Assembly (NCBI GenBank): GCA_902622745.1
Contig: CACNQW010000003.1
Location: 26,877 to 90,876, forward strand
DNA from: an uncultured SAR116 cluster alpha proteobacterium
GTDB lineage: Bacteria; Pseudomonadota; Alphaproteobacteria; Puniceispirillales; Marisalimonadaceae
Length of the DNA stretch: 64,000 nucleotides
Direction: 5' to 3'
Shown: piece after piece, positions 1 through 64,000 of the stretch
Position numbering within the stretch: the stretch's first letter is position 1
Layout of the letters: every line of letters begins with the position of its first letter
Made by a program: the position numbers and the translations under genes
The notes under the pieces: model-generated
Seen by the model: only the letters and a program-made list of their open reading frames with translations
Told to the model about the DNA's origin: nothing
The model's database searches: none

Positions 1-1072
1 AAGGATGACCATAGGCAATAGCACCTCCATTTGGGTTTATTCTTGGATCATCATCTTGTATTCCTAATTCTCTTGTGCATGCTAAAACTTGTGCTGCGAA
101 CGCTTCATTAATTTCAAAGGTGTCAATTTGATTTAATTTGATGTTTGTTTTTTTTAATACTTTTTCAGTTGCTGAAACAGGTCCCATTCCCATAATTCTA
201 GGTTCAACACCAGAGCTTGCAGCATTAACTATTCTAGCAATAGGTTTTAAATTATTTTTCTTTATAGCATCCTCGCTTGCAATTATTAAAGCAGCTGCGC
301 CGTCATTAACTCCGCTAGAATTTCCAGCTGTTACCGAACCATCATTTCTAAAAGGGGTTGATAATTTTGAAAGCTTTTCTAACTCAGTTTTTCTAGGGTG
401 TTCATCTTTATTAACTATCAAATCGTCTTTTCTTTTTTGTTTTATTGTTACAGTTAAAATTTCTTTAGAAATCCGACCATTATCGATTGAATTGGCAGCC
501 TTAATTTGACTTCTATACGCAAACAAATCTTGATCTTGTCTTGTAATTTGAAATTTTTCAGCCACATTTTCAGCTGTCTCTGGCATAGAATCTACACCAT
601 AATTTGACTTCATTTTAGGATTTACAAACCTCCACCCAATTGTTGTATCATATATTTCAGCATTCCTAGAAAATGCAGAATCTGCCTTAGGCATTACAAA
701 AGGAGCTCTACTCATGCTTTCTGCACCACCTGCTATTATAAAATCTCCTTCTTCAGCTTTAATCATTCTTGCACCAGCTATCACAGCTTCCATGCCCGAT
801 GCACATAATCTATTCAATGTTATGCCTGGTATACTTTCAGGAAAATCAGCAAGTAACAAAGCCATCCTAGCAATATTTCTATTATCTTCACCTGCTTGAT
901 TTGCATTCCCAAAAAAAACTTCATCTATACTTTCCCAGTCAACATCTTTTAAATCTTCTTTCAATTTTTTTAATGGTAATGCAGCTAAATCATCAGTTCT
1001 GATTGAGGATAATACTCCACCAAATCTTCCTATTGGAGTTCTAATACCTTCGCATATAAAAGCTTCTTTCAT
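1..1072 (-). CDS. Acetyl-CoA acyltransferase / 3-oxoadipyl-CoA thiolase-like (partial, runs off the window start)
   Basis: Reverse-strand translation begins MKEAFICEGIRTPIGRFGG and contains NRLCASGMEAV, GGAESMSRAPFVM, NSSGVNDGAAALI, EINEAFAAQ and NPNGGAIAYGHP (thiolase signatures; the N-terminus resembles PcaF/PaaJ). Start ATG is complement 1070-1072. Not in the ORF track because it is open at the window edge. Confidence 0.9.
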   Translation of the reverse strand, partial: MKEAFICEGIRTPIGRFGGVLSSIRTDDLAALPLKKLKEDLKDVDWESIDEVFFGNANQAGEDNRNIARMALLLADFPESIPGITLNRLCASGMEAVIAGARMIKAEEGDFIIAGGAESMSRAPFVMPKADSAFSRNAEIYDTTIGWRFVNPKMKSNYGVDSMPETAENVAEKFQITRQDQDLFAYRSQIKAANSIDNGRISKEILTVTIKQKRKDDLIVNKDEHPRKTELEKLSKLSTPFRNDGSVTAGNSSGVNDGAAALIIASEDAIKKNNLKPIARIVNAASSGVEPRIMGMGPVSATEKVLKKTNIKLNQIDTFEINEAFAAQVLACTRELGIQDDDPRINPNGGAIAYGHP

Positions 1073-1080
1073 ATCATTCC

Positions 1081-1725
1081 TTAAGTTGTAAAATTTGTTA
1101 TAAGAGGAGAGTCTGAACATTCCCACACTTTATATTTCCTCATAATATCATTAAATTCAAGACTTTCTACAATTAATGAATACCAATAATTAAGTTTAGA
1201 TAAATTTAAATTTTCAAACCATAAATGATCTACATTACGAAACTGTCTTACGAATGGGAATATGCAATAATCTAAATAGTTAAGTTCATCACTTGAAAGA
1301 AATTTTGAATGTTTTAATTTACTATTCAATAGAGTTAGATATTGAACATTTTTGTTTCTATGATGAATAGGATTAATTCCTTCATATCTTGTTGGATATT
1401 TATAACGATCTAGATTCATTTTAAAGTCATTATCGCAAAATGATAAAAGGTTATAAGGATCATGTAATTCAAAAACTCCATTTTCTTTGGATTTTAAAGA
1501 CCAATTTACTATATCTAAGCTTTCCTGGATAATTATTTCATTAGAAATAACTAATATAGGCACTGTTCCATCAATTGAAGCATTAAGGAATTCTTCAGGT
1601 TTTTTTTTTAATAATATTTCTCTTAATTCTACTTTTATTCCTGACAACCTTATAGAGAAGCGAGCTCTCATTGCATAAGGACAACGCCTAAAAGAGTATA
1701 AGATTGGATATTTATATAAAGTCAC
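1081..1725 (-). CDS. Glutathione S-transferase family protein
   Basis: N-terminal thioredoxin-like GST domain: YSFRRCPYAMRARFSIRLSGIKVELREI...GTVPILV...ESLDIVNW. Confidence 0.85.
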   Translation of the reverse strand: MTLYKYPILYSFRRCPYAMRARFSIRLSGIKVELREILLKKKPEEFLNASIDGTVPILVISNEIIIQESLDIVNWSLKSKENGVFELHDPYNLLSFCDNDFKMNLDRYKYPTRYEGINPIHHRNKNVQYLTLLNSKLKHSKFLSSDELNYLDYCIFPFVRQFRNVDHLWFENLNLSKLNYWYSLIVESLEFNDIMRKYKVWECSDSPLITNFTT

Positions 1726-1781
1726 AGTATTAAAAATATATTCTAAAATTTTAATTTATAAAATAATAAAATAATCACGAT

Positions 1782-1982
1782 TTATTGAGTTTTTTTTGCG
1801 TCTCCGTCAGAATTTAAATATTCATTTAAATGTCCTTTTTTTGACAGTTGGTAAATCGTATTCCAAAGTGAAGGGGGATAATTCTCTCTTATATTTTTGA
1901 TCATATGTAAAATATGTTTTTCGGTAAAATGATTGTTTTTATTTTTAATTTTATGAAATGGAAAAGGTATTATTTGTGCCAT
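1782..1982 (-). CDS. Hypothetical small protein (66 aa)
   Basis: Clean ORF in a gap between divergent genes; no family recognised. Confidence 0.5.
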   Translation of the reverse strand: MAQIIPFPFHKIKNKNNHFTEKHILHMIKNIRENYPPSLWNTIYQLSKKGHLNEYLNSDGDAKKTQ

Positions 1983-2074
1983 ATTTTACTCCGTTGTGAA
2001 GCAATTGCAATTTACTTGCCGAAAATACAAATAATTAATTTTTTTGTGATGTTTTTATGTGTTATACAGTCATT

Positions 2075-3490
2075 ATGAAGAATACTCAATTTTTAAGATC
2101 CACAAAAATAGTTGCAACGCTTGGTCCATCGTCAAATACAGAAAACAAAATAAGAAAACTTATTTTTGCTGGTGTTAATGTTTTTAGATTAAACTTTAGC
2201 CATGGTTCACATGAAGATCACCGAAGCACAATAAATATAATACGTCGTATAGAAACTAATTTAAAATTACAACTTGGCATTTTAGCAGATTTACAAGGTC
2301 CTAAATTTAGAATTGGTATAGTTGAAGATAACGTTAAGTTAAAAGTAAATGATCTATTTATACTAGATCAAGACAAAAAAATTGGTTCAAGAAAAAGAGC
2401 TTACTTAGGACATAATGAAATTTATAAATCTATTAAAATAAGCTCCATAATATTAATTGATGATGGTAAAATAAAATTAAAAGTATTATCCAAAAAAAAA
2501 GATATATTAAAAACAAAAGTTTTAGTAGGTGGTAACCTTTATAGCAATAAAGGTGTAAACCTCCCAAACTTAATTTTAGATACAAAACCTATAACTGCAA
2601 AAGATAAAAATGATTTAACTTTTATTTTAGAAAATGAAATAGATTGGATAGCTTTGTCTTTTGTTCAAAAAGTTGATGATGTAAAGTATGTAAAAAAAAT
2701 TATTAAAAATAAAAAACCACTTATCTCCAAAATTGAGAAACCTTCTGCGCTAAATGACTTAGATCAAATAATTGAATTGTCAGATGGTATTATGGTAGCA
2801 AGAGGTGATTTAGGTGTAGAATTGCCACCTTCTAATGTTCCAGGTATCCAAAAAAATATAATAATGGCTTGTAGAGTTTTAGGTAAACCAGTAATTGTTG
2901 CAACACAAATGCTTGAATCAATGATTAATACTCCCGTACCAACTAGAGCCGAAGCTTCAGATGTGGCAACTGCAGTTTTTGATGGGGCAGATGCAGTTAT
3001 GTTATCTGCAGAAACTGCTGTTGGTCAATATCCTGTAGACTCAGTAAATACCATGTCAAACATTTTAGAAGCAACTGAAATACATATTAAATTACACCCA
3101 CATGATTCTCCAAGAGCTTTAAAAAAGGAAAATTCAATATATCATGCTGTTTCAAATGCAGCTGTAAATTTAGCGGAAACAGTTAATGCTAAAGCTATTG
3201 TAGCTTTTACGGCCTCTGGGAAAACTGCTTTTAGAATTAGTAGAGAGCGACCTGATTTACTTTTGATAGTAATGACACCTGAAAATATAGTTAGAAGAAA
3301 ACTATCTCTATTATGGGGTGCAAGGTCATTTCTCAGTAAAGTTCAAGGATATGAAGCAGCAATTAAAGAGGCTAGACAAACAATAAAAATAAATAAACTA
3401 GCAAAGGTAAATGAAAATATAATTGTAGTAGCAGGCATGCCGTTTGGGATAGAGGGCACTACGAATTCAATTAGAGTTGTAACTATTTAG
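2075..3490 (+). CDS. pyk: Pyruvate kinase
   Basis: STKIVATLGPSS, RLNFSHGSHEDH, ISKIEKPSAL, DGIMVARGDLGVELP, KPVIVATQMLESMI, PTRAEASDVATAVFDGADAVMLSAETAVGQYP. The track start at 2057 adds MCYTVI; the internal Met at 2075 fits the family better. Confidence 0.97.
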   Translation: MKNTQFLRSTKIVATLGPSSNTENKIRKLIFAGVNVFRLNFSHGSHEDHRSTINIIRRIETNLKLQLGILADLQGPKFRIGIVEDNVKLKVNDLFILDQDKKIGSRKRAYLGHNEIYKSIKISSIILIDDGKIKLKVLSKKKDILKTKVLVGGNLYSNKGVNLPNLILDTKPITAKDKNDLTFILENEIDWIALSFVQKVDDVKYVKKIIKNKKPLISKIEKPSALNDLDQIIELSDGIMVARGDLGVELPPSNVPGIQKNIIMACRVLGKPVIVATQMLESMINTPVPTRAEASDVATAVFDGADAVMLSAETAVGQYPVDSVNTMSNILEATEIHIKLHPHDSPRALKKENSIYHAVSNAAVNLAETVNAKAIVAFTASGKTAFRISRERPDLLLIVMTPENIVRRKLSLLWGARSFLSKVQGYEAAIKEARQTIKINKLAKVNENIIVVAGMPFGIEGTTNSIRVVTI

Positions 3491-4025
3491 TTTTCTTTTT
3501 ACCAACAAAAGCTTCAATTATTTGATCTGGATTAGAAGGAGGTTCCCCAATCTCAATTTTTTCAACTACTTCCATTCCAGTTTCAACTTGTCCCCAAACA
3601 GTATATTGACCCGTTAAATGACCACAGCCATCAAAACAAATAAAAAATTGACTATCTCCACTATCTGGGTTCATTGATCTAGCCATGCCAACAGTACCGT
3701 ATTTATATCTATAATCAGAGAATTCAGCTTTTAAATTTTTACCAGATCCGCCTGTTCCATTTCCAAGTGGGTCACCTGTTTGAGCCATAAAACCTTCTAT
3801 AACTCTATGAAAAATAATTCCGTTATAAAATCCAGAAGAGACTAGTTCCTTTATCCTCTTTACATGATTGGGTGCTATTTTTGGTAAAGTTTTTATTGTT
3901 ATTGAACCTTTAGAAGTTTTTAGAGTAATAAAATTTGATTTTGAGGCTTTAACTGTTTTTGTAGACATAATCGTAAATAATATAATTGTTAATAATTTTA
4001 TGTTTAGTTGAAAAATTTTTTCCAT
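3483..4025 (-). CDS. Peptidyl-prolyl cis-trans isomerase, cyclophilin type, with signal peptide
   Basis: FYNGIIFHRVIEGFMAQTGDPLGNGTGGSG...GTVGMARSMNPDSGDSQFFICF; hydrophobic N-terminus. Overlaps the 3' end of convergent pyk by 8 nt. Confidence 0.93.
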   Translation of the reverse strand: MEKIFQLNIKLLTIILFTIMSTKTVKASKSNFITLKTSKGSITIKTLPKIAPNHVKRIKELVSSGFYNGIIFHRVIEGFMAQTGDPLGNGTGGSGKNLKAEFSDYRYKYGTVGMARSMNPDSGDSQFFICFDGCGHLTGQYTVWGQVETGMEVVEKIEIGEPPSNPDQIIEAFVGKKKTK

Positions 4026-4066
4026 AATTACTTGATAAACTGAAGTGAAATAAAATCAACTTTTTT

Positions 4067-4552
4067 TTAAATTAGATCATCGATTTGTTCATCAGTCAAA
4101 TTTCCAGGAACTATAGTAATTGGAACTCTACTCTCAAAACTTGCGTTCATTACGAAGTTAATTAGTGGTCCGGGGTTTCCAGTTTCTATAGAAGCTCCTA
4201 AGACAAGTACAGTAATTCTTTTTTCAGTATTAATTAATTTAATTAATTCATTAGAGGTGTTACCTTTTTTTAAATAAGTTTTTGGTTTGTTTGTTCCAAG
4301 TTTTTCACAGTATGAACTAAGCTCAAGGAGTAGTTGTTTACTTTCTTGTTCAGCTTCATTTTCCATGATATTGCTAACGCCACCCCATAATTGGCCTTCT
4401 AATGGTTCAATACATCTAAATAAAGCAACTTCTCCATTTGCAGTTGCGGCCCTTCTTGCTGCATAATATAATGCTTGATGCATTTCAGAGGTGTTATCAG
4501 CGACTACTAAAAAAATTCTTTTATGAGTTTTGTATGTAGATTTTTTTTTCAT
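4067..4552 (-). CDS. Universal stress protein family
   Basis: RIFLVVADNTSEMHQALYYAARRA... and C-terminal VLGAS...G-x-PITIVPG pattern. Confidence 0.8.
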   Translation of the reverse strand: MKKKSTYKTHKRIFLVVADNTSEMHQALYYAARRAATANGEVALFRCIEPLEGQLWGGVSNIMENEAEQESKQLLLELSSYCEKLGTNKPKTYLKKGNTSNELIKLINTEKRITVLVLGASIETGNPGPLINFVMNASFESRVPITIVPGNLTDEQIDDLI

Positions 4553-4554
4553 AT

Positions 4555-5307
4555 TTAAATTCTTCTAAAAATAAAATTTGTAAACCAACCAAAAAATAAA
4601 GCTACAATAACAGCAATAATACCATAAATTGCAGAAAAATTTTGAGCAATATCATAAATGTTTGCACTTATTCCAGTTTTATCAATTTTAATCTTGCTCT
4701 CTTCCTGAGAAATAAGGTTACCTTTCCTGTAATGTAAAATTTTTACATTATAAACTCCCGTAGAAACGTTTGAAGGCAGAGACAAAGTTTTTCTAAATAA
4801 GGTATTTTTATTTAGTTTTATTGAATTTTCTTCAACTTTCCAAAATTCTTGTTTTTTCATATTTCTTTTAAGCGCTTCATACCATTTTTTATCTAAATTT
4901 TTATAATCGATTTTATTGTTAATTAGATCAAAATTATTAAAATTTAATTTTCTTTTTTTAATCTCACTTTTATTTGTAATATCTTCAATTTTTCTATTTG
5001 AAGCTATATAGTAATATTTAGGAATATTTGAAAATTGAATGCTTTCTGTAATCATCCATATTCCAAATTTTTTTTCTTTTTTATCTACTTTTATATTTCC
5101 TTTTTGGCCAGATACTACAACGATTATGTCATCATTTTTTTGTCCGTCATAAGCACCGAAAAGTAATATATCAGCACCTAAAAATGTTGAAGAAATTTCT
5201 ACCGTACTTTCTGATAAATCTGTTACTAAATTGTCTTTAGCAAAAACTGCAAAAGAGTATAAAGCAATGATAATTATTAAGAGAATGTTTTTGATTAAAG
5301 TTCTCAT
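4555..5307 (-). CDS. TIGR02186-type alphaproteobacterial transmembrane protein (function unknown)
   Basis: Signal peptide, VEISSTFLGADILLFGA...DIIVVVSGQKGNIKVDKKEKKFGIWM, C-terminal TM helix; adjacent to and overlapping a TauE/SafE gene as is typical. Confidence 0.75.
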   Translation of the reverse strand: MRTLIKNILLIIIIALYSFAVFAKDNLVTDLSESTVEISSTFLGADILLFGAYDGQKNDDIIVVVSGQKGNIKVDKKEKKFGIWMITESIQFSNIPKYYYIASNRKIEDITNKSEIKKRKLNFNNFDLINNKIDYKNLDKKWYEALKRNMKKQEFWKVEENSIKLNKNTLFRKTLSLPSNVSTGVYNVKILHYRKGNLISQEESKIKIDKTGISANIYDIAQNFSAIYGIIAVIVALFFGWFTNFIFRRI

Positions 5308-6218
5308 TGAATTACGCTAATTGAAAAAATATCTAATGGAATCGTAACAAGGTCTAAAATTAATTTAAAACCAACTAACAAAATTATAAAAGAAAGAAAA
5401 AGCCTTAAATGTTCACCTTTCATCAAGTTTGAAAATTTTGAACCTATTTGTACTCCTATTACAGACCCAATTAGTAATATGAAAGCTAGAACAATATCAA
5501 CAGTTTGATTTTGTGAAGCTTGTAAAATTGTAGTATTGGCAGCTACAAATATGATTTGAAATAAAGAGGTTCCTATTACTAATGAAGTAGGCATTCCAAG
5601 TAAATAAATCATTGCTGGAACAATAATAAAGCCACCACCAATGCCCATTAACGCAGCTAAAATACCAACAATGATCCCTATTATTAAAGGTAGAACAATA
5701 GATATGTAAAGTTTTGATTTTCTGAATCTAGTCTTAAATGGTAATCCGTGTAACCAATTATGCTGATGAAGTTTACCCCTAGTAGCTTTACCTCTTTTCG
5801 TTTGAATAATTAGTTTAAAAGATTCTATAAACATTAGTGAACCTATAATTGCGAGGAATATCACGTATGATAATTTTATAACTAAATCTAATTGTCCAAT
5901 AGCATTCAAAATGTTAAAAATTAAGACGCCAATAGAAGAGCCAATTACTCCACCAACAAGCAGTATTGTACCCATTTTAAAATCAACATTTCCGCTCTTC
6001 CAATGAGAGAGAACGCCTGATACTGAAGGTGCAACTAATTGATTTGCAACTGAGGCAACGGCAACAGGTGAAGGAATTCCAAAAAATATCATTAGAGGGG
6101 TTAACAAGAAACCACCTCCAATTCCAACCATTCCCATTATTATTCCAACTAACCAACCTATTCCTAAAACAATAAAAGCATTGATAGGCTGTTCTGCTAT
6201 AGGTAAATAAATATACAT
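5304..6218 (-). CDS. Sulfite exporter TauE/SafE family (TSUP) permease
   Basis: Duplicated GxxxGxxxGxGGGFLLTPLMIFFGIP / GILAALMGIGGGFIIVPAMIYLLGMPT motifs and multiple TM segments. Confidence 0.92.
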   Translation of the reverse strand: MYIYLPIAEQPINAFIVLGIGWLVGIIMGMVGIGGGFLLTPLMIFFGIPSPVAVASVANQLVAPSVSGVLSHWKSGNVDFKMGTILLVGGVIGSSIGVLIFNILNAIGQLDLVIKLSYVIFLAIIGSLMFIESFKLIIQTKRGKATRGKLHQHNWLHGLPFKTRFRKSKLYISIVLPLIIGIIVGILAALMGIGGGFIIVPAMIYLLGMPTSLVIGTSLFQIIFVAANTTILQASQNQTVDIVLAFILLIGSVIGVQIGSKFSNLMKGEHLRLFLSFIILLVGFKLILDLVTIPLDIFSISVIQ

Positions 6219-6283
6219 ACTCTAATTTAAACTCATACTATAATAATAGTGCAAGTAATAATAATTTATTTTATGTTAAATGA

Positions 6284-6901
6284 ATGATGTTTTCTTCAAA
6301 TCAAATTAAACAATGTATTGAAAATTGTAAAATTGCTGGAGATATAGAAAGAGACGGTAATGAATTTATGTTAGCAGCAGTCATGATAATTTTTTCTATA
6401 GACAACCTTCAGAATAAGAATCAATTAATTATAATTAAAAAGAAAAATAACCTTAGAAAACACTCTGGTCAAATTGCTTTCCCAGGAGGAAAAAAAGAAA
6501 GTTTTGATAATAATTTGAAAACAACTGCATTAAGAGAAACTTATGAAGAAATTAATTTAAAGAATTCAGATTTAGAAATTTTAGGAGAATTACCCTTTTT
6601 TTATACAGGAACAGGTTATAAGGTGAAACCAATAATTTCAAAATTAAATAATAATGTCTTTTTAGAAGAAACATTGAAGCCTGATTTAAATGAAATAGAA
6701 AAAATTTTTGTTGCTGATGCAGAAGAATTATTAAGTCCTATAAATCATTTTAGAATTAAAGCACCTCAAAATTCATTAATGAATATGACTTGGAAAGTAA
6801 AATATAAAAATGAAAATATCTGGGGTTTAACAGCTAGATTATTAGTCACGTTATCAGCCGGGTTTAATTTAAGGGAATATCCTCCATGCAACGATATATA
6901 A
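6284..6901 (+). CDS. NUDIX hydrolase, CoA pyrophosphatase type
   Basis: LRKHSGQIAFPGGKKESFDNNLKTTALRETYEEI (UPF0035 motif plus Nudix box). Confidence 0.9.
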   Translation: MMFSSNQIKQCIENCKIAGDIERDGNEFMLAAVMIIFSIDNLQNKNQLIIIKKKNNLRKHSGQIAFPGGKKESFDNNLKTTALRETYEEINLKNSDLEILGELPFFYTGTGYKVKPIISKLNNNVFLEETLKPDLNEIEKIFVADAEELLSPINHFRIKAPQNSLMNMTWKVKYKNENIWGLTARLLVTLSAGFNLREYPPCNDI

Positions 6902-7134
6902 TAATTTTAATTTGTTTAATTGGATCATCAGTAATTTTTTATTTATTAAGTAAAATTTTAAAAAGGCTTAAAATAAAAAATGCAAATTATTTAGGGTTAT
7001 TAACAAGTATTATTTTTTTTATAACAACAATCATGTTTTCTTTTTTATATTTTGAGCCTCATAATAATATTACTCTTAAATATACCCCACCAAAAATTAT
7101 AGACGGAAAAATTGAAAAGGGGAAATTTAAATAA
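6886..7134 (+). CDS. DUF6111-like small membrane protein
   Basis: Two predicted TM segments; overlaps the Nudix gene and precedes cca as in other alphaproteobacteria; C-terminal YTPPKIIDGKIEKGKF. Confidence 0.55.
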   Translation: MQRYIIILICLIGSSVIFYLLSKILKRLKIKNANYLGLLTSIIFFITTIMFSFLYFEPHNNITLKYTPPKIIDGKIEKGKFK

Positions 7135-7138
7135 ATAA

Positions 7139-7870
7139 ATGGAAAATACTACAATTAAGTCTATTAATTTATTTAGCCATATTAAAAATAATGATGTTTT
7201 TAAAATTTTTGACTTAGCTGAAAAAAATAAGTTCAATATATGGATAGTCGGTGGCGCTATAAGAGATTTTTTCTTAAAAAAAAATATAAATGATTTAGAC
7301 TTCGTTTACGACATAAACCCTATAGAATTAGTTGAAATTCTGAAAACTAATGAATTTGAGTTTATAAGTTCATATATCAACTTTGGTGTGATAATCATAA
7401 AATTAAACAATAAACAATACACCTTTACATCACTTCGAGAAGATTTTAAACAAGATGGCAGATACACAGAAGTGAGATATGTAAAATCAATTAAAAAAGA
7501 CAGTTTGAGAAGAGATTTAACCTTCAATGCTCTTTACATGGATGCTAACCAAAAAGTATATGATTTTTATAATGGATTAGAAGACTTAGAGAATTCAAAA
7601 ATAATTTTCATTGGTGATTTTAAACAAAAGTGCTTAGAAGATAATTTACGTATAATACGTTTTATTAGATTTTGTTCATTATTTAAATATCCAACATATC
7701 CAAGTAAATATATAAGTTTTTTTTTAAATAATAGAAATTTAATCTCGAATTTGAAATATCAGAAAATATCTAATGAAATTGAAAAAGCTATAGGTTATCA
7801 ATATAAAGAAAATACTATTTCAATATTAAAAAAATTAAATATTGAAAGTTTTATATTTGAAAATTTTTGA
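7139..7870 (+). CDS. CCA tRNA nucleotidyltransferase / poly(A) polymerase head-domain protein (short, 243 aa)
   Basis: IVGGAIRDFFLKKNINDLDFVYDINP (class II nucleotidyltransferase GG...DxD), KDSLRRDLTFNALYMD, DNLRIIRFIRFCSLF. Ends well before the usual C-terminal body/tail. Confidence 0.85.
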   Translation: MENTTIKSINLFSHIKNNDVFKIFDLAEKNKFNIWIVGGAIRDFFLKKNINDLDFVYDINPIELVEILKTNEFEFISSYINFGVIIIKLNNKQYTFTSLREDFKQDGRYTEVRYVKSIKKDSLRRDLTFNALYMDANQKVYDFYNGLEDLENSKIIFIGDFKQKCLEDNLRIIRFIRFCSLFKYPTYPSKYISFFLNNRNLISNLKYQKISNEIEKAIGYQYKENTISILKKLNIESFIFENF

Positions 7871-7928
7871 TTTTTGTTTCAAAAATGAAAATAGCTAAAA
7901 TATTTTTAATACCAGAAATTTTATATAT

Positions 7929-8864
7929 ATGATAAATAAAAAAAAACTTATAGAAAATATATTAAATCAACCTCCTATAAATCAAAACACAAAGATTGAT
8001 CAAAAGAAAACTTTAGCTGAAAAATGGTTTGTTTGTTTAAGAGATCAAATTTGTAATGAATTTACAAAAATTGAATACAATTTTAAAATAAATAATAACT
8101 CTAAGAAAGTATCTGAAGTAAAATCTTCAATTTTTTCACAAAAGAAATGGATTAGAGATGGAGGAGGTGGTGGTGTTATTTCTATAATGAAAGGTGATGT
8201 GTTTGAGAAAGTTGGTGTTAACATTTCTACGGTTTATGGAAAATTTTCAGAAGAATTTAAGAGTCAGATACCTGGCGCTGAAAAAACGGGTGATTTTTGG
8301 GCAAGTGGTATTTCTGTAGTTGCACATATGAATAATCCCTATGTACCAGCAGCTCATATGAATACAAGGTTTTTAGTAACAGGTTTAGGTGAAAATAGAA
8401 AATTTTGGTTTGGAGGAGGATGTGATCTTACTCCAATGCTTCCAGATAAAAAATCTGCAATATTTTTTCATAAAAATTTAAAATCTATTTGCGATAAATA
8501 TGACAAAGAATATTATGAAATCTTTAAAAAATGGTGCGACAATTATTTTTTTCTTCCCCATAGGAATGAGGCTAGAGGAGTGGGTGGAATTTTTTTTGAT
8601 TATTTGAATACTTTTGAATGGGATATGGATTTTAATTTTGTAAAAGACGTAGGAAAAACCTTTTTAGAAACATATTCAAAAATTATTGATGAAAGGGTTG
8701 ATCAAAAATTTAATGATGAAGAAAAAAATATTCAATTGGTTAAAAGAGGAAGGTATGTTGAGTTTAATTTATTATATGACAGAGGTACTATTTTTGGACT
8801 CAATACAGGTGGTAATCCTGAGGCAATTTTAATGAGTTTACCACCAAATGTTAAATGGGAATAA
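7929..8864 (+). CDS. hemF: Oxygen-dependent coproporphyrinogen III oxidase
   Basis: GGGGVISIMKGDVFEKVGVNISTVYG, FGGGCDLTPMLP, RNEARGVGGIFFDYL, KRGRYVEFNLLYDRGTIFGLNTGGNPEAILMSLPP. Confidence 0.97.
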   Translation: MINKKKLIENILNQPPINQNTKIDQKKTLAEKWFVCLRDQICNEFTKIEYNFKINNNSKKVSEVKSSIFSQKKWIRDGGGGGVISIMKGDVFEKVGVNISTVYGKFSEEFKSQIPGAEKTGDFWASGISVVAHMNNPYVPAAHMNTRFLVTGLGENRKFWFGGGCDLTPMLPDKKSAIFFHKNLKSICDKYDKEYYEIFKKWCDNYFFLPHRNEARGVGGIFFDYLNTFEWDMDFNFVKDVGKTFLETYSKIIDERVDQKFNDEEKNIQLVKRGRYVEFNLLYDRGTIFGLNTGGNPEAILMSLPPNVKWE

Positions 8865-8942
8865 AAATTAAAAAATTACAAATTTTTTACTAGAAAAAAA
8901 TTTTATACGAGCTATATATATATTGTAAGGTAATTTCGAAGA

Positions 8943-9479
8943 ATGACGAATAAAAACACCCCTGATGACAAAAATAAAAGAGATTTTTTACAAGTCTCTA
9001 CTTACGTTCTAGGTGCTGTTGGTGCAGCCTCTTTTGTATGGCCTTTAATAAATCAAATGAACCCAGCTGCAGACACTTTGGCATTAGCATCTACAGAAGT
9101 AGATTTAGAACAATTGGAAGAAGGTCAAGCCATCACAGTTACATGGAGAGGTAAACCTGTATTTATTAGACATCGTACAAAAGAAGAAATAGCTTCAGCA
9201 AAGGATCAATTGTTAGATGGATTAAGAGATCCTCAAACAGATGACGAACGTGTTCAAAATGAAAAGTATATTGTACTTGTGGGTGTTTGTACTCATCTAG
9301 GTTGTGTTCCGCTTGGACAAAAATCAGGTGACGTTAAAGGCGAATATGGAGGTTGGTTTTGCCCATGTCACGGTTCACATTACGATCATTCTGGAAGAAT
9401 TAGAAAAGGACCAGCACCAACAAACTTAGAGATACCGCAATACTCATTTTTGTCAGATACATTAATTAAAATAGGATAA
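8943..9479 (+). CDS. petA: Ubiquinol-cytochrome c reductase iron-sulfur (Rieske) subunit
   Basis: Rieske motifs CTHLGCVPLG and CPCHGSHYDHSGRIRKGPAPTNLEIP. Confidence 0.97.
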   Translation: MTNKNTPDDKNKRDFLQVSTYVLGAVGAASFVWPLINQMNPAADTLALASTEVDLEQLEEGQAITVTWRGKPVFIRHRTKEEIASAKDQLLDGLRDPQTDDERVQNEKYIVLVGVCTHLGCVPLGQKSGDVKGEYGGWFCPCHGSHYDHSGRIRKGPAPTNLEIPQYSFLSDTLIKIG

Positions 9480-9502
9480 GATTATTAGGAGCTTATTAAT
9501 AT

Positions 9503-10756
9503 ATGTCTAAACCAAAATTTAAAAACCCTGTAGTCAATTGGATTGATTACAGACTACCAATATTTACATTTATGAATCATGAATTGAATGAATATCCAAC
9601 ACCCAAAAACCTGAATTACTTTTGGAACTTTGGTTCATTAGCTGGTATTACATTAGTTATAATGATTGTGACTGGTATTGTATTGTCAATGAATTACACA
9701 GCTCACATTGATTATGCTTTTGATTCGGTCGAGAGAATAATGCGTGATGTAAATCATGGTTGGTTGCTAAGATATATTCATATGAATGGAGCTAGTTTTT
9801 TCTTCATTGTAGTTTATATCCATATATTCAGAGGGCTCTACTATGGATCTTATAAAGCACCAAGGGAGATATTGTGGATACTTGGAGTTTTAATACTCTT
9901 ACTAATGATGGCTACTGCTTTTATGGGATATGTTTTACCATGGGGTCAAATGAGTTTTTGGGGAGCAACTGTTATAACGAACTTATTTTCGGCTATACCA
10001 TTAATAGGCGAAAGTATAGTAACGTGGTTGTGGGGAGGATTTTCAGTCGATAATCCAACGCTAAATAGATTTTTTTCACTACACTTTGTTTTACCATTTG
10101 TAATCGTTGGTGTTGTTATTCTTCATCTAGTAGCACTTCATAGATTTGGTTCAAACAATCCTATTGGAATAGATGTAAAAGGAAAACAAGATACAATTCC
10201 ATTTCATCCATACTACACTATCAAAGATTTGTTTGGATTATCTGTTTTTGCTACTATTTTTGCAGCTGCAGTTTTCTTTTTTCCCAATTTCATGGGTCAT
10301 CCTGATAATTACATACCAGCCAATCCAATGGTAACACCTGCGCACATTGTACCTGAATGGTATTTCCTACCTTTTTATGCTATTTTAAGAGCTATTCCTG
10401 ATAAGCTTGGTGGTGTTTTATTTATGTTTGGTGCAATAATGGTCTTATTTGTATTACCATGGTTAGATAAATCTTCTGTTAGATCTAGTCAATTTAGGCC
10501 TTTATATAAGCTATTTTTCTGGTTTTTAGTAATTGATTGTATAGCACTTGGGTATTTAGGAGCAATGCCTGCTGAAGGTATTTATGTTGTATTATCTAGA
10601 TTAGCGACTGCGTATTACTTTTTTCACTTTTTAATTATTCTTCCTTTGCTTCCAAAAATAGAAAGCACAAGGCCACTTCCAGTATCGATTTCGACACCCA
10701 TTATTACAGCTTCCAGTAACGCAAGTACGGTGATGGCGATGAGAGAGAAAAAATAA
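9503..10756 (+). CDS. petB: Cytochrome b (bc1 complex)
   Basis: [58 protein letters not shown] (PEWY). Confidence 0.98.
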
Positions 10757-11533
10757 ATGAGGTTTAGTAAATTAGTATTATACTTTTTAATCTTATTTAA
10801 TTTTTTTCTTAGTAAATTAGCTTTATCTGCGGGTAAAGCTATTGAGTACCCAGACAAAAATTGGTCTTTCTCAAGTATATTTGGAACATTTGACAAAGCT
10901 TCAGCTCAAAGGGGTTTTCAAGTTTATAAAGAAGTTTGTGCTGGATGTCATGGAATGAGATTAATCTCTTATAGAAACTTAGCCGCTTTGGGATATAATC
11001 AAGATGAATTAAAAGCAATTGCCTCACAATTTGAAATAACTGATGGTCCTAATGATGACGGAGAATTTTTCACTAGACCTGGAAGACCGAGTGATAAATT
11101 TGCATCGCCATATCCTAATAAAAAAGCAGCAATTGCAGCAAATGGTGGAGCTTATCCTCCAGATTTGTCATTAATAATCAAAGCTAGACCAAACGGTGCA
11201 AATTATTTACATGCTCTTTTGAGTGGATATGTAGAACCTCCAAAAAACATGATAGTCCCAGAAGGTATGTATTATAATAAATTTTATTCCGGCAATCTAA
11301 TAGCGATGCCTCAACCTCTTTATGAAGATGGAATTGAGTACTTAGATGGTACTAAAGCTTCTCCAGATCAGATGGCTATTGATGTAACAACATTTTTAGC
11401 TTGGGCCTCAGAGCCTGAACTAGAGGAAAGAAAACAATTAGGAATAACTGTTATATTATTTTTGATCGTTTTTTCAATATTGTCTTATTTTTCTATGAGA
11501 CAAATTTGGGCACCAATTAAAAATAAAAACTAA
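10757..11533 (+). CDS. petC: Cytochrome c1 (bc1 complex)
   Basis: Signal peptide, CAGCH haem-binding motif, RPNGANYLHALLSGY, C-terminal TM anchor. Confidence 0.96.
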   Translation: MRFSKLVLYFLILFNFFLSKLALSAGKAIEYPDKNWSFSSIFGTFDKASAQRGFQVYKEVCAGCHGMRLISYRNLAALGYNQDELKAIASQFEITDGPNDDGEFFTRPGRPSDKFASPYPNKKAAIAANGGAYPPDLSLIIKARPNGANYLHALLSGYVEPPKNMIVPEGMYYNKFYSGNLIAMPQPLYEDGIEYLDGTKASPDQMAIDVTTFLAWASEPELEERKQLGITVILFLIVFSILSYFSMRQIWAPIKNKN

Positions 11534-12192
11534 ATTAAGTTTTTGTTTAAAAACCCGACTGTTCTCTCAAATGCAATCCTTGAACAAACTTCATTGTATT
11601 GAGATCTATGGTCGCAATTAAATCCATGGTCAGCTGGATAAGTAAATAATTTAATGTCAGGATTATTATTTTTAAATTTAAGAACGTCATCAATGGGGAT
11701 GCCAGCATCTAATTCGCCAAAATGACACATAGAGGGACATTTTATAGTTAATTTAGACATAGGTATATCTCCACCATAATAAGCAATGGAACAGTTTATA
11801 TTTTCTAATTCACACCCAGATCTATAAGCTAAAGAACCACCCCAACAATAACCTACAACGCCAACTTTCCCTGCTGATTTTACATATTCAACCGAGGATT
11901 TGATTTCATTCAAAGATAATAAATTATATTTCTCTTTTAGAACTCTTCCTTTATTAATATCATTTTTGGTGTAATCAAGTTCTATATTCTTGCCTTCTCG
12001 ATCAAACAGCGAGGGAGCGATAGTTAAATAACCTTCTTTCATAAATTTTTTACAAACTTCACGTATATGTTCATTTACACCAAATATTTCTTGAATTACA
12101 ACTAACCCTCCTTTTGGTTTAGAGTCTGGACGTGAAATAAAAGCATTAAAATTATGATTATCTAGAGTTTTTAATTCTATAGTTTCGTTCAT
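11530..12192 (-). CDS. Dienelactone hydrolase family protein
   Basis: GLVVIQEIFGVNEHIREVC, VGVVGYCWGGSLAY nucleophile elbow, DHGFNCDHR. Confidence 0.92.
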   Translation of the reverse strand: MNETIELKTLDNHNFNAFISRPDSKPKGGLVVIQEIFGVNEHIREVCKKFMKEGYLTIAPSLFDREGKNIELDYTKNDINKGRVLKEKYNLLSLNEIKSSVEYVKSAGKVGVVGYCWGGSLAYRSGCELENINCSIAYYGGDIPMSKLTIKCPSMCHFGELDAGIPIDDVLKFKNNNPDIKLFTYPADHGFNCDHRSQYNEVCSRIAFERTVGFLNKNLI

Positions 12193-12204
12193 TTTTAACT
12201 CACC

Positions 12205-13305
12205 TTAAACATTAAATCTAAAATTGAAAATGTCACCATCTTTAACAATATAATCTGCACCTTCAATCCTTAATTTTCCAGCTTCCTTTGCTCCAGCTTC
12301 ACCTTGGCAATTTAAGTAATCAATAGTTGAAATAGTCTCAGCTCTTATAAATCCTTTTTCTATATCTGTATGAATTTTACCTGCAGCCTTAGAAGCTTGT
12401 ATGCCTTTTTCAATAGTCCACGCCCTGGCTTCTTTAGGACCAATTGTAAAAAAAGTGATCAATTCAAGAAGAGTGTAGCCAGCTTTTATTAATCTTGACA
12501 AACCTGTTTCTGAAATTCCTAGATCCTTTATAAATTCAATTTTATCATCATCATCTAATTGTGAGATTTCAGCTTCTATTAACGTTGAAATGAAAATTAT
12601 TTTATTGTTTTTATTGACAAATTTCGTTTCTAGTTCTTTGGTAAAATTGTTGCCATTTGATAAATCATTCTCTGAAACATTACAAACAAAAAGTTCTGGT
12701 TTTGATGTAATTAAAAACAATTTTTTTATAATTTCTTTTTCTTTCTCATTTATATCTAATAGTTCATTTATTTTTTTTCCATTAGATAGAGCTTTATAAA
12801 GTTTTTCCATTACACCATATTGATATTTTAATTCTTTATCTTCTGTGCGTATTTTCTTTTTAAGATTATTCATTTGTTTTTCTAAGCTATTTAAATCTGA
12901 AAGTATGAGCTCTGTATCAATTATTTCCTTATCTGAAATTGGGTCTATAATATTATTGACATGTGTAATTTCTTTGTCTTCGAAACATCTTAAAACATGT
13001 AATATAGCATCAACTTCTCTAATATGTGATAAAAACTGATTTCCAAGCCCTTCCCCTTTACTAGCTCCTTTAACTAAACCAGCAATATCTACAAATTGAA
13101 TTTGAGTAGGAATTATATTTTTTGATTCTGCAATTTTTGCTAATTTATCTAGTCTATCATCTGGGACTATTACATTACCTACATTTGGTTCTATAGTGCA
13201 AAATGGATAATTTGCTGCCTCAGCTGATGTTGTTTGAGTTAATGCATTAAATAAAGTTGATTTTCCAACATTTGGTAAGCCAACAATTCCACATTTAAAT
13301 CCCAT
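12205..13305 (-). CDS. ychF: Redox-regulated ATPase YchF (Obg-family GTP/ATP-binding)
   Basis: MGFKCGIVGLPNVGKSTLFNALT, ANYPFCTIEPNVG, VDIAGLVKGASKGEGLGNQFLSHIREVDAI, C-terminal TGS domain EARAWTIEKG...IEKGFIRAE. Confidence 0.97.
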   Translation of the reverse strand: MGFKCGIVGLPNVGKSTLFNALTQTTSAEAANYPFCTIEPNVGNVIVPDDRLDKLAKIAESKNIIPTQIQFVDIAGLVKGASKGEGLGNQFLSHIREVDAILHVLRCFEDKEITHVNNIIDPISDKEIIDTELILSDLNSLEKQMNNLKKKIRTEDKELKYQYGVMEKLYKALSNGKKINELLDINEKEKEIIKKLFLITSKPELFVCNVSENDLSNGNNFTKELETKFVNKNNKIIFISTLIEAEISQLDDDDKIEFIKDLGISETGLSRLIKAGYTLLELITFFTIGPKEARAWTIEKGIQASKAAGKIHTDIEKGFIRAETISTIDYLNCQGEAGAKEAGKLRIEGADYIVKDGDIFNFRFNV

Positions 13306-13323
13306 TTATAAGCCTTAAAAAAA

Positions 13324-13896
13324 TTATTTATTATTATTAAAACATTCAAATTCTTTTGAAATGAGATTTACTAAATTCTGTGATATAAAACTTAAATTTT
13401 TTTGTATTAGATTTTCTTTTTCAATTTCAGTAAAGTCAGTTAAAACCCATTTCGAAACAATATGGCTTTTGTTTTCTATTCTGTCAACAAAAGGTCTGTC
13501 AACTCCTATTCTAATTCTGTGGTATGATCTTCCTATAAGATTGTCTATGGATTTTAGACCGTTATGCCCATTATGGCTACCACCTTTTTTAACTTTAATT
13601 TCACCTAATTTCAGATCTATTTCATCGTGAAAAACAAATACATTATCTATATCAATATTATAAAAAGATTTTATTTCTAATACACTTTCACCAGATAAAT
13701 TCATATAAGTAGTTGGTTTTAGCAATATTACTTTATACGATTCAATTAAACCTATGGAAAAAGAAGATTTGGTTTTTTTTTTAAAACTAGGTAACTCATA
13801 ATTTTTTGCTAAATGATCAATGACCATATAGCCAATGTTATGTCTATTATAGTAATATTTTGTACCTGGGTTACCTAATCCAACTAAAAGATACAT
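13324..13896 (-). CDS. pth: Peptidyl-tRNA hydrolase
   Basis: LLVGLGNPGTKYYYNRHNIGYMVID, KPTTYMNLSGESV, HDEIDLKLGEIKVKKGGSHNGHNGLKSI. Confidence 0.97.
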   Translation of the reverse strand: MYLLVGLGNPGTKYYYNRHNIGYMVIDHLAKNYELPSFKKKTKSSFSIGLIESYKVILLKPTTYMNLSGESVLEIKSFYNIDIDNVFVFHDEIDLKLGEIKVKKGGSHNGHNGLKSIDNLIGRSYHRIRIGVDRPFVDRIENKSHIVSKWVLTDFTEIEKENLIQKNLSFISQNLVNLISKEFECFNNNK

Positions 13897-13905
13897 TTAT
13901 GTACA

Positions 13906-14562
13906 CTATTCTTCTTTTTTATCCTCTGTTTTTTCTTCAGTTTCTTCTGTTATCTGCTCTTCGGTTGTTTCATCTTCTTCGTCAGCATCAGACATTCCAC
14001 CTCTTGGGGCAGCTATAGTAGCAACTGTAAAATCACGATCTGTTATAGTTGGCGTGCAGTTTTCAGGTAAACTTATAGAGCTAATATGTATAGTATCACC
14101 AACATTCAGCCCTTCTAAATCAACAGTAATTTTTTCTGGGATAGCTGTAGCTGGACAATTTAACTCAACTTGTGATCTTACTACATTCAAAACTCCACCA
14201 AATTTTATGCCGTTACATTTATCTTCATTTATAAACTCTACAGTAATACCCACGTTAACATAAGATTTGTCTGTAACTCTTAAAAAATCAATATGTAAAG
14301 TATCTTCCGTCACTGGATGAAATTGGATATCTCTTGGTAAAACAAAGTGTTTTCCGTCTTTGGTCTCAATATTAATAAGTTGTCCAAAAATACCAGGCTT
14401 TTGCATTAAAAAATACCATTCTTTTTTTTCCAAAGAAATTGTTATTGGTTTTTCTTTATTACCATAAATAACAGCTGGTATAAGATTATTTTTTCTAGCA
14501 AATCTGGCAGACCCCTTACCAACCTTGTCTCTTAGATTCGCTTTTAAATCAATTGCTTCCAT
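13906..14562 (-). CDS. rplY: 50S ribosomal protein L25 / general stress protein Ctc
   Basis: LRDKVGKGSARFARKNNLIPAVIYG, HVDFLRV-like HIDFLRV, long CTC-type C-terminus with acidic tail. Confidence 0.94.
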   Translation of the reverse strand: MEAIDLKANLRDKVGKGSARFARKNNLIPAVIYGNKEKPITISLEKKEWYFLMQKPGIFGQLINIETKDGKHFVLPRDIQFHPVTEDTLHIDFLRVTDKSYVNVGITVEFINEDKCNGIKFGGVLNVVRSQVELNCPATAIPEKITVDLEGLNVGDTIHISSISLPENCTPTITDRDFTVATIAAPRGGMSDADEEDETTEEQITEETEEKTEDKKEE

Positions 14563-14657
14563 TTTTAAAAAACTCCATAAATAATTAATTGCCTCCAGGG
14601 GTGCAATAAGTAAGAATTAATAACCTTTTATTATTAAAATGAAAAGAAAAATATTAA

Positions 14658-15596
14658 TTAATCAAACAAACTTGATACTGAAGATTCTGTATGTACTCTT
14701 CTTATAGCTTCCCCAAGTATAGTTGCTATTGAAATTTGTCTGATATTTGAAGCTAATTTGATTGGTTCAGTTGCTTGAATAGAGTCAGTCGTAACTAAAT
14801 TTTGTAAAGGTGAATTAAGGACCCTAGACACCGCAGATCCCGACAGCACACCATGTGTCACGTATGCATCAACAGAAATTGCTCCAGCTGAAACTAAAGC
14901 TTGAGCTGCATTACATAATGTGCCACCAGAATCAACAATATCATCAACTAAAATACAATGATGTTTAGATACATCACCTATTATATTCATAACTTCAGAT
15001 GCACCAGGTTTTTCTCTTCTTTTATCAATAATTGCAAGTCCAGCATTAATTCTTCTTGCTATAGCTCTTGCTCTTAATACTCCTCCAACATCTGGGGAAA
15101 CAACTATAGTGGGGACATCTGAATATTTATCTTTAATATCTTTAGCAAAAACTGGTGCTGTAAAAAGATTATCTGTGGGAATATCAAAAAAGCCTTGTAT
15201 TTGTCCTGCATGCAAATCCATTGTAAGAACTCTATCTGCACCAGCTGAAGTTATTAAGTTAGCTACAAGTTTTGCAGAAATTGGTGTTCTTGGACCTGAC
15301 TTTCTATCCTGTCTCGCATAGCCAAAATAAGGAATTACAGCTGTTATTCTTTTTGCACTTGCTCTTCTTAATGCGTCTAATGTAACTAGTAATTCCATTA
15401 AATTATCATTTGCAGGATATGAGGTTGATTGTATGACAAACATATCTTCACCTCTAACGTTTTCCTTAACCTCAACAAAAACTTCCATATCAGAGAATCT
15501 TTTAACTTCTGCATCCACAAGTTTTAAATTTAATTCTTTTGAGATTGAATCAGCTAAGGGCAAATTTGAATTACAAGAAAGTATTTTCATGGACAA
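14658..15596 (-). CDS. prs: Ribose-phosphate pyrophosphokinase
   Basis: [60 protein letters not shown]. Confidence 0.97.
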
Positions 15597-15687
15597 ACCT
15601 TAAAACAAAATTCTCTATATAAATAACATAATGAAACTACCAATAATTATTAAGAAAATAAAGATAATTAAATGTGGCATGATAAAT

Positions 15688-16455
15688 TTATTTTAATCCT
15701 ATAACTGATACTTGACGACCTGTAGCTTTTTTCAAGCCATCACTCTTTCTGTTTTGTGTAGTTCTTCTGTAACTAAAAAAATTTTTATTCAAATACGTAT
15801 CTATCTCGACATCACTAATATTGTTTATTTCATTTAAATTTAACTTATGTTTTATGAATAAAGGTAAATTAAAAAAATTTTTTTTTGATTTTTCAACAAG
15901 AATTTTATTTTTTGATTTATATTCAGTAGTACATTTAATTTTTATAGCTAAATTATTGCCAATTTCATATGAGTATTGTTGAATGGTGGGGCCTATAATA
16001 GCAAGGATGTTTTTTCTCAAACTTCCAATTTCAATCATTTTATTTATTGTATTTTCTATAATCCCATTAAGAGCGCCACGCCAACCTGCATGACAAGCAG
16101 CAATAATATCATTATTTAAGTCAAGAAAAAAAATTGGAGCACAATCAGCAGTAAGTATTGACAAACCTACATTTTTTAAATTGGTAACAACTCCATCAAC
16201 ATTTAATTTAGAAGATAATTGTTTTTTATCTTTTAAAAAAAAGACTTTGTTAGAGTGAATTTGATTGATAAAAAAAAGATAATTTAAGCAAATCATATCT
16301 TTAACTAAGTTTCTATTTTCTAAAATATTTTCATAGGAATCTTGAGTGTTAAAACTACAGTTAAGACTATTATATGGGAAAGATGAAAAACCTCTTTCTG
16401 CTGAAAAAAAATTGTAATTTACGTTTTTAATTTTACTAAATTGATATTTTGTCAT
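15688..16455 (-). CDS. pgeF: Peptidoglycan editing factor PgeF / multicopper polyphenol oxidase (YfiH) family
   Basis: QIHSNKVFFL, ILTADCAPIFFLD, ACHAGWRGALNGI, IGPTIQQYSYEIG. Confidence 0.92.
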   Translation of the reverse strand: MTKYQFSKIKNVNYNFFSAERGFSSFPYNSLNCSFNTQDSYENILENRNLVKDMICLNYLFFINQIHSNKVFFLKDKKQLSSKLNVDGVVTNLKNVGLSILTADCAPIFFLDLNNDIIAACHAGWRGALNGIIENTINKMIEIGSLRKNILAIIGPTIQQYSYEIGNNLAIKIKCTTEYKSKNKILVEKSKKNFFNLPLFIKHKLNLNEINNISDVEIDTYLNKNFFSYRRTTQNRKSDGLKKATGRQVSVIGLK

Positions 16456-16461
16456 TTTTTT

Positions 16462-17583
16462 CTATAATTTAAAAATTGGCACTTCTAGATTTTTGTTACT
16501 AAAACAATTTACTTTAAATATATCACCCATTTGTCTTTTTGAAATAAGTCTCTCATATCCAGAGAGCAAATCTCTTCTTTCAAATTCATTTGCATTTAAA
16601 GACAAATTTTCAATTCTTTTATTTATACCCATTTCCAATAAAAATTCTCTTTGTGTTTTAAGCTGGTAATGCTGTAAATTTTTATTTTCTACAATTTGTT
16701 CTATATTACTAAAGTCAACTAAAGATGAATAATCACTTTCACCGATTTTATTAAATAAATTACTTCTTTCATTTTTAAATACTGATTGAAGTGTATCACC
16801 ATAAGGGTCGTTTTTACCATAATCAATTAACAAATTAGCACCTTTATTCTCAAGAATTATGTCACAAATTTGATTTATATGTGATAATACAAAAGGTGAG
16901 TGTTCTATAGTTGTCTCCTCATTTAATTTATCAAAGTCTTTTTTGATAATATTTGATATAAAAGGAATATCTTGAGGTTCTAAAACTTGTTCATCGAAAA
17001 AAAAGTTATTTTTATCAAGTCTTACAATTTTTTTAGTATATATATTTTTTGTTTTATAAAATTTATATTGATTGATAGGAAGACAATCAAAAAATTCATT
17101 TGAAATAATAATTGTCGGATTATCATTTAGCTGATCTTTAATTTTAAAAATATTATTATACCATTTTAATTCGTGACCATATTGTTTTAAATTTTCCTTT
17201 TGATAGGATTTTAAAACTTTACTAAACTCTAATAAGTGGATTTTAATTTTTATATTTTCTTTTTGTTGAGAAAAAATTCTTAATATATCATTCATTAAAG
17301 TGCCTTTTCCAGGGCCTAGTTCAAGTAAATTAATATCATGAAAATCATTTTCACTACATAGTTGTAAAATCCATATACCAACGAGTTCACCAAATAATTG
17401 AGAAATTTCTGGTGCTGTTATGAAATGACCTTTTTTGCCAACTAATTCATTTTTTTTAAAATTAATTGAATTATAAAATCCAAATTGTTTATCATACAAA
17501 ATAACATCTAAAAAAGTATAAAGATCAAGATAATTATTTTTTATCAATAATTTCTTTAAATGATTAATTAATTTGTTGTTCAT
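16462..17583 (-). CDS. SAM-dependent methyltransferase, MidA/NDUFAF7 (DUF185) family
   Basis: FITAPEISQLFGELVGIW, LLELGPGKGTLMNDILR, IISNEFFDCLPINQY, LLIDYGKNDPYGDTLQSV. Confidence 0.92.
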   Translation of the reverse strand: MNNKLINHLKKLLIKNNYLDLYTFLDVILYDKQFGFYNSINFKKNELVGKKGHFITAPEISQLFGELVGIWILQLCSENDFHDINLLELGPGKGTLMNDILRIFSQQKENIKIKIHLLEFSKVLKSYQKENLKQYGHELKWYNNIFKIKDQLNDNPTIIISNEFFDCLPINQYKFYKTKNIYTKKIVRLDKNNFFFDEQVLEPQDIPFISNIIKKDFDKLNEETTIEHSPFVLSHINQICDIILENKGANLLIDYGKNDPYGDTLQSVFKNERSNLFNKIGESDYSSLVDFSNIEQIVENKNLQHYQLKTQREFLLEMGINKRIENLSLNANEFERRDLLSGYERLISKRQMGDIFKVNCFSNKNLEVPIFKL

Positions 17584-18361
17584 TTAATTTTTTTACATAA
17601 GCCAAAAGTACAATTCCAGATGCAATCATGGGAACACATAACAATTGTCCCATAGATAATAAATTCCATAACAAACCAATATGGGCATCAGGTTCTCTTA
17701 AAGTTTCAATAAAGAATCTAAAAATACCGTAAAGGATAAGAAAAAGGCTAGATATAATACCTGACTTTGATTTAAGGTTTGTAAAGAAAAAAAGACAATT
17801 TAATATTATAAATAGAATTAGCCCTTCAAAAAATGCTTCATATAATTGACTAGGGTGTCTTGGTAATTCACCACCTCTTGGAAATATAATACCAAATGCG
17901 TGATTTGTGACTTTGCCATATAATTCACCATTAATGAAGTTTGCAATTCTTCCAAAAAAAATACCAATTGGTGATGCTAGACAAATAATGTCTGTAAAAT
18001 CAAAAAAAGATTTATTATTTTTAGAGCTGAACCAACCAATAGAAATTATGATTCCAACCATGGCTCCATGGAATGACATTCCACCATTCCATATTTTAAG
18101 TATTTCAAATGGATTATAAAAATAAAATTCTAAATTATAAAAGAAAACATATCCTAATCTTCCCCCAATAATTATTCCTAAAATTAAATAATTTAATAAA
18201 TCATAGACATCATTTTTTGTTATATTTTTTTTATAAGTAATTATAAATTTATTTATTAAAATTAAGCCAATCAAAATGCCAATTATATATGATAACGAAT
18301 ACCATCTAACAGCTAGAGGACCAATTGTGAAAGCTATCGGATCAATTGCTGGAAAATTCAT
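17564..18361 (-). CDS. lgt: Prolipoprotein diacylglyceryl transferase
   Basis: GGRLGYVFFYN, WNGGMSFHGAMVG, GRIANFINGELYG, PRHPSQLYEAFFEG. Confidence 0.97.
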   Translation of the reverse strand: MNFPAIDPIAFTIGPLAVRWYSLSYIIGILIGLILINKFIITYKKNITKNDVYDLLNYLILGIIIGGRLGYVFFYNLEFYFYNPFEILKIWNGGMSFHGAMVGIIISIGWFSSKNNKSFFDFTDIICLASPIGIFFGRIANFINGELYGKVTNHAFGIIFPRGGELPRHPSQLYEAFFEGLILFIILNCLFFFTNLKSKSGIISSLFLILYGIFRFFIETLREPDAHIGLLWNLLSMGQLLCVPMIASGIVLLAYVKKLNEQQIN

Positions 18362-18410
18362 AATTTTTTTATATATGTTGAATTAGTATAGTATTTATAA
18401 TTAAATATAG

Positions 18411-18647
18411 ATGATAGGTAGAAATATGAAAGACAAAAATTTTTTTAACGACAGTAAATCAATTGCATATGGAATTTTATCAACTTTTTCAGGTATTAAA
18501 AGTGAGATTGAAAATTTAATTAATATTAAAATTGAAAAATATTTAAATAAAAAAGGTTATGTAACACGTGAAGATTTTCATGCATTAGAAGATAGAGTAA
18601 ACAAATTATCTTTAGAAATAAAAGTATCAAAAGCTAAAAAAAAATAA
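18411..18647 (+). CDS. UbiK/BMFP-type accessory factor (DUF526)
   Basis: Short coiled-coil protein: GYVTREDFHALEDRVNKLSLEIKVSKAKKK. Start may be the internal Met at 18426. Confidence 0.8.
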   Translation: MIGRNMKDKNFFNDSKSIAYGILSTFSGIKSEIENLINIKIEKYLNKKGYVTREDFHALEDRVNKLSLEIKVSKAKKK

Positions 18648-18667
18648 ACTAAATATGGACTTTAAAT

Positions 18668-19483
18668 ATGAATCATATTGTATTAATTGGGCATGGAAAA
18701 ATGGGATCAGCCCTTGCAAAAGGTTGGGTAAAAGAAAACTCTCAGTATAAAATTTCAATAATTGAAAAAGAAGAACTATTATTAAATTATAAAAAATTTT
18801 CAAATGTAAAAGTATACAAAAATTTCAATGAATTTTTTACAGAAAATAAAAAAATTGATTTTGTTTTTCTTGCTATAAAACCTCAACAATTAAATGATAT
18901 AAAAAATGATATATTAAAATTTGAAAATAAAAGTACAGTTTTTATATCAATTTTAGCTGGAAAATCTGTTAGTTGGTTTAAAGAAAATATTTCTACTGAA
19001 ATAAAAATAGTTAGAGCAATGCCTAATCTACCAGCCTCTATATCAAGGGGTGTTACAGCTATATATTGTTCTAGTTCTATATTACCAAATGAAAAGCTTA
19101 TTATAGAAGAACTATTATCATCAATAGGTACAGTTTCTTTTGTTTCAAATGAAGAACAAATTGATTTAATAACTGCAATTTCTGGATCAGGGCCAGCTTA
19201 CTTCTTTTATTTAACGGAAGCTCTAACTGAAATTGCTATAGATTTAGGAATATCTAAAGACGACGCTATTAATTTTGCCAAAAATACTTTTATTGGTTCA
19301 GCCATTTTGTTAGACTCTGAAAAGAGTAATAATGCCACTTCTCTTAGAAAAAATGTTACTAGTCCAGGTGGAACAACTGAAGCAGCTTTAAAAATTCTAA
19401 TGAATGAAGAAGAAGGTTTAAAGATTATATTAGAAAAAGCTGTATTAAATGCTATTAATAGAGCACATGAATTAAAAAATTAA
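18668..19483 (+). CDS. proC: Pyrroline-5-carboxylate reductase
   Basis: IVLIGHGKMGSALAKGW, RAMPNLPASISRGVTAIY, AISGSGPAYFFYLTEAL, RKNVTSPGGTTEAALKIL. Confidence 0.95.
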   Translation: MNHIVLIGHGKMGSALAKGWVKENSQYKISIIEKEELLLNYKKFSNVKVYKNFNEFFTENKKIDFVFLAIKPQQLNDIKNDILKFENKSTVFISILAGKSVSWFKENISTEIKIVRAMPNLPASISRGVTAIYCSSSILPNEKLIIEELLSSIGTVSFVSNEEQIDLITAISGSGPAYFFYLTEALTEIAIDLGISKDDAINFAKNTFIGSAILLDSEKSNNATSLRKNVTSPGGTTEAALKILMNEEEGLKIILEKAVLNAINRAHELKN

Positions 19484-19487
19484 AAAG

Positions 19488-20072
19488 ATGAATAATTTTG
19501 AAATAAAATATTTAATTGCTGATGAGTATATTAATTCAATTTTAAAAGGAGAAAGTTTTGATTTAAACTTAATTTCAAAAAAATTAAAATTAGATAATTC
19601 TATTATAAAAACATTATTTCCTTATAGTGAAGAAATCAATAAATTAGAGTATTTGAAATTATTTAATTCAAAAATTGACGATGAAATATTAATTTTATTA
19701 AATAAAGAAATTAGAGATGAAGATGCAACATATTTTGAAAAAATTTTAGAAGCTTTTTTTATAAAATTTGAAAATTTGGATAAATACAAAAAAGCATTAA
19801 TTTTTTTAAGTTCTAAAAAAAGAGATAAATTATTAAACTTTTTAATTTTAAATAATCAAAATCATAAATTTATTTTAAAATTAATGAAATGTTGCGGTGA
19901 CAAAGATACATATTTTAAGTTAAATATAAAAGCAACTTTATTAAACTCTCTTTATATTAAAAATTTAAACAAACTTTTAAATAGAGAAGAAATAACTATT
20001 GATAAAATCATGAGTAATTTAGATAAGGATTTAAAGAAAGTTTTTGAATTACCATTTTTATTTAAAAATTAA
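19488..20072 (+). CDS. Divergent COQ9-like protein (tentative)
   Basis: N-terminal TetR-like segment ...ISKKLKLDNSIIKTLFPYSEEINKLEYLK and C-terminal CGDKDTYFKLNIKATLLNSLYIKNLNKLLNREEITIDKIMSNLDKDLKKVFEL, resembling the COQ9 pattern GD-x(S/T)-D..Y.KR..L..VY......L....T..FLD.RI..V. Divergent. Confidence 0.5.
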   Translation: MNNFEIKYLIADEYINSILKGESFDLNLISKKLKLDNSIIKTLFPYSEEINKLEYLKLFNSKIDDEILILLNKEIRDEDATYFEKILEAFFIKFENLDKYKKALIFLSSKKRDKLLNFLILNNQNHKFILKLMKCCGDKDTYFKLNIKATLLNSLYIKNLNKLLNREEITIDKIMSNLDKDLKKVFELPFLFKN

Positions 20073-21385
20073 ATTGGTAGTAATACTCTAGCTCTTAATC
20101 CACCTAATGGACTATCTTCTAAGATAAGTTCACCGCCGTGCGAAAGTATAGAATTATTCGCAATTGAAAGTCCGAGACCTATTCCTCCTGTATTTTTGTT
20201 TCTTGAATGTTCAAGCCTATTAAAAGGTAGTAATGCTTCTTCTCTTTTATCACGGGGTATTCCTGGACCATTATCATCAATTACAACTTCGCAATGATCA
20301 TCAAATAACCGAGTAGAAATTTTAGCTTTTCCAGCATATTTAATAGCATTGTTCAATAAATTTATTAATGCTCGATTGATTGATCTTACTTGCATAGGGA
20401 AAATTGGCAAGTCAGATGATGGTGGAGATATTTCAATTTTATTTAAGCTAGGATCTGATGATTTGGCTGCTAATTGAACAATTTTAAATAAATTTGCTTC
20501 TACCATTTCCTCTTCTCTATCATCTTTTGCAAACTCTAAATAACCTTTTATCATTTCTTCCATTTCATCTAGATCTTCACCCAAATTATTTTTGAGATTT
20601 GTATTTTCATTGAGTAATTCTAATTGTAATTTCATTCTTGTTATCGGAGTTCTCAAATCATGACTTACACCTGCAAGTAATTCCATTCTCTCTGTAATTT
20701 GTTTTTTTATTCTATGTCTCATAGCCTGAAAAGCTCTACCAGCTAATCTTACTTCGGTAGCACCTTCAATATTATAATTTTTTACATCTCGACCAAAACC
20801 AATCTGACGAGCAGCATTCGCTAAATTTAAAATTGGTCTAACTTGACCTCTTAGAAAAATTATAGCAATAGAAAATAAAATTACTGACGAACCAATAGAC
20901 CATACAATAAATGTTAGACCCGTTGATGCAAATAGACGTTTTTTCTCTATTGTCATTCTGACAATTCCATTAGCTAATTGAATATCAGCTACTATCTGAC
21001 CAGTATTTTCCTGAGTTGATAAATAAAAAGGTTTTTTTATTCTTAAGGATAAAGCATCTCTGAAATTAAAAAATTTTTTGTCTAAATTTTGATTTGGTTT
21101 TAATATTCCTCCTTCTAGCCAATAAAATATGAAATTAAAATATTGTCTTGCTTTTGTTGCAGATAATGACCTCTCATCCTTAGAAGGATTAGAACCTAGT
21201 TCGTCAATTAAAAGTCCTATATCATTTGCAAGATTTTTTGACATATGTCTTGAGACAGAGTCCCAGTGTCTCTCATAAAAAATAAAAACAGATATTATTT
21301 GAACTAATATTATAGGAATAAGAATGATTGATAACATTCTTCCGAACAAACTTTTTGGAGTAATGTTTCTAAGCCTCATTTTCAA
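20069..21385 (-). CDS. Sensor histidine kinase, EnvZ-like
   Basis: Two TM segments, HAMP region, LAGVSHDLRTPITRMKLQLELL H-box, NLLNNAIKYA N-box, IDDNGPGIP, GGIGLGLSIANNS. Confidence 0.94.
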   Translation of the reverse strand: MKMRLRNITPKSLFGRMLSIILIPIILVQIISVFIFYERHWDSVSRHMSKNLANDIGLLIDELGSNPSKDERSLSATKARQYFNFIFYWLEGGILKPNQNLDKKFFNFRDALSLRIKKPFYLSTQENTGQIVADIQLANGIVRMTIEKKRLFASTGLTFIVWSIGSSVILFSIAIIFLRGQVRPILNLANAARQIGFGRDVKNYNIEGATEVRLAGRAFQAMRHRIKKQITERMELLAGVSHDLRTPITRMKLQLELLNENTNLKNNLGEDLDEMEEMIKGYLEFAKDDREEEMVEANLFKIVQLAAKSSDPSLNKIEISPPSSDLPIFPMQVRSINRALINLLNNAIKYAGKAKISTRLFDDHCEVVIDDNGPGIPRDKREEALLPFNRLEHSRNKNTGGIGLGLSIANNSILSHGGELILEDSPLGGLRARVLLPI

Positions 21386-22097
21386 ATTCTTTACTGTTAA
21401 AAGTATTTAATTTCCATCCAAAGCCTCTTATAGTCTGGAGATATGTTGGAAATCTTTGATCTTTTTCAATTTTTTTTCTTATTCTAGTTATTGCAACATC
21501 AATTGATCTATCTTCCATTTTTCCACCTAACATTTTGTTCAAATCATCTCTAGATAGAGCTTTGTTAGGCATTTTTGCAAAGCATTGTAACAAATTTTGT
21601 TCTGACGTAGTAAGATGTATCGATAAGCCGTTTTTGTAAAGATTTAAGGAATCCATATTAAAGAAAAATGGACCAAACTCTAAATTTGAACTAGGTTTTA
21701 CTTTGTTAACATAAGAATTTCTTTTTAAGATATTTTTTATTCTTAGCAACAGTTCTTTAGGTTGGAATGGTTTTGAAAGATAATCATCAGCACCAGTTTC
21801 TAATCCATCAATTCTATCTTCAGTCGAAGACATTGCTGTTAACATTAAAATTGGAACCCTACTATTTTTTCTTATTTCTTTTAAAAATTGAAGCCCTGTT
21901 TTTCCAGGCATCATTATATCTAAAATAATTAAATCAAAGATAATACTATTCATTAAATTTTGAGCATCATAAGCATTGGAAGCATCTGACACTAAAAACT
22001 CATTATTTTTTAAAAAATCACTTAAAAGATTTCTTAATTTTTGATCATCATCAACAATTAAAATATGTGAATTAATAATAAACCTCTTTAAATACAC
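21369..22097 (-). CDS. Response regulator, OmpR family
   Basis: ILIVDDDQKLRNLLSDFL, LIILDIMMPGKTGLQFLKEIR, LTA, GADDYLSKPFQPKELLLRI; winged-helix C-terminus with SIDVAITRIRKKIE...IRGFGWKL. Confidence 0.95.
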   Translation of the reverse strand: MYLKRFIINSHILIVDDDQKLRNLLSDFLKNNEFLVSDASNAYDAQNLMNSIIFDLIILDIMMPGKTGLQFLKEIRKNSRVPILMLTAMSSTEDRIDGLETGADDYLSKPFQPKELLLRIKNILKRNSYVNKVKPSSNLEFGPFFFNMDSLNLYKNGLSIHLTTSEQNLLQCFAKMPNKALSRDDLNKMLGGKMEDRSIDVAITRIRKKIEKDQRFPTYLQTIRGFGWKLNTFNSKEFENEA

Positions 22098-22205
22098 TTT
22101 ATTTAAAATTATTACAACTCCAAGTGAAATTACAATTTTATTTTTTAAATTTAGTAGTTACTTTTTAAAAAAATTTGTTTAAATTAAAGTTTTTATGAGG
22201 TTTTT

Positions 22206-23081
22206 GTGATACAGGGTTTTGATAATAGAGAAGGAAAGATCTGGCTCAATGGTAAGTTAGTTGAATGGAACGATTCAAAGATACATGTACTGAATCATGG
22301 ATTGCATTACGCTAGCTCAGTTTTTGAAGGTGAAAGAGCGTATAATGGTAAAATATTTAAATCCGAAGAACACACTCAAAGATTCTTTGAGGGTGCTCAA
22401 ACTATGGATATGGAAATACCTTTTACACAATCTGAAATTTTGAATGCAAAAAAAGAATTAATTATTTCTAATGGTTTAAAAGATGCATATGTGAGACCTA
22501 TAGCATGGCGGGGTAGTGAAATGATGGCCGTATCAGCTCAAAAAACAACCATTAATGTTGCTATTGCTTCATGGGCATGGCCAAGTTATTTTGATCCTCA
22601 TGAAAAAATGAAAGGTATTAAATTAGATATTGCTAAATGGAGAAGGCCTGATCCAAATTGTGCTCCTGTTCATGTCAAAGCATCTGGCCTGTATATGATT
22701 TGTACTTTATCAAAACATGATGCTGAAGCAAAAGGTTATAGCGATGCAGTAATGTTAGACTGGAGGGATCTTATAGCGGAGGCAACCGGCGCTAATATAT
22801 TTTTTAAATTTAAAGATGGAAATTTATATACTCCAAAACCTGATTGTTTTTTAGATGGAATTACAAGACGTACAGTAATAAAGTTAGCTAAAGATCTTGG
22901 AGTAAATACTATTGAAAAACAATTAAGACTTGATGATATACATGATGCTGAAGAATGTTTTTTAACTGGAACAGCGGCAGAAGTTACACCTGTAAGTCAA
23001 ATTGGTGAAGATTTAAAATTTACGCCTGGTGAATTATCATTTAATTTAATGAAAGCATACGAAAAAGTTGTAAACAGTTAG
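22206..23081 (+). CDS. ilvE: Branched-chain amino acid aminotransferase (GTG start)
   Basis: VLNHGLHYASSVFEGERAYNG, YVRPIAWRG, HVKASGLYMICTLSKHDAEAKGYSDAVMLDWRDLIAEATGANIF, DDIHDAEECFLTGTAAEVTPVSQIG. Confidence 0.96.
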   Translation: MIQGFDNREGKIWLNGKLVEWNDSKIHVLNHGLHYASSVFEGERAYNGKIFKSEEHTQRFFEGAQTMDMEIPFTQSEILNAKKELIISNGLKDAYVRPIAWRGSEMMAVSAQKTTINVAIASWAWPSYFDPHEKMKGIKLDIAKWRRPDPNCAPVHVKASGLYMICTLSKHDAEAKGYSDAVMLDWRDLIAEATGANIFFKFKDGNLYTPKPDCFLDGITRRTVIKLAKDLGVNTIEKQLRLDDIHDAEECFLTGTAAEVTPVSQIGEDLKFTPGELSFNLMKAYEKVVNS

Positions 23082-23085
23082 TGAA

Positions 23086-23544
23086 TTAACTCCATTTTTC
23101 GAGCGCTTTGATTTCTTTTTTATCTTGAATTACCCATTTATTTTCGTTTTCAAATTCTTCTATTTTCCAAAATGTCGCATTTGTTTTTAAATAATCCATA
23201 ATAAAGTTACATGCATTAAATGCATTCTGTCTATGTTTTGAGCTCACACCAACGTATACAATTTTATCTTTAGGAAACAACTTACCTATTCTATGAATAA
23301 TTGAAATGTAATTTATATCCCATTTTTTTAAGGCTTTTTCTGTTATTTTTAAAATTTCATTTTCTGTCATTAAAGGATAGTGTTCTAATGTCATTGATAA
23401 AATGTTTTTATTATTTTTGTCTTTAGCCCTGACAGTTCCTAAAAAGTTCACTATTGCTCCAGTATTATTTTTTAAAAGAAATTTATTTTCTTGGTCGACA
23501 TTAAACGATTTTTTTTGAATTTTGATTTTAACTTTTCTAGATAT
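23086..23544 (-). CDS. moaE: Molybdopterin synthase catalytic subunit; 5' end extended relative to the ORF track, start codon non-canonical
   Basis: The track ORF 23086..23451 starts at GTG inside conserved GAIVNFLGTVR. The same frame is open upstream and encodes ISRKVKIKIQKKSFNVDQENKFLLKNNTGAIVNFLGTVR, a MoaE-like N-terminus. ATA at complement 23542-23544 lies 5 nt after GGAGG. The extended product is about 152 aa, close to the usual MoaE length. Confidence 0.8.
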   Translation of the reverse strand: MSRKVKIKIQKKSFNVDQENKFLLKNNTGAIVNFLGTVRAKDKNNKNILSMTLEHYPLMTENEILKITEKALKKWDINYISIIHRIGKLFPKDKIVYVGVSSKHRQNAFNACNFIMDYLKTNATFWKIEEFENENKWVIQDKKEIKALEKWS

Positions 23545-23545
23545 T

Positions 23546-23797
23546 TTAACCTCCAGTGACAGGAGGGAAGAAAGCTATTTCATCATCATTTTTAATTTTC
23601 GTAGATTTTGAAATATAAATTTTATTTTGTGCGACTTTAATAGTTGCACGTTTACTAAATGCTTTTTTATATTTTTCATTTCTTGTAATTAAAAAATTAA
23701 TTAGCTTTTCTGGGGTATCTATATCTGGGGAAATTGAGATTGTTTCTTCAGATTTACCTACAATGTCTTTTACCCATGAAAAATATTTAATGATCAT
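23546..23797 (-). CDS. moaD: Molybdopterin synthase sulfur-carrier subunit
   Basis: 83 aa beta-grasp protein ending DDEIAFFPPVTGG (C-terminal GG). Confidence 0.95.
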   Translation of the reverse strand: MIIKYFSWVKDIVGKSEETISISPDIDTPEKLINFLITRNEKYKKAFSKRATIKVAQNKIYISKSTKIKNDDEIAFFPPVTGG

Positions 23798-23808
23798 ATA
23801 TCAATATC

Positions 23809-24384
23809 CTATAGATGATCCCATACTTTTTTTAGATAATCATAACATGTAATTATAGTTATTATCCCTGCAATCCAAATTAAAAAGACTGACAAAATAA
23901 AAATAACCTTTGATTCGAAAAAAAATGAATGAGATCTCCAAACAAGGTATGTTGAGCAGGCAACAATTTGAATTGTTGTTTTCCATTTAGCTAAAACTGA
24001 AACGTCGAGTTTTATATTCATATTGTATGTTTGTTCTCTAATGCCAGTTATGAAAATTTCTCTTAATACAATGAATAAAACTGGAATTAAAGTATAGTAA
24101 TAGTCAAAAAAACCCTCCATACTGAGAGCTAATAATGTTGAAATAATCAACATTTTATCAGCAACAGGATCAATAATTTTACCAAAATTTGATGTTACAT
24201 TATATTTTCTTGCTAAGAAGCCATCAAAAAAATCGGTAATTCCAGCAATGATAAAAATTATTGGTGCGAGAATAGCACCAATTTCATCTCCGTAAATAAT
24301 AAACAAAGGCACAATGATACTACTCAGACATCTAAAGCTTGTAAGAAAATTTGGTATATGTTTTTGTAATTTAATTGAATGCAT
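23809..24384 (-). CDS. pgsA: CDP-diacylglycerol--glycerol-3-phosphate 3-phosphatidyltransferase
   Basis: IPNFLTSFRCLSSI; CDP-alcohol phosphatidyltransferase signature DFFDGFLARKYNVTSNFGKIIDPVADKM. Confidence 0.95.
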   Translation of the reverse strand: MHSIKLQKHIPNFLTSFRCLSSIIVPLFIIYGDEIGAILAPIIFIIAGITDFFDGFLARKYNVTSNFGKIIDPVADKMLIISTLLALSMEGFFDYYYTLIPVLFIVLREIFITGIREQTYNMNIKLDVSVLAKWKTTIQIVACSTYLVWRSHSFFFESKVIFILSVFLIWIAGIITIITCYDYLKKVWDHL

Positions 24385-24407
24385 AAGTTATATTAATAAT
24401 TTATTTT

Positions 24408-26282
24408 TTAACTACCATTAAAAAAATTAAAAATTATTTCAGCAGTTTTTTTATTTATATTTGGTACTTTTTCTAAATCTTCAATTGAAGCTTTTTTAAT
24501 ACCATTACTGGATCCAAAATAATCTAATAGATTTTTTTTTCTGATCTTCCCAATACCTTGTATTTCGTCTACAGGGTTTTTAAAAAGAGATTTTGTCCTT
24601 TTGCTTCTATGATATCCAATTGCAAATCTATGTGCCTCATCACGCAAATTTTGTAAAAAAAATCGTATTGGATCATTTTTATTTAAAAATAATTCTTGAT
24701 TATTACCGTAATAAAAATTTTCATTTCCAGAGTTCCTATCTCTTCCTTTTGATACAGCTAAAACAAAAATCTTATGATTTTTAATTTGATTTAAAGTATC
24801 TTGAACTTTTCTTAAATGTCCTTTTCCGCCATCAATAAGAACTAAATCTGGTGGCTGAATGGTAGTATTATTTTTAAAGCGTCTTGTTATAACTTCTTCC
24901 ATCATAGAATAATCATCATTGAATTTGAATGTTTTCTCTTGCATTAACCCTTTAATTATAAATTTTCTATATAGGTTTTTTTCAAAGCCATTCTCTGTAA
25001 ATGTAATGAATGCTCCAATCGCGTTTGTTCCCTGATTATGAGAATTATCATATGTCTCTATTTTCTTTATTTCATTTATGTTAAGTAATTTACTTAAATT
25101 AAATAAGTTTTTCTTATTTGAGGTGTTTTGAAAAAGTTTTTTATTTAAATTTTGAAGAGCTGTTTTCTCTAAATCATTTAGTATTTTTAATTTAAATCCT
25201 TTTAGTGGTTTATAAATTTTTACCAAATGTTTTTGTTGTTTAGAAAAAAGTTCCTCAAGTAAGTTTTTTTGTTCTGGTATAACATTAACAATTATTAATT
25301 TTGGTGCTTCATTATTTTTATAATATTGATTTAAAAAGGAAGACATAATTTCATTTTCCTTTAAATCATCGCCGTAATCAGTGATTTTTGGAAAATGAGA
25401 AATTGAACCATAATTACTTCCATTTCTAATAATTGACATTTGAACTACACAATGATTTTGTTTTTTTATCATATAAATTAAATCAAGATTTTTAAGCATT
25501 TGATAATTGATATTTTGAGAAGTTATAACATTAGATATTGCATAAATTTGATTTCTTAAAATAGCAGCTTCTTCATAATTTTGATTTTCAGATTTCTCAT
25601 ACATTTTGTCTGACAAAATCTTTTTAATATCATGTGATTTTCCTGATAAAAAATTAATTACATTTTGTATTCCATCTAAATAATCAGCTTTAGAAATATA
25701 GTTAACACATGGAGCGCTACATCTTTTTATTTGATATTGAAGGCAGGGTCTAGATCGAGTATTAAAAATATTATCTGAACAATTTCTGATTAAAAAAACC
25801 TTTTGCAACGTCTCGATTGTCTTGTTGATTGAACTTTTAGAAGTAAATGGGCCAAAATATTTTCCTTTTTTCTTTTTAATTCCTCTGTGAGTTATCATTT
25901 TTGGAAAATCGTCATTGGTTGATATATAAATAGAACTAAAACTCTTATCGTCTTTTAAAAGAACATTAAATTTTGGTTCGAATTTTTTAATTAAGTTAGA
26001 TTCTAACAGTAAAGCTTCTACTTCAGAGTTAGTAATATTGATTTCTATTTTCTGGATATTACTAATCATTGTAATTAAACGTCTATTAAGTTTAGTAGCT
26101 TTTGTATAGCTGAGAATTCTTTTATATAAATTCTTAGCTTTTCCAATATATATTGGATCGTCTGAAGAATTAATCATTTTATAAATTCCTGGTTTTTTAG
26201 GAATATTTTTAAGTTCTAATAAAATTACTTTTATTCCATGTTCAAGATTTAAATGATTACCAACTTTGGTTATTTTATTCAT
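24408..26282 (-). CDS. uvrC: Excinuclease ABC subunit C
   Basis: GIY-YIG-like KKPGIYKMINSSDDPIYIGKAKNLYKRI, CLQYQIKRCSAPCVNYIS, UVR motif, IETYDNSHNQGTNAIGAFI, DLVLIDGGKGHLRKV, C-terminal HhH. Confidence 0.97.
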   Translation of the reverse strand: MNKITKVGNHLNLEHGIKVILLELKNIPKKPGIYKMINSSDDPIYIGKAKNLYKRILSYTKATKLNRRLITMISNIQKIEINITNSEVEALLLESNLIKKFEPKFNVLLKDDKSFSSIYISTNDDFPKMITHRGIKKKKGKYFGPFTSKSSINKTIETLQKVFLIRNCSDNIFNTRSRPCLQYQIKRCSAPCVNYISKADYLDGIQNVINFLSGKSHDIKKILSDKMYEKSENQNYEEAAILRNQIYAISNVITSQNINYQMLKNLDLIYMIKKQNHCVVQMSIIRNGSNYGSISHFPKITDYGDDLKENEIMSSFLNQYYKNNEAPKLIIVNVIPEQKNLLEELFSKQQKHLVKIYKPLKGFKLKILNDLEKTALQNLNKKLFQNTSNKKNLFNLSKLLNINEIKKIETYDNSHNQGTNAIGAFITFTENGFEKNLYRKFIIKGLMQEKTFKFNDDYSMMEEVITRRFKNNTTIQPPDLVLIDGGKGHLRKVQDTLNQIKNHKIFVLAVSKGRDRNSGNENFYYGNNQELFLNKNDPIRFFLQNLRDEAHRFAIGYHRSKRTKSLFKNPVDEIQGIGKIRKKNLLDYFGSSNGIKKASIEDLEKVPNINKKTAEIIFNFFNGS

Positions 26283-26313
26283 ATCTAGATTATAATTTTT
26301 GAAATATAAAAAT

Positions 26314-28299
26314 CTATTTTTTTAATAGACCAATTTCCTTTTGTTGAAGTCGATTAATAATATCTCTTAATTTTGCTGCTTCTTCAAATTCTAGATTACT
26401 TGCAGCTTCTCTCATTTCTTTTTCAAGTTCAGGAATTGATTTAACATGTTTCATTAATTTTTTTTCTTCTTTTTTATTATCATTATTTAAGTCAGACAAA
26501 ATATCAGAGATTTTATTTTGTATAGTTTTGGGTTTAATATTATTTTTTTTATTAAAACGTATTTGTTTTTCCCTTCTTCTATTAGTTTCATCCATTGCAT
26601 ATTGCATTGATGTTGTTATTTTGTCAGCATAAAGAATAACCTTCCCCTCAAGGTTTCTTGCAGCTCTTCCGATTGTTTGAATTAAAGATGTTTTAGATCT
26701 CAAATAACCTTCTTTGTCAGCATCAAGTACCGCAACAAGTGCACACTCTGGAATATCTAAACCTTCTCTGAGTAAATTAATGCCAATTAAAACTTCAAAT
26801 TTTCCCAATCTCAAATCTCTTATAATTTCAATTCTTTCTAATGTCTCTACATCTGAGTGGATATATCTAACTTTTAAATTAGCTTCATGCATAAATTCTG
26901 TAAGAGATTCAGCCATTTTTTTTGTTAAGGTTGTTACAAGAATCCTATGATTTTTTTTAATTTCTTTTTTACATTCATCTATTAAATCATCTACTTGGTT
27001 TGAGGTAGGTTTAATAATAATCTTTGGATCAATTAATCCTGTTGGTCTTACTAATTGTTCAACAAAAATTCCACTTGTTTTATCGAGCTCCCACTCACCA
27101 GGCGTTGCTGAAACATAAATTGTTTGAGGTCTAAACATTTCCCATTCTTCGAATTTTAACGGTCTATTGTCTAAGCAAGAGGGTAATCTAAATCCATATT
27201 CAGATAGAGTAAGCTTTCTGCTATGATCCCCTTTGTACATCGCTCCAATCTGACTTATGCTAATGTGACTTTCATCTGCAAAAACTAGAGAGTTTTTTGG
27301 CAAATATTCAAATAATGTTGGTGGTGGTTCACCTGGATTTCTTCCTGATAAATATCTGCTATAATTTTCTATTCCGGGACAAGTTCCAGCGGCTTGTATC
27401 ATGGCTAAGTCATGATTTGTTCTTTGTTCAAGTCTTTGGGCTTCAAGTAATTTATTTTCGTTATAAAATTGATTCAATCTTATTTTTAGTTCTTCTTTAA
27501 TTTGTTTAATTGCCTGATTTAATGTTGGTTTGGGTGTTACATAATGTGAGTTTGCATATAATTTAATTTGATCAAGTTTATTTAATTTTTTACCTGTTAA
27601 GGAATCGATTTCGTAAATTTCTTCAATTTCATCTCCAAAAAAATTTATTCTCCATGCGGCATTTTCATAATGTGCTGGAAAAATTTCGACAATGTCTCCT
27701 CTTACTCTAAATGTACCTCTTGAAAAGTTTAAGTTATTTCTCTTATATTGAAGTTCTGTAAATTGTCTGATTAATTTATGTTGTGATATATTATCACCTT
27801 TTTTTAAATTAATTGTCATTTGTGAATAAGTTTCAACAGATCCAATTCCATATATACATGAAACCGATGCAACAATTATAACATCATTTCTCTCTAACAA
27901 AGATCTTGTAGCTGAATGCCTCATTCTATCAATTTGTTCGTTAATGCTAGACTCCTTTTCGATAAATGTATCAGATCTTGGAACGTAAGCTTCAGGTTGA
28001 TAATAATCATAATACGAAACAAAGTACTCTACTGCATTTTCAGGAAAAAACTCTTTCATCTCACCATATAATTGAGCTGCAAGTGTCTTATTTGGAGCCA
28101 TTATCAATGTGGGTTTATTAAGGGTTTTTATCACATGGGCCATTGTAAAGGTTTTCCCTGAACCAGTTACACCCATAAGTACCTGGTCTTTTTCTTTTTT
28201 ATTTATGCCTTCAATTAAATCATTTATTGCTTTAGGTTGATCTCCTGCTGGATCAAAATCTGATTTTAGTTTAAATTTATGATTATTGGCAATAGACAT
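26314..28299 (-). CDS. uvrB: Excinuclease ABC subunit B
   Basis: [74 protein letters not shown]-terminal UVR domain. Confidence 0.98.
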
Positions 28300-28356
28300 A
28301 ATATTGATTTATGATAGAAAGAAAAATATTCAATAGCATTAGTAATTGGAGTTTAA

Positions 28357-29559
28357 ATGGATTTTATTTCACACAGTTTAAAAAAAATTAAGCCATCACC
28401 TACAATGGTTATTACAGCTAAAGCAAGAGAACTTAGAGCTGCTGGTGAAAAAATAATTAGCTTATCTGCTGGAGAACCAGATTTTGATACACCAGAACAT
28501 GTAAAAGATGCTGCAATTAAAGCGATAAATATGGGCTATACTAAATATACCAATGTAGAGGGTATACCTGAGTTAAAACAAGCAATAGTAAATAAATTTA
28601 AAAATGACAACGAGATAGATTATAATATAGATCAAGTCATAGTTGGAGTTGGTGGAAAACAGATTTTGTTTAATGCTTTGTTTGCTTCATTAAATTCAGG
28701 AGATGAAGTAATTATCCCTACACCATATTGGGTTTCATATCCAGACATGACAATATTAGCTGGTGGTACACCGAAGTTTTTAAATTGTAATGAAGAAAAT
28801 GATTTTAAAATTAACCCTTCAGAATTAGATAATATTATATCAAAAAAAACAAAATGGATAATTTTAAATAGCCCTTCTAATCCATCAGGTTCATGCTATA
28901 CAAAACAAGAGTTAAATAATATTGCAGATGTTTTACGACAACATAAAGATGTAAATGTCATAACAGATGATATATATGAATATATAATATATGATGATTT
29001 TAAATTTTATACATTAGCTCAAATTGCTCCAGATTTGAAAGATAGAATACTTACAGTCAACGGTGTTTCAAAAAGCTATTGCATGACTGGTTGGAGAATT
29101 GGTTATGCAGCTGGGAGAAAAGATTTGATTCTAGCTATGATGAAAATACAAGGTCAATCAACCTCTAATCCAACTTCAATATCACAATATGCAGCCTTAG
29201 CTGGATTGAATGGTGATAGAAAATTTTTAGAACCATGTTTAAAAGCATTTAACGAAAGAAAAAATCTTGTGGTTGAAGGTTTAAATTCCATTGATGGTAT
29301 AAGCTGTTTAATGCCAAAAGGAGCTTTTTATGCTTACCCAAATGTTTCCGGATTGATTGGTAAAAAAACTAAGAATGGAAAATTTTTAAGCAATGATACA
29401 GAAGTTGTGGAGTGGATTTTAGAAGAAGCTAAAGTTGCAGCTGTACCTGGTAGTGCATTTGGTTTAGAACCATATTTTAGAGTTTCGTATGCGACAAGCA
29501 CCGAGGATCTTAAAATAGCAATACAGAATATAAAAAATTCTGTTGGTGAATTGATCTAA
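28357..29559 (+). CDS. Pyridoxal phosphate-dependent aspartate aminotransferase (class I)
   Basis: LSAGEPDFDTPEHVKDAAI, LNSPSNPSGSCYTKQEL, VNGVSKSYCMTGWRIGYAAG (PLP lysine). Confidence 0.95.
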   Translation: MDFISHSLKKIKPSPTMVITAKARELRAAGEKIISLSAGEPDFDTPEHVKDAAIKAINMGYTKYTNVEGIPELKQAIVNKFKNDNEIDYNIDQVIVGVGGKQILFNALFASLNSGDEVIIPTPYWVSYPDMTILAGGTPKFLNCNEENDFKINPSELDNIISKKTKWIILNSPSNPSGSCYTKQELNNIADVLRQHKDVNVITDDIYEYIIYDDFKFYTLAQIAPDLKDRILTVNGVSKSYCMTGWRIGYAAGRKDLILAMMKIQGQSTSNPTSISQYAALAGLNGDRKFLEPCLKAFNERKNLVVEGLNSIDGISCLMPKGAFYAYPNVSGLIGKKTKNGKFLSNDTEVVEWILEEAKVAAVPGSAFGLEPYFRVSYATSTEDLKIAIQNIKNSVGELI

Positions 29560-30510
29560 ATGTATCTTAAAAAGAAAAAGTCTTGGGAAATTTCTGAATC
29601 ATCGGTAACTGATGAAAGTTATTTTAGAAATAGAAGATCTTTCGTTAGATCTCTTGGTAAATCAGCATTGATGTTCTCGTTATATCCCTCATTTTCTTTA
29701 GCTTCATATCAGACTACAAATAAACTTAATAAAAAATATTTGCTTCCATTGCCTTACACAAGTGAAAAGTTAGCTACGACATACACAAATTTTTACGAAT
29801 TTGGTTCAAGTAAAAATATTTGGAGAAGAGCATCAAAACTAAAAGTTGATGATTGGTCAATCAAAATTGACGGATTAGTTAAGAAAAAGAAAACATTTGA
29901 TATTGATAAGCTCAAAAAATTGATTGGACTTGAAGAAAGAATTTATAGATTTCGCTGTGTTGAAGGTTGGGCGATGGTTGTTCCGTGGTTAGGATTTCCA
30001 GTGAATAAAATTTTAGAAATTGTTGACCCAGATAAGGATGCTAATTACGTAAGGTTTGAAACTTTTTATGATCCAAAAATTGCTCCAGGTCAAAAACAAT
30101 CATGGTATCCGTGGCCATATGTTGAGGGCATAACCCTTGAAGAAGCAAAAAATGACTTAGCTTTTTTTGCAACTGGAATTTATGGAAAAGATATTCCTAA
30201 TCAAAATGGTGCTCCTTTAAGATTGGTATTACCTTGGAAGTATGGTTTTAAATCAATTAAATCTATTGTAAAAATTACATTTACAAGAGAAAAACCAGTT
30301 GGTTTATGGGAAAAATTAGCACCTAAAGAATATGGTTTTTGGGCTAATGTTAATCCAAATGTTCCTCATCCTAGATGGTCTCAAAGTAAAGAACAATTAT
30401 TAGGAACAAATGAATTTCAAAAAACACAAATTTATAATGGTTATGAAAAAGATGTTTCTTATTTGTATTTAAATTTGTCCAAACAGGAGAAATTAAAATT
30501 ATTTCGATAA
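29560..30510 (+). CDS. msrP: Protein-methionine-sulfoxide reductase catalytic subunit MsrP (Tat-exported molybdoenzyme)
   Basis: Tat-like signal NRRSFVRSLGKSALMFSL; YRFRCVEGWAMVVPWLGFP molybdopterin Cys region; LPWKYGFKSIKSIVKI...PHPRWSQ. Confidence 0.93.
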   Translation: MYLKKKKSWEISESSVTDESYFRNRRSFVRSLGKSALMFSLYPSFSLASYQTTNKLNKKYLLPLPYTSEKLATTYTNFYEFGSSKNIWRRASKLKVDDWSIKIDGLVKKKKTFDIDKLKKLIGLEERIYRFRCVEGWAMVVPWLGFPVNKILEIVDPDKDANYVRFETFYDPKIAPGQKQSWYPWPYVEGITLEEAKNDLAFFATGIYGKDIPNQNGAPLRLVLPWKYGFKSIKSIVKITFTREKPVGLWEKLAPKEYGFWANVNPNVPHPRWSQSKEQLLGTNEFQKTQIYNGYEKDVSYLYLNLSKQEKLKLFR

Positions 30511-31461
30511 TTTATCCAAGATTAATTTGAAATCTTTATTTAATTTTTTTTGATTATCTAGTGGTATTTTTCTAAAACTATAAAACGATTTTTTAAAAAT
30601 TTTCATATTATTAGATGCCAAAAGTTTTTGGTGAAAAGTTTTAAGTTTACTTTTTTCTTCATTTAAGTATCCCAGAAATAAATTCTTGTTAGTTGAAGCA
30701 ATTTCACTAATCATATTCACACTATCGTTAGTTACAATTACATAATTACATAATTTAATTATTGATGGGTAGATATTAGGTTCATCATTTTTTGAGATAT
30801 AAAAGTGATTTTTAAAATCAGCAAATATTTGTTCTGCTAGATATAAAATATTATTTGGTGTTCTTCTTGACTGACATATAATAACATTTGCTGAAATTTT
30901 TTTTGCAGCATTTTTTATATCAATTAGAAGCTTGGAATAATCTGTATTAGTTGGAGTGTATCTTTTACTTTTCCCACCTAAGAGAATCAATACGTTTGGA
31001 GATTTAAAACATTTAAATTTTTTTTCTATTAAAGGGTTTTTTTTCTCAATTTCCATTTCATTAAATGGCGAGAGTGAACCTACTATTTTAATTACATTTT
31101 TTTTACGGTAAAAATCATCATGTTCAGGTGTAACAAGTATATCAAAGTATTCAGAATAAAAATTTGGTTTTTGCAGATGAATATTAATAATTTTGTTGCC
31201 ATAGAGCTTTTTGAGAGCAGCAGAAACTCCTGATAATTTTTTTCCAGTAGTGATTAAATACTTAAAATTATATTTTTCAATTAATTTAAAATTATTTTCT
31301 AAATTATTAAAAATGTTTCCAAAAAAAGGGAAAGTCTTTATTAGAAGATTAAGCTTGATTTTAATTGTTTTGAATTTTAAACCTAAATTTTTTGCTAAAG
31401 CTATTGATTGATTATCGATTCCTTTAATGCCAATTAATAATATCAAGCATTCTGTTTTCAT
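30499..31461 (-). CDS. ELM1/GtrOC1 (DUF1022) family protein
   Basis: ITTGKKLSGVSAALKKLYGNKIINIHLQKP, DILVTPEHDDF, VIVTNDSVNMISEIASTNKNLFL. Confidence 0.82.
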   Translation of the reverse strand: MKTECLILLIGIKGIDNQSIALAKNLGLKFKTIKIKLNLLIKTFPFFGNIFNNLENNFKLIEKYNFKYLITTGKKLSGVSAALKKLYGNKIINIHLQKPNFYSEYFDILVTPEHDDFYRKKNVIKIVGSLSPFNEMEIEKKNPLIEKKFKCFKSPNVLILLGGKSKRYTPTNTDYSKLLIDIKNAAKKISANVIICQSRRTPNNILYLAEQIFADFKNHFYISKNDEPNIYPSIIKLCNYVIVTNDSVNMISEIASTNKNLFLGYLNEEKSKLKTFHQKLLASNNMKIFKKSFYSFRKIPLDNQKKLNKDFKLILDKLSK

Positions 31462-31466
31462 AAGGG

Positions 31467-31943
31467 TTATTTAAGGACATCTATATTTATAATTTCATAA
31501 TTTTTTAAGCCACTAGGCGTTTTAATTTCTACTTGAGTTTCGTTCTCCTTACCCATAAGGCCTTTAGCTAATGGTGATGATACAGAGATCAATCCTTTTT
31601 CTAAATTAGCTTCATAGGGACCAACTATAGAAAATTCTACATCCTTATCTGCATCTTCATCATATACAGTTACTTTTGTACCAAAGGTAACCTTTTTTCC
31701 ATCAAGTTTTGTCAAATCTATTACTTCAGCTCTACTTAAAACACTTTCAAGTTCAGTTATTCTTCCTTCAATAAATGATTGTTTTTCTTTAGCAGCATGA
31801 TATTCAGCATTTTCTGACAAATCTCCATGTTCACGGGCAGTCGAAATTGCTTTTATGATTTCTGGCCTTTGAATTTTTTTTAAATCATTTAATTCATTTT
31901 TTAGATTTTCTAACCCATCTATTGTAAAAGGTACTTTGTCCAT
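31467..31943 (-). CDS. greA: Transcription elongation factor GreA
   Basis: ISTAREHGDLSENAEYHAAKEKQSFIEGRITELE; C-terminal SVSSPLAKGLMGKENETQVEIKTPSG. Confidence 0.96.
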   Translation of the reverse strand: MDKVPFTIDGLENLKNELNDLKKIQRPEIIKAISTAREHGDLSENAEYHAAKEKQSFIEGRITELESVLSRAEVIDLTKLDGKKVTFGTKVTVYDEDADKDVEFSIVGPYEANLEKGLISVSSPLAKGLMGKENETQVEIKTPSGLKNYEIINIDVLK

Positions 31944-31953
31944 AAAACTCCAA

Positions 31954-34900
31954 TCAATTTAAATATGATTGTAATGAGTGTACACTAATTTTTTTGTTAA
32001 TTACACTTCTAATAGCAGATATTACGGCAATAGCTCCTTGTATAGTAGTATAATAAGGAATATTATTTAATAATGCTGTTTGTCTTAATGAAAAGCTATC
32101 TTCAATTGATTTTAAACCTTCAACTGTATTTATAACAAGATCAATTTCGTTTGAAATCATTAAATCAACTACATTTGGTCTTCCTTCAAAAACTTTTTTA
32201 ACAGTTTCACAAGAAATTTTATTATTATTTAGGAAGGTCGATGTTCCTTTAGTTGCAATTAAATCAAAACCAAAACTTATTAAATATTTTGCAGGTTCAA
32301 TTATTTTTCTTTTGTCATCATCTTTTATAGAAATGAAGATTTTACCTTTATGCGGAAGAGGTATGTTAGAGCCTAATTGACTTTTGTAAAAAGCTAATTC
32401 AAAGTTTTTGTCAATTCCCATAACTTCACCAGTTGATTTCATTTCAGGTCCTAAAATAATATCTGTGCCAGGAAATCTAGAAAAAGGAAACACTGCTTCT
32501 TTTACACACACATGTTTTAAGTTATTTTCTTTTAAATTAAGTTCTTTTATTGAACGACCAACCATAATTTGACAGGCATAATTTACTAGCGGATGTCCTG
32601 TTGCTTTTGCAACAAATGGTATAGTTCTACTTCCTCTTGGATTAACTTCTAGGATATATAAATCGTCATCTTTAATAGCAAATTGAATATTCATAAATCC
32701 TTTAACTTTTAGATTTTTTGCGATAATTTTAGTTTGATTTCTTATTTTATTTAACATTGAATCAGATATATTTTGAGGTGGTAATACACATGCAGAATCT
32801 CCTGAGTGTATTCCAGCCTCTTCAATGTGTTCCATTATGCCAGCAATAAAAACATCTTTTCCATCGGATATTGCATCAACATCTACTTCCATTGCATTTT
32901 TTAAAAATTGATCTATCAATACAGGATTTTTCCCTGATACTCTAACAGCCTCAGTAATGTATTTATCTAATTGACTTACATTGTGTATTATTTCCATAGC
33001 TCTTCCCCCAAGTACATAACTTGGTCTAATCACAATTGGAAAGCCTATATTTTCACAAATTTTATTAGCTTCAATTTTACTTTTGGCAACATCATTAACT
33101 GGTTGTTTTAGATTTAAAGATCGTATTAATTTTTGAAATCGATCTCTATCTTCAGCTAGGTCAATTGCATCAACTGAAGTTCCTAAAATTTTAATTCCTG
33201 ATTTGTCCAACTCATTTGCAATTTTAAGAGGAGTTTGACCGCCTAGCTGAACAATTACACCAAGTAGTTTTCCATTTTCTTGTTCTTTATTTATGATATC
33301 AAAAACATTTTCAAAAGTAAGTGGTTCGAAATAAAGTTTGTCAGACGTATCATAATCAGTAGAAACTGTTTCTGGATTGCAATTAATCATTATCGATTCA
33401 ATCCCCATTTTTTTTAAACTGTAAGAAGCATGAACACAACAATAATCAAACTCGATACCTTGGCCAATTCTATTTGGCCCACCGCCAAGAATCACAACTT
33501 TCTGTTTTTCAGATGGATTTGCCTCACATTCTGTTATATCTGATAATTCATATGAACTATATAAATAAGCTGTTTCAGATGAAAACTCAGCTGAACAAGT
33601 ATCTACTCTTTTAAAAGATGGAAAAACATTATATTTTTTTCTAAGATTTATTATTTCATTAACATCTATTTTTACTAATTCAGAAATTTTTAAATCTGAA
33701 AAGCCCATAGATTTTAGATTTGTTAAAAATTCTTTATTTTTGTTTATTCCATTTTTTCTTAAAAACTCTTCTATTTCAATTATTCCACTAATTTGTTCCA
33801 AAAACCAGTAATCCCATCCTGTTTTATCATTAATTTCTTTTAAAGAAAAACCTCTTCTTATAGCTTCAGCTATAATTAAAATTCTTTCTGGAATTGGTTC
33901 ACTTAGTAATTTTTCTAATTCTTCTGTGGCATTGTTACTTATTTGATCTAATCCTGAATAATCATTTTCAAGAGATCTTAGTCCTTTTTGAAGAGATTCT
34001 TGGAAAGATCTACCTATTGACATAGCTTCTCCAACAGATTTCATTGAAGTTGTTAAATATTTTTTTGAGCCTGGAAATTTTTCAAAGGTAAATTTTGGAA
34101 TTTTTGTTACTATATAATCTATCGTCGGCTCAAAGCTGGCAGGTGTATTTTTTGTAATATCGTTAGTTAATTCATCTAAATGGTAACCTATGGCAAGTTT
34201 TGCAGCTATTTTTGCTATTGGAAAACCTGTTGCTTTTGAAGCAAGTGCAGATGATCGGCTCACTCGAGGATTCATTTCAATAACAATTTGTCTACCATCT
34301 TTAGGATTGACTGCAAATTGAACATTTGATCCACCTGTATCAACACCAATTTCTCTCAGGATATTAATACTCGCTAATCGCATTTTTTGATATTCTTTAT
34401 CTGTAAGTGTCAAAGCAGGAGCAACTGTTATAGAATCTCCAGTATGAACTCCCATAGGATCAACATTTTCAATAGAACAAATTATTATACAATTATCAAA
34501 TTTATCTCTTACTACTTCCATTTCAAATTCTTTCCAGCCAATAAGTGATTCTTCAATTAAAACTTCACTAACAGGACTTAATTTTAATCCTTGTTCTATG
34601 ATTGAAATGAATTCTTCTTTATTATAGGCAACTCCACCACCTTCTCCACCAAGGGTAAAGGAGGGTCTAACAATGCATGGTAATCCAACAAAATCTAATG
34701 ACTTTAAAGCATCATTCATATTTTTCACAATTCTCGCTTTTGCTGAAGATAAGCCAATTTTATCCATTGATTTTTTAAATAAACTTCTATCTTCAGCTTT
34801 TTTAATTGATTCGGGTTTAGCTCCAATAATTTCAATATTTTCTTTTTCTAATATTCCATCTTTGTGTAATTCTAATGTAACATTTAGTGCGGTTTGCCCC

Positions 34901-35172
34901 CCCATAGTTGGTAAGATTGCATCAGGTTTTTCTTTTTTTATTATCTTATGAATTACATCTTTTTGGATTGGCTCAATATATGTAGCATCTGCCATAATTG
35001 GATCTGTCATTATAGTGGCAGGATTAGAATTCACTAAAATAACTCTTATACCTTCTTCTTTAAGAGCCTTGCATGCTTGAGCTCCTGAATAATCAAATTC
35101 ACATGCTTGACCAATTACAATTGGACCTGCGCCTATGATTAAAATTGAGTTTAAATCAATTCTTTTTGGCAT
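31954..35172 (-). CDS. carB: Carbamoyl-phosphate synthase large subunit
   Basis: 1072 aa; [28 protein letters not shown], duplicated ATP-grasp domains, [24 protein letters not shown]. Confidence 0.98.
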
Positions 35173-36379
35173 TACTGTACTCTAGACAAAGATTATAGAA
35201 TTTATCAAACAAATATGATGTATCTGTAGGTCCTGGAGACGCTTCTGGATGAAATTGAACTGAAAAAATTGGAAGTTCTTTATGTTTAAGACCTTCAATT
35301 GATTGATCAAATAAAGAAATATGAGTTATCTGAAGTTCACTTGGAAGACTTTGTTTATCTACAATAAAGCCGTGATTTTGACTTGTTATTTCTACACTAT
35401 TTGTTTCTAAATTTTTTACAGGATGATTTGCCCCTCTATGACCTTGTTTCATTTTAGAAGTTTTGGCACCTATTGTTAAAGCTATAAGTTGATGACCAAT
35501 ACAAATGCCAAAAATAGGAATTTTTAAATTAGTTAAATTTTTTAATAATTTAAAAACATTTGGATCAGATGCTTTTGGATCACCTGGTCCATTAGATAAA
35601 AATATACCGTCTGGATTTTTTGAAATAATTTCTTTAATTGTTGTGGTGTAAGGTAGTACGGAAACTTCAAAATTTCTTTCATATAAGTTTCGTAAAATAT
35701 TTGATTTTACTCCGTAATCAAAAGCAACTATTTTTAGTTGCCTATTATTTTGTTTTTTTGGTAATTTGATTAATTTATGTAAATTTTCTTTCCAAAAGTA
35801 TTCTTTTTTGGTAGAAATTTTACTGAATAACTCAAGCCCATTCATAGAAGGATGGCTTTTTAAAATGTTATTTAACTCATTAAAATTTTCTTTATTTTCA
35901 ATTTTGGCAATTATTGCATTAATTGATGACTTATTTCTAATGATTTTTGTTAATTTTCTTGTATCGATTCCGGCAATTCCGGGTATTGATAATTCTTTTA
36001 ACCATTCAGATAAATTTTGTTCACTTCTCCAGTTTGATTCTTTTGAAGGAAGTTGTCTTGTTATCACACCCGAAACACTAGATTTGCCTTCATTATCGTT
36101 AATGTTAGTACCTACATTTCCTATATGTGGAAATGTAAAGTTAATTATTTGATTTGTGTATGATGGATCAGTAATTATTTCCTGATACCCAGTCATTGAT
36201 GTATTAAAACATAATTCTCCAGCTCCAAGCTTTTCAGACCCAAAAGAATATCCAAAAAACATTTCTCCAGATTCTAATATTAATATCGCATCTTTTGATA
36301 AAATGTTTTGGTTTAAATAATTAAAAGGTATATAAGAGTCCAGGTTGGAATTTTTTAAATCATACATATATATACTCAA
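35156..36379 (-). CDS. carA: Carbamoyl-phosphate synthase small subunit
   Basis: [45 protein letters not shown]-type glutaminase motif, [16 protein letters not shown]. Confidence 0.97.
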
Positions 36380-36469
36380 GCAATATCATAGATATTTATA
36401 TATTAATTAAAATGGATTACATTTGACGTCAATAAAATTAAACAAAAGAACATTCTACACAGGTGTTTT

Positions 36470-36922
36470 ATGAGAGAAAAACTTAATTCAGAGCTAAAAA
36501 AATCTATAATTAATAAAAATTCAATAGCTACAAAAACAATTAGGTTAATACTAGCAGCTATTAAAGATAGAGATATTGTTGTTAGATCTAAGGGAAATCA
36601 AAGTGGTATAGATGAGGGTGAAATAATTTCTTTACTAAAAAAAATGCAAAAACAAAGAGAAGAGTCCATAGAACTTTATTCAAAAGGCAATAGAATGGAT
36701 TTAGTTAAAAGTGAAGAAGATGAAATAAATATAATTAAAGAGTTTTTACCAAAACAAATGAATGAAGATGAAATTTTTAAAATTGTCAATGAAGTGATTA
36801 AAATTTTAGATGCAAAATCGATTAGAGACATGGGTAAAGTGATGAATTATCTTAAAGAAAATTATTCTGCAAAAATGGACTTTGGCAAAGCTAGTAAATT
36901 TTTAAAAGAAACTTTAATTTAA
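36470..36922 (+). CDS. GatB/YqeY domain-containing protein
   Basis: LKKMQKQREESIELYSKGNR, EEDEINIIKEFLPKQMNEDEI, DMGKVMNYLKENY. Confidence 0.93.
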   Translation: MREKLNSELKKSIINKNSIATKTIRLILAAIKDRDIVVRSKGNQSGIDEGEIISLLKKMQKQREESIELYSKGNRMDLVKSEEDEINIIKEFLPKQMNEDEIFKIVNEVIKILDAKSIRDMGKVMNYLKENYSAKMDFGKASKFLKETLI

Positions 36923-36928
36923 TTAAAT

Positions 36929-38563
36929 ATGATTAATGATGATTTAAAAGAAGAGATAAAAAATCGAATAAAATTATCTGAAATTGTTTCAAAAAAAATC
37001 AACTTAAAAAAAAAAACTGATAATAGCTTTTTAGGTCTATGTCCTTTTCATAATGAAAAAACTCCGTCATTTCATGTTCATGACGAAAAACAATTTTATC
37101 ACTGTTTTGGATGTGAAAAGCATGGAGATATTTTCTCTTTTATTATGGAAATAGAAAATTTAGATTTTTTTAGTGCTCTTAAGTATCTAGCAAATTTGGT
37201 TGGGTTATCTATAAATGATAATAATCAAAATATTTCATTTCAAAGTAAATATAAAGCTCTAGAACTTTCCTCAAATTTTTTTAAAGAAACTTTAAATAGC
37301 AAAAAAAGTAAAAATGTTTTGGATTACCTTAATAAAAGAGGTTTAGATGTAGATATTTGTAAAAAATTTCAATTAGGTTATGCGCCACCAATCAAGCACG
37401 ATAATCAATTAATTGATTATTTAAAATCAAAAGACATTAATGATGAAGAATTAATAGAAATTGGTTTGGCAAAAAAAAAATATGATAACTTATACTGTTA
37501 CTTTTATGATCGAATAATGATACCTATAGTCGCAACTAATGGAAAGATTGTTGGTTTTGGTGGAAGAACTACAAATTCTTCTGAACCTAAATATTTGAAC
37601 TCTCCTGAAAGCAAAGTTTTTAGTAAAAGGAATATTTTATTTGGAGCATATAATATTAAGAAAGAAAAGCACAATGTAGATAATATCATTTTATGTGAAG
37701 GTTATATGGATGTTTTAGCATTACACAGATTTGGATATCCTGCAGTAGCCAGTTTGGGTACGGCTGTTTCAGATAAACAAATAGACTTGTTAAAAAAACT
37801 AACGAAGAATATTTTCGTTGTGTTTGATGGGGATCAGGCTGGCAAAAATGCCACAATTAGATTGTTTGAAAAATTACTACCTCTTTTAAAAACAGATAAT
37901 ATATTTAGATTTATATTTCTACCAAATGATCTTGATCCTGAAGAATATCTTATTAAAAATGGTAAGGATTCCTTTAATTTATTATTAAAAAAAAGTTATA
38001 GTGTATCTGACATTATTTGGTTAATGGGACTAAAAAATAAAATTAATAACTCTGCTGAAGAGATCGCAAAATTTTGGAAATTTTTAAGAAATAAAATATA
38101 TCAAATTAAAGATAAAAATCTTCAATTGGCTATAAAAGATGATCTTGAAAACAGAATCAACAATCTAAGATCTATAAATAGGGCAGGTAATACTAAGGTT
38201 AATAATTTTGTTAATTTAAGTTTGCCCAAGATTGAAAATGATTATAGATATAAAGCTATTCTTATAATTATTCTTAATTTCCCAAAACTCTATGATCTTT
38301 TCGAAAAACAATTAATTAAAATAAAATTTACTAATAATAGTTTACACGAAGTAAAAGAAGTTATATTTAATAATATTAGAATTAATTCTGATGTTAGTTA
38401 CAATCAACTAATTGAAAATTTAAAAGAAAAAAATCTCCTAGAATTACTAGGAGATCTAAGTATTGAAGTTATTTTTTCTAGATTACAATCATCAGATAAA
38501 GATATAAGTATTGATGACAGTAGAAAAATTTTAGAAGAATTAATTTTCATGGTTAATAATTAA
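36929..38563 (+). CDS. dnaG: DNA primase
   Basis: Zinc ribbon CPFHNEKTPSFHVHDEKQFYHCFGCEKHGD; Toprim ILCEGYMDVLALHRFG, VFDGDQAGKNA; precedes rpoD. Confidence 0.97.
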   Translation: MINDDLKEEIKNRIKLSEIVSKKINLKKKTDNSFLGLCPFHNEKTPSFHVHDEKQFYHCFGCEKHGDIFSFIMEIENLDFFSALKYLANLVGLSINDNNQNISFQSKYKALELSSNFFKETLNSKKSKNVLDYLNKRGLDVDICKKFQLGYAPPIKHDNQLIDYLKSKDINDEELIEIGLAKKKYDNLYCYFYDRIMIPIVATNGKIVGFGGRTTNSSEPKYLNSPESKVFSKRNILFGAYNIKKEKHNVDNIILCEGYMDVLALHRFGYPAVASLGTAVSDKQIDLLKKLTKNIFVVFDGDQAGKNATIRLFEKLLPLLKTDNIFRFIFLPNDLDPEEYLIKNGKDSFNLLLKKSYSVSDIIWLMGLKNKINNSAEEIAKFWKFLRNKIYQIKDKNLQLAIKDDLENRINNLRSINRAGNTKVNNFVNLSLPKIENDYRYKAILIIILNFPKLYDLFEKQLIKIKFTNNSLHEVKEVIFNNIRINSDVSYNQLIENLKEKNLLELLGDLSIEVIFSRLQSSDKDISIDDSRKILEELIFMVNN

Positions 38564-38572
38564 GTTGTAAAA

Positions 38573-40591
38573 ATGAAATCAAAAACAAATAAAAAAACTA
38601 AAATAAAATCCGAGTTAGAAAACTCGGATAAACCAATAATTGATCTAAATAATTCTGAAATAAAAGCTTTATTAAAAAAAGGTAAATCCACTGGTTATAT
38701 TACTCACGATCAATTAAATAAAGCTTTACCAGATGGGGAATTAACTTCTGAACAAATAGAAGATGTAATGGTAGCAATAAATGAATTAGGTGTAAACATT
38801 ATAGATCAAAATGAAGAAAGTAGTTCAGAGGAAAATGATGGAAAGTCTGTTGGAAATATTGCTGAAGATGAAGGTAGTCGTTCTGATGATCCAGTTAGGA
38901 TGTACCTCAAAGAGATGGGTACTGTAGAATTATTATCAAGAGAAGGTGAAATAGCAATAGCTAAAAGGATTGAAGCTGGCAAAGAATTGATGATTGGAGG
39001 ATTATATGAAAATCCTATTGCATTGAATCAATTTTTACAATGGAGAGATAATGTAGATAACGGTTCAATGATGTTAAGGGATATTATTGATTTAGAAACA
39101 ACTTATTCCAGACTGAATGAAGAGGATGCTATTAGTAAAAATTTATCTAAAGAAAATCCTTTAATAAATAGTGAACCTTTACAAAACAATAAAATAAATA
39201 TTAACAATATTTTAGAAAGAACAGTCTCCAAAGAAAATCTTAAACCCAATAATGAAATCCTTCCTGATAATGATAATGAAGAAGAGAAAGATGAAAGCCA
39301 TAATGACGATGATGAAGAAAATGATTCAAATTTATCTCTTGTTGCGATGGAAACTGAGATCAAAGGATCTATATTAGAAATTATTGATAGTGTTGTTGAA
39401 ACATTTAAACAAATTGAAATTTTGAATGACAGAAGATTAGCAAGGCTTCAAAAAGGTGATGAATTAATTGAGAGATCTGAAAAGAAAAGATTTGATCTAC
39501 AAATTGATCTTATTAATAAATTAGATAAAATTTACTTAAATCCAAACAAACAAGAAATATTATTAGATCAGATCTATGGTCTTAATAAAAAAATATCAAA
39601 TATTGAAGGTAAATTGCTTAGGATGGCAGAACAATCTGGCATTAAAAGAATTGATTTTTTAAATAAATGGCAAGATGGAAAATTTTATCATAATTGGAAA
39701 GATAATGTAAATACAAATAAAGTTTGGAAAAAATTTTTTGATGAAAATAAAAATACTATTGATGAATTATTTAATTCAATTAATGAATTTATTTCTAAAG
39801 TAAATTTACCTATTAAAGAGTTTAAAAATCTTGTTCAAATTATTCAAAAGGGTGAGAGAGAAGCAGCGCGAGCGAAAAAAGAAATGGTAGAGGCTAATTT
39901 GAGGTTAGTAATCTCAATAGCCAAAAAATATACCAATAGAGGGCTTCAATTTTTAGACCTCATTCAAGAAGGTAATATTGGTTTAATGAAAGCTGTTGAT
40001 AAATTTGAGTATAGAAGAGGTTATAAATTCTCAACATATGCAACATGGTGGATTAGACAAGCAATAACTCGATCTATAGCTGATCAAGCAAGGACCATAC
40101 GTATACCTGTGCATATGATTGAGACGATTAATAAAATTGTTAGAACTTCAAGGCAAATGTTGCATGAAATAGGACGAGAACCAACTCCTGAAGAATTATC
40201 TACAAAGTTATCAATGCCATTAGATAAAGTAAGAAAAGTATTAAAGATTGCTAAAGAACCAATTTCACTCGAAACTCCTGTTGGTGATGAAGATGATAGT
40301 CATCTTGGTGATTTCATTGAAGATAAAAATGCTGTTCAGCCGTTAGAGGCTGCTATTCATGCCAATCTTCGTGAAACAACTACAAGAATTTTATCTAGTC
40401 TAACACCAAGGGAAGAACGTGTACTTAGAATGAGATTTGGTATAGGAATGAATACGGATCACACACTGGAAGAGGTGGGACAGCAGTTTAGTGTTACTCG
40501 TGAGAGAATTAGGCAGATTGAAGCTAAAGCATTGAGAAAACTTAAACACCCATCGCGATCAAGAAAATTAAGATCATTTCTAGAAACATAA
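38573..40591 (+). CDS. rpoD: RNA polymerase sigma factor RpoD (sigma-70)
   Basis: [104 protein letters not shown]-terminal HTH. Confidence 0.99.
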
Positions 40592-40599
40592 AAGCTATC

Positions 40600-40628
40600 T
40601 TTACTTTACTGCTTATAAATTGTATAAC
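40600..40628 (+). promoter_or_regulatory. Putative sigma-70 promoter for tRNA-Ile2
   Basis: TTTACT (40600-40605), 17 nt spacer, TATAAC (40623-40628), about 15 nt before the mature tRNA 5' end. Confidence 0.45.
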
Positions 40629-40643
40629 ACTATTCGTTATATA

Positions 40644-40720
40644 GGTCCTGTAGCTCAGTTGGTTAGAGCTCTCCACTCATAATGGATAGGTCGCAGGTTC
40701 GAGTCCTGCCGGGACCACCA
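40644..40720 (+). tRNA. tRNA-Ile2 (anticodon CAT, expected lysidine-modified), CCA encoded
   Basis: GGTCCTG/CGGGACC acceptor stem, GTTCGAGTC T-arm, anticodon loop CTCATAA. ACTCATAAT...GGTCGC resembles E. coli tRNA-Ile2 rather than tRNA-Met. Sits directly after rpoD. Confidence 0.9.
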
Positions 40721-40742
40721 CACACTAATTATTGAATTTATT

Positions 40743-40764
40743 AAGATTATAAGTTTATAATCTT
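40743..40764. repeat. Perfect inverted repeat (10-bp arms, 2-nt centre)
   Basis: AAGATTATAA-GT-TTATAATCTT, 8 nt upstream of the dehydratase ATG. Confidence 0.8.
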
Positions 40765-40772
40765 ATATCAAT

Positions 40773-42503
40773 ATGAAAAAAAATTATAAAAACCTCAGAA
40801 GCTATAGGTGGTTTGCTCCAAATGATATTAGATCCTTCGGGCATAGATCACGAGCGATGCAAATTGGTTATAGTAAAGATGACTGGTATGGCAAACCCAT
40901 AATTGGAATAATAAATACATGGTCAGATATACAACCTTGTCACATTCATTTTAAAAGTAGAGTAGAGGACGTAAAAAGAGGTATTTTTCAAATGGGTGGT
41001 TTTCCTATAGAATTACCATCAATTTCTTTAGCTGAAATGTATGTGAAACCAACAACAATGCTCTATAGAAACATGCTTTCTATGGAAGTTGAAGAATTAA
41101 TTAGATCTCATCCAATAGACGGTGTTGTTTTAATGGGAGGTTGTGACAAAACTACACCAGCTTTACTAATGGGTGCTATAAGTAATGATTTACCAACAGT
41201 TTTCTTACCAGCCGGACCAATGTTAAGAGGAAATTTTAAAGGTAAATTTTTAGGAAGTGGTTCTGATGGATGGAAATATTGGGCAGAACTAAGAGCAGGC
41301 AATATTTCAGATGATGATTGGCAAGAAGTTGAAACAGGCATAGCAAGATCTTATGGTCATTGTATGACTATGGGTACAGCTAGTACAATGACAGCTATAG
41401 CAGAAGCTATAGGTTTTTGCTTGCCTGGTGCAAGCTCAATTCCAGCCCCAGACTCAAATCATATTAGAATGTCTTCAAATGTAGGGAAAAGAATAGTTGA
41501 AATGGTTTGGCAAGATTTAAAGCCTTCAAAGTTTGTGACTAAAAAATCAATTGAAAACGCGATAATTGTTGCAATGGCTATGGGTTGTTCAACTAATGCC
41601 ATTATACATTTAATTGCTATTGCTAGAAGGTCTAGAATAAGACTTACTATGGATAAATTAGATGAAATAGGAAGAAAAGTTCCAGTAATTGCAAACATAA
41701 GACCTTCAGGAAAAGAATACTTAATGGAAGATTTTTATTATGCTGGTGGAATTCTTTCATTAATGTATCAACTCTCAGATATCTTGAATATTAATGAAAA
41801 AACAGTTGTTGGTAAAAATATTAAAGATATTATAAAAAAACAAAAACCAATAAATGAAGATGTAATAAGGCCTTTAAAAAATCCCATTTATAAAGAGGGA
41901 TCTTTGGCCGTTTTAAAGGGAAATTTGGCTCCAGATGGTTGTGTTATAAAACCAGCAGCTTGTGAAAAAAAATTTTTGAAGCATAAGGGTCCAGTTATTG
42001 TTTTTGATAGTTACCCTGAAATGAATAAGATTATTGACTCTGATGACTTAGATGTTTCAGAAAACCATGTCCTTGTGCTTAGAAATGTTGGTCCGGTCGG
42101 TGGACCAGGAATGCCTGAGTGGGGAATGATACCAATTCCTAAGAAATTATTAAAAAAGGGTGTTAGGGATATGGTTAGGATTTCAGATGCTAGAATGAGT
42201 GGCACAAGTTATGGCGCATGTATACTGCATGTTGCTCCAGAGAGTTATATAGGTGGACCTCTTTCTCTATTAAAAACAGGTGATATAGTTGAAATTGATG
42301 TAAACAAAAGAAGTATAAATATGTTAGTTGATAACAAAACATTGCAAAAGAGAAAATCAAATTTAGTTCAAAAAAAACCTAAAGCTGGAAGAGGTTGGCT
42401 ATGGATGTATAGTAATCATGTTAAGCAGGCTAATGAAGGTTGTGATTTTGATTTTTTAGAAACTGATTTCGGCAACTCTGCAAAAGAGCCAGATATATTT
42501 TAA
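40773..42503 (+). CDS. IlvD/Edd family dehydratase, likely sugar-acid (L-arabinonate-type) dehydratase
   Basis: NTWSDIQPCHIHFK, LMGGCDKTTPALLMGA, YGHCMTMGTASTM (Fe-S cysteines), SDARMSGTSYGACILHVAPES; pattern more like arabinonate/xylonate dehydratase than IlvD. Confidence 0.88.
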   Translation: MKKNYKNLRSYRWFAPNDIRSFGHRSRAMQIGYSKDDWYGKPIIGIINTWSDIQPCHIHFKSRVEDVKRGIFQMGGFPIELPSISLAEMYVKPTTMLYRNMLSMEVEELIRSHPIDGVVLMGGCDKTTPALLMGAISNDLPTVFLPAGPMLRGNFKGKFLGSGSDGWKYWAELRAGNISDDDWQEVETGIARSYGHCMTMGTASTMTAIAEAIGFCLPGASSIPAPDSNHIRMSSNVGKRIVEMVWQDLKPSKFVTKKSIENAIIVAMAMGCSTNAIIHLIAIARRSRIRLTMDKLDEIGRKVPVIANIRPSGKEYLMEDFYYAGGILSLMYQLSDILNINEKTVVGKNIKDIIKKQKPINEDVIRPLKNPIYKEGSLAVLKGNLAPDGCVIKPAACEKKFLKHKGPVIVFDSYPEMNKIIDSDDLDVSENHVLVLRNVGPVGGPGMPEWGMIPIPKKLLKKGVRDMVRISDARMSGTSYGACILHVAPESYIGGPLSLLKTGDIVEIDVNKRSINMLVDNKTLQKRKSNLVQKKPKAGRGWLWMYSNHVKQANEGCDFDFLETDFGNSAKEPDIF

Positions 42504-42513
42504 GATAATTATT

Positions 42514-43419
42514 ATGAAAAATGAAATTAAAGATATATATAAAAAAGCTAGTGTAGCAACAATTTGTACCGCCCTTTTTAAAAAGGGTTTAAAAAATCAA
42601 TTCATTCAAGGTATTTCGCCTTTAAACAAAAAAATTTCTAAAATGTTAGGTTTAGCTTTTACAGTTAGATATATTCCTGCAAGAGAAGATTTGAATTCAA
42701 TTGATGTGTTTAAAGATCCAAATCACCCTCAAAGGGTAGCTGTTGAAGAATGTCCAAAAGATTATGTTATGGTGTTTGACAGTAGAAAAGATCCGAGAGC
42801 TGCATCCGCGGGATCCATATTATTAACTCGAATGATGGTAAGAGGATGTGCTGGTGTTGTTACTGATGGTGGGTTTAGAGATTCTCATGAAATTAAAAAC
42901 TTAAACATACCTACTTATCATAACAGACCCTCATCACCAACTAATTTAACTTTACATCAAGCTATTGACATTAATGTGCCAATTGGTTGCGGTGATGTTG
43001 CAGTTTGGCCTAATGATTTAATTATAGGGGATCAAGAAGGCGTTGTTGTGGTTCCAAATAATATTATTACAGATATTTCAAAAGAAGTTAAGTTTATGAC
43101 AATATATGGATATACTACAAAAAAGTCTTTAAGCGGACTTGGATCATTTCTAATTATGGGCGTTTTTGGGCTTATAATAGCTCAAATCGTTAATATTTTT
43201 TTAGCTTCATCAGGTCTAGACTTTATGATTTCGGTCATAGGGGTATTAATTTTTGCTGGCCTTACAGCTTATGATACTCAGAAGATTAAGAACATGTATT
43301 ATGCCGCTGACGATAGTGAAACAGCAGGCAAAAAATCTATAATAGGTGCCTTAACTTTATACTTAGATTTTATTTTGATGTTTCAGTTTTTATTATCATT
43401 ACTTGGTAATCGTGAGTAA
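42514..43419 (+). CDS. Chimeric protein: RraA-family domain fused in frame to the C-terminal half of a Bax inhibitor-1/YccA membrane protein
   Basis: N-terminus RraA-like: ASVATICTALFKKGL, AASAGSILLTRMMVRGCAGVVTDGGFRD, VGCGDVAVWPNDLIIGDQEGVVVVP-type motifs. C-terminus BI-1/YccA-like: YGYTTKKSLSGLGSFLIMGVFGLIIAQIVNIFLASSGLDFMISVIGVLIFAGLTAYDTQKIKNMYYAADDSETAGKKSIIGALTLYLDFILMFQFLLSLLGNRE. Confidence 0.9.
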   Translation: MKNEIKDIYKKASVATICTALFKKGLKNQFIQGISPLNKKISKMLGLAFTVRYIPAREDLNSIDVFKDPNHPQRVAVEECPKDYVMVFDSRKDPRAASAGSILLTRMMVRGCAGVVTDGGFRDSHEIKNLNIPTYHNRPSSPTNLTLHQAIDINVPIGCGDVAVWPNDLIIGDQEGVVVVPNNIITDISKEVKFMTIYGYTTKKSLSGLGSFLIMGVFGLIIAQIVNIFLASSGLDFMISVIGVLIFAGLTAYDTQKIKNMYYAADDSETAGKKSIIGALTLYLDFILMFQFLLSLLGNRE

Positions 43420-43427
43420 TTAATTTA

Positions 43428-43464
43428 AAAATAAAACCCATCCTATATCGATGGGTTTTATTTT
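43428..43464. terminator. Bidirectional intrinsic-type terminator between convergent genes
   Basis: Perfect 15-bp stem AAAATAAAACCCATC / GATGGGTTTTATTTT with 7-nt loop CTATATC, flanked by A- and T-rich tracts. Confidence 0.8.
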
Positions 43465-44002
43465 ACATTATTTTTTTTAATTCATTTAAAAATTTTTTTG
43501 AAGAAGGTTTTGTTACACTAGAAAACCAAGATGACAACTTCCCATCTTTACTTATCAAATACTTATAAAAGTTCCATTTTGGCAATGATAAATATCCAGC
43601 TTCCTTTTCAACCCACTCAAAAAAAGGATGTCGGTTTTTTCCTTTAACTTTAGTTATAGTAGTAATAGGGAAAGAAATATTAAAATTTACTTCACAGAAT
43701 TCTTTTACCTTTTTGTTATCTTTAAATTCCTGTCCTCCAAAATCATTAGATGGAATTGCTATTACAACAAGTTCCTTTTTTTTAAATTTTTGATAAAGGT
43801 TTTCTAATTGCTCATATTGATAAGTAAAACCACAAAATGAGGCTGAATTTACAATTATTATTGGTTTATTTTTAAAATCTTTTAACGAAATAATGTTTCC
43901 ATCAACACCTTCAAAATTTAAATCAAAAAAATCAGACTTTGCAGAAAAAGAAATACTCATAAAAAGAGTAAATATCATAATTAAAAAACTTTTACTAATC
44001 AT
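43463..44002 (-). CDS. Glutathione peroxidase family protein, with signal peptide
   Basis: IIVNSASFCGFTYQYEQLENLYQKF, VIAIPSNDFGGQEF, PKWNFYKYLISKDGKL. Confidence 0.93.
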   Translation of the reverse strand: MISKSFLIMIFTLFMSISFSAKSDFFDLNFEGVDGNIISLKDFKNKPIIIVNSASFCGFTYQYEQLENLYQKFKKKELVVIAIPSNDFGGQEFKDNKKVKEFCEVNFNISFPITTITKVKGKNRHPFFEWVEKEAGYLSLPKWNFYKYLISKDGKLSSWFSSVTKPSSKKFLNELKKIM

Positions 44003-45089
44003 ACCAAACTTTTTTTAAAAAATCAGACATTAGTTTATCTGAAAAATTAGAAACTAAACTATCTCTTATTTTTGTAAAGCTATTCATTCCAAAAGATATT
44101 CCAACTATATTTGAGATAGATTTTAGCTCACTCTTCTTTTTAAAAGTATTTCTTGAGAAATTTTCAAAAATTTCATCATATGAATGAGTGTTTTCTACTA
44201 AGAATTTTAGATAATTTGCATCTTCAATTATATTATTACCTACTTGAGCTAAATGGGGTTCAAAAGAAAATCCAGCATCTCCAAATAGCAAAACATTATT
44301 TTTATGAATTGTTTGAATTTCATCTTCATAAAAATAATAATGACCTTCATTCCAATCTATTGGCGAAAATTTTGAAATGTTTCTTAGTTTATCTAATATC
44401 TTATTAGAGTTTTGAAAAAGTTTATTAGGGATAAAAACATAATTAATACATGTTTTGTTATTGTTAAAAAACGGATAAGAAATAAAATGTCCATAATTTG
44501 AAAAACTTAATTCAAGTGTTTTTTGTTTTAATAATAATTGTTTTCTATCATTTGATGTTCCTCGAAAAACTTGTTTTTTGACTATGTTAGTAGTGCCACA
44601 TACATATTTTCTTGTAATACCATTGACACCATCGCAACCAATTATTATGTCAGCTGATATTAATTCCTTATTATCCATCAAAACTTCAAGCTTTCCTGGT
44701 TCTCTTTGAATAATGCCAACACAGGATTTGTTTATTTCATTTATTTGAATGTTGTTCTTTACATTTTTAATCAAAAAATTAATTAGCATTTCTCTGCTTA
44801 CAGAAAAATATTTTAAATCAAATTCATTAAAATAAAAATTTTTCAGCATTCTAGTTTCATCGTTATTATAACTATTTATTTGAAACTTAATTATTTCATA
44901 AACAATGTTTTTGACATCATCATTTTGAATTAATTTTTTTAGGGCTCTGAAACCGTTAGGAGATAATTGTTGTGCTCCAAATGTATTATTCTTATTTCCA
45001 ATTATTGTAATATTAACTTTTTTATTTGTAAATGCACTAGCAACAGACCACGCAGATAAACTATTTCCGATAATTAAAATCTTCTTCAT
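43995..45089 (-). CDS. FAD-dependent monooxygenase, UbiH/p-hydroxybenzoate-hydroxylase-like
   Basis: N-terminal Rossmann ILIIGNSLSAWSVASAF, ADIIIGCDGVNGITRKY, VLLFGDAGFSFEPHLAQVGNNIIEDANYL. Confidence 0.75.
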   Translation of the reverse strand: MKKILIIGNSLSAWSVASAFTNKKVNITIIGNKNNTFGAQQLSPNGFRALKKLIQNDDVKNIVYEIIKFQINSYNNDETRMLKNFYFNEFDLKYFSVSREMLINFLIKNVKNNIQINEINKSCVGIIQREPGKLEVLMDNKELISADIIIGCDGVNGITRKYVCGTTNIVKKQVFRGTSNDRKQLLLKQKTLELSFSNYGHFISYPFFNNNKTCINYVFIPNKLFQNSNKILDKLRNISKFSPIDWNEGHYYFYEDEIQTIHKNNVLLFGDAGFSFEPHLAQVGNNIIEDANYLKFLVENTHSYDEIFENFSRNTFKKKSELKSISNIVGISFGMNSFTKIRDSLVSNFSDKLMSDFLKKVWYD

Positions 45090-45222
45090 TTAACTAATTT
45101 AATTAATTAATTTAAAATAAACATAAAAAAGTAGAAATTTTTTAATTTTTTTCTTGGCAATAAATAAATAGTTGTTAAATTGTTTTTTTTTAATCTGTTA
45201 CACATTGTTACAAATACAAATA

Positions 45223-46827
45223 ATGATTTCTGATCAACTAAAAAAAATAGGTATTATTGACCCAATTGAAATAGTTCATAATCCGTCATTCGATAAATTA
45301 TATGAAGAGGAAACACTTCCAGAATTATCTGGCTACGAAAAACCTCAAAAAACAGAATATGGAGCATTGAATGTTAAAACTGGCATCTATACTGGCAGAT
45401 CTCCTAAAGATAAATATATAGTTAAAGATAAAACCACTGAAGATAATTTTTGGTGGACTTCAAGTGATAGAAAAAATGATAATAAACCAATTTCACAAGA
45501 AGTTTGGGAAGATTTAAAACTTAATGTAACAAAACAATTATCAAATAAAAAATTATATATAATTGATGCGTTTTGTGGAGCTAACAAAGACACATGCTTA
45601 AAAGTTAGATTTGTGATGGAAGTAGCTTGGCAAGCTCATTTTGTAAAAAATATGTTTATTAGACCTTCCGAAGAAGAACTTAAGAATTTTGTTCCAGATT
45701 TCCATGTAATTAATGGATCTAAAACAAGTAACAAAGAATATAAGAAACATAATATGAATTCTGAAACATTTATAGCCTTCAACCTAACTGAAAGGATACA
45801 ACTTATCGGAGGTACTTGGTATGGAGGTGAGATGAAAAAGGGTATGTTTGCCGTTATGAATTATTTGTTACCCCAAAAAGGTATAGCTTCAATGCATTGT
45901 TCTGCGAATAAAGGTATTAACGACGATACAGTTTCATTATTTTTTGGATTGTCTGGAACTGGAAAAACAACTTTATCTACAGACCCTAAAAGAAGTTTAA
46001 TTGGCGATGATGAACATGGTTGGGATGATGATGGGATATTTAATTTTGAAGGGGGCTGTTATGCTAAAACAGTAAATTTAGATCCTAAGAAAGAACCTGA
46101 TATTTTTAAAGCCATAAAAAAAGATGCTCTTTTAGAAAATGTAATTGTCGATGATAATGGTAAAGTAGACTATAATGATATATCTTTGACTGAAAATACA
46201 AGAGTATCCTATCCGATTTATCATATAGATAATATTGTTCAACCAATTTCAAAAGGTGGTCACGCTAATAAAGTTATTTTCTTAACGGCAGATGCTTTTG
46301 GCGTTTTGCCAGCTGTATCTATATTGAGTAATGAAGAAGCTCAATATCATTTCTTATCGGGCTTTACAGCAAAATTAGCTGGTACTGAAAGAGGTGTAGA
46401 TAAACCAACTCCAACTTTTTCTGCTTGTTTTGGAGCTGCCTTTTTAACTTTACATCCAACTAAATATGCTGAAGTGCTATCAAAAAGAATGAAAATGAAT
46501 AATTCCAAAGCTTATCTTGTTAATACTGGTTGGAATGGTAGAGGTGAGAGAATTTCTTTAAAAAATACTCGATCAATAATTGATAATATTTTAAATGACA
46601 AAATTGATAATGTACCGACAACTAATATTCCAATTTTTAATTTAGAAGTTCCAACGCAATTAAATAATATTGATTCTGAGATATTTGATCCTAGAAAAAG
46701 TTGGGATTCAAATATAGCATGGGAAAATAAAGCTACAGAATTAGCAAGATTATTTATTGCCAATTTTAATCAATTTTGTGATAGCGAAAATGGCAAAAAT
46801 TTAGTAAAATTTGGTCCACAAGTTTAA
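45223..46827 (+). CDS. pckA: Phosphoenolpyruvate carboxykinase (ATP)
   Basis: [88 protein letters not shown]. Track start at 45172; Met at 45223 fits the family start better. Confidence 0.97.
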
Positions 46828-46845
46828 CTTACATATCTACTATTT

Positions 46846-47964
46846 ATGAAGATTATTTTATTTGTTTTACTATTAGTTAGTGCACAAATTGAAGTATATG
46901 CTCAACAAAAACAGTCAAAAAAAAGTTGGGGCAGTAGAGCTGTGCCTGTTGAAGTTATCGAAGCTAAAAAGACTAAATTATACAGTTTGACACCATCTTA
47001 TGGAAGAATTATTTCTTTAGAACCGTATTCAATTATTTCAAAAATCAATGAAGAGGTAAAAAAAATACACGTACTAGAAGGCGCTGAAGTTGTAAAAGGT
47101 CAGAAGCTAATTGAGTTGGAGAACAAAAATATAAAAAGGCTAATTGCTAGATATAAAACTGAAATTTTATACAGCAAAGATAATCTAAAATTCTTAAATG
47201 AAGAATTATCTATTATTAACGATAAACTAAAAAGATTCTTAAATTTAAAAGAAAATAAAGTCATTTCGAATGATTTATTTGATGATTTGAGAATTAAGAA
47301 AATAAATTTGAATAAACAGATTTCAAAAGTTGAGTTTGATTTAAAAAGATTATCTTATCTCCTTTTGTCAAGTAAAGATGATTTAAATAATACTGTAATT
47401 AAATCACCTATAAATGGGAATCTTATTAAATTTGATGTTAAATTGGGTTCTGTTTTAAACAAAGGAGTAAATATTGGTTTAATTTTAGATCCTACAAATA
47501 ATGAAATAGAGACATCTTTAAGATCTGATTTAGCATCAAAGTTAAAACCAGAGTTTCCAGTACAAATTATAATTGATGGTAAGATTTTAAATTCTAAAAT
47601 AAGAGCTATAATTGCATCAGAAAATATAAAAACTGGATCTAGATTCTTAAAAATTAAATTACCAAAATCTCTTCCAATAGAATTTAATTTTCCAAACAAA
47701 AGAATTGAATTAAAAGTTCCGATAAATGATGGTAAGTCTAGATTAATTATACCTAAAGATGGCTTAATTGCAGATGGTATTGAAAAATTAGTTTACATAG
47801 TTGAGAAAAATAAAGTTAAAAGAAAAACGGTTATTCTAGGACAATCATTTAAAGATCAAATTGAAATAAAATCTGGAATAAATGAAGGTGACTTAGTTGT
47901 TATCAAAGGTAATGAAAACATTAGACCTAATCAATCTGTAAAAATTAAGAAAAATAAAAAATGA
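46846..47964 (+). CDS. Efflux RND transporter periplasmic adaptor subunit
   Basis: Signal peptide, VKKIHVLEGAEVVKGQKLIELEN lipoyl-like half, long coiled coil, TVIKSPINGNLIKFDVKLGSVLNKG, VIKGNENIRPNQSVKI. Confidence 0.9.
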   Translation: MKIILFVLLLVSAQIEVYAQQKQSKKSWGSRAVPVEVIEAKKTKLYSLTPSYGRIISLEPYSIISKINEEVKKIHVLEGAEVVKGQKLIELENKNIKRLIARYKTEILYSKDNLKFLNEELSIINDKLKRFLNLKENKVISNDLFDDLRIKKINLNKQISKVEFDLKRLSYLLLSSKDDLNNTVIKSPINGNLIKFDVKLGSVLNKGVNIGLILDPTNNEIETSLRSDLASKLKPEFPVQIIIDGKILNSKIRAIIASENIKTGSRFLKIKLPKSLPIEFNFPNKRIELKVPINDGKSRLIIPKDGLIADGIEKLVYIVEKNKVKRKTVILGQSFKDQIEIKSGINEGDLVVIKGNENIRPNQSVKIKKNKK

Positions 47965-50900
47965 AAGACTTTATAAGGCTTTGTATACTTAACCCAGTAG
48001 CAATTTTAGCTCTGGTTATGTTAACCATAGTTTTTGGTGTTGTTGCTTTTAAAAATATCCCAATACAAATGACACCAGACATAGATAAACCTATTCTTCA
48101 AGTTCGCGTGTCCTGGCCTGGTGCTTCACCTGATGATGTTGAAAGAGAAATAATTACAAGATTAGAGAGATCAATCAGTTCTTTATCAGCCGTTGAAAAG
48201 ATAGAATCAGATAGTAGATACGGTTCAGGCAGAGTCACTATAACATATAATATTGGTGAAAATATAGACAATGCTACAATTAAATTGTTGAATAGAATTT
48301 CAACAATTAACGGACTTCCTGAAGAAGCCTCAAAACCTGTAGTTAGGACATCTAATTCAGAAGACAGCCCTATATCAAGATTAGTTTTAATTAAAACAAA
48401 AGACTCTAAAATTGGTGAGATGACCACTTTAGGTGATTTAGTTGAATTTGAAATAATAGAAAATCTATCAAGAATTGATGGTGTTTCCGAAGTTACATTT
48501 AGAGGAGGTAGTAAAAAAGAATTAAAAATTAGTGTAGATATGCAAAAGCTTGCTAATTTTGGCATTAATATCAATAGTTTGTTTAATTCTCTTAAAAATA
48601 GCTCTGCCCAACTAACGGCAGGAGAATTAATTGAGGGTAAAAGAACCTATACCCTTAGAGCTGAATCAATTGCTTATACTCCTGAAAGTGCTCAAAATAT
48701 AATTATAAAAACTGATAATTTATCTAGCACTAGCAGTACTTTAGTGAAATTAGGTGATGTTGCTAATATTTTTATTTCTTACAAAGATCCAACTAGTTTT
48801 AGAAGAATTAATGGTGAAGATGCAATAACCTTTGCGGTTTTAAGAGAACCAGGAGCGAATGTTGTCAAAACTATGGAATTATTAAATAAGGAAATAGAAA
48901 GTTTAAACAAGACAAACTTAAACAATAAAGGTTTAGAATTGTATAATGTATATGATGAAACCGTTTACATTAATAATGCAATAGATTTAGTTCAACAAAA
49001 CATAATCATTGGAGGAATTCTAGCTATTTGTGTTTTGATGATTTTCTTAAGAAATATTAGACCTACACTTATAATTATGTTTGCTATTCCAGTTTCAGTT
49101 GTCGGAACGTTTGTAATAATTTCTTCTTTAGGGCTTTCAATAAATGTTATTTCTTTAGCAGGTTTAGCTTTTGCTGTTGGTATGGTTGTTGACGCTTCTA
49201 TTGTTTGTCAAGAAAACATATATAGACTTAGTCAATCTGGTTTAAATTCAAAAAAAGCAGCATTAAATGGTGCTTTGCAGGTATGGAAACCTATTTTAGG
49301 TTCTGCATTAACCACTGTGGTTGTTTTTATACCAGTTTTGATGGTTGATCTTCCTGTAGGGCAGTTATTTCGAGATATTGCTGTTGCCATATCTGTTTCT
49401 GTAATTTTCTCTGTTTTAGTATCATTAACGCTAATACCTACAATGGCTAATATTTCATTAAGAAGAAATAAACTTAATCAAGAGAAAATATTTAAGATAC
49501 TTGTAATTGACAACTTAGCTAATAATTTTAAAACATGGATATTAAAGTATATTGAATGGTCCCTTGAAACATCAAAAAGAGGTTTAACAGTAATATTTAG
49601 CATTATTTTTATATCGTTTATTTTTGTTTTTTCATTTATCCCTCCTTTGGATTATTTACCAGATGGAAACAGAAACTTTGTATTTGCAAGAATTATTGTT
49701 CCTCCAGGGTATAATAAAGAGGCTACATTAGAAATTGCACGAGCAATGGAAAAATCAGCTCAACCATTGTGGGAAAAGAAAACTGATGTTGAAGGTGAAA
49801 AGCCCAAAATATCCAGGTTCTTTTTTGTGGCATATTCAGGAGGTGCTTTTGCTGGTGCTACGACCGAAAATGCTAAACGAGTAAAAGAAATTTTACCAAT
49901 TTTAACTAATCCTGTTAGAGCTCAACCTGGTGCAAGGGCATTTGCTCAACAAGCATCACTTTTTGGAAGATCTGTTGGAGGGTCTCGTTCAATAAGAGTT
50001 AATATTACAGGACCTTCACTAAAAAAGATAAAACCAGTTGCACAAAATTTATTTAGAGTTATTAGAAAGGAATTTCCTCCATCAGATGGTCATCAGGTAC
50101 GTTCCATACCAACTTTAAATAATGGTGTTCCTCAGGTGATAATAAAGCCAAATAACTTGAAATTGTCAGAGTATGGTATTTCAGCTAGAGAATTTGCAAC
50201 TGTTTTGGATGTTTACAATGATGGTTTAAGAGTTTCTGAAGTTCCTTTTGAAGGAAGGTTAATAGATATGACATTGTTATCTAGCAAAAGAAATTTTAAT
50301 AAAATTGACGACTTAGAGAATTTTTCTTTTGTAACAAATAGTGGAGAAAATATAACGCTGTCTCAGGTTGCTGATTTAGAAATAGTAGGTCTTCCTAATC
50401 AAATAAAACGCCTTTCAGGTAAAAGAGTTTTGTCTATACAATTAAGACCTAATGAAGACATTTCATTAGAGGAATCAATTAAAGTTTTAAATGATAAATT
50501 AATTAAGCCCTTAAATGATAAACTTCCTAAAGGTGTCTTTGTAAATATATCTGGTGCTGCAAGTGAATTAGAAAGAACATGGAATAGCATGCAGCAAAAT
50601 GTCTTAATTGCAATTTTTGTGATATTTATTCTTTTAACAATTTTAATGAAATCATTTACACTACCTTTAATAGTTTTAGTCATTGTTCCTTCTGCAGCAG
50701 TGGGTGGAATTATGGCATTAATTATTATAAATTTGTTTATTAAACAACCTTTGGACATGTTAACTATGCTAGGCTTCATAATATTAACAGGAGTAGTTGT
50801 TAATAATTCAATTTTAATGGTAGAGCAAACAGTTTGGCATAAAAAACATGAAAATTTAACACTTAAAAATTGTATTATAGAAGCTACAAAGAATAGAATT

Positions 50901-51101
50901 AGACCTATTTTTATGTCTACCTTAACTAGTTTATTCGGTCTAACACCTTTACTTTTATTTCCAGGAGCTGGGTCTGAACTTTATAGAGGTATTGGCGCAG
51001 TTATTTTTGGAGGTTTAACAATGTCAACGTTACTTACTTTTTTTATGATTCCTCCATTATTAATGATAGCTTTGAAATATCAAAAAAGTAATTTAACTTA
51101 A
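47961..51101 (+). CDS. Efflux RND transporter permease subunit (AcrB family)
   Basis: 1046 aa; FKNIPIQMTPDIDKPILQVRVSWPGASPDDVEREI, AGLAFAVGMVVDASIVCQENIYR, two 6-TM repeats. Confidence 0.96.
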   Translation: MKDFIRLCILNPVAILALVMLTIVFGVVAFKNIPIQMTPDIDKPILQVRVSWPGASPDDVEREIITRLERSISSLSAVEKIESDSRYGSGRVTITYNIGENIDNATIKLLNRISTINGLPEEASKPVVRTSNSEDSPISRLVLIKTKDSKIGEMTTLGDLVEFEIIENLSRIDGVSEVTFRGGSKKELKISVDMQKLANFGININSLFNSLKNSSAQLTAGELIEGKRTYTLRAESIAYTPESAQNIIIKTDNLSSTSSTLVKLGDVANIFISYKDPTSFRRINGEDAITFAVLREPGANVVKTMELLNKEIESLNKTNLNNKGLELYNVYDETVYINNAIDLVQQNIIIGGILAICVLMIFLRNIRPTLIIMFAIPVSVVGTFVIISSLGLSINVISLAGLAFAVGMVVDASIVCQENIYRLSQSGLNSKKAALNGALQVWKPILGSALTTVVVFIPVLMVDLPVGQLFRDIAVAISVSVIFSVLVSLTLIPTMANISLRRNKLNQEKIFKILVIDNLANNFKTWILKYIEWSLETSKRGLTVIFSIIFISFIFVFSFIPPLDYLPDGNRNFVFARIIVPPGYNKEATLEIARAMEKSAQPLWEKKTDVEGEKPKISRFFFVAYSGGAFAGATTENAKRVKEILPILTNPVRAQPGARAFAQQASLFGRSVGGSRSIRVNITGPSLKKIKPVAQNLFRVIRKEFPPSDGHQVRSIPTLNNGVPQVIIKPNNLKLSEYGISAREFATVLDVYNDGLRVSEVPFEGRLIDMTLLSSKRNFNKIDDLENFSFVTNSGENITLSQVADLEIVGLPNQIKRLSGKRVLSIQLRPNEDISLEESIKVLNDKLIKPLNDKLPKGVFVNISGAASELERTWNSMQQNVLIAIFVIFILLTILMKSFTLPLIVLVIVPSAAVGGIMALIIINLFIKQPLDMLTMLGFIILTGVVVNNSILMVEQTVWHKKHENLTLKNCIIEATKNRIRPIFMSTLTSLFGLTPLLLFPGAGSELYRGIGAVIFGGLTMSTLLTFFMIPPLLMIALKYQKSNLT

Positions 51102-51706
51102 AAATTTAATTTTTTATTTAATAGTTTTGCTTTTAACAACTCATATTTAGTATCTATGTCAAAAATAGTTCCATAGCTACATGGCACGTGAATAAAATCT
51201 TTAGAGGGTAAAAATTTTCTAGCACCTTCATCTCTTTTTAGGTTTTTTAACAAATTAAAATAGATTTTTGGAATTATTAAAGGGTTCCCCATTTTCTTAT
51301 TGTAACATGGGGAAATAATTTTATTTTTTTTTTGAACAAAGGTATTAATTAGTTTTTGAAAATCTTTAATAGAAATTAAAGGCATATCTCCAGGAATAAA
51401 CATTATGCCATTTTTATTTATTTTTTTTTTAAAAATAAATGATACTGAACTCCCTAAACCATTCTTGTAATTTTTGTTATAAAAAATTTTTACATCATAT
51501 TTATTTAGTGTTTTTTTTAAAGAATTATAATTATTTCCACCAATTACTACTATGTTATTTTTATTTGAATCAATTTGAATTAATCTATCTAAAATAGTTT
51601 CAATAACAGTTTTCCCATTAATTTTTTCTAAGATTTTATTTTTAATTCCATATCTTTTGCTTAATCCGGCCGCTAAAATAACCTTTATGATTTTATTATT
51701 TTTCAA
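51098..51706 (-). CDS. NTP transferase family protein, MobA/MocA-like
   Basis: VILAAGLSKRYGIKNKILEKINGKTVIETIL, MFIPGDMPLISIKDFQKLI, GNPLIIPKIYF, GDEGARKFL-type NLKRDEGARKFL. Confidence 0.85.
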   Translation of the reverse strand: MKNNKIIKVILAAGLSKRYGIKNKILEKINGKTVIETILDRLIQIDSNKNNIVVIGGNNYNSLKKTLNKYDVKIFYNKNYKNGLGSSVSFIFKKKINKNGIMFIPGDMPLISIKDFQKLINTFVQKKNKIISPCYNKKMGNPLIIPKIYFNLLKNLKRDEGARKFLPSKDFIHVPCSYGTIFDIDTKYELLKAKLLNKKLNF

Positions 51707-52656
51707 AAACTTCTTCTTACTTGTGTAATTTCAGCCATGATAGAAAGAGCAATTTCTTGTGGTGTTTTAGATGAAATATGTAATCCAATTGGTGCATGAA
51801 TTTTATTAATTTGATCCAAATTATAGCCTTCACTTTTAAGTCTTTCAATTCTACTTGCATGAGTTCTTCTACTCCCAAGGGAACCAACATAACCAGCATC
51901 AGAATTTAAAGCTATTTTTAATGCAAGATCATCTATTTTAGGATCATGGGTCAGTGTAACTATATTGTCTGAAAAATTAAAATTGTAATTTTCTAATGCA
52001 ACATCTGGCCATTTGTTAATAATTATATCATTTGGGAATCTTTTTTTATTCGCAAAATATTCTCTTGGGTCAATTATTATCACTTCGTATTCACATATAT
52101 TTGCTAATGAAGAGAGTGCTTGTGATAGATGAACTCCTCCTATTATAAAAAGCCGTGGTTTTGGGTCAATTATATGATAAAAAATATTTTTTTTATGATC
52201 TAAGTAACTAGTTTTTTTTTGTTCTTTATCTAATTTTGAAATAATTTCTCTTTTTCCATTTTTACAATCTGCTTTAATTATAACTCTTTCCCTTTTATGA
52301 ATCATTTCTTTAGCTTTAAATATAATTTTATCGTTATCTTCTAATGGGTTTATTAATATTTTTAAATTACCACCACATGCTAGTCCAACTTCCCATGCTA
52401 AATCATTTGTGATTCCATAATCTTTAATTCTGTGTTTTTTATCTTTTAAAGAATCTAGAGCTTCTGTTATTACTGAGTTTTCAACACATCCACCAGATAC
52501 AGATCCTATAATTTCTCCTGTCTCATTAATGGCCATTTGACCGCCAACTTGTCTAGGAGCACTTCCCCATGTTGATATAACAGTCGCAATTGCTACTTTA
52601 TTTTTTTCTTTTAACCAATTAAAAGTTGGTGTGATAATATCGTCTAAATTATTCAT
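51703..52656 (-). CDS. XdhC family protein
   Basis: VAIATVISTWGSAPRQVGGQMAIN, GSVSGGCVENSV, FIIGGVHLSQALSSLA, DPKIDDLALKIALNSDAGYVGSLGSRRTHASR. Confidence 0.93.
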   Translation of the reverse strand: MNNLDDIITPTFNWLKEKNKVAIATVISTWGSAPRQVGGQMAINETGEIIGSVSGGCVENSVITEALDSLKDKKHRIKDYGITNDLAWEVGLACGGNLKILINPLEDNDKIIFKAKEMIHKRERVIIKADCKNGKREIISKLDKEQKKTSYLDHKKNIFYHIIDPKPRLFIIGGVHLSQALSSLANICEYEVIIIDPREYFANKKRFPNDIIINKWPDVALENYNFNFSDNIVTLTHDPKIDDLALKIALNSDAGYVGSLGSRRTHASRIERLKSEGYNLDQINKIHAPIGLHISSKTPQEIALSIMAEITQVRRSF

Positions 52657-52735
52657 ATTTTATTTTAATTTATTAACTAATTATATTATATTGATAATAT
52701 CATTAAACAATAAATACAAACAAGGCTGTTAATAA

Positions 52736-53326
52736 ATGTTAAATCAATCAAATGCTTTCAATGCTGATACTTGGGTCGGAAATCTTATAAGTAAGAATAC
52801 TGAAAACATTAATATAAAAATACTATTTTTAATTATTACAGTTTTTTTTGGGAGTTTGTTACTTATTGCTTCTGCAAAAATTAAAGTTCCACTTTATCCA
52901 GTTCCTATGACTTTGCAACCAATGGCAGTATTAATGATAGCAATGTTGTATGGAAGAAATTTGGCAACTCTGACAGTTGGATTATATATTTTTAAAGGTA
53001 TTATTGGATTACCTGTTTTTGCATTTGGAGGTGGTTTAATGTATTTAATGGGTCCAACCGGAGGTTTTATTTTAGGTTTTTTTGCAAGTGCTATCATAAT
53101 AGGGTATTTAGCTGACCGTGGTTGGGGGAAAAAATTTTCACTATCAATAATATCAATGTTAATTGGTATGGTTATAATTTATACTTTAGGTATTTTTCAA
53201 TTAGCACTCTTAAATGGATTTAATTACGCTTTACTGAAAGGTTTTTATCCTTTTTTGTTAGGTGATTTCTATAAATTGCTTTTAGCTGGAATTATTACTC
53301 CTTATTTTTGGAAGTTATATAAATAA
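52736..53326 (+). CDS. bioY: Biotin transporter BioY
   Basis: AKIKVPLYPVPMTLQPMAVLMIAMLYG, GLYIFKGIIGLPVFAFGGGLMYLMGPTGGFILGF. Confidence 0.94.
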   Translation: MLNQSNAFNADTWVGNLISKNTENINIKILFLIITVFFGSLLLIASAKIKVPLYPVPMTLQPMAVLMIAMLYGRNLATLTVGLYIFKGIIGLPVFAFGGGLMYLMGPTGGFILGFFASAIIIGYLADRGWGKKFSLSIISMLIGMVIIYTLGIFQLALLNGFNYALLKGFYPFLLGDFYKLLLAGIITPYFWKLYK

Positions 53327-53340
53327 CTTAAATTATAATT

Positions 53341-53724
53341 TTGAAAAACATAAATATTGATGTATTAGACGCTTTTAATTTTTTGTCAAAAAACCTTAAT
53401 TCTCATTTGATAGATACTCGATCAGATTTAGAATGGAAGATAACTGGAATACCAGATTTATCGTCAATTAATAAAGAAACTAATTTAATTAATTGGGGCC
53501 CAGTTCTGGATAAAAATTTTTTTGAAAACTATCAAAAATTTCTTTTAAATTCATTTAACCAAGAAGATAGTTTATTATTTATATGTAGATCAGGTTCAAG
53601 ATCACTTGTGGCAACACAATTAGCAATTGAACTTGGTTTCAACAATAGCTTTAATATATATGCAGGGTTTGATAATGAAAGCGATCAAAACTGGAAGAAA
53701 AATTTACCAGTAAAATTTATCTAA
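53341..53724 (+). CDS. Rhodanese-like domain protein (TTG start)
   Basis: HLIDTRSDLEWKITGIPDL, LLFICRSGSRSLVATQLAIELGFNNSFNIYAGFD (active-site Cys loop CRSGSRS). Confidence 0.88.
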   Translation: MKNINIDVLDAFNFLSKNLNSHLIDTRSDLEWKITGIPDLSSINKETNLINWGPVLDKNFFENYQKFLLNSFNQEDSLLFICRSGSRSLVATQLAIELGFNNSFNIYAGFDNESDQNWKKNLPVKFI

Positions 53725-54002
53725 GCGTCATTTATATAATTTTTATTATTTTTTGAGCTATCTGTTTGAGAATTATCAATTAAATCTTCTAACGCATCTT
53801 CAAAAGCAACAAGTTCAATATTTTCGTTAAGTTCAATATTATCGATTAAATATTCTTCAGGTGAGATATTTTCATCATGTTGGACATTTACAGCGATTAT
53901 AGCTGCAATTGTGGAAGTAACTTTTTTATTTTTTTTCTTAAAATTATTAAAGTTAATAATATTTGAACTTGTTTTTTTATCTTTGGTTTCAGCAGACATC
54001 AA
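53721..54002 (-). CDS. Hypothetical acidic protein (93 aa)
   Basis: Intact ORF; Lys-rich N-terminal half, acidic C-terminal half; no family recognised. Confidence 0.5.
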   Translation of the reverse strand: MMSAETKDKKTSSNIINFNNFKKKNKKVTSTIAAIIAVNVQHDENISPEEYLIDNIELNENIELVAFEDALEDLIDNSQTDSSKNNKNYINDA

Positions 54003-54062
54003 TATACCTTATTATTAATAACACAAAATTTACATTAATTACAATATATCATTATAGATCAA

Positions 54063-55235
54063 TTATTGACCAACTCTACGGATAATTATTCTTCCTGAAG
54101 GTCTGTTATTAACATTTTCAACTGTTCTAGTTGAGAGACTATATAGGTTTGTTTCAATACCAAAATTATCAACAACTGCAACTCTTGTTCTTATTTGGTA
54201 TCCAACTAATTCTTGGTTAAGATTAAGAGATGGACCGCTAACACTATTAAGAGCAATCCAATTACGCCCATCTTTTGATTTTTCCCAACTAATATTAATT
54301 GAAGCTATTCCATCCTCGTCCGATAATGAATTTGAAATCGCTTTAAGAATTGAGCCTTCTCTTGGCATGCCGTTTATTGTAACATCTCCTTGAACAGGGT
54401 CGTCTAGATTATCGATAGATTCTGATGGGCTGGTGTATAACACTTCTCTGGTACCATGACTATCAACATATGAAACAACAGCTCTAAAAGAATAGTTTAC
54501 GTGTTCTTGTTGTAATCTTAGAACTTCACCATTTTCTGATGGAAAAGCTTCCCAATCAGACTGTGATGAAGATCTTTGCCAAGAGATTTCAAATCCACCT
54601 ATGCCATCTTCATCTGATATACTTGATGTATCAACAACAAGAGCACTATCTTCTACCGGCGTTCCAATAAGTCTTGCAGAACCAGTAGGTTTATCATTAA
54701 CATTTTTTACTTTAGATGATGGTGGGCTAATTAAGCTCTCTAAATTACCTTGACCATCAACATATGAAATTACAACTCTTAATTTTTTACCCACATGAAT
54801 TTCTCTTGGAGTGAATGATTGACTCACTTCTTTACTTATGTTTTTCCATGAACTTCCCGTATCTGATATTTGCCATTGAACACTCACTTGACCCATTCCA
54901 TCAGAGTCGATGACTGACGACAAATCAACAATTAAGGGCTCATCTTCTACTGCCGAAAAACCTGAAACAGTTGATTCTTGAGTATTGTTAGAGGTTTTTG
55001 AATTTGAGGAACCTTTATTTTTTTTTGTTGTTAAATTTTTGCTTTTTGTTTTGTAAACAGTACTGTGATCATGTTGTTTAATATTTGATTTAGTTTGATA
55101 AACTTTTTTGTCTTTAATACTTGGGTCACCTCCCGCAATTGAAACATTTAAATTAACAGTTGCAATAGTGAGAAACGTTGCTAATGAGGTATATCCACAA
55201 AATTTAGCTAAAAATGTATGCATTAAGATCTCCAA
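54063..55235 (-). CDS. Secreted protein with three 98-residue adhesin-type (Ig/cadherin-like) repeats
   Basis: N-terminal signal-like segment, then repeats with conserved SDxDG...W..S....W......VG...R..VSYVD..G...SL.SPPS..V.NVNDKPTG. Start may be Met5 (55223). Confidence 0.8.
   Translation of the reverse strand: MEILMHTFLAKFCGYTSLATFLTIATVNLNVSIAGGDPSIKDKKVYQTKSNIKQHDHSTVYKTKSKNLTTKKNKGSSNSKTSNNTQESTVSGFSAVEDEPLIVDLSSVIDSDGMGQVSVQWQISDTGSSWKNISKEVSQSFTPREIHVGKKLRVVISYVDGQGNLESLISPPSSKVKNVNDKPTGSARLIGTPVEDSALVVDTSSISDEDGIGGFEISWQRSSSQSDWEAFPSENGEVLRLQQEHVNYSFRAVVSYVDSHGTREVLYTSPSESIDNLDDPVQGDVTINGMPREGSILKAISNSLSDEDGIASINISWEKSKDGRNWIALNSVSGPSLNLNQELVGYQIRTRVAVVDNFGIETNLYSLSTRTVENVNNRPSGRIIIRRVGQ
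54093..54974 (-). repeat. Three tandem protein-level repeats of 98 codons
   Basis: Residues about 88-185, 186-283 and 284-381. The conserved Trp falls at residues 121, 219 and 317, and the DxDG motif starts at 110, 208 and 306 (exact period 98). Confidence 0.85.
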
Positions 55236-55302
55236 ACTTATAATATAAAATATTATATCATCCTATAAAATAAGATATTTTTATTTTTAATCAACAAAAT
55301 AT

Positions 55303-55572
55303 TTATTTATCAAAATTTTTAATTATTTCGTCGATTTCTTTGATCTGCAGGTTAAGGCTTAATTTAATGCTATTTAATTTATCAATAATATTGCTATTGC
55401 TTTGGTTTAAAGCAATATTTTTATCATCTGGAACAATATTTGTTAGAACCATACTATATTCGTCTTTAGAGTTTAAATCTAAATTTTTAGCAAATTTTTC
55501 TATATTTGATAATTCTTCTTCTAATTTATCTAACTTGTTTTCTTCAGATTTAAACATTATAATACCTTTCAT
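55303..55572 (-). CDS. Hypothetical coiled-coil-like protein (89 aa)
   Basis: Intact ORF with heptad-like EENKLDKLEEELSNIEKFAKNLD and SIKLSLNLQIKEIDEIIKNFDK; no family recognised. Confidence 0.45.
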   Translation of the reverse strand: MKGIIMFKSEENKLDKLEEELSNIEKFAKNLDLNSKDEYSMVLTNIVPDDKNIALNQSNSNIIDKLNSIKLSLNLQIKEIDEIIKNFDK

Positions 55573-55595
55573 TAATATTCATAGGTTTTAAAAAA

Positions 55596-56285
55596 ATGTC
55601 AATATTAGATTCGATCAAAAATAGTATATTTATCCCAATTCATCCATCTGGATTACCGTTTATTATTATATTCTGTTTAATAACTTTAATAATCGGTTGG
55701 ATTTGGTCTCCTTTGTTTTTTATTGGGTTAATTTTTACTTTATGGTGTATATATTTTTTTAGAAATCCTGAGAGGGTTGTTCCAAAAAATAGTGATAATA
55801 ACTTGGTTATAGCTCCAGCTGATGGAAAAATTATTGAAATAAAAGAGATTACTCCAGATGAAGAGATCGGCTTACCTAAAAATAAATATATCAAAATTGG
55901 AATATTTATGAATGTTTTCAATGTGCATGTAAATAGATCACCAATGTCTGGTACAATATATAAAAGAAATTATATACCTGGCCTATTTTTCAATGCTAGC
56001 TTAGATAAAGCATCTAAAGAAAATGAGAGATTATCTTTGGTAATGAATGTTAATAATAGGGTTAAAATAGCTTTTGTACAAATTGCTGGGTTATTAGCAA
56101 GAAGAATTGTAAATGACGCTCAAGAAGGAAATAAACTTATAACTGGTCAAATTTTTGGTATAATAAGATTTGGAAGTAAAGTTGATGTTTATATTCCAAT
56201 AGGGTCAAAAATTAACGTTTTACAAGGACAGACTTCAATTGCAGGAGAAACTATTCTTGCTGAGATAGCTCCAAAAAAAAAATAA
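55596..56285 (+). CDS. psd: Phosphatidylserine decarboxylase (archaetidylserine-type proenzyme)
   Basis: FRNPERVVPKNSDNNLVIAPADGKI, GIFMNVFNVHVNRSPMSG, RIVNDAQEGNKLITGQIFGIIRFGSKVDVYIP; followed by pssA. Confidence 0.95.
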   Translation: MSILDSIKNSIFIPIHPSGLPFIIIFCLITLIIGWIWSPLFFIGLIFTLWCIYFFRNPERVVPKNSDNNLVIAPADGKIIEIKEITPDEEIGLPKNKYIKIGIFMNVFNVHVNRSPMSGTIYKRNYIPGLFFNASLDKASKENERLSLVMNVNNRVKIAFVQIAGLLARRIVNDAQEGNKLITGQIFGIIRFGSKVDVYIPIGSKINVLQGQTSIAGETILAEIAPKKK

Positions 56286-56288
56286 ATA

Positions 56289-57080
56289 ATGAAAATTAGA
56301 GGTATTAAATTAGCTAGAAAAGCTTTTTCAGATCGACCAAAAAGATTTTCAATAACATGGCTTTTACCAAATTTTCTGACCATATGTGCTTTGATTTTTG
56401 GTTTACAAGCTTTTTACCATGCAATGTTAGAAAACTGGAATATGGTTATAATTTTTATAATTATTGCAGCGGTTTTTGATTTATTAGACGGAAGAGTAGC
56501 AAGGCTATTAAAGTCAACAAGTAACTTTGGCATGTATTTGGATTCATTATCTGATTTTGTTGTATTTGGAACAATTCCTCCAATTACAATTTATTTTTGG
56601 ATGGGAGGAACTCAAAATAAATATTTTTGGATTGTGGTTGTACTTTTTATTATATGTGCTGCATTGAGGCTTGCTAGATTTAATTCTGAACTTTCAGATA
56701 AACCAACATATGCTAAAAATTATTTTAGTGGAATTCCTACACCTGCTGGTGCGTTTTTAGCTCTTTTACCAATAACAGGTATAGAAATATTTCATCTTAA
56801 TGAATTTAAGACAGAATTTCATATTAGTTTTTGGATTTCACTAATTGCTATTGGGATGGTTAGTAATTTACCAACATTTTCTGGAAAAGTTATGCTAGTG
56901 CCGAGAACTTTTGTAATACCATTTTTAATTCTTCTTGGAATTTTAAGTCATTATATAATTAGTGATCCAACAAAAGGTTTTACTCTTTTAGTGTTGGTTT
57001 ATATACTTACATTATTTATATCACCAATTTTCTATTATAGATTAAGATCAAGATTTGAAAAAAATAAAAAAAATACTTAA
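56289..57080 (+). CDS. pssA: CDP-diacylglycerol--serine O-phosphatidyltransferase
   Basis: LLPNFLTICALIFG, DLLDGRVARLLKSTSNFGMYLDSLSDFVVFG. Confidence 0.95.
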   Translation: MKIRGIKLARKAFSDRPKRFSITWLLPNFLTICALIFGLQAFYHAMLENWNMVIIFIIIAAVFDLLDGRVARLLKSTSNFGMYLDSLSDFVVFGTIPPITIYFWMGGTQNKYFWIVVVLFIICAALRLARFNSELSDKPTYAKNYFSGIPTPAGAFLALLPITGIEIFHLNEFKTEFHISFWISLIAIGMVSNLPTFSGKVMLVPRTFVIPFLILLGILSHYIISDPTKGFTLLVLVYILTLFISPIFYYRLRSRFEKNKKNT

Positions 57081-58090
57081 TTATTAAATAAGTCTTTCCA
57101 AGAAGGTTTCCCCCCAATATTTTTTGCTTCAAATATTGCTCGGTTGCAAGCTCTGGAAAATGTATCAGAAGCCATTGTGCTAATAATAGTAAAATCTAAC
57201 TTATTAATTTCTTCAGTGATATTGGTACTTTTATCAGAAGTTGAAATTGCAAAAATAGTATCTCCGTCCATAGGAGTATGAGATGGGTGAATTGATCTTG
57301 ATATCGAACCATGACACATAATCGACATTCTTTTTAGCTGAATTCTATTTAATGGAGCATTTGTAGCAACAATTCCAATCACAGTATTAAGTTGTTCAAA
57401 ATTATTTGAAATTCTTTTTGCTCTGATTTTTCCATCATATTTTTCTTTAGTTAGAGTTTGTCCGCCTAATTCGTTATTTACTTCAAGATAACCAGATAAA
57501 AAATTTGGACCATCGTTTAAAAGAGGGTTTCCAACAGCATTATTTATTACTAGAGAGCCAACTTTTATTTTTTTACCATTGCTCAACTCAACTTCACTTG
57601 ATGCTGAACCTTGTCCACCTTTTACAGTTGCTGTGTTTGCTCCATAACCTGCACCATAAGATCCAAGTAAAAAATTTTCTGAAAGATTTTTATAAGCTTG
57701 ATTTGCCAAAACTCTCCAAATTGATAAATTATTTTTCCAATAATTTTTTTTTTTTATTAAATCAAATATGACCGCAGACGAAACTAAAGGGATTGAGTGA
57801 TCTTTAACTTTGTATCCCTTTCCTTCTTCAAGTAGAAGTTTCTGAACTTCGGAACTCGCGTCTAGTCCAAACGCTGAACCTCCTGATAAAACGATAGCAT
57901 CAACTCTTCCAATTGAACTTTCAAGTTTAAGAATTTCAGTTTCTCTTGTCCCAGCTCCACCACCTCTAACATCTATCGCAGCTGTAAAAGGTCTTGGTCC
58001 AGATAATACTGTTACACCAGTAGAAAAACTATTGTCTTCCGCACAACCAACTAAAATTCCTTCAATATCTGTTATTAAATTTTTCATCAA
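57077..58090 (-). CDS. P1 family peptidase (DmpA-type Ntn hydrolase)
   Basis: TGVTVLSGPRPFTAAIDVRGGGAGTRETEIL, VDAIVLSGGSAFGLDASSEVQ, VVNNAVGNP-like LVINNAVGNPL. Confidence 0.92.
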   Translation of the reverse strand: MMKNLITDIEGILVGCAEDNSFSTGVTVLSGPRPFTAAIDVRGGGAGTRETEILKLESSIGRVDAIVLSGGSAFGLDASSEVQKLLLEEGKGYKVKDHSIPLVSSAVIFDLIKKKNYWKNNLSIWRVLANQAYKNLSENFLLGSYGAGYGANTATVKGGQGSASSEVELSNGKKIKVGSLVINNAVGNPLLNDGPNFLSGYLEVNNELGGQTLTKEKYDGKIRAKRISNNFEQLNTVIGIVATNAPLNRIQLKRMSIMCHGSISRSIHPSHTPMDGDTIFAISTSDKSTNITEEINKLDFTIISTMASDTFSRACNRAIFEAKNIGGKPSWKDLFNN

Positions 58091-58101
58091 AGTTCTGATA
58101 T

Positions 58102-59100
58102 TTAACCGCCAGTTACAGACATATGTCTATTTGAGGATATGTTAATTCCACTTTTTGAAATATTAAAGTCATGTCCTTTAGGTTTTTTCGAAATGGCTTT
58201 GAAAAGACTATTTTCAAGAAAATAGGAACCTTTATTTCTTAAAATACTTTTTAAATCAACATTATCATCTTGACCTAAACACATATATAAAATTCCAGTG
58301 CAAGTTAATCTTACCCTGTTACAGGATTCACAGAAATTATGAGTTAATGGCGTTATAAATCCTAAATCAATTTTTTTACCTTCTATTTTATAATACCTAG
58401 CTGGACCACCAGTTTTTTTTGGAATATTTGTTAGTTTAAATTTTTTTGATAGCCTTTTCTTAACTTCTGATAGTGGTAAATATTGGTTAAACCTGTTTTC
58501 GCTTCCAATATCTCCCATTGGCATCACTTCTATCAGTGTCATGTCATACTCATTCAAAGAACACCATTCTATCATTTGAAGAATATTGTTTTCGTTAAAA
58601 TCTTTTAACGCAACTGTATTAATTTTAACTTTAATACCAACACTTTTTGCTTTTTCTATTCCAGCTAATACTTTGTCTAAATCTCCCCATCTAGTAATTT
58701 CTCTAAATTTACTTGGATCTAAATGATCAAGAGAAACATTTACTCTGTTTACACCATTTTCTTTTAAAATTTCTGCATACTTTTCAAGTTGACTTCCGTT
58801 CGTAGTCAAAGTCAATTCATCAAGGCCATCCCCAATTTTGTTACCTAAGTTTTTAATTAAATTTAATATACCTTTTCTAACTAATGGTTCACCACCTGTA
58901 AGTCTAATTTTTTTTGTACCAAGTTTTATGAAAACATTACATATTGTTTCTAATTCTTCTAAAGAAAGTATATCTTTTTTTGGTAGAAAAGTCATATTTT
59001 CAGACATGCAATATGTACATCTGAAATCACATCTGTCGGTGACTGACACTCTTAAATAGTTTACTTCTCTTCCAAATGAATCAATTAATTGATTTGACAC
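58102..59100 (-). CDS. moaA: GTP 3',8-cyclase MoaA
   Basis: Radical SAM VTDRCDFRCTYCMSE, IRLTGGEPLVRKGI, second cluster CESCNRVRLTCTGILYMCL; C-terminal GG. Confidence 0.97.
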   Translation of the reverse strand: MSNQLIDSFGREVNYLRVSVTDRCDFRCTYCMSENMTFLPKKDILSLEELETICNVFIKLGTKKIRLTGGEPLVRKGILNLIKNLGNKIGDGLDELTLTTNGSQLEKYAEILKENGVNRVNVSLDHLDPSKFREITRWGDLDKVLAGIEKAKSVGIKVKINTVALKDFNENNILQMIEWCSLNEYDMTLIEVMPMGDIGSENRFNQYLPLSEVKKRLSKKFKLTNIPKKTGGPARYYKIEGKKIDLGFITPLTHNFCESCNRVRLTCTGILYMCLGQDDNVDLKSILRNKGSYFLENSLFKAISKKPKGHDFNISKSGINISSNRHMSVTGG

Positions 59101-59182
59101 AATTTATCCTTTAATTAACAAAAAAATAATTTAATCTAATTCTATTAGATATTAATATTACAAGTATACATAATAATCATTT

Positions 59183-59845
59183 ATGCAAGAACGAAAAATT
59201 CATATAAAATCGCCAACTGCAGGAACATCTCCTAAACAAATAGTTTTTTTGTTACATGGATATGGTGCAGATGGAGCAGACCTCATAGATCTTTCATCAC
59301 CATTTTCAATGGTTTTACCTTACGCAAAATTTATATCTCCCGATGCTCCTTTTGATTGTAAAATGTCACCAATGGGCAAAGAATGGTTTCCTATAGAAGA
59401 AATCCCAAACGGTGCAATAAAAGCATCTCATGAATTATTAAGTTTAATAAAACAAGAATGTGATAAGGAAAATTTAAAATTTGAAAATGTTTTGTTAATT
59501 GGTTTTTCACAAGGCGCAATGATGAGCATCCAAAGTTTATTATTAAGTAAGCATAATCTTTTAGGAATTATTGGTTATTCTGGAAGAACTTCTCAGGAAA
59601 ATATAGATGCTTCAAGAGATTCAATTGTTAAAAATATACATAAAAACTCTACAACACCTGTATTGTTAGTTCATGGAGAAGAAGATGATATTGTTCCATT
59701 TAGTTCACTGGAAAATGCAAAAAATTTACTAATTGGAATTGGATTTGAAGTTAAAGCAGTTAACAGGCCAGGATTAGGACATGGCATAGACCCAGATGGT
59801 ATATCTGCTGGAATGGAGTTTGTAAAAAAAATAATCAATTCTTAA
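59183..59845 (+). CDS. Alpha/beta hydrolase (phospholipase/carboxylesterase family)
   Basis: VFLLHGYGADGADLIDL, LLIGFSQGAMMSIQSLL, PVLLVHGEEDDIVPF, GLGHGID. Confidence 0.92.
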   Translation: MQERKIHIKSPTAGTSPKQIVFLLHGYGADGADLIDLSSPFSMVLPYAKFISPDAPFDCKMSPMGKEWFPIEEIPNGAIKASHELLSLIKQECDKENLKFENVLLIGFSQGAMMSIQSLLLSKHNLLGIIGYSGRTSQENIDASRDSIVKNIHKNSTTPVLLVHGEEDDIVPFSSLENAKNLLIGIGFEVKAVNRPGLGHGIDPDGISAGMEFVKKIINS

Positions 59846-59913
59846 AATAGATTTAATAAAACTAAAATAACTGTTGTAAAGACTGTATATTTGTTTTTAG
59901 ATAAATTATTATT

Positions 59914-60468
59914 ATGCTTAATTTTTCACCTACTCTAGTACTAAATGCAGATTATCAACCCCTAAGTTATTATCCACTTTCTTTATGGTCTTGGCAGGAC
60001 TCTGTAAAGGCAGTTTTTTTAAAAAGAGTTGATATTGTTGCAGAATATGACCAAGTTATAAATTCACCAACATTCTCTCTTAAGTTACCCAGTGTAATTG
60101 CCTTAAAAGAATATATTTCAGCAAAAAAAGATCCTGCATTTACTAGATTCAATGTTTTTTTAAGAGATAAATGTACATGTCAGTATTGTGGCATTAAGAA
60201 AAAAATAAAAGAGCTAACTTTTGACCACATAATACCAAGATCTCACGGCGGAAAAACTAATTGGTTAAACGTAGTTTCATCTTGTAGAAGTTGTAATTTT
60301 AAAAAAGGAAATAAATCTCTGAAGAATTCTGGATTAAAATTAAAGGTTCAGCCCTATATTCCATCTGAAGCTGTATTAAAAAATAACGGTAGGTTATTTC
60401 CACCAAATTTTTTACATGAAACCTGGATGGATTTCCTCTATTGGGATACTGAACTTGTAAAAAATTAA
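59914..60468 (+). CDS. HNH endonuclease family protein
   Basis: CTCQYCGIKKKIKELTFDHIIPRSHGGKTNWLNVVSSCRSCNFKKGNKS. Confidence 0.93.
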   Translation: MLNFSPTLVLNADYQPLSYYPLSLWSWQDSVKAVFLKRVDIVAEYDQVINSPTFSLKLPSVIALKEYISAKKDPAFTRFNVFLRDKCTCQYCGIKKKIKELTFDHIIPRSHGGKTNWLNVVSSCRSCNFKKGNKSLKNSGLKLKVQPYIPSEAVLKNNGRLFPPNFLHETWMDFLYWDTELVKN

Positions 60469-60977
60469 ATCTTTTCTGAAATTTTGATTGCTGCTTTACA
60501 TCCAGATTGAACAACAAATTTTAAAAGTTTATATCCAGGTGTTTCCCGTCCATCATGATCAATTGCAATGTCTTTGTGTTCTAATTCGTTATCTCTAAAC
60601 TTAAGAAGCTTTTTTTTAAGAGCTTGATATTTTTCTTCTGTTAATTGGTCTGCTTGTTTTTCATAATGCTTCCCAATTACTTCTTCAACAGCAATTGTAC
60701 AGGCCATTGCAGCTTTTTTGCCCATTGCAGCAGAAATTACACCTAATCCGTATCCAGCAAGGTTCCAAATAGGTAACATTATAGTTGGTCTTACCTCATG
60801 TTCATTTAAAAGATCATGAAAGGTATCTAAATGTTCTTTTTCTTGATCTTTCATATGTTGTATCATTGGACCAACATCAGTTTTTCCTAATACCTTTAAT
60901 TGACCCTCATATATTTTGGCTGCACCAACTTCACCAGCATGATCAACACGTAAAATTTTATCTAATTTGTTTTTCAT
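60465..60977 (-). CDS. coq7: Demethoxyubiquinone hydroxylase (Coq7)
   Basis: LRVDHAGEVGAAKIYEGQ, DQEKEHLDTFHDLL, ACTIAVEEVIGKHYEKQ, DNELEHKDIAID (di-iron EXXH ligands). Confidence 0.95.
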   Translation of the reverse strand: MKNKLDKILRVDHAGEVGAAKIYEGQLKVLGKTDVGPMIQHMKDQEKEHLDTFHDLLNEHEVRPTIMLPIWNLAGYGLGVISAAMGKKAAMACTIAVEEVIGKHYEKQADQLTEEKYQALKKKLLKFRDNELEHKDIAIDHDGRETPGYKLLKFVVQSGCKAAIKISEKI

Positions 60978-61461
60978 TTTCTCTCCATATCTTTTTATAT
61001 AATAAATATGATAAAATAATAAAGATACTTATAGATAAAATTCCGTTCCATCCAGCTAAACTAATATTAAGCAATTCAAATTGTATTTCGTCACATCTTA
61101 TAGGACTTTTTGATAATAATTGATCCAAAGTATTTTCATTAAATATTAAATTGGAGCTACATTCTGAAAATCCTTGCCAAAGATTTTTTTCAATACCAAA
61201 GTGGTAAAAAGCTAAAATTGAGCTGCCTAACCAAAGTACATTCAATATTGATAAAATAATGAACTTTAATTTGTAAAATGTATATAATGGGAATACTAAT
61301 AAACTTAAAATTAATATAGATGCATGAACTATTCTTTGTTTAATACATAAATCACAAGGGATAAGGGAGAGATAAAACTCTAAAAAATATGCCCCAAGTA
61401 GCAAGCCTGAGGATAGTAACAAAGATAGAGTTGCATTTAAATTATTAGATATAGTTTTCAT
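60958..61461 (-). CDS. Disulfide bond formation protein, DsbB family
   Basis: Four TM segments, periplasmic PCDLCIKQR CxxC and a second Cys pair (SECSSN...SPIRCDE). Confidence 0.88.
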   Translation of the reverse strand: MKTISNNLNATLSLLLSSGLLLGAYFLEFYLSLIPCDLCIKQRIVHASILILSLLVFPLYTFYKLKFIILSILNVLWLGSSILAFYHFGIEKNLWQGFSECSSNLIFNENTLDQLLSKSPIRCDEIQFELLNISLAGWNGILSISIFIILSYLLYKKIWRENEKQIR

Positions 61462-61463
61462 AT

Positions 61464-62060
61464 TTAAATAAATATAAAATACAATAGAACCAGAATTAAT
61501 CCAAATAAAGTAGAAAATACGAAAGTATGTTTTTTTAAAAGAAAAATTCCTTTATCACCAAAAATTTTAACAATTAAACTTACTAAAAAAAATCTTAACC
61601 CTCTTCCAATCAAAGACATAACAAAAAACACTGCAATGTTTATATGAAAGACACCACTTGTTACTGAAATTATTTTAAATGGCAAAGGTGTAAATGCTCC
61701 TAAAAATATAATTAAAATACCGTGCTCATCAAAAGCTGTTTTAACAGCATTAAAGCTATCATCTTTAATCCATGGAATAATAGTAAGAAGCTCTTCTATT
61801 TCTTCTCCTATAAAATAACCCAAAAGCCAACCAACTAATCCCCCAATTACTGAAGCTAATGTACAAAAAATAGTAAGTTCAATATATTTTTGTTTGTTAT
61901 TTAATACTAATATTGCCAATAAAGGATCTACTGGAATAGGAAAAAAAATAGCTTCTATGAAAGAAATAAAATAGAGTAATATTTTTGCATAAACTGACTT
62001 AGATTGTTCAATTAGTTTCGCAAAAAAAGGGGTATTTGTAATTTTGATTTTGGTTTTCAC
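61464..62060 (-). CDS. YqaA/DedA (SNARE-associated) family membrane protein
   Basis: FIEAIFFPIPVDPLLAILVLNN, GGLVGWLLGYFIG, LGAFTPLPFKIISVTSGVFHIN. Confidence 0.9.
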   Translation of the reverse strand: MKTKIKITNTPFFAKLIEQSKSVYAKILLYFISFIEAIFFPIPVDPLLAILVLNNKQKYIELTIFCTLASVIGGLVGWLLGYFIGEEIEELLTIIPWIKDDSFNAVKTAFDEHGILIIFLGAFTPLPFKIISVTSGVFHINIAVFFVMSLIGRGLRFFLVSLIVKIFGDKGIFLLKKHTFVFSTLFGLILVLLYFIFI

Positions 62061-62071
62061 ATCCGTATAAT
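62044..62071 (+). promoter_or_regulatory. Putative sigma-70 promoter for tRNA-Leu
   Basis: TTGATT (62044-62049), 16 nt spacer, TATAAT (62066-62071), 35 nt before the tRNA; the -35 lies inside the start of the divergent gene. Confidence 0.4.
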
Positions 62072-62106
62072 TATACTAATATGATATTTATTAAAGAATT
62101 ATATTT

Positions 62107-62191
62107 GGGGATATGGTGAAATAGGTAAACACGCTGGTCTCAAAAACCAGTGCCGCAAGGCTTCCCGGTTCGATTCCGGGTATCCCTACCA
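62107..62191 (+). tRNA. tRNA-Leu (anticodon CAA), CCA encoded
   Basis: GGGGATA/TATCCCT acceptor, CTGGT-CTCAAAA-ACCAG anticodon arm, variable arm TGCCGCAAGGCTT, CCGGTTCGATTCCGG T-arm, terminal CCA. Confidence 0.95.
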
Positions 62192-62226
62192 AAAACTAAA
62201 TTAAACTAACATTAATTTTTTTAAAT

Positions 62227-63486
62227 ATGAGTTTTGTTGATCTAAATTTTATTAAAAAATGTATTTCTCAGTTAGCAAACTGTACTGAGAAAGATAGACC
62301 TTTTACTCGATTAGTTTTTAGTGATGAATTTATTCAAGGAAGAGTTTGGCTAACTCAAAAGTTTAAAGAACTAAATTTAATTACTAAGGTAGATGAAGCA
62401 GGTAATTTAGTTGGCATCTATAAATCAAGTGCTAACACCTCTAAAAAAATATTAATTGGATCTCATATAGATACAGTAGCTTATGGAGGCAAGTATGATG
62501 GCGTTGCAGGAGTTATTTCGGGCCTTTCTATCATAAAATATTTGTCAGATAACGACATAGAATTACCTTTTGACATTGAAGTTTATGATTATCTAGGTGA
62601 AGAACTCAATGATTGGAATATGTCTTGTATTGGTTCTAGGGGAATATGTGGTGCTTTAAGTGAAGAAATGCTTAATAGTAAAAATTCTAAAGGAATTTTG
62701 CTAAAAGACGAAATTAATAGAATTGGAGGCAACACAAATAATATTGATAAATTATCAAATCAATTTCAAAATGTTTTAGCATGCTTTGAACTTCATATAG
62801 AACAAGGTACTATTTTAGAAAATAAAGGAATTGACATTGGGATAGTAGAATCGATGCCCAATATCTCAAGACATAAAATTTTAATTGAAGGTCAAGCTGG
62901 TCATAGCGGAACCACTTTGATGGAAAATAGAAAAGATGCTTTAGTTGTAGCATCGAAATTGATAATATTTATTAATAAATTAGCAAAAGAAATCTCACAA
63001 AAAGATAATAGACATTTTGTTGCAACAGTTGGAAAAATTGAAGTCTCTCCAAATTATGTGACGATTATACCTTCTGATGTAGAATTTATAATTGATTTAC
63101 GAGTTGTAAATAAAACATCAAGAGATTTTTTTTTAAATCAATTAAACAAAGAAATTGTAAAATTAAAAAAAGTGGGAAATTTAAAAATTAATTTTCAAGA
63201 TCTTATGAATTCACCTTACATAGAGATGAACAAAACTTTAAATGAAAGTTTAAAAAAATCAGTAAATGACTTATACTTTACATTTATGATGATGGATAGT
63301 GGAGCTGGTCATGATACAGCCCATTTAGCAAAAGTTTCAAAAGCATCAATAATTTTCATACCATGTCAAAACGGTTTAAGTCATTGCCCAGAGGAATTTA
63401 CAGAAAGTATTAATATTAAAAAAGGTTCGGAGGTGATTTTAAAAAGTATCTTAGACTTAAAAGATAACTATAATGAAATAATATAA
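62227..63486 (+). CDS. M20-family amidase/hydrolase (hydantoinase/carbamoylase, allantoate amidohydrolase-like)
   Basis: ILIGSHIDTVAYGGKYDGVAGVISGLSII, CFELHIEQGTILENKGIDIGIVESM, GQAGHSGTTLMENRKDALV, MDSGAGHDTAHLAKV. Confidence 0.93.
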   Translation: MSFVDLNFIKKCISQLANCTEKDRPFTRLVFSDEFIQGRVWLTQKFKELNLITKVDEAGNLVGIYKSSANTSKKILIGSHIDTVAYGGKYDGVAGVISGLSIIKYLSDNDIELPFDIEVYDYLGEELNDWNMSCIGSRGICGALSEEMLNSKNSKGILLKDEINRIGGNTNNIDKLSNQFQNVLACFELHIEQGTILENKGIDIGIVESMPNISRHKILIEGQAGHSGTTLMENRKDALVVASKLIIFINKLAKEISQKDNRHFVATVGKIEVSPNYVTIIPSDVEFIIDLRVVNKTSRDFFLNQLNKEIVKLKKVGNLKINFQDLMNSPYIEMNKTLNESLKKSVNDLYFTFMMMDSGAGHDTAHLAKVSKASIIFIPCQNGLSHCPEEFTESINIKKGSEVILKSILDLKDNYNEII

Positions 63487-63499
63487 TAACTTTATAAAA

Positions 63500-64000
63500 T
63501 TACTTTACAAAACTTATTTCTTTAACAATTAATTCTGCATTATAGTCTTTGCCAAAGGCTACTATTCCAATTGACTTAATATTATTAGGGTTAATCCTTG
63601 TTGGTAAAAGATATCCAGACCTTTTGAAATCACTTAACGGTAAAACAAAGTTTTTAAAATTATTTTCAACAACAAATGATGACTGATAATATTGCCATGG
63701 TAAAATAGTAAAACTTGTTCTCAAGTGAATGAAATATTTCTCATCATTTCCTTTAGCGATAATTACTACTTTTTTTACGTTGTTTAAGTTAACATTATTT
63801 AAATTTCTTCTAATTTGAATAAAACCACCATTATTTTTTGTAGATACTTTGCCAGTTAAAATTACAGCGTCATCATAACCTATTTTTTGGAAATTAAATT
63901 GACCTTGAGAAATGCCCCCCATAACCTGATCTGTTATCATCTTCCAGTTTGTATCTGTCGTGAATTTATCAGTAAAAACAATTTCTGAATGTGATTTAAA
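63500..64000 (-). CDS. CIA30 (complex I intermediate-associated protein 30) family protein, partial at window end
   Basis: The frame stays open to the window edge upstream of the track start: FKSHSEIVFTDKFTTDTNWKMITDQVMGGISQGQF...GFIQIRRNLN...YFIHLRT...WQYYQSSF. Confidence 0.85.
   Translation of the reverse strand, partial: FKSHSEIVFTDKFTTDTNWKMITDQVMGGISQGQFNFQKIGYDDAVILTGKVSTKNNGGFIQIRRNLNNVNLNNVKKVVIIAKGNDEKYFIHLRTSFTILPWQYYQSSFVVENNFKNFVLPLSDFKRSGYLLPTRINPNNIKSIGIVAFGKDYNAELIVKEISFVK

Follow-up and report, generated by a model that had tools for sequence, protein, structure and literature searches.

Phi29 multiple displacement amplification (MDA) is known to generate chimeras in which two non-adjacent segments of DNA are joined at a short, perfect homology, most of them local and inverted. 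The overlaps are mostly 5 to 8 nucleotides long, with a peak at 6 (PMC4595205, PLoS One 2015), and extend up to 21 bp; in 127 of 475 chimeras, the joined segments lay more than 10 kb from each other (in direct orientation in 58 cases), and only about one in three of the joins exceeding 10 kb showed complementarity (PMC1855051, Lasken and Stockwell 2007). Here, we describe an open reading frame (ORF) in a 64,000-nucleotide stretch of DNA (the window, analyzed at its full length) that resembles such chimeras in joining two non-adjacent segments at 9 bp of perfect homology. Its two parts belong to the RraA-like family (PF03737) and to the Bax inhibitor-1 (BI-1)/YccA family (PF01027). We consider it very likely that the ORF is a chimera of laboratory and assembly origin, formed by a template switch during MDA and kept by the assembler. 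The two parents are ordinary conserved genes of a marine SAR116-type bacterium, and the apparent fusion is almost certainly an artifact and not a new protein.

An open reading frame composed of two partial genes

Positions 42514 to 43419 (+ strand) of the assembled sequence hold one unbroken ORF of 301 amino acids. An earlier note on this DNA had described a single in-frame ORF with an RraA start and the C-terminal half of BI-1, both truncated, and the ORF call and Pfam matches bear out this description. Residues 15 to 179 match the whole RraA-like domain (PF03737; E value of 6e-30, 104.8 bits against a cut-off of 24.5), the domain being that of the intact rraA gene, which in the window has lost its C-terminal tail. 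Residues 194 to 297 match Bax1-I (PF01027; E value of 3e-34) over profile positions 109 to 207 of 207 only; the ORF holds part of the membrane domain, and the intact gene of 242 amino acids is present in relatives.

The rraA 5′ part (42514 to 43108, + strand) is collinear with intact same-genus rraA loci up to 43108, at 82 to 98% DNA identity. It comprises residues 1 to 198 of an ordinary 235-amino-acid RraA-like gene and, like such a gene, sits beside an IlvD/Edd-type dehydratase ORF (40773 to 42503), here upstream; unlike an ordinary member of the family, it lacks its last 37 residues in the window, as the contig there passes to the other locus. The BI-1/YccA-family 3′ part (43100 to 43419, + strand) keeps approximately the last 105 of 242 residues, nearly identical to the BI-1 of the genus (95 to 97% protein identity to the intact protein in most same-genus genomes and 81% in one), whereas the N-terminal 137 or so residues are absent, again owing to the switch of locus. 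The terminator-like hairpin 3′ of the ORF belongs to the BI-1 locus's own 3′ context. Within the window's own genome, an assembly that is 68% complete, this BI-1 half is the sole PF01027 match. The in-frame, doubly truncated ORF almost certainly describes the assembled sequence and not a gene of the organism.

Intact rraA and BI-1 genes in related genomes

The 301-amino-acid protein was searched against 101 genomes, namely, the window's own genome, 12 further members of its genus, and, for the remainder, members of its family or order. The query split, with rraA matches covering approximately residues 1 to 208 and BI-1 matches approximately residues 194 to 301 at different places; among the matches listed for these 101 genomes, only the window's own spanned the junction. 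In the same genus, a 2-kb DNA probe centered on the junction divided in the same manner, with positions 1 to 1000 on one contig and approximately 989 to 2000 on another. Translation recovered a full-length rraA of 235 amino acids in 8 same-genus genomes and a full-length, nearly invariant BI-1 of 242 amino acids in 10. The two genes are separate and complete, always lie on different contigs in the genus, and are the intact loci to which the two parts of the ORF map. The earlier note had named separate full-length genes in relatives, with no fused allele, as evidence against a real fusion, and it is this arrangement that the relatives carry. G074 is the one order-level genome in which a single contig carries both, and there they are on the same strand, approximately 648 kb apart. 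Patterns back-translated from the junction peptide MTIYGYTT were absent from GTDB r220 contigs and IMG/VR, from which the records of the window's own genome may have been left out, and a literature search found no paper combining RraA, Bax inhibitor, and fusion.

A single breakpoint at a 9-bp microhomology

Base-by-base comparison with 9 rraA and 10 BI-1 loci placed the junction at an exact 9-bp microhomology, CAATATATG, at 43100 to 43108, common to both loci. The window matches the rraA locus up to 43108 and the BI-1 locus from 43092-43100 onward, giving a single sharp breakpoint. A switch had already been noticed near 43090 (residue 193 or thereabouts); the switch is upheld, and the DNA comparison moves its position to 43100 to 43108. 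In simulated joins between the rraA and BI-1 loci, at least 9 shared bases arose at random with a probability of approximately 0.0002, and such rarity indicates that the join was guided by homology, as in template switching. The shared stretch is read in the same frame by both loci (MTIYEDY in rraA, LSIYGYT in BI-1), which is why the frame stays open across the junction; the chance of a preserved frame is approximately 1 in 3.

On either side of the breakpoint, the window follows its relatives. Positions 1 to 43108 form an rraA-locus segment and positions 43100 to 64000 a BI-1-locus segment, each collinear with relatives, the individual collinear stretches running from 1 to 35070, 32956 to 43108, 43100 to approximately 53100, and 52651 to 60148, and then to 64000.

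The missing halves in the same genome

The same assembly also contains the continuation of the rraA side, on another contig and at its end. The downstream flank of a relative's rraA was found in the window's genome at 96% identity over 9.3 kb, at positions 29247 to 38538 of the 38,543-base contig C10, that is, at the contig's very end. C10 starts with the 3′ end of rraA, exactly 46 bases beyond the final base shared at the junction, an offset that is the same against all 8 of the relatives compared, and it encodes there most of the 37 residues missing from the window. From rraA, C10 extends for 38.5 kb and does not arrive at BI-1, which sets a minimum of 38 kb between the two loci.

The BI-1 side is less complete. 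A probe of the BI-1 upstream flank recovered only its far end in the window's own genome, at the start of contig C14, leaving approximately 8.5 kb, with the BI-1 5′ half, unassembled. The full-length yccA/BI-1 that the earlier note had proposed to look for elsewhere in the genome was found only as the half in the ORF, the assembly gap covering its 5′ half. No reciprocal junction (BI-1 5′ half with rraA 3′ half) was found in the assembly: the rraA sequence of C10 continues to the contig end, and the assembly lacks the BI-1 5′ half.

The 46-base offset can be accounted for by the way in which single-cell genomes are assembled. SPAdes uses a default largest k of 55 for such reads. Two branches that leave one vertex of the assembly graph share 55 bases ending at their last common base, and a trim of 100 bases would set the first base of the trimmed branch at trim length − k + 1, or 100 − 55 + 1 = 46, equal to the offset observed. 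The Bigelow single-cell pipeline runs SPAdes with --careful --sc and then trims 100 bp off each contig end (PMC5519541; PMC9771814). The agreement between predicted and observed offsets indicates that C10 and the BI-1 side of contig C3, which carries the window, were very probably alternative exits of one graph vertex, and it follows that the data contained both an intact rraA path and a chimeric one. Among the nearest named relatives, SAR116 assemblies whose isolate names (AG- and AH-) are of single-cell style predominate; from these names and the contig arithmetic, with k taken as 55, we infer that the window's genome is probably a single amplified genome. The same arithmetic was uninformative at the right end of C3 (window position 64000), where comparison with the relatives G012 and G008 places a gap of approximately 6 kb before the first base of contig C2 of the window's own genome; C3-right and C2 are probably chromosomal neighbors.

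Origin of the junction

Of the origins put forward in the earlier note, an assembly chimera is the one singled out by the separate intact genes in relatives, the continuation on C10, and the single microhomology breakpoint. Phi29 amplification gives rise to such molecules when a displaced 3′ end primes anew on a different strand. During phi29 MDA of the DNA of one cell, a displaced 3′ end from one locus could have annealed through CAATATATG to the other; its extension would then have yielded a molecule in which the rraA and BI-1 loci are joined. At this chimeric edge, the single-cell assembler would have gone on into BI-1, probably for want of amplified DNA from the true upstream side of that gene, and the true continuation of rraA would have been left as a contig of its own, C10. 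We infer that the chimeric molecule arose by MDA and not in some other in vitro step. Against MDA, most of its chimeras are local and inverted, and the present join, at 38 kb or more, is in a minority class; the join nevertheless falls within the published range of MDA chimeras in its 9-bp overlap and its distance. Unlike chimeras seen in reads, the putative chimeric molecule is known here from the assembled contig, and its support is at the level of the assembly.

Microhomology joins also arise in vivo, and a translocation or segmental duplication in the lineage of the cell would, with the frame kept, leave a fused, probably nonfunctional ORF. We regard such a real rearrangement as very unlikely. 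The presence of the rraA continuation on C10 makes a simple deletion impossible and demands a duplication of the rraA side, together with a contig that by chance ends at exactly the base predicted for a graph branch. C10, moreover, stays rraA to its first bases, with no reciprocal junction, the same-strand orientation in G074 means that a simple inversion cannot make the join, and no relative among the genomes searched carries the fused allele. The recent deletion envisaged in the earlier note is excluded on the same ground, C10 having kept the 3′ end of rraA together with 9.3 kb of downstream flank. A misjoin by the assembler without any chimeric molecule would fit the union of unrelated loci beside a contig end and an assembly gap, and yet such assemblers use a smallest k-mer of 21, so that 9 shared bases are too few to create the edge without a chimeric read or molecule, and we give this account only the slightest chance. 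A gene fusion that yielded a functional RraA-like enzyme tethered to the membrane, also raised in the earlier note, is favored only by the ORF being open and in frame, and we find it scarcely credible. In the genus, each partner is conserved as a full-length gene, with almost no variation in BI-1, and the lone PF01027 half in the genome comes from an assembly that is 68% complete, with a gap exactly at the BI-1 5′ half. Such a fusion is contradicted by the intact rraA path on C10 and is rejected on this continuation, the 46-base offset, and the separate genes of relatives. It is, similarly, extremely improbable that a segmental duplication specific to the lineage brought another copy of the rraA region into a microhomology join with BI-1 and gave rise to an expressed RraA/BI-1 membrane fusion.

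If the ORF is an amplification chimera, as we propose, it carries no biological weight, and the fusion protein very probably does not exist. The case is a caution that amplification can also produce in-frame domain fusions in single-cell assemblies, and that such chimeras can be recognized without reads from the positions of contig ends (offset = trim length − k + 1).

Other differences among related genomes

Two further differences were seen in individual relatives. In G011, the IlvD-rraA 5′ region occurs twice (L130, at the end of its contig C3 at 16340, and L039, on C37), and one copy is cut by a contig end inside rraA, leaving the first 131 residues at 88% protein identity; given a listed contamination of 5%, the duplicate copies may reflect a mixed bin. 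In G002 (L120, C1:96000-108000), approximately 2.4 kb of extra DNA lies opposite window positions 62140 to 62190 or thereabouts, such that the blocks 60167 to 62193 and 62139 to 64000, adjacent in the window, are approximately 2.4 kb apart, a small indel or island difference.
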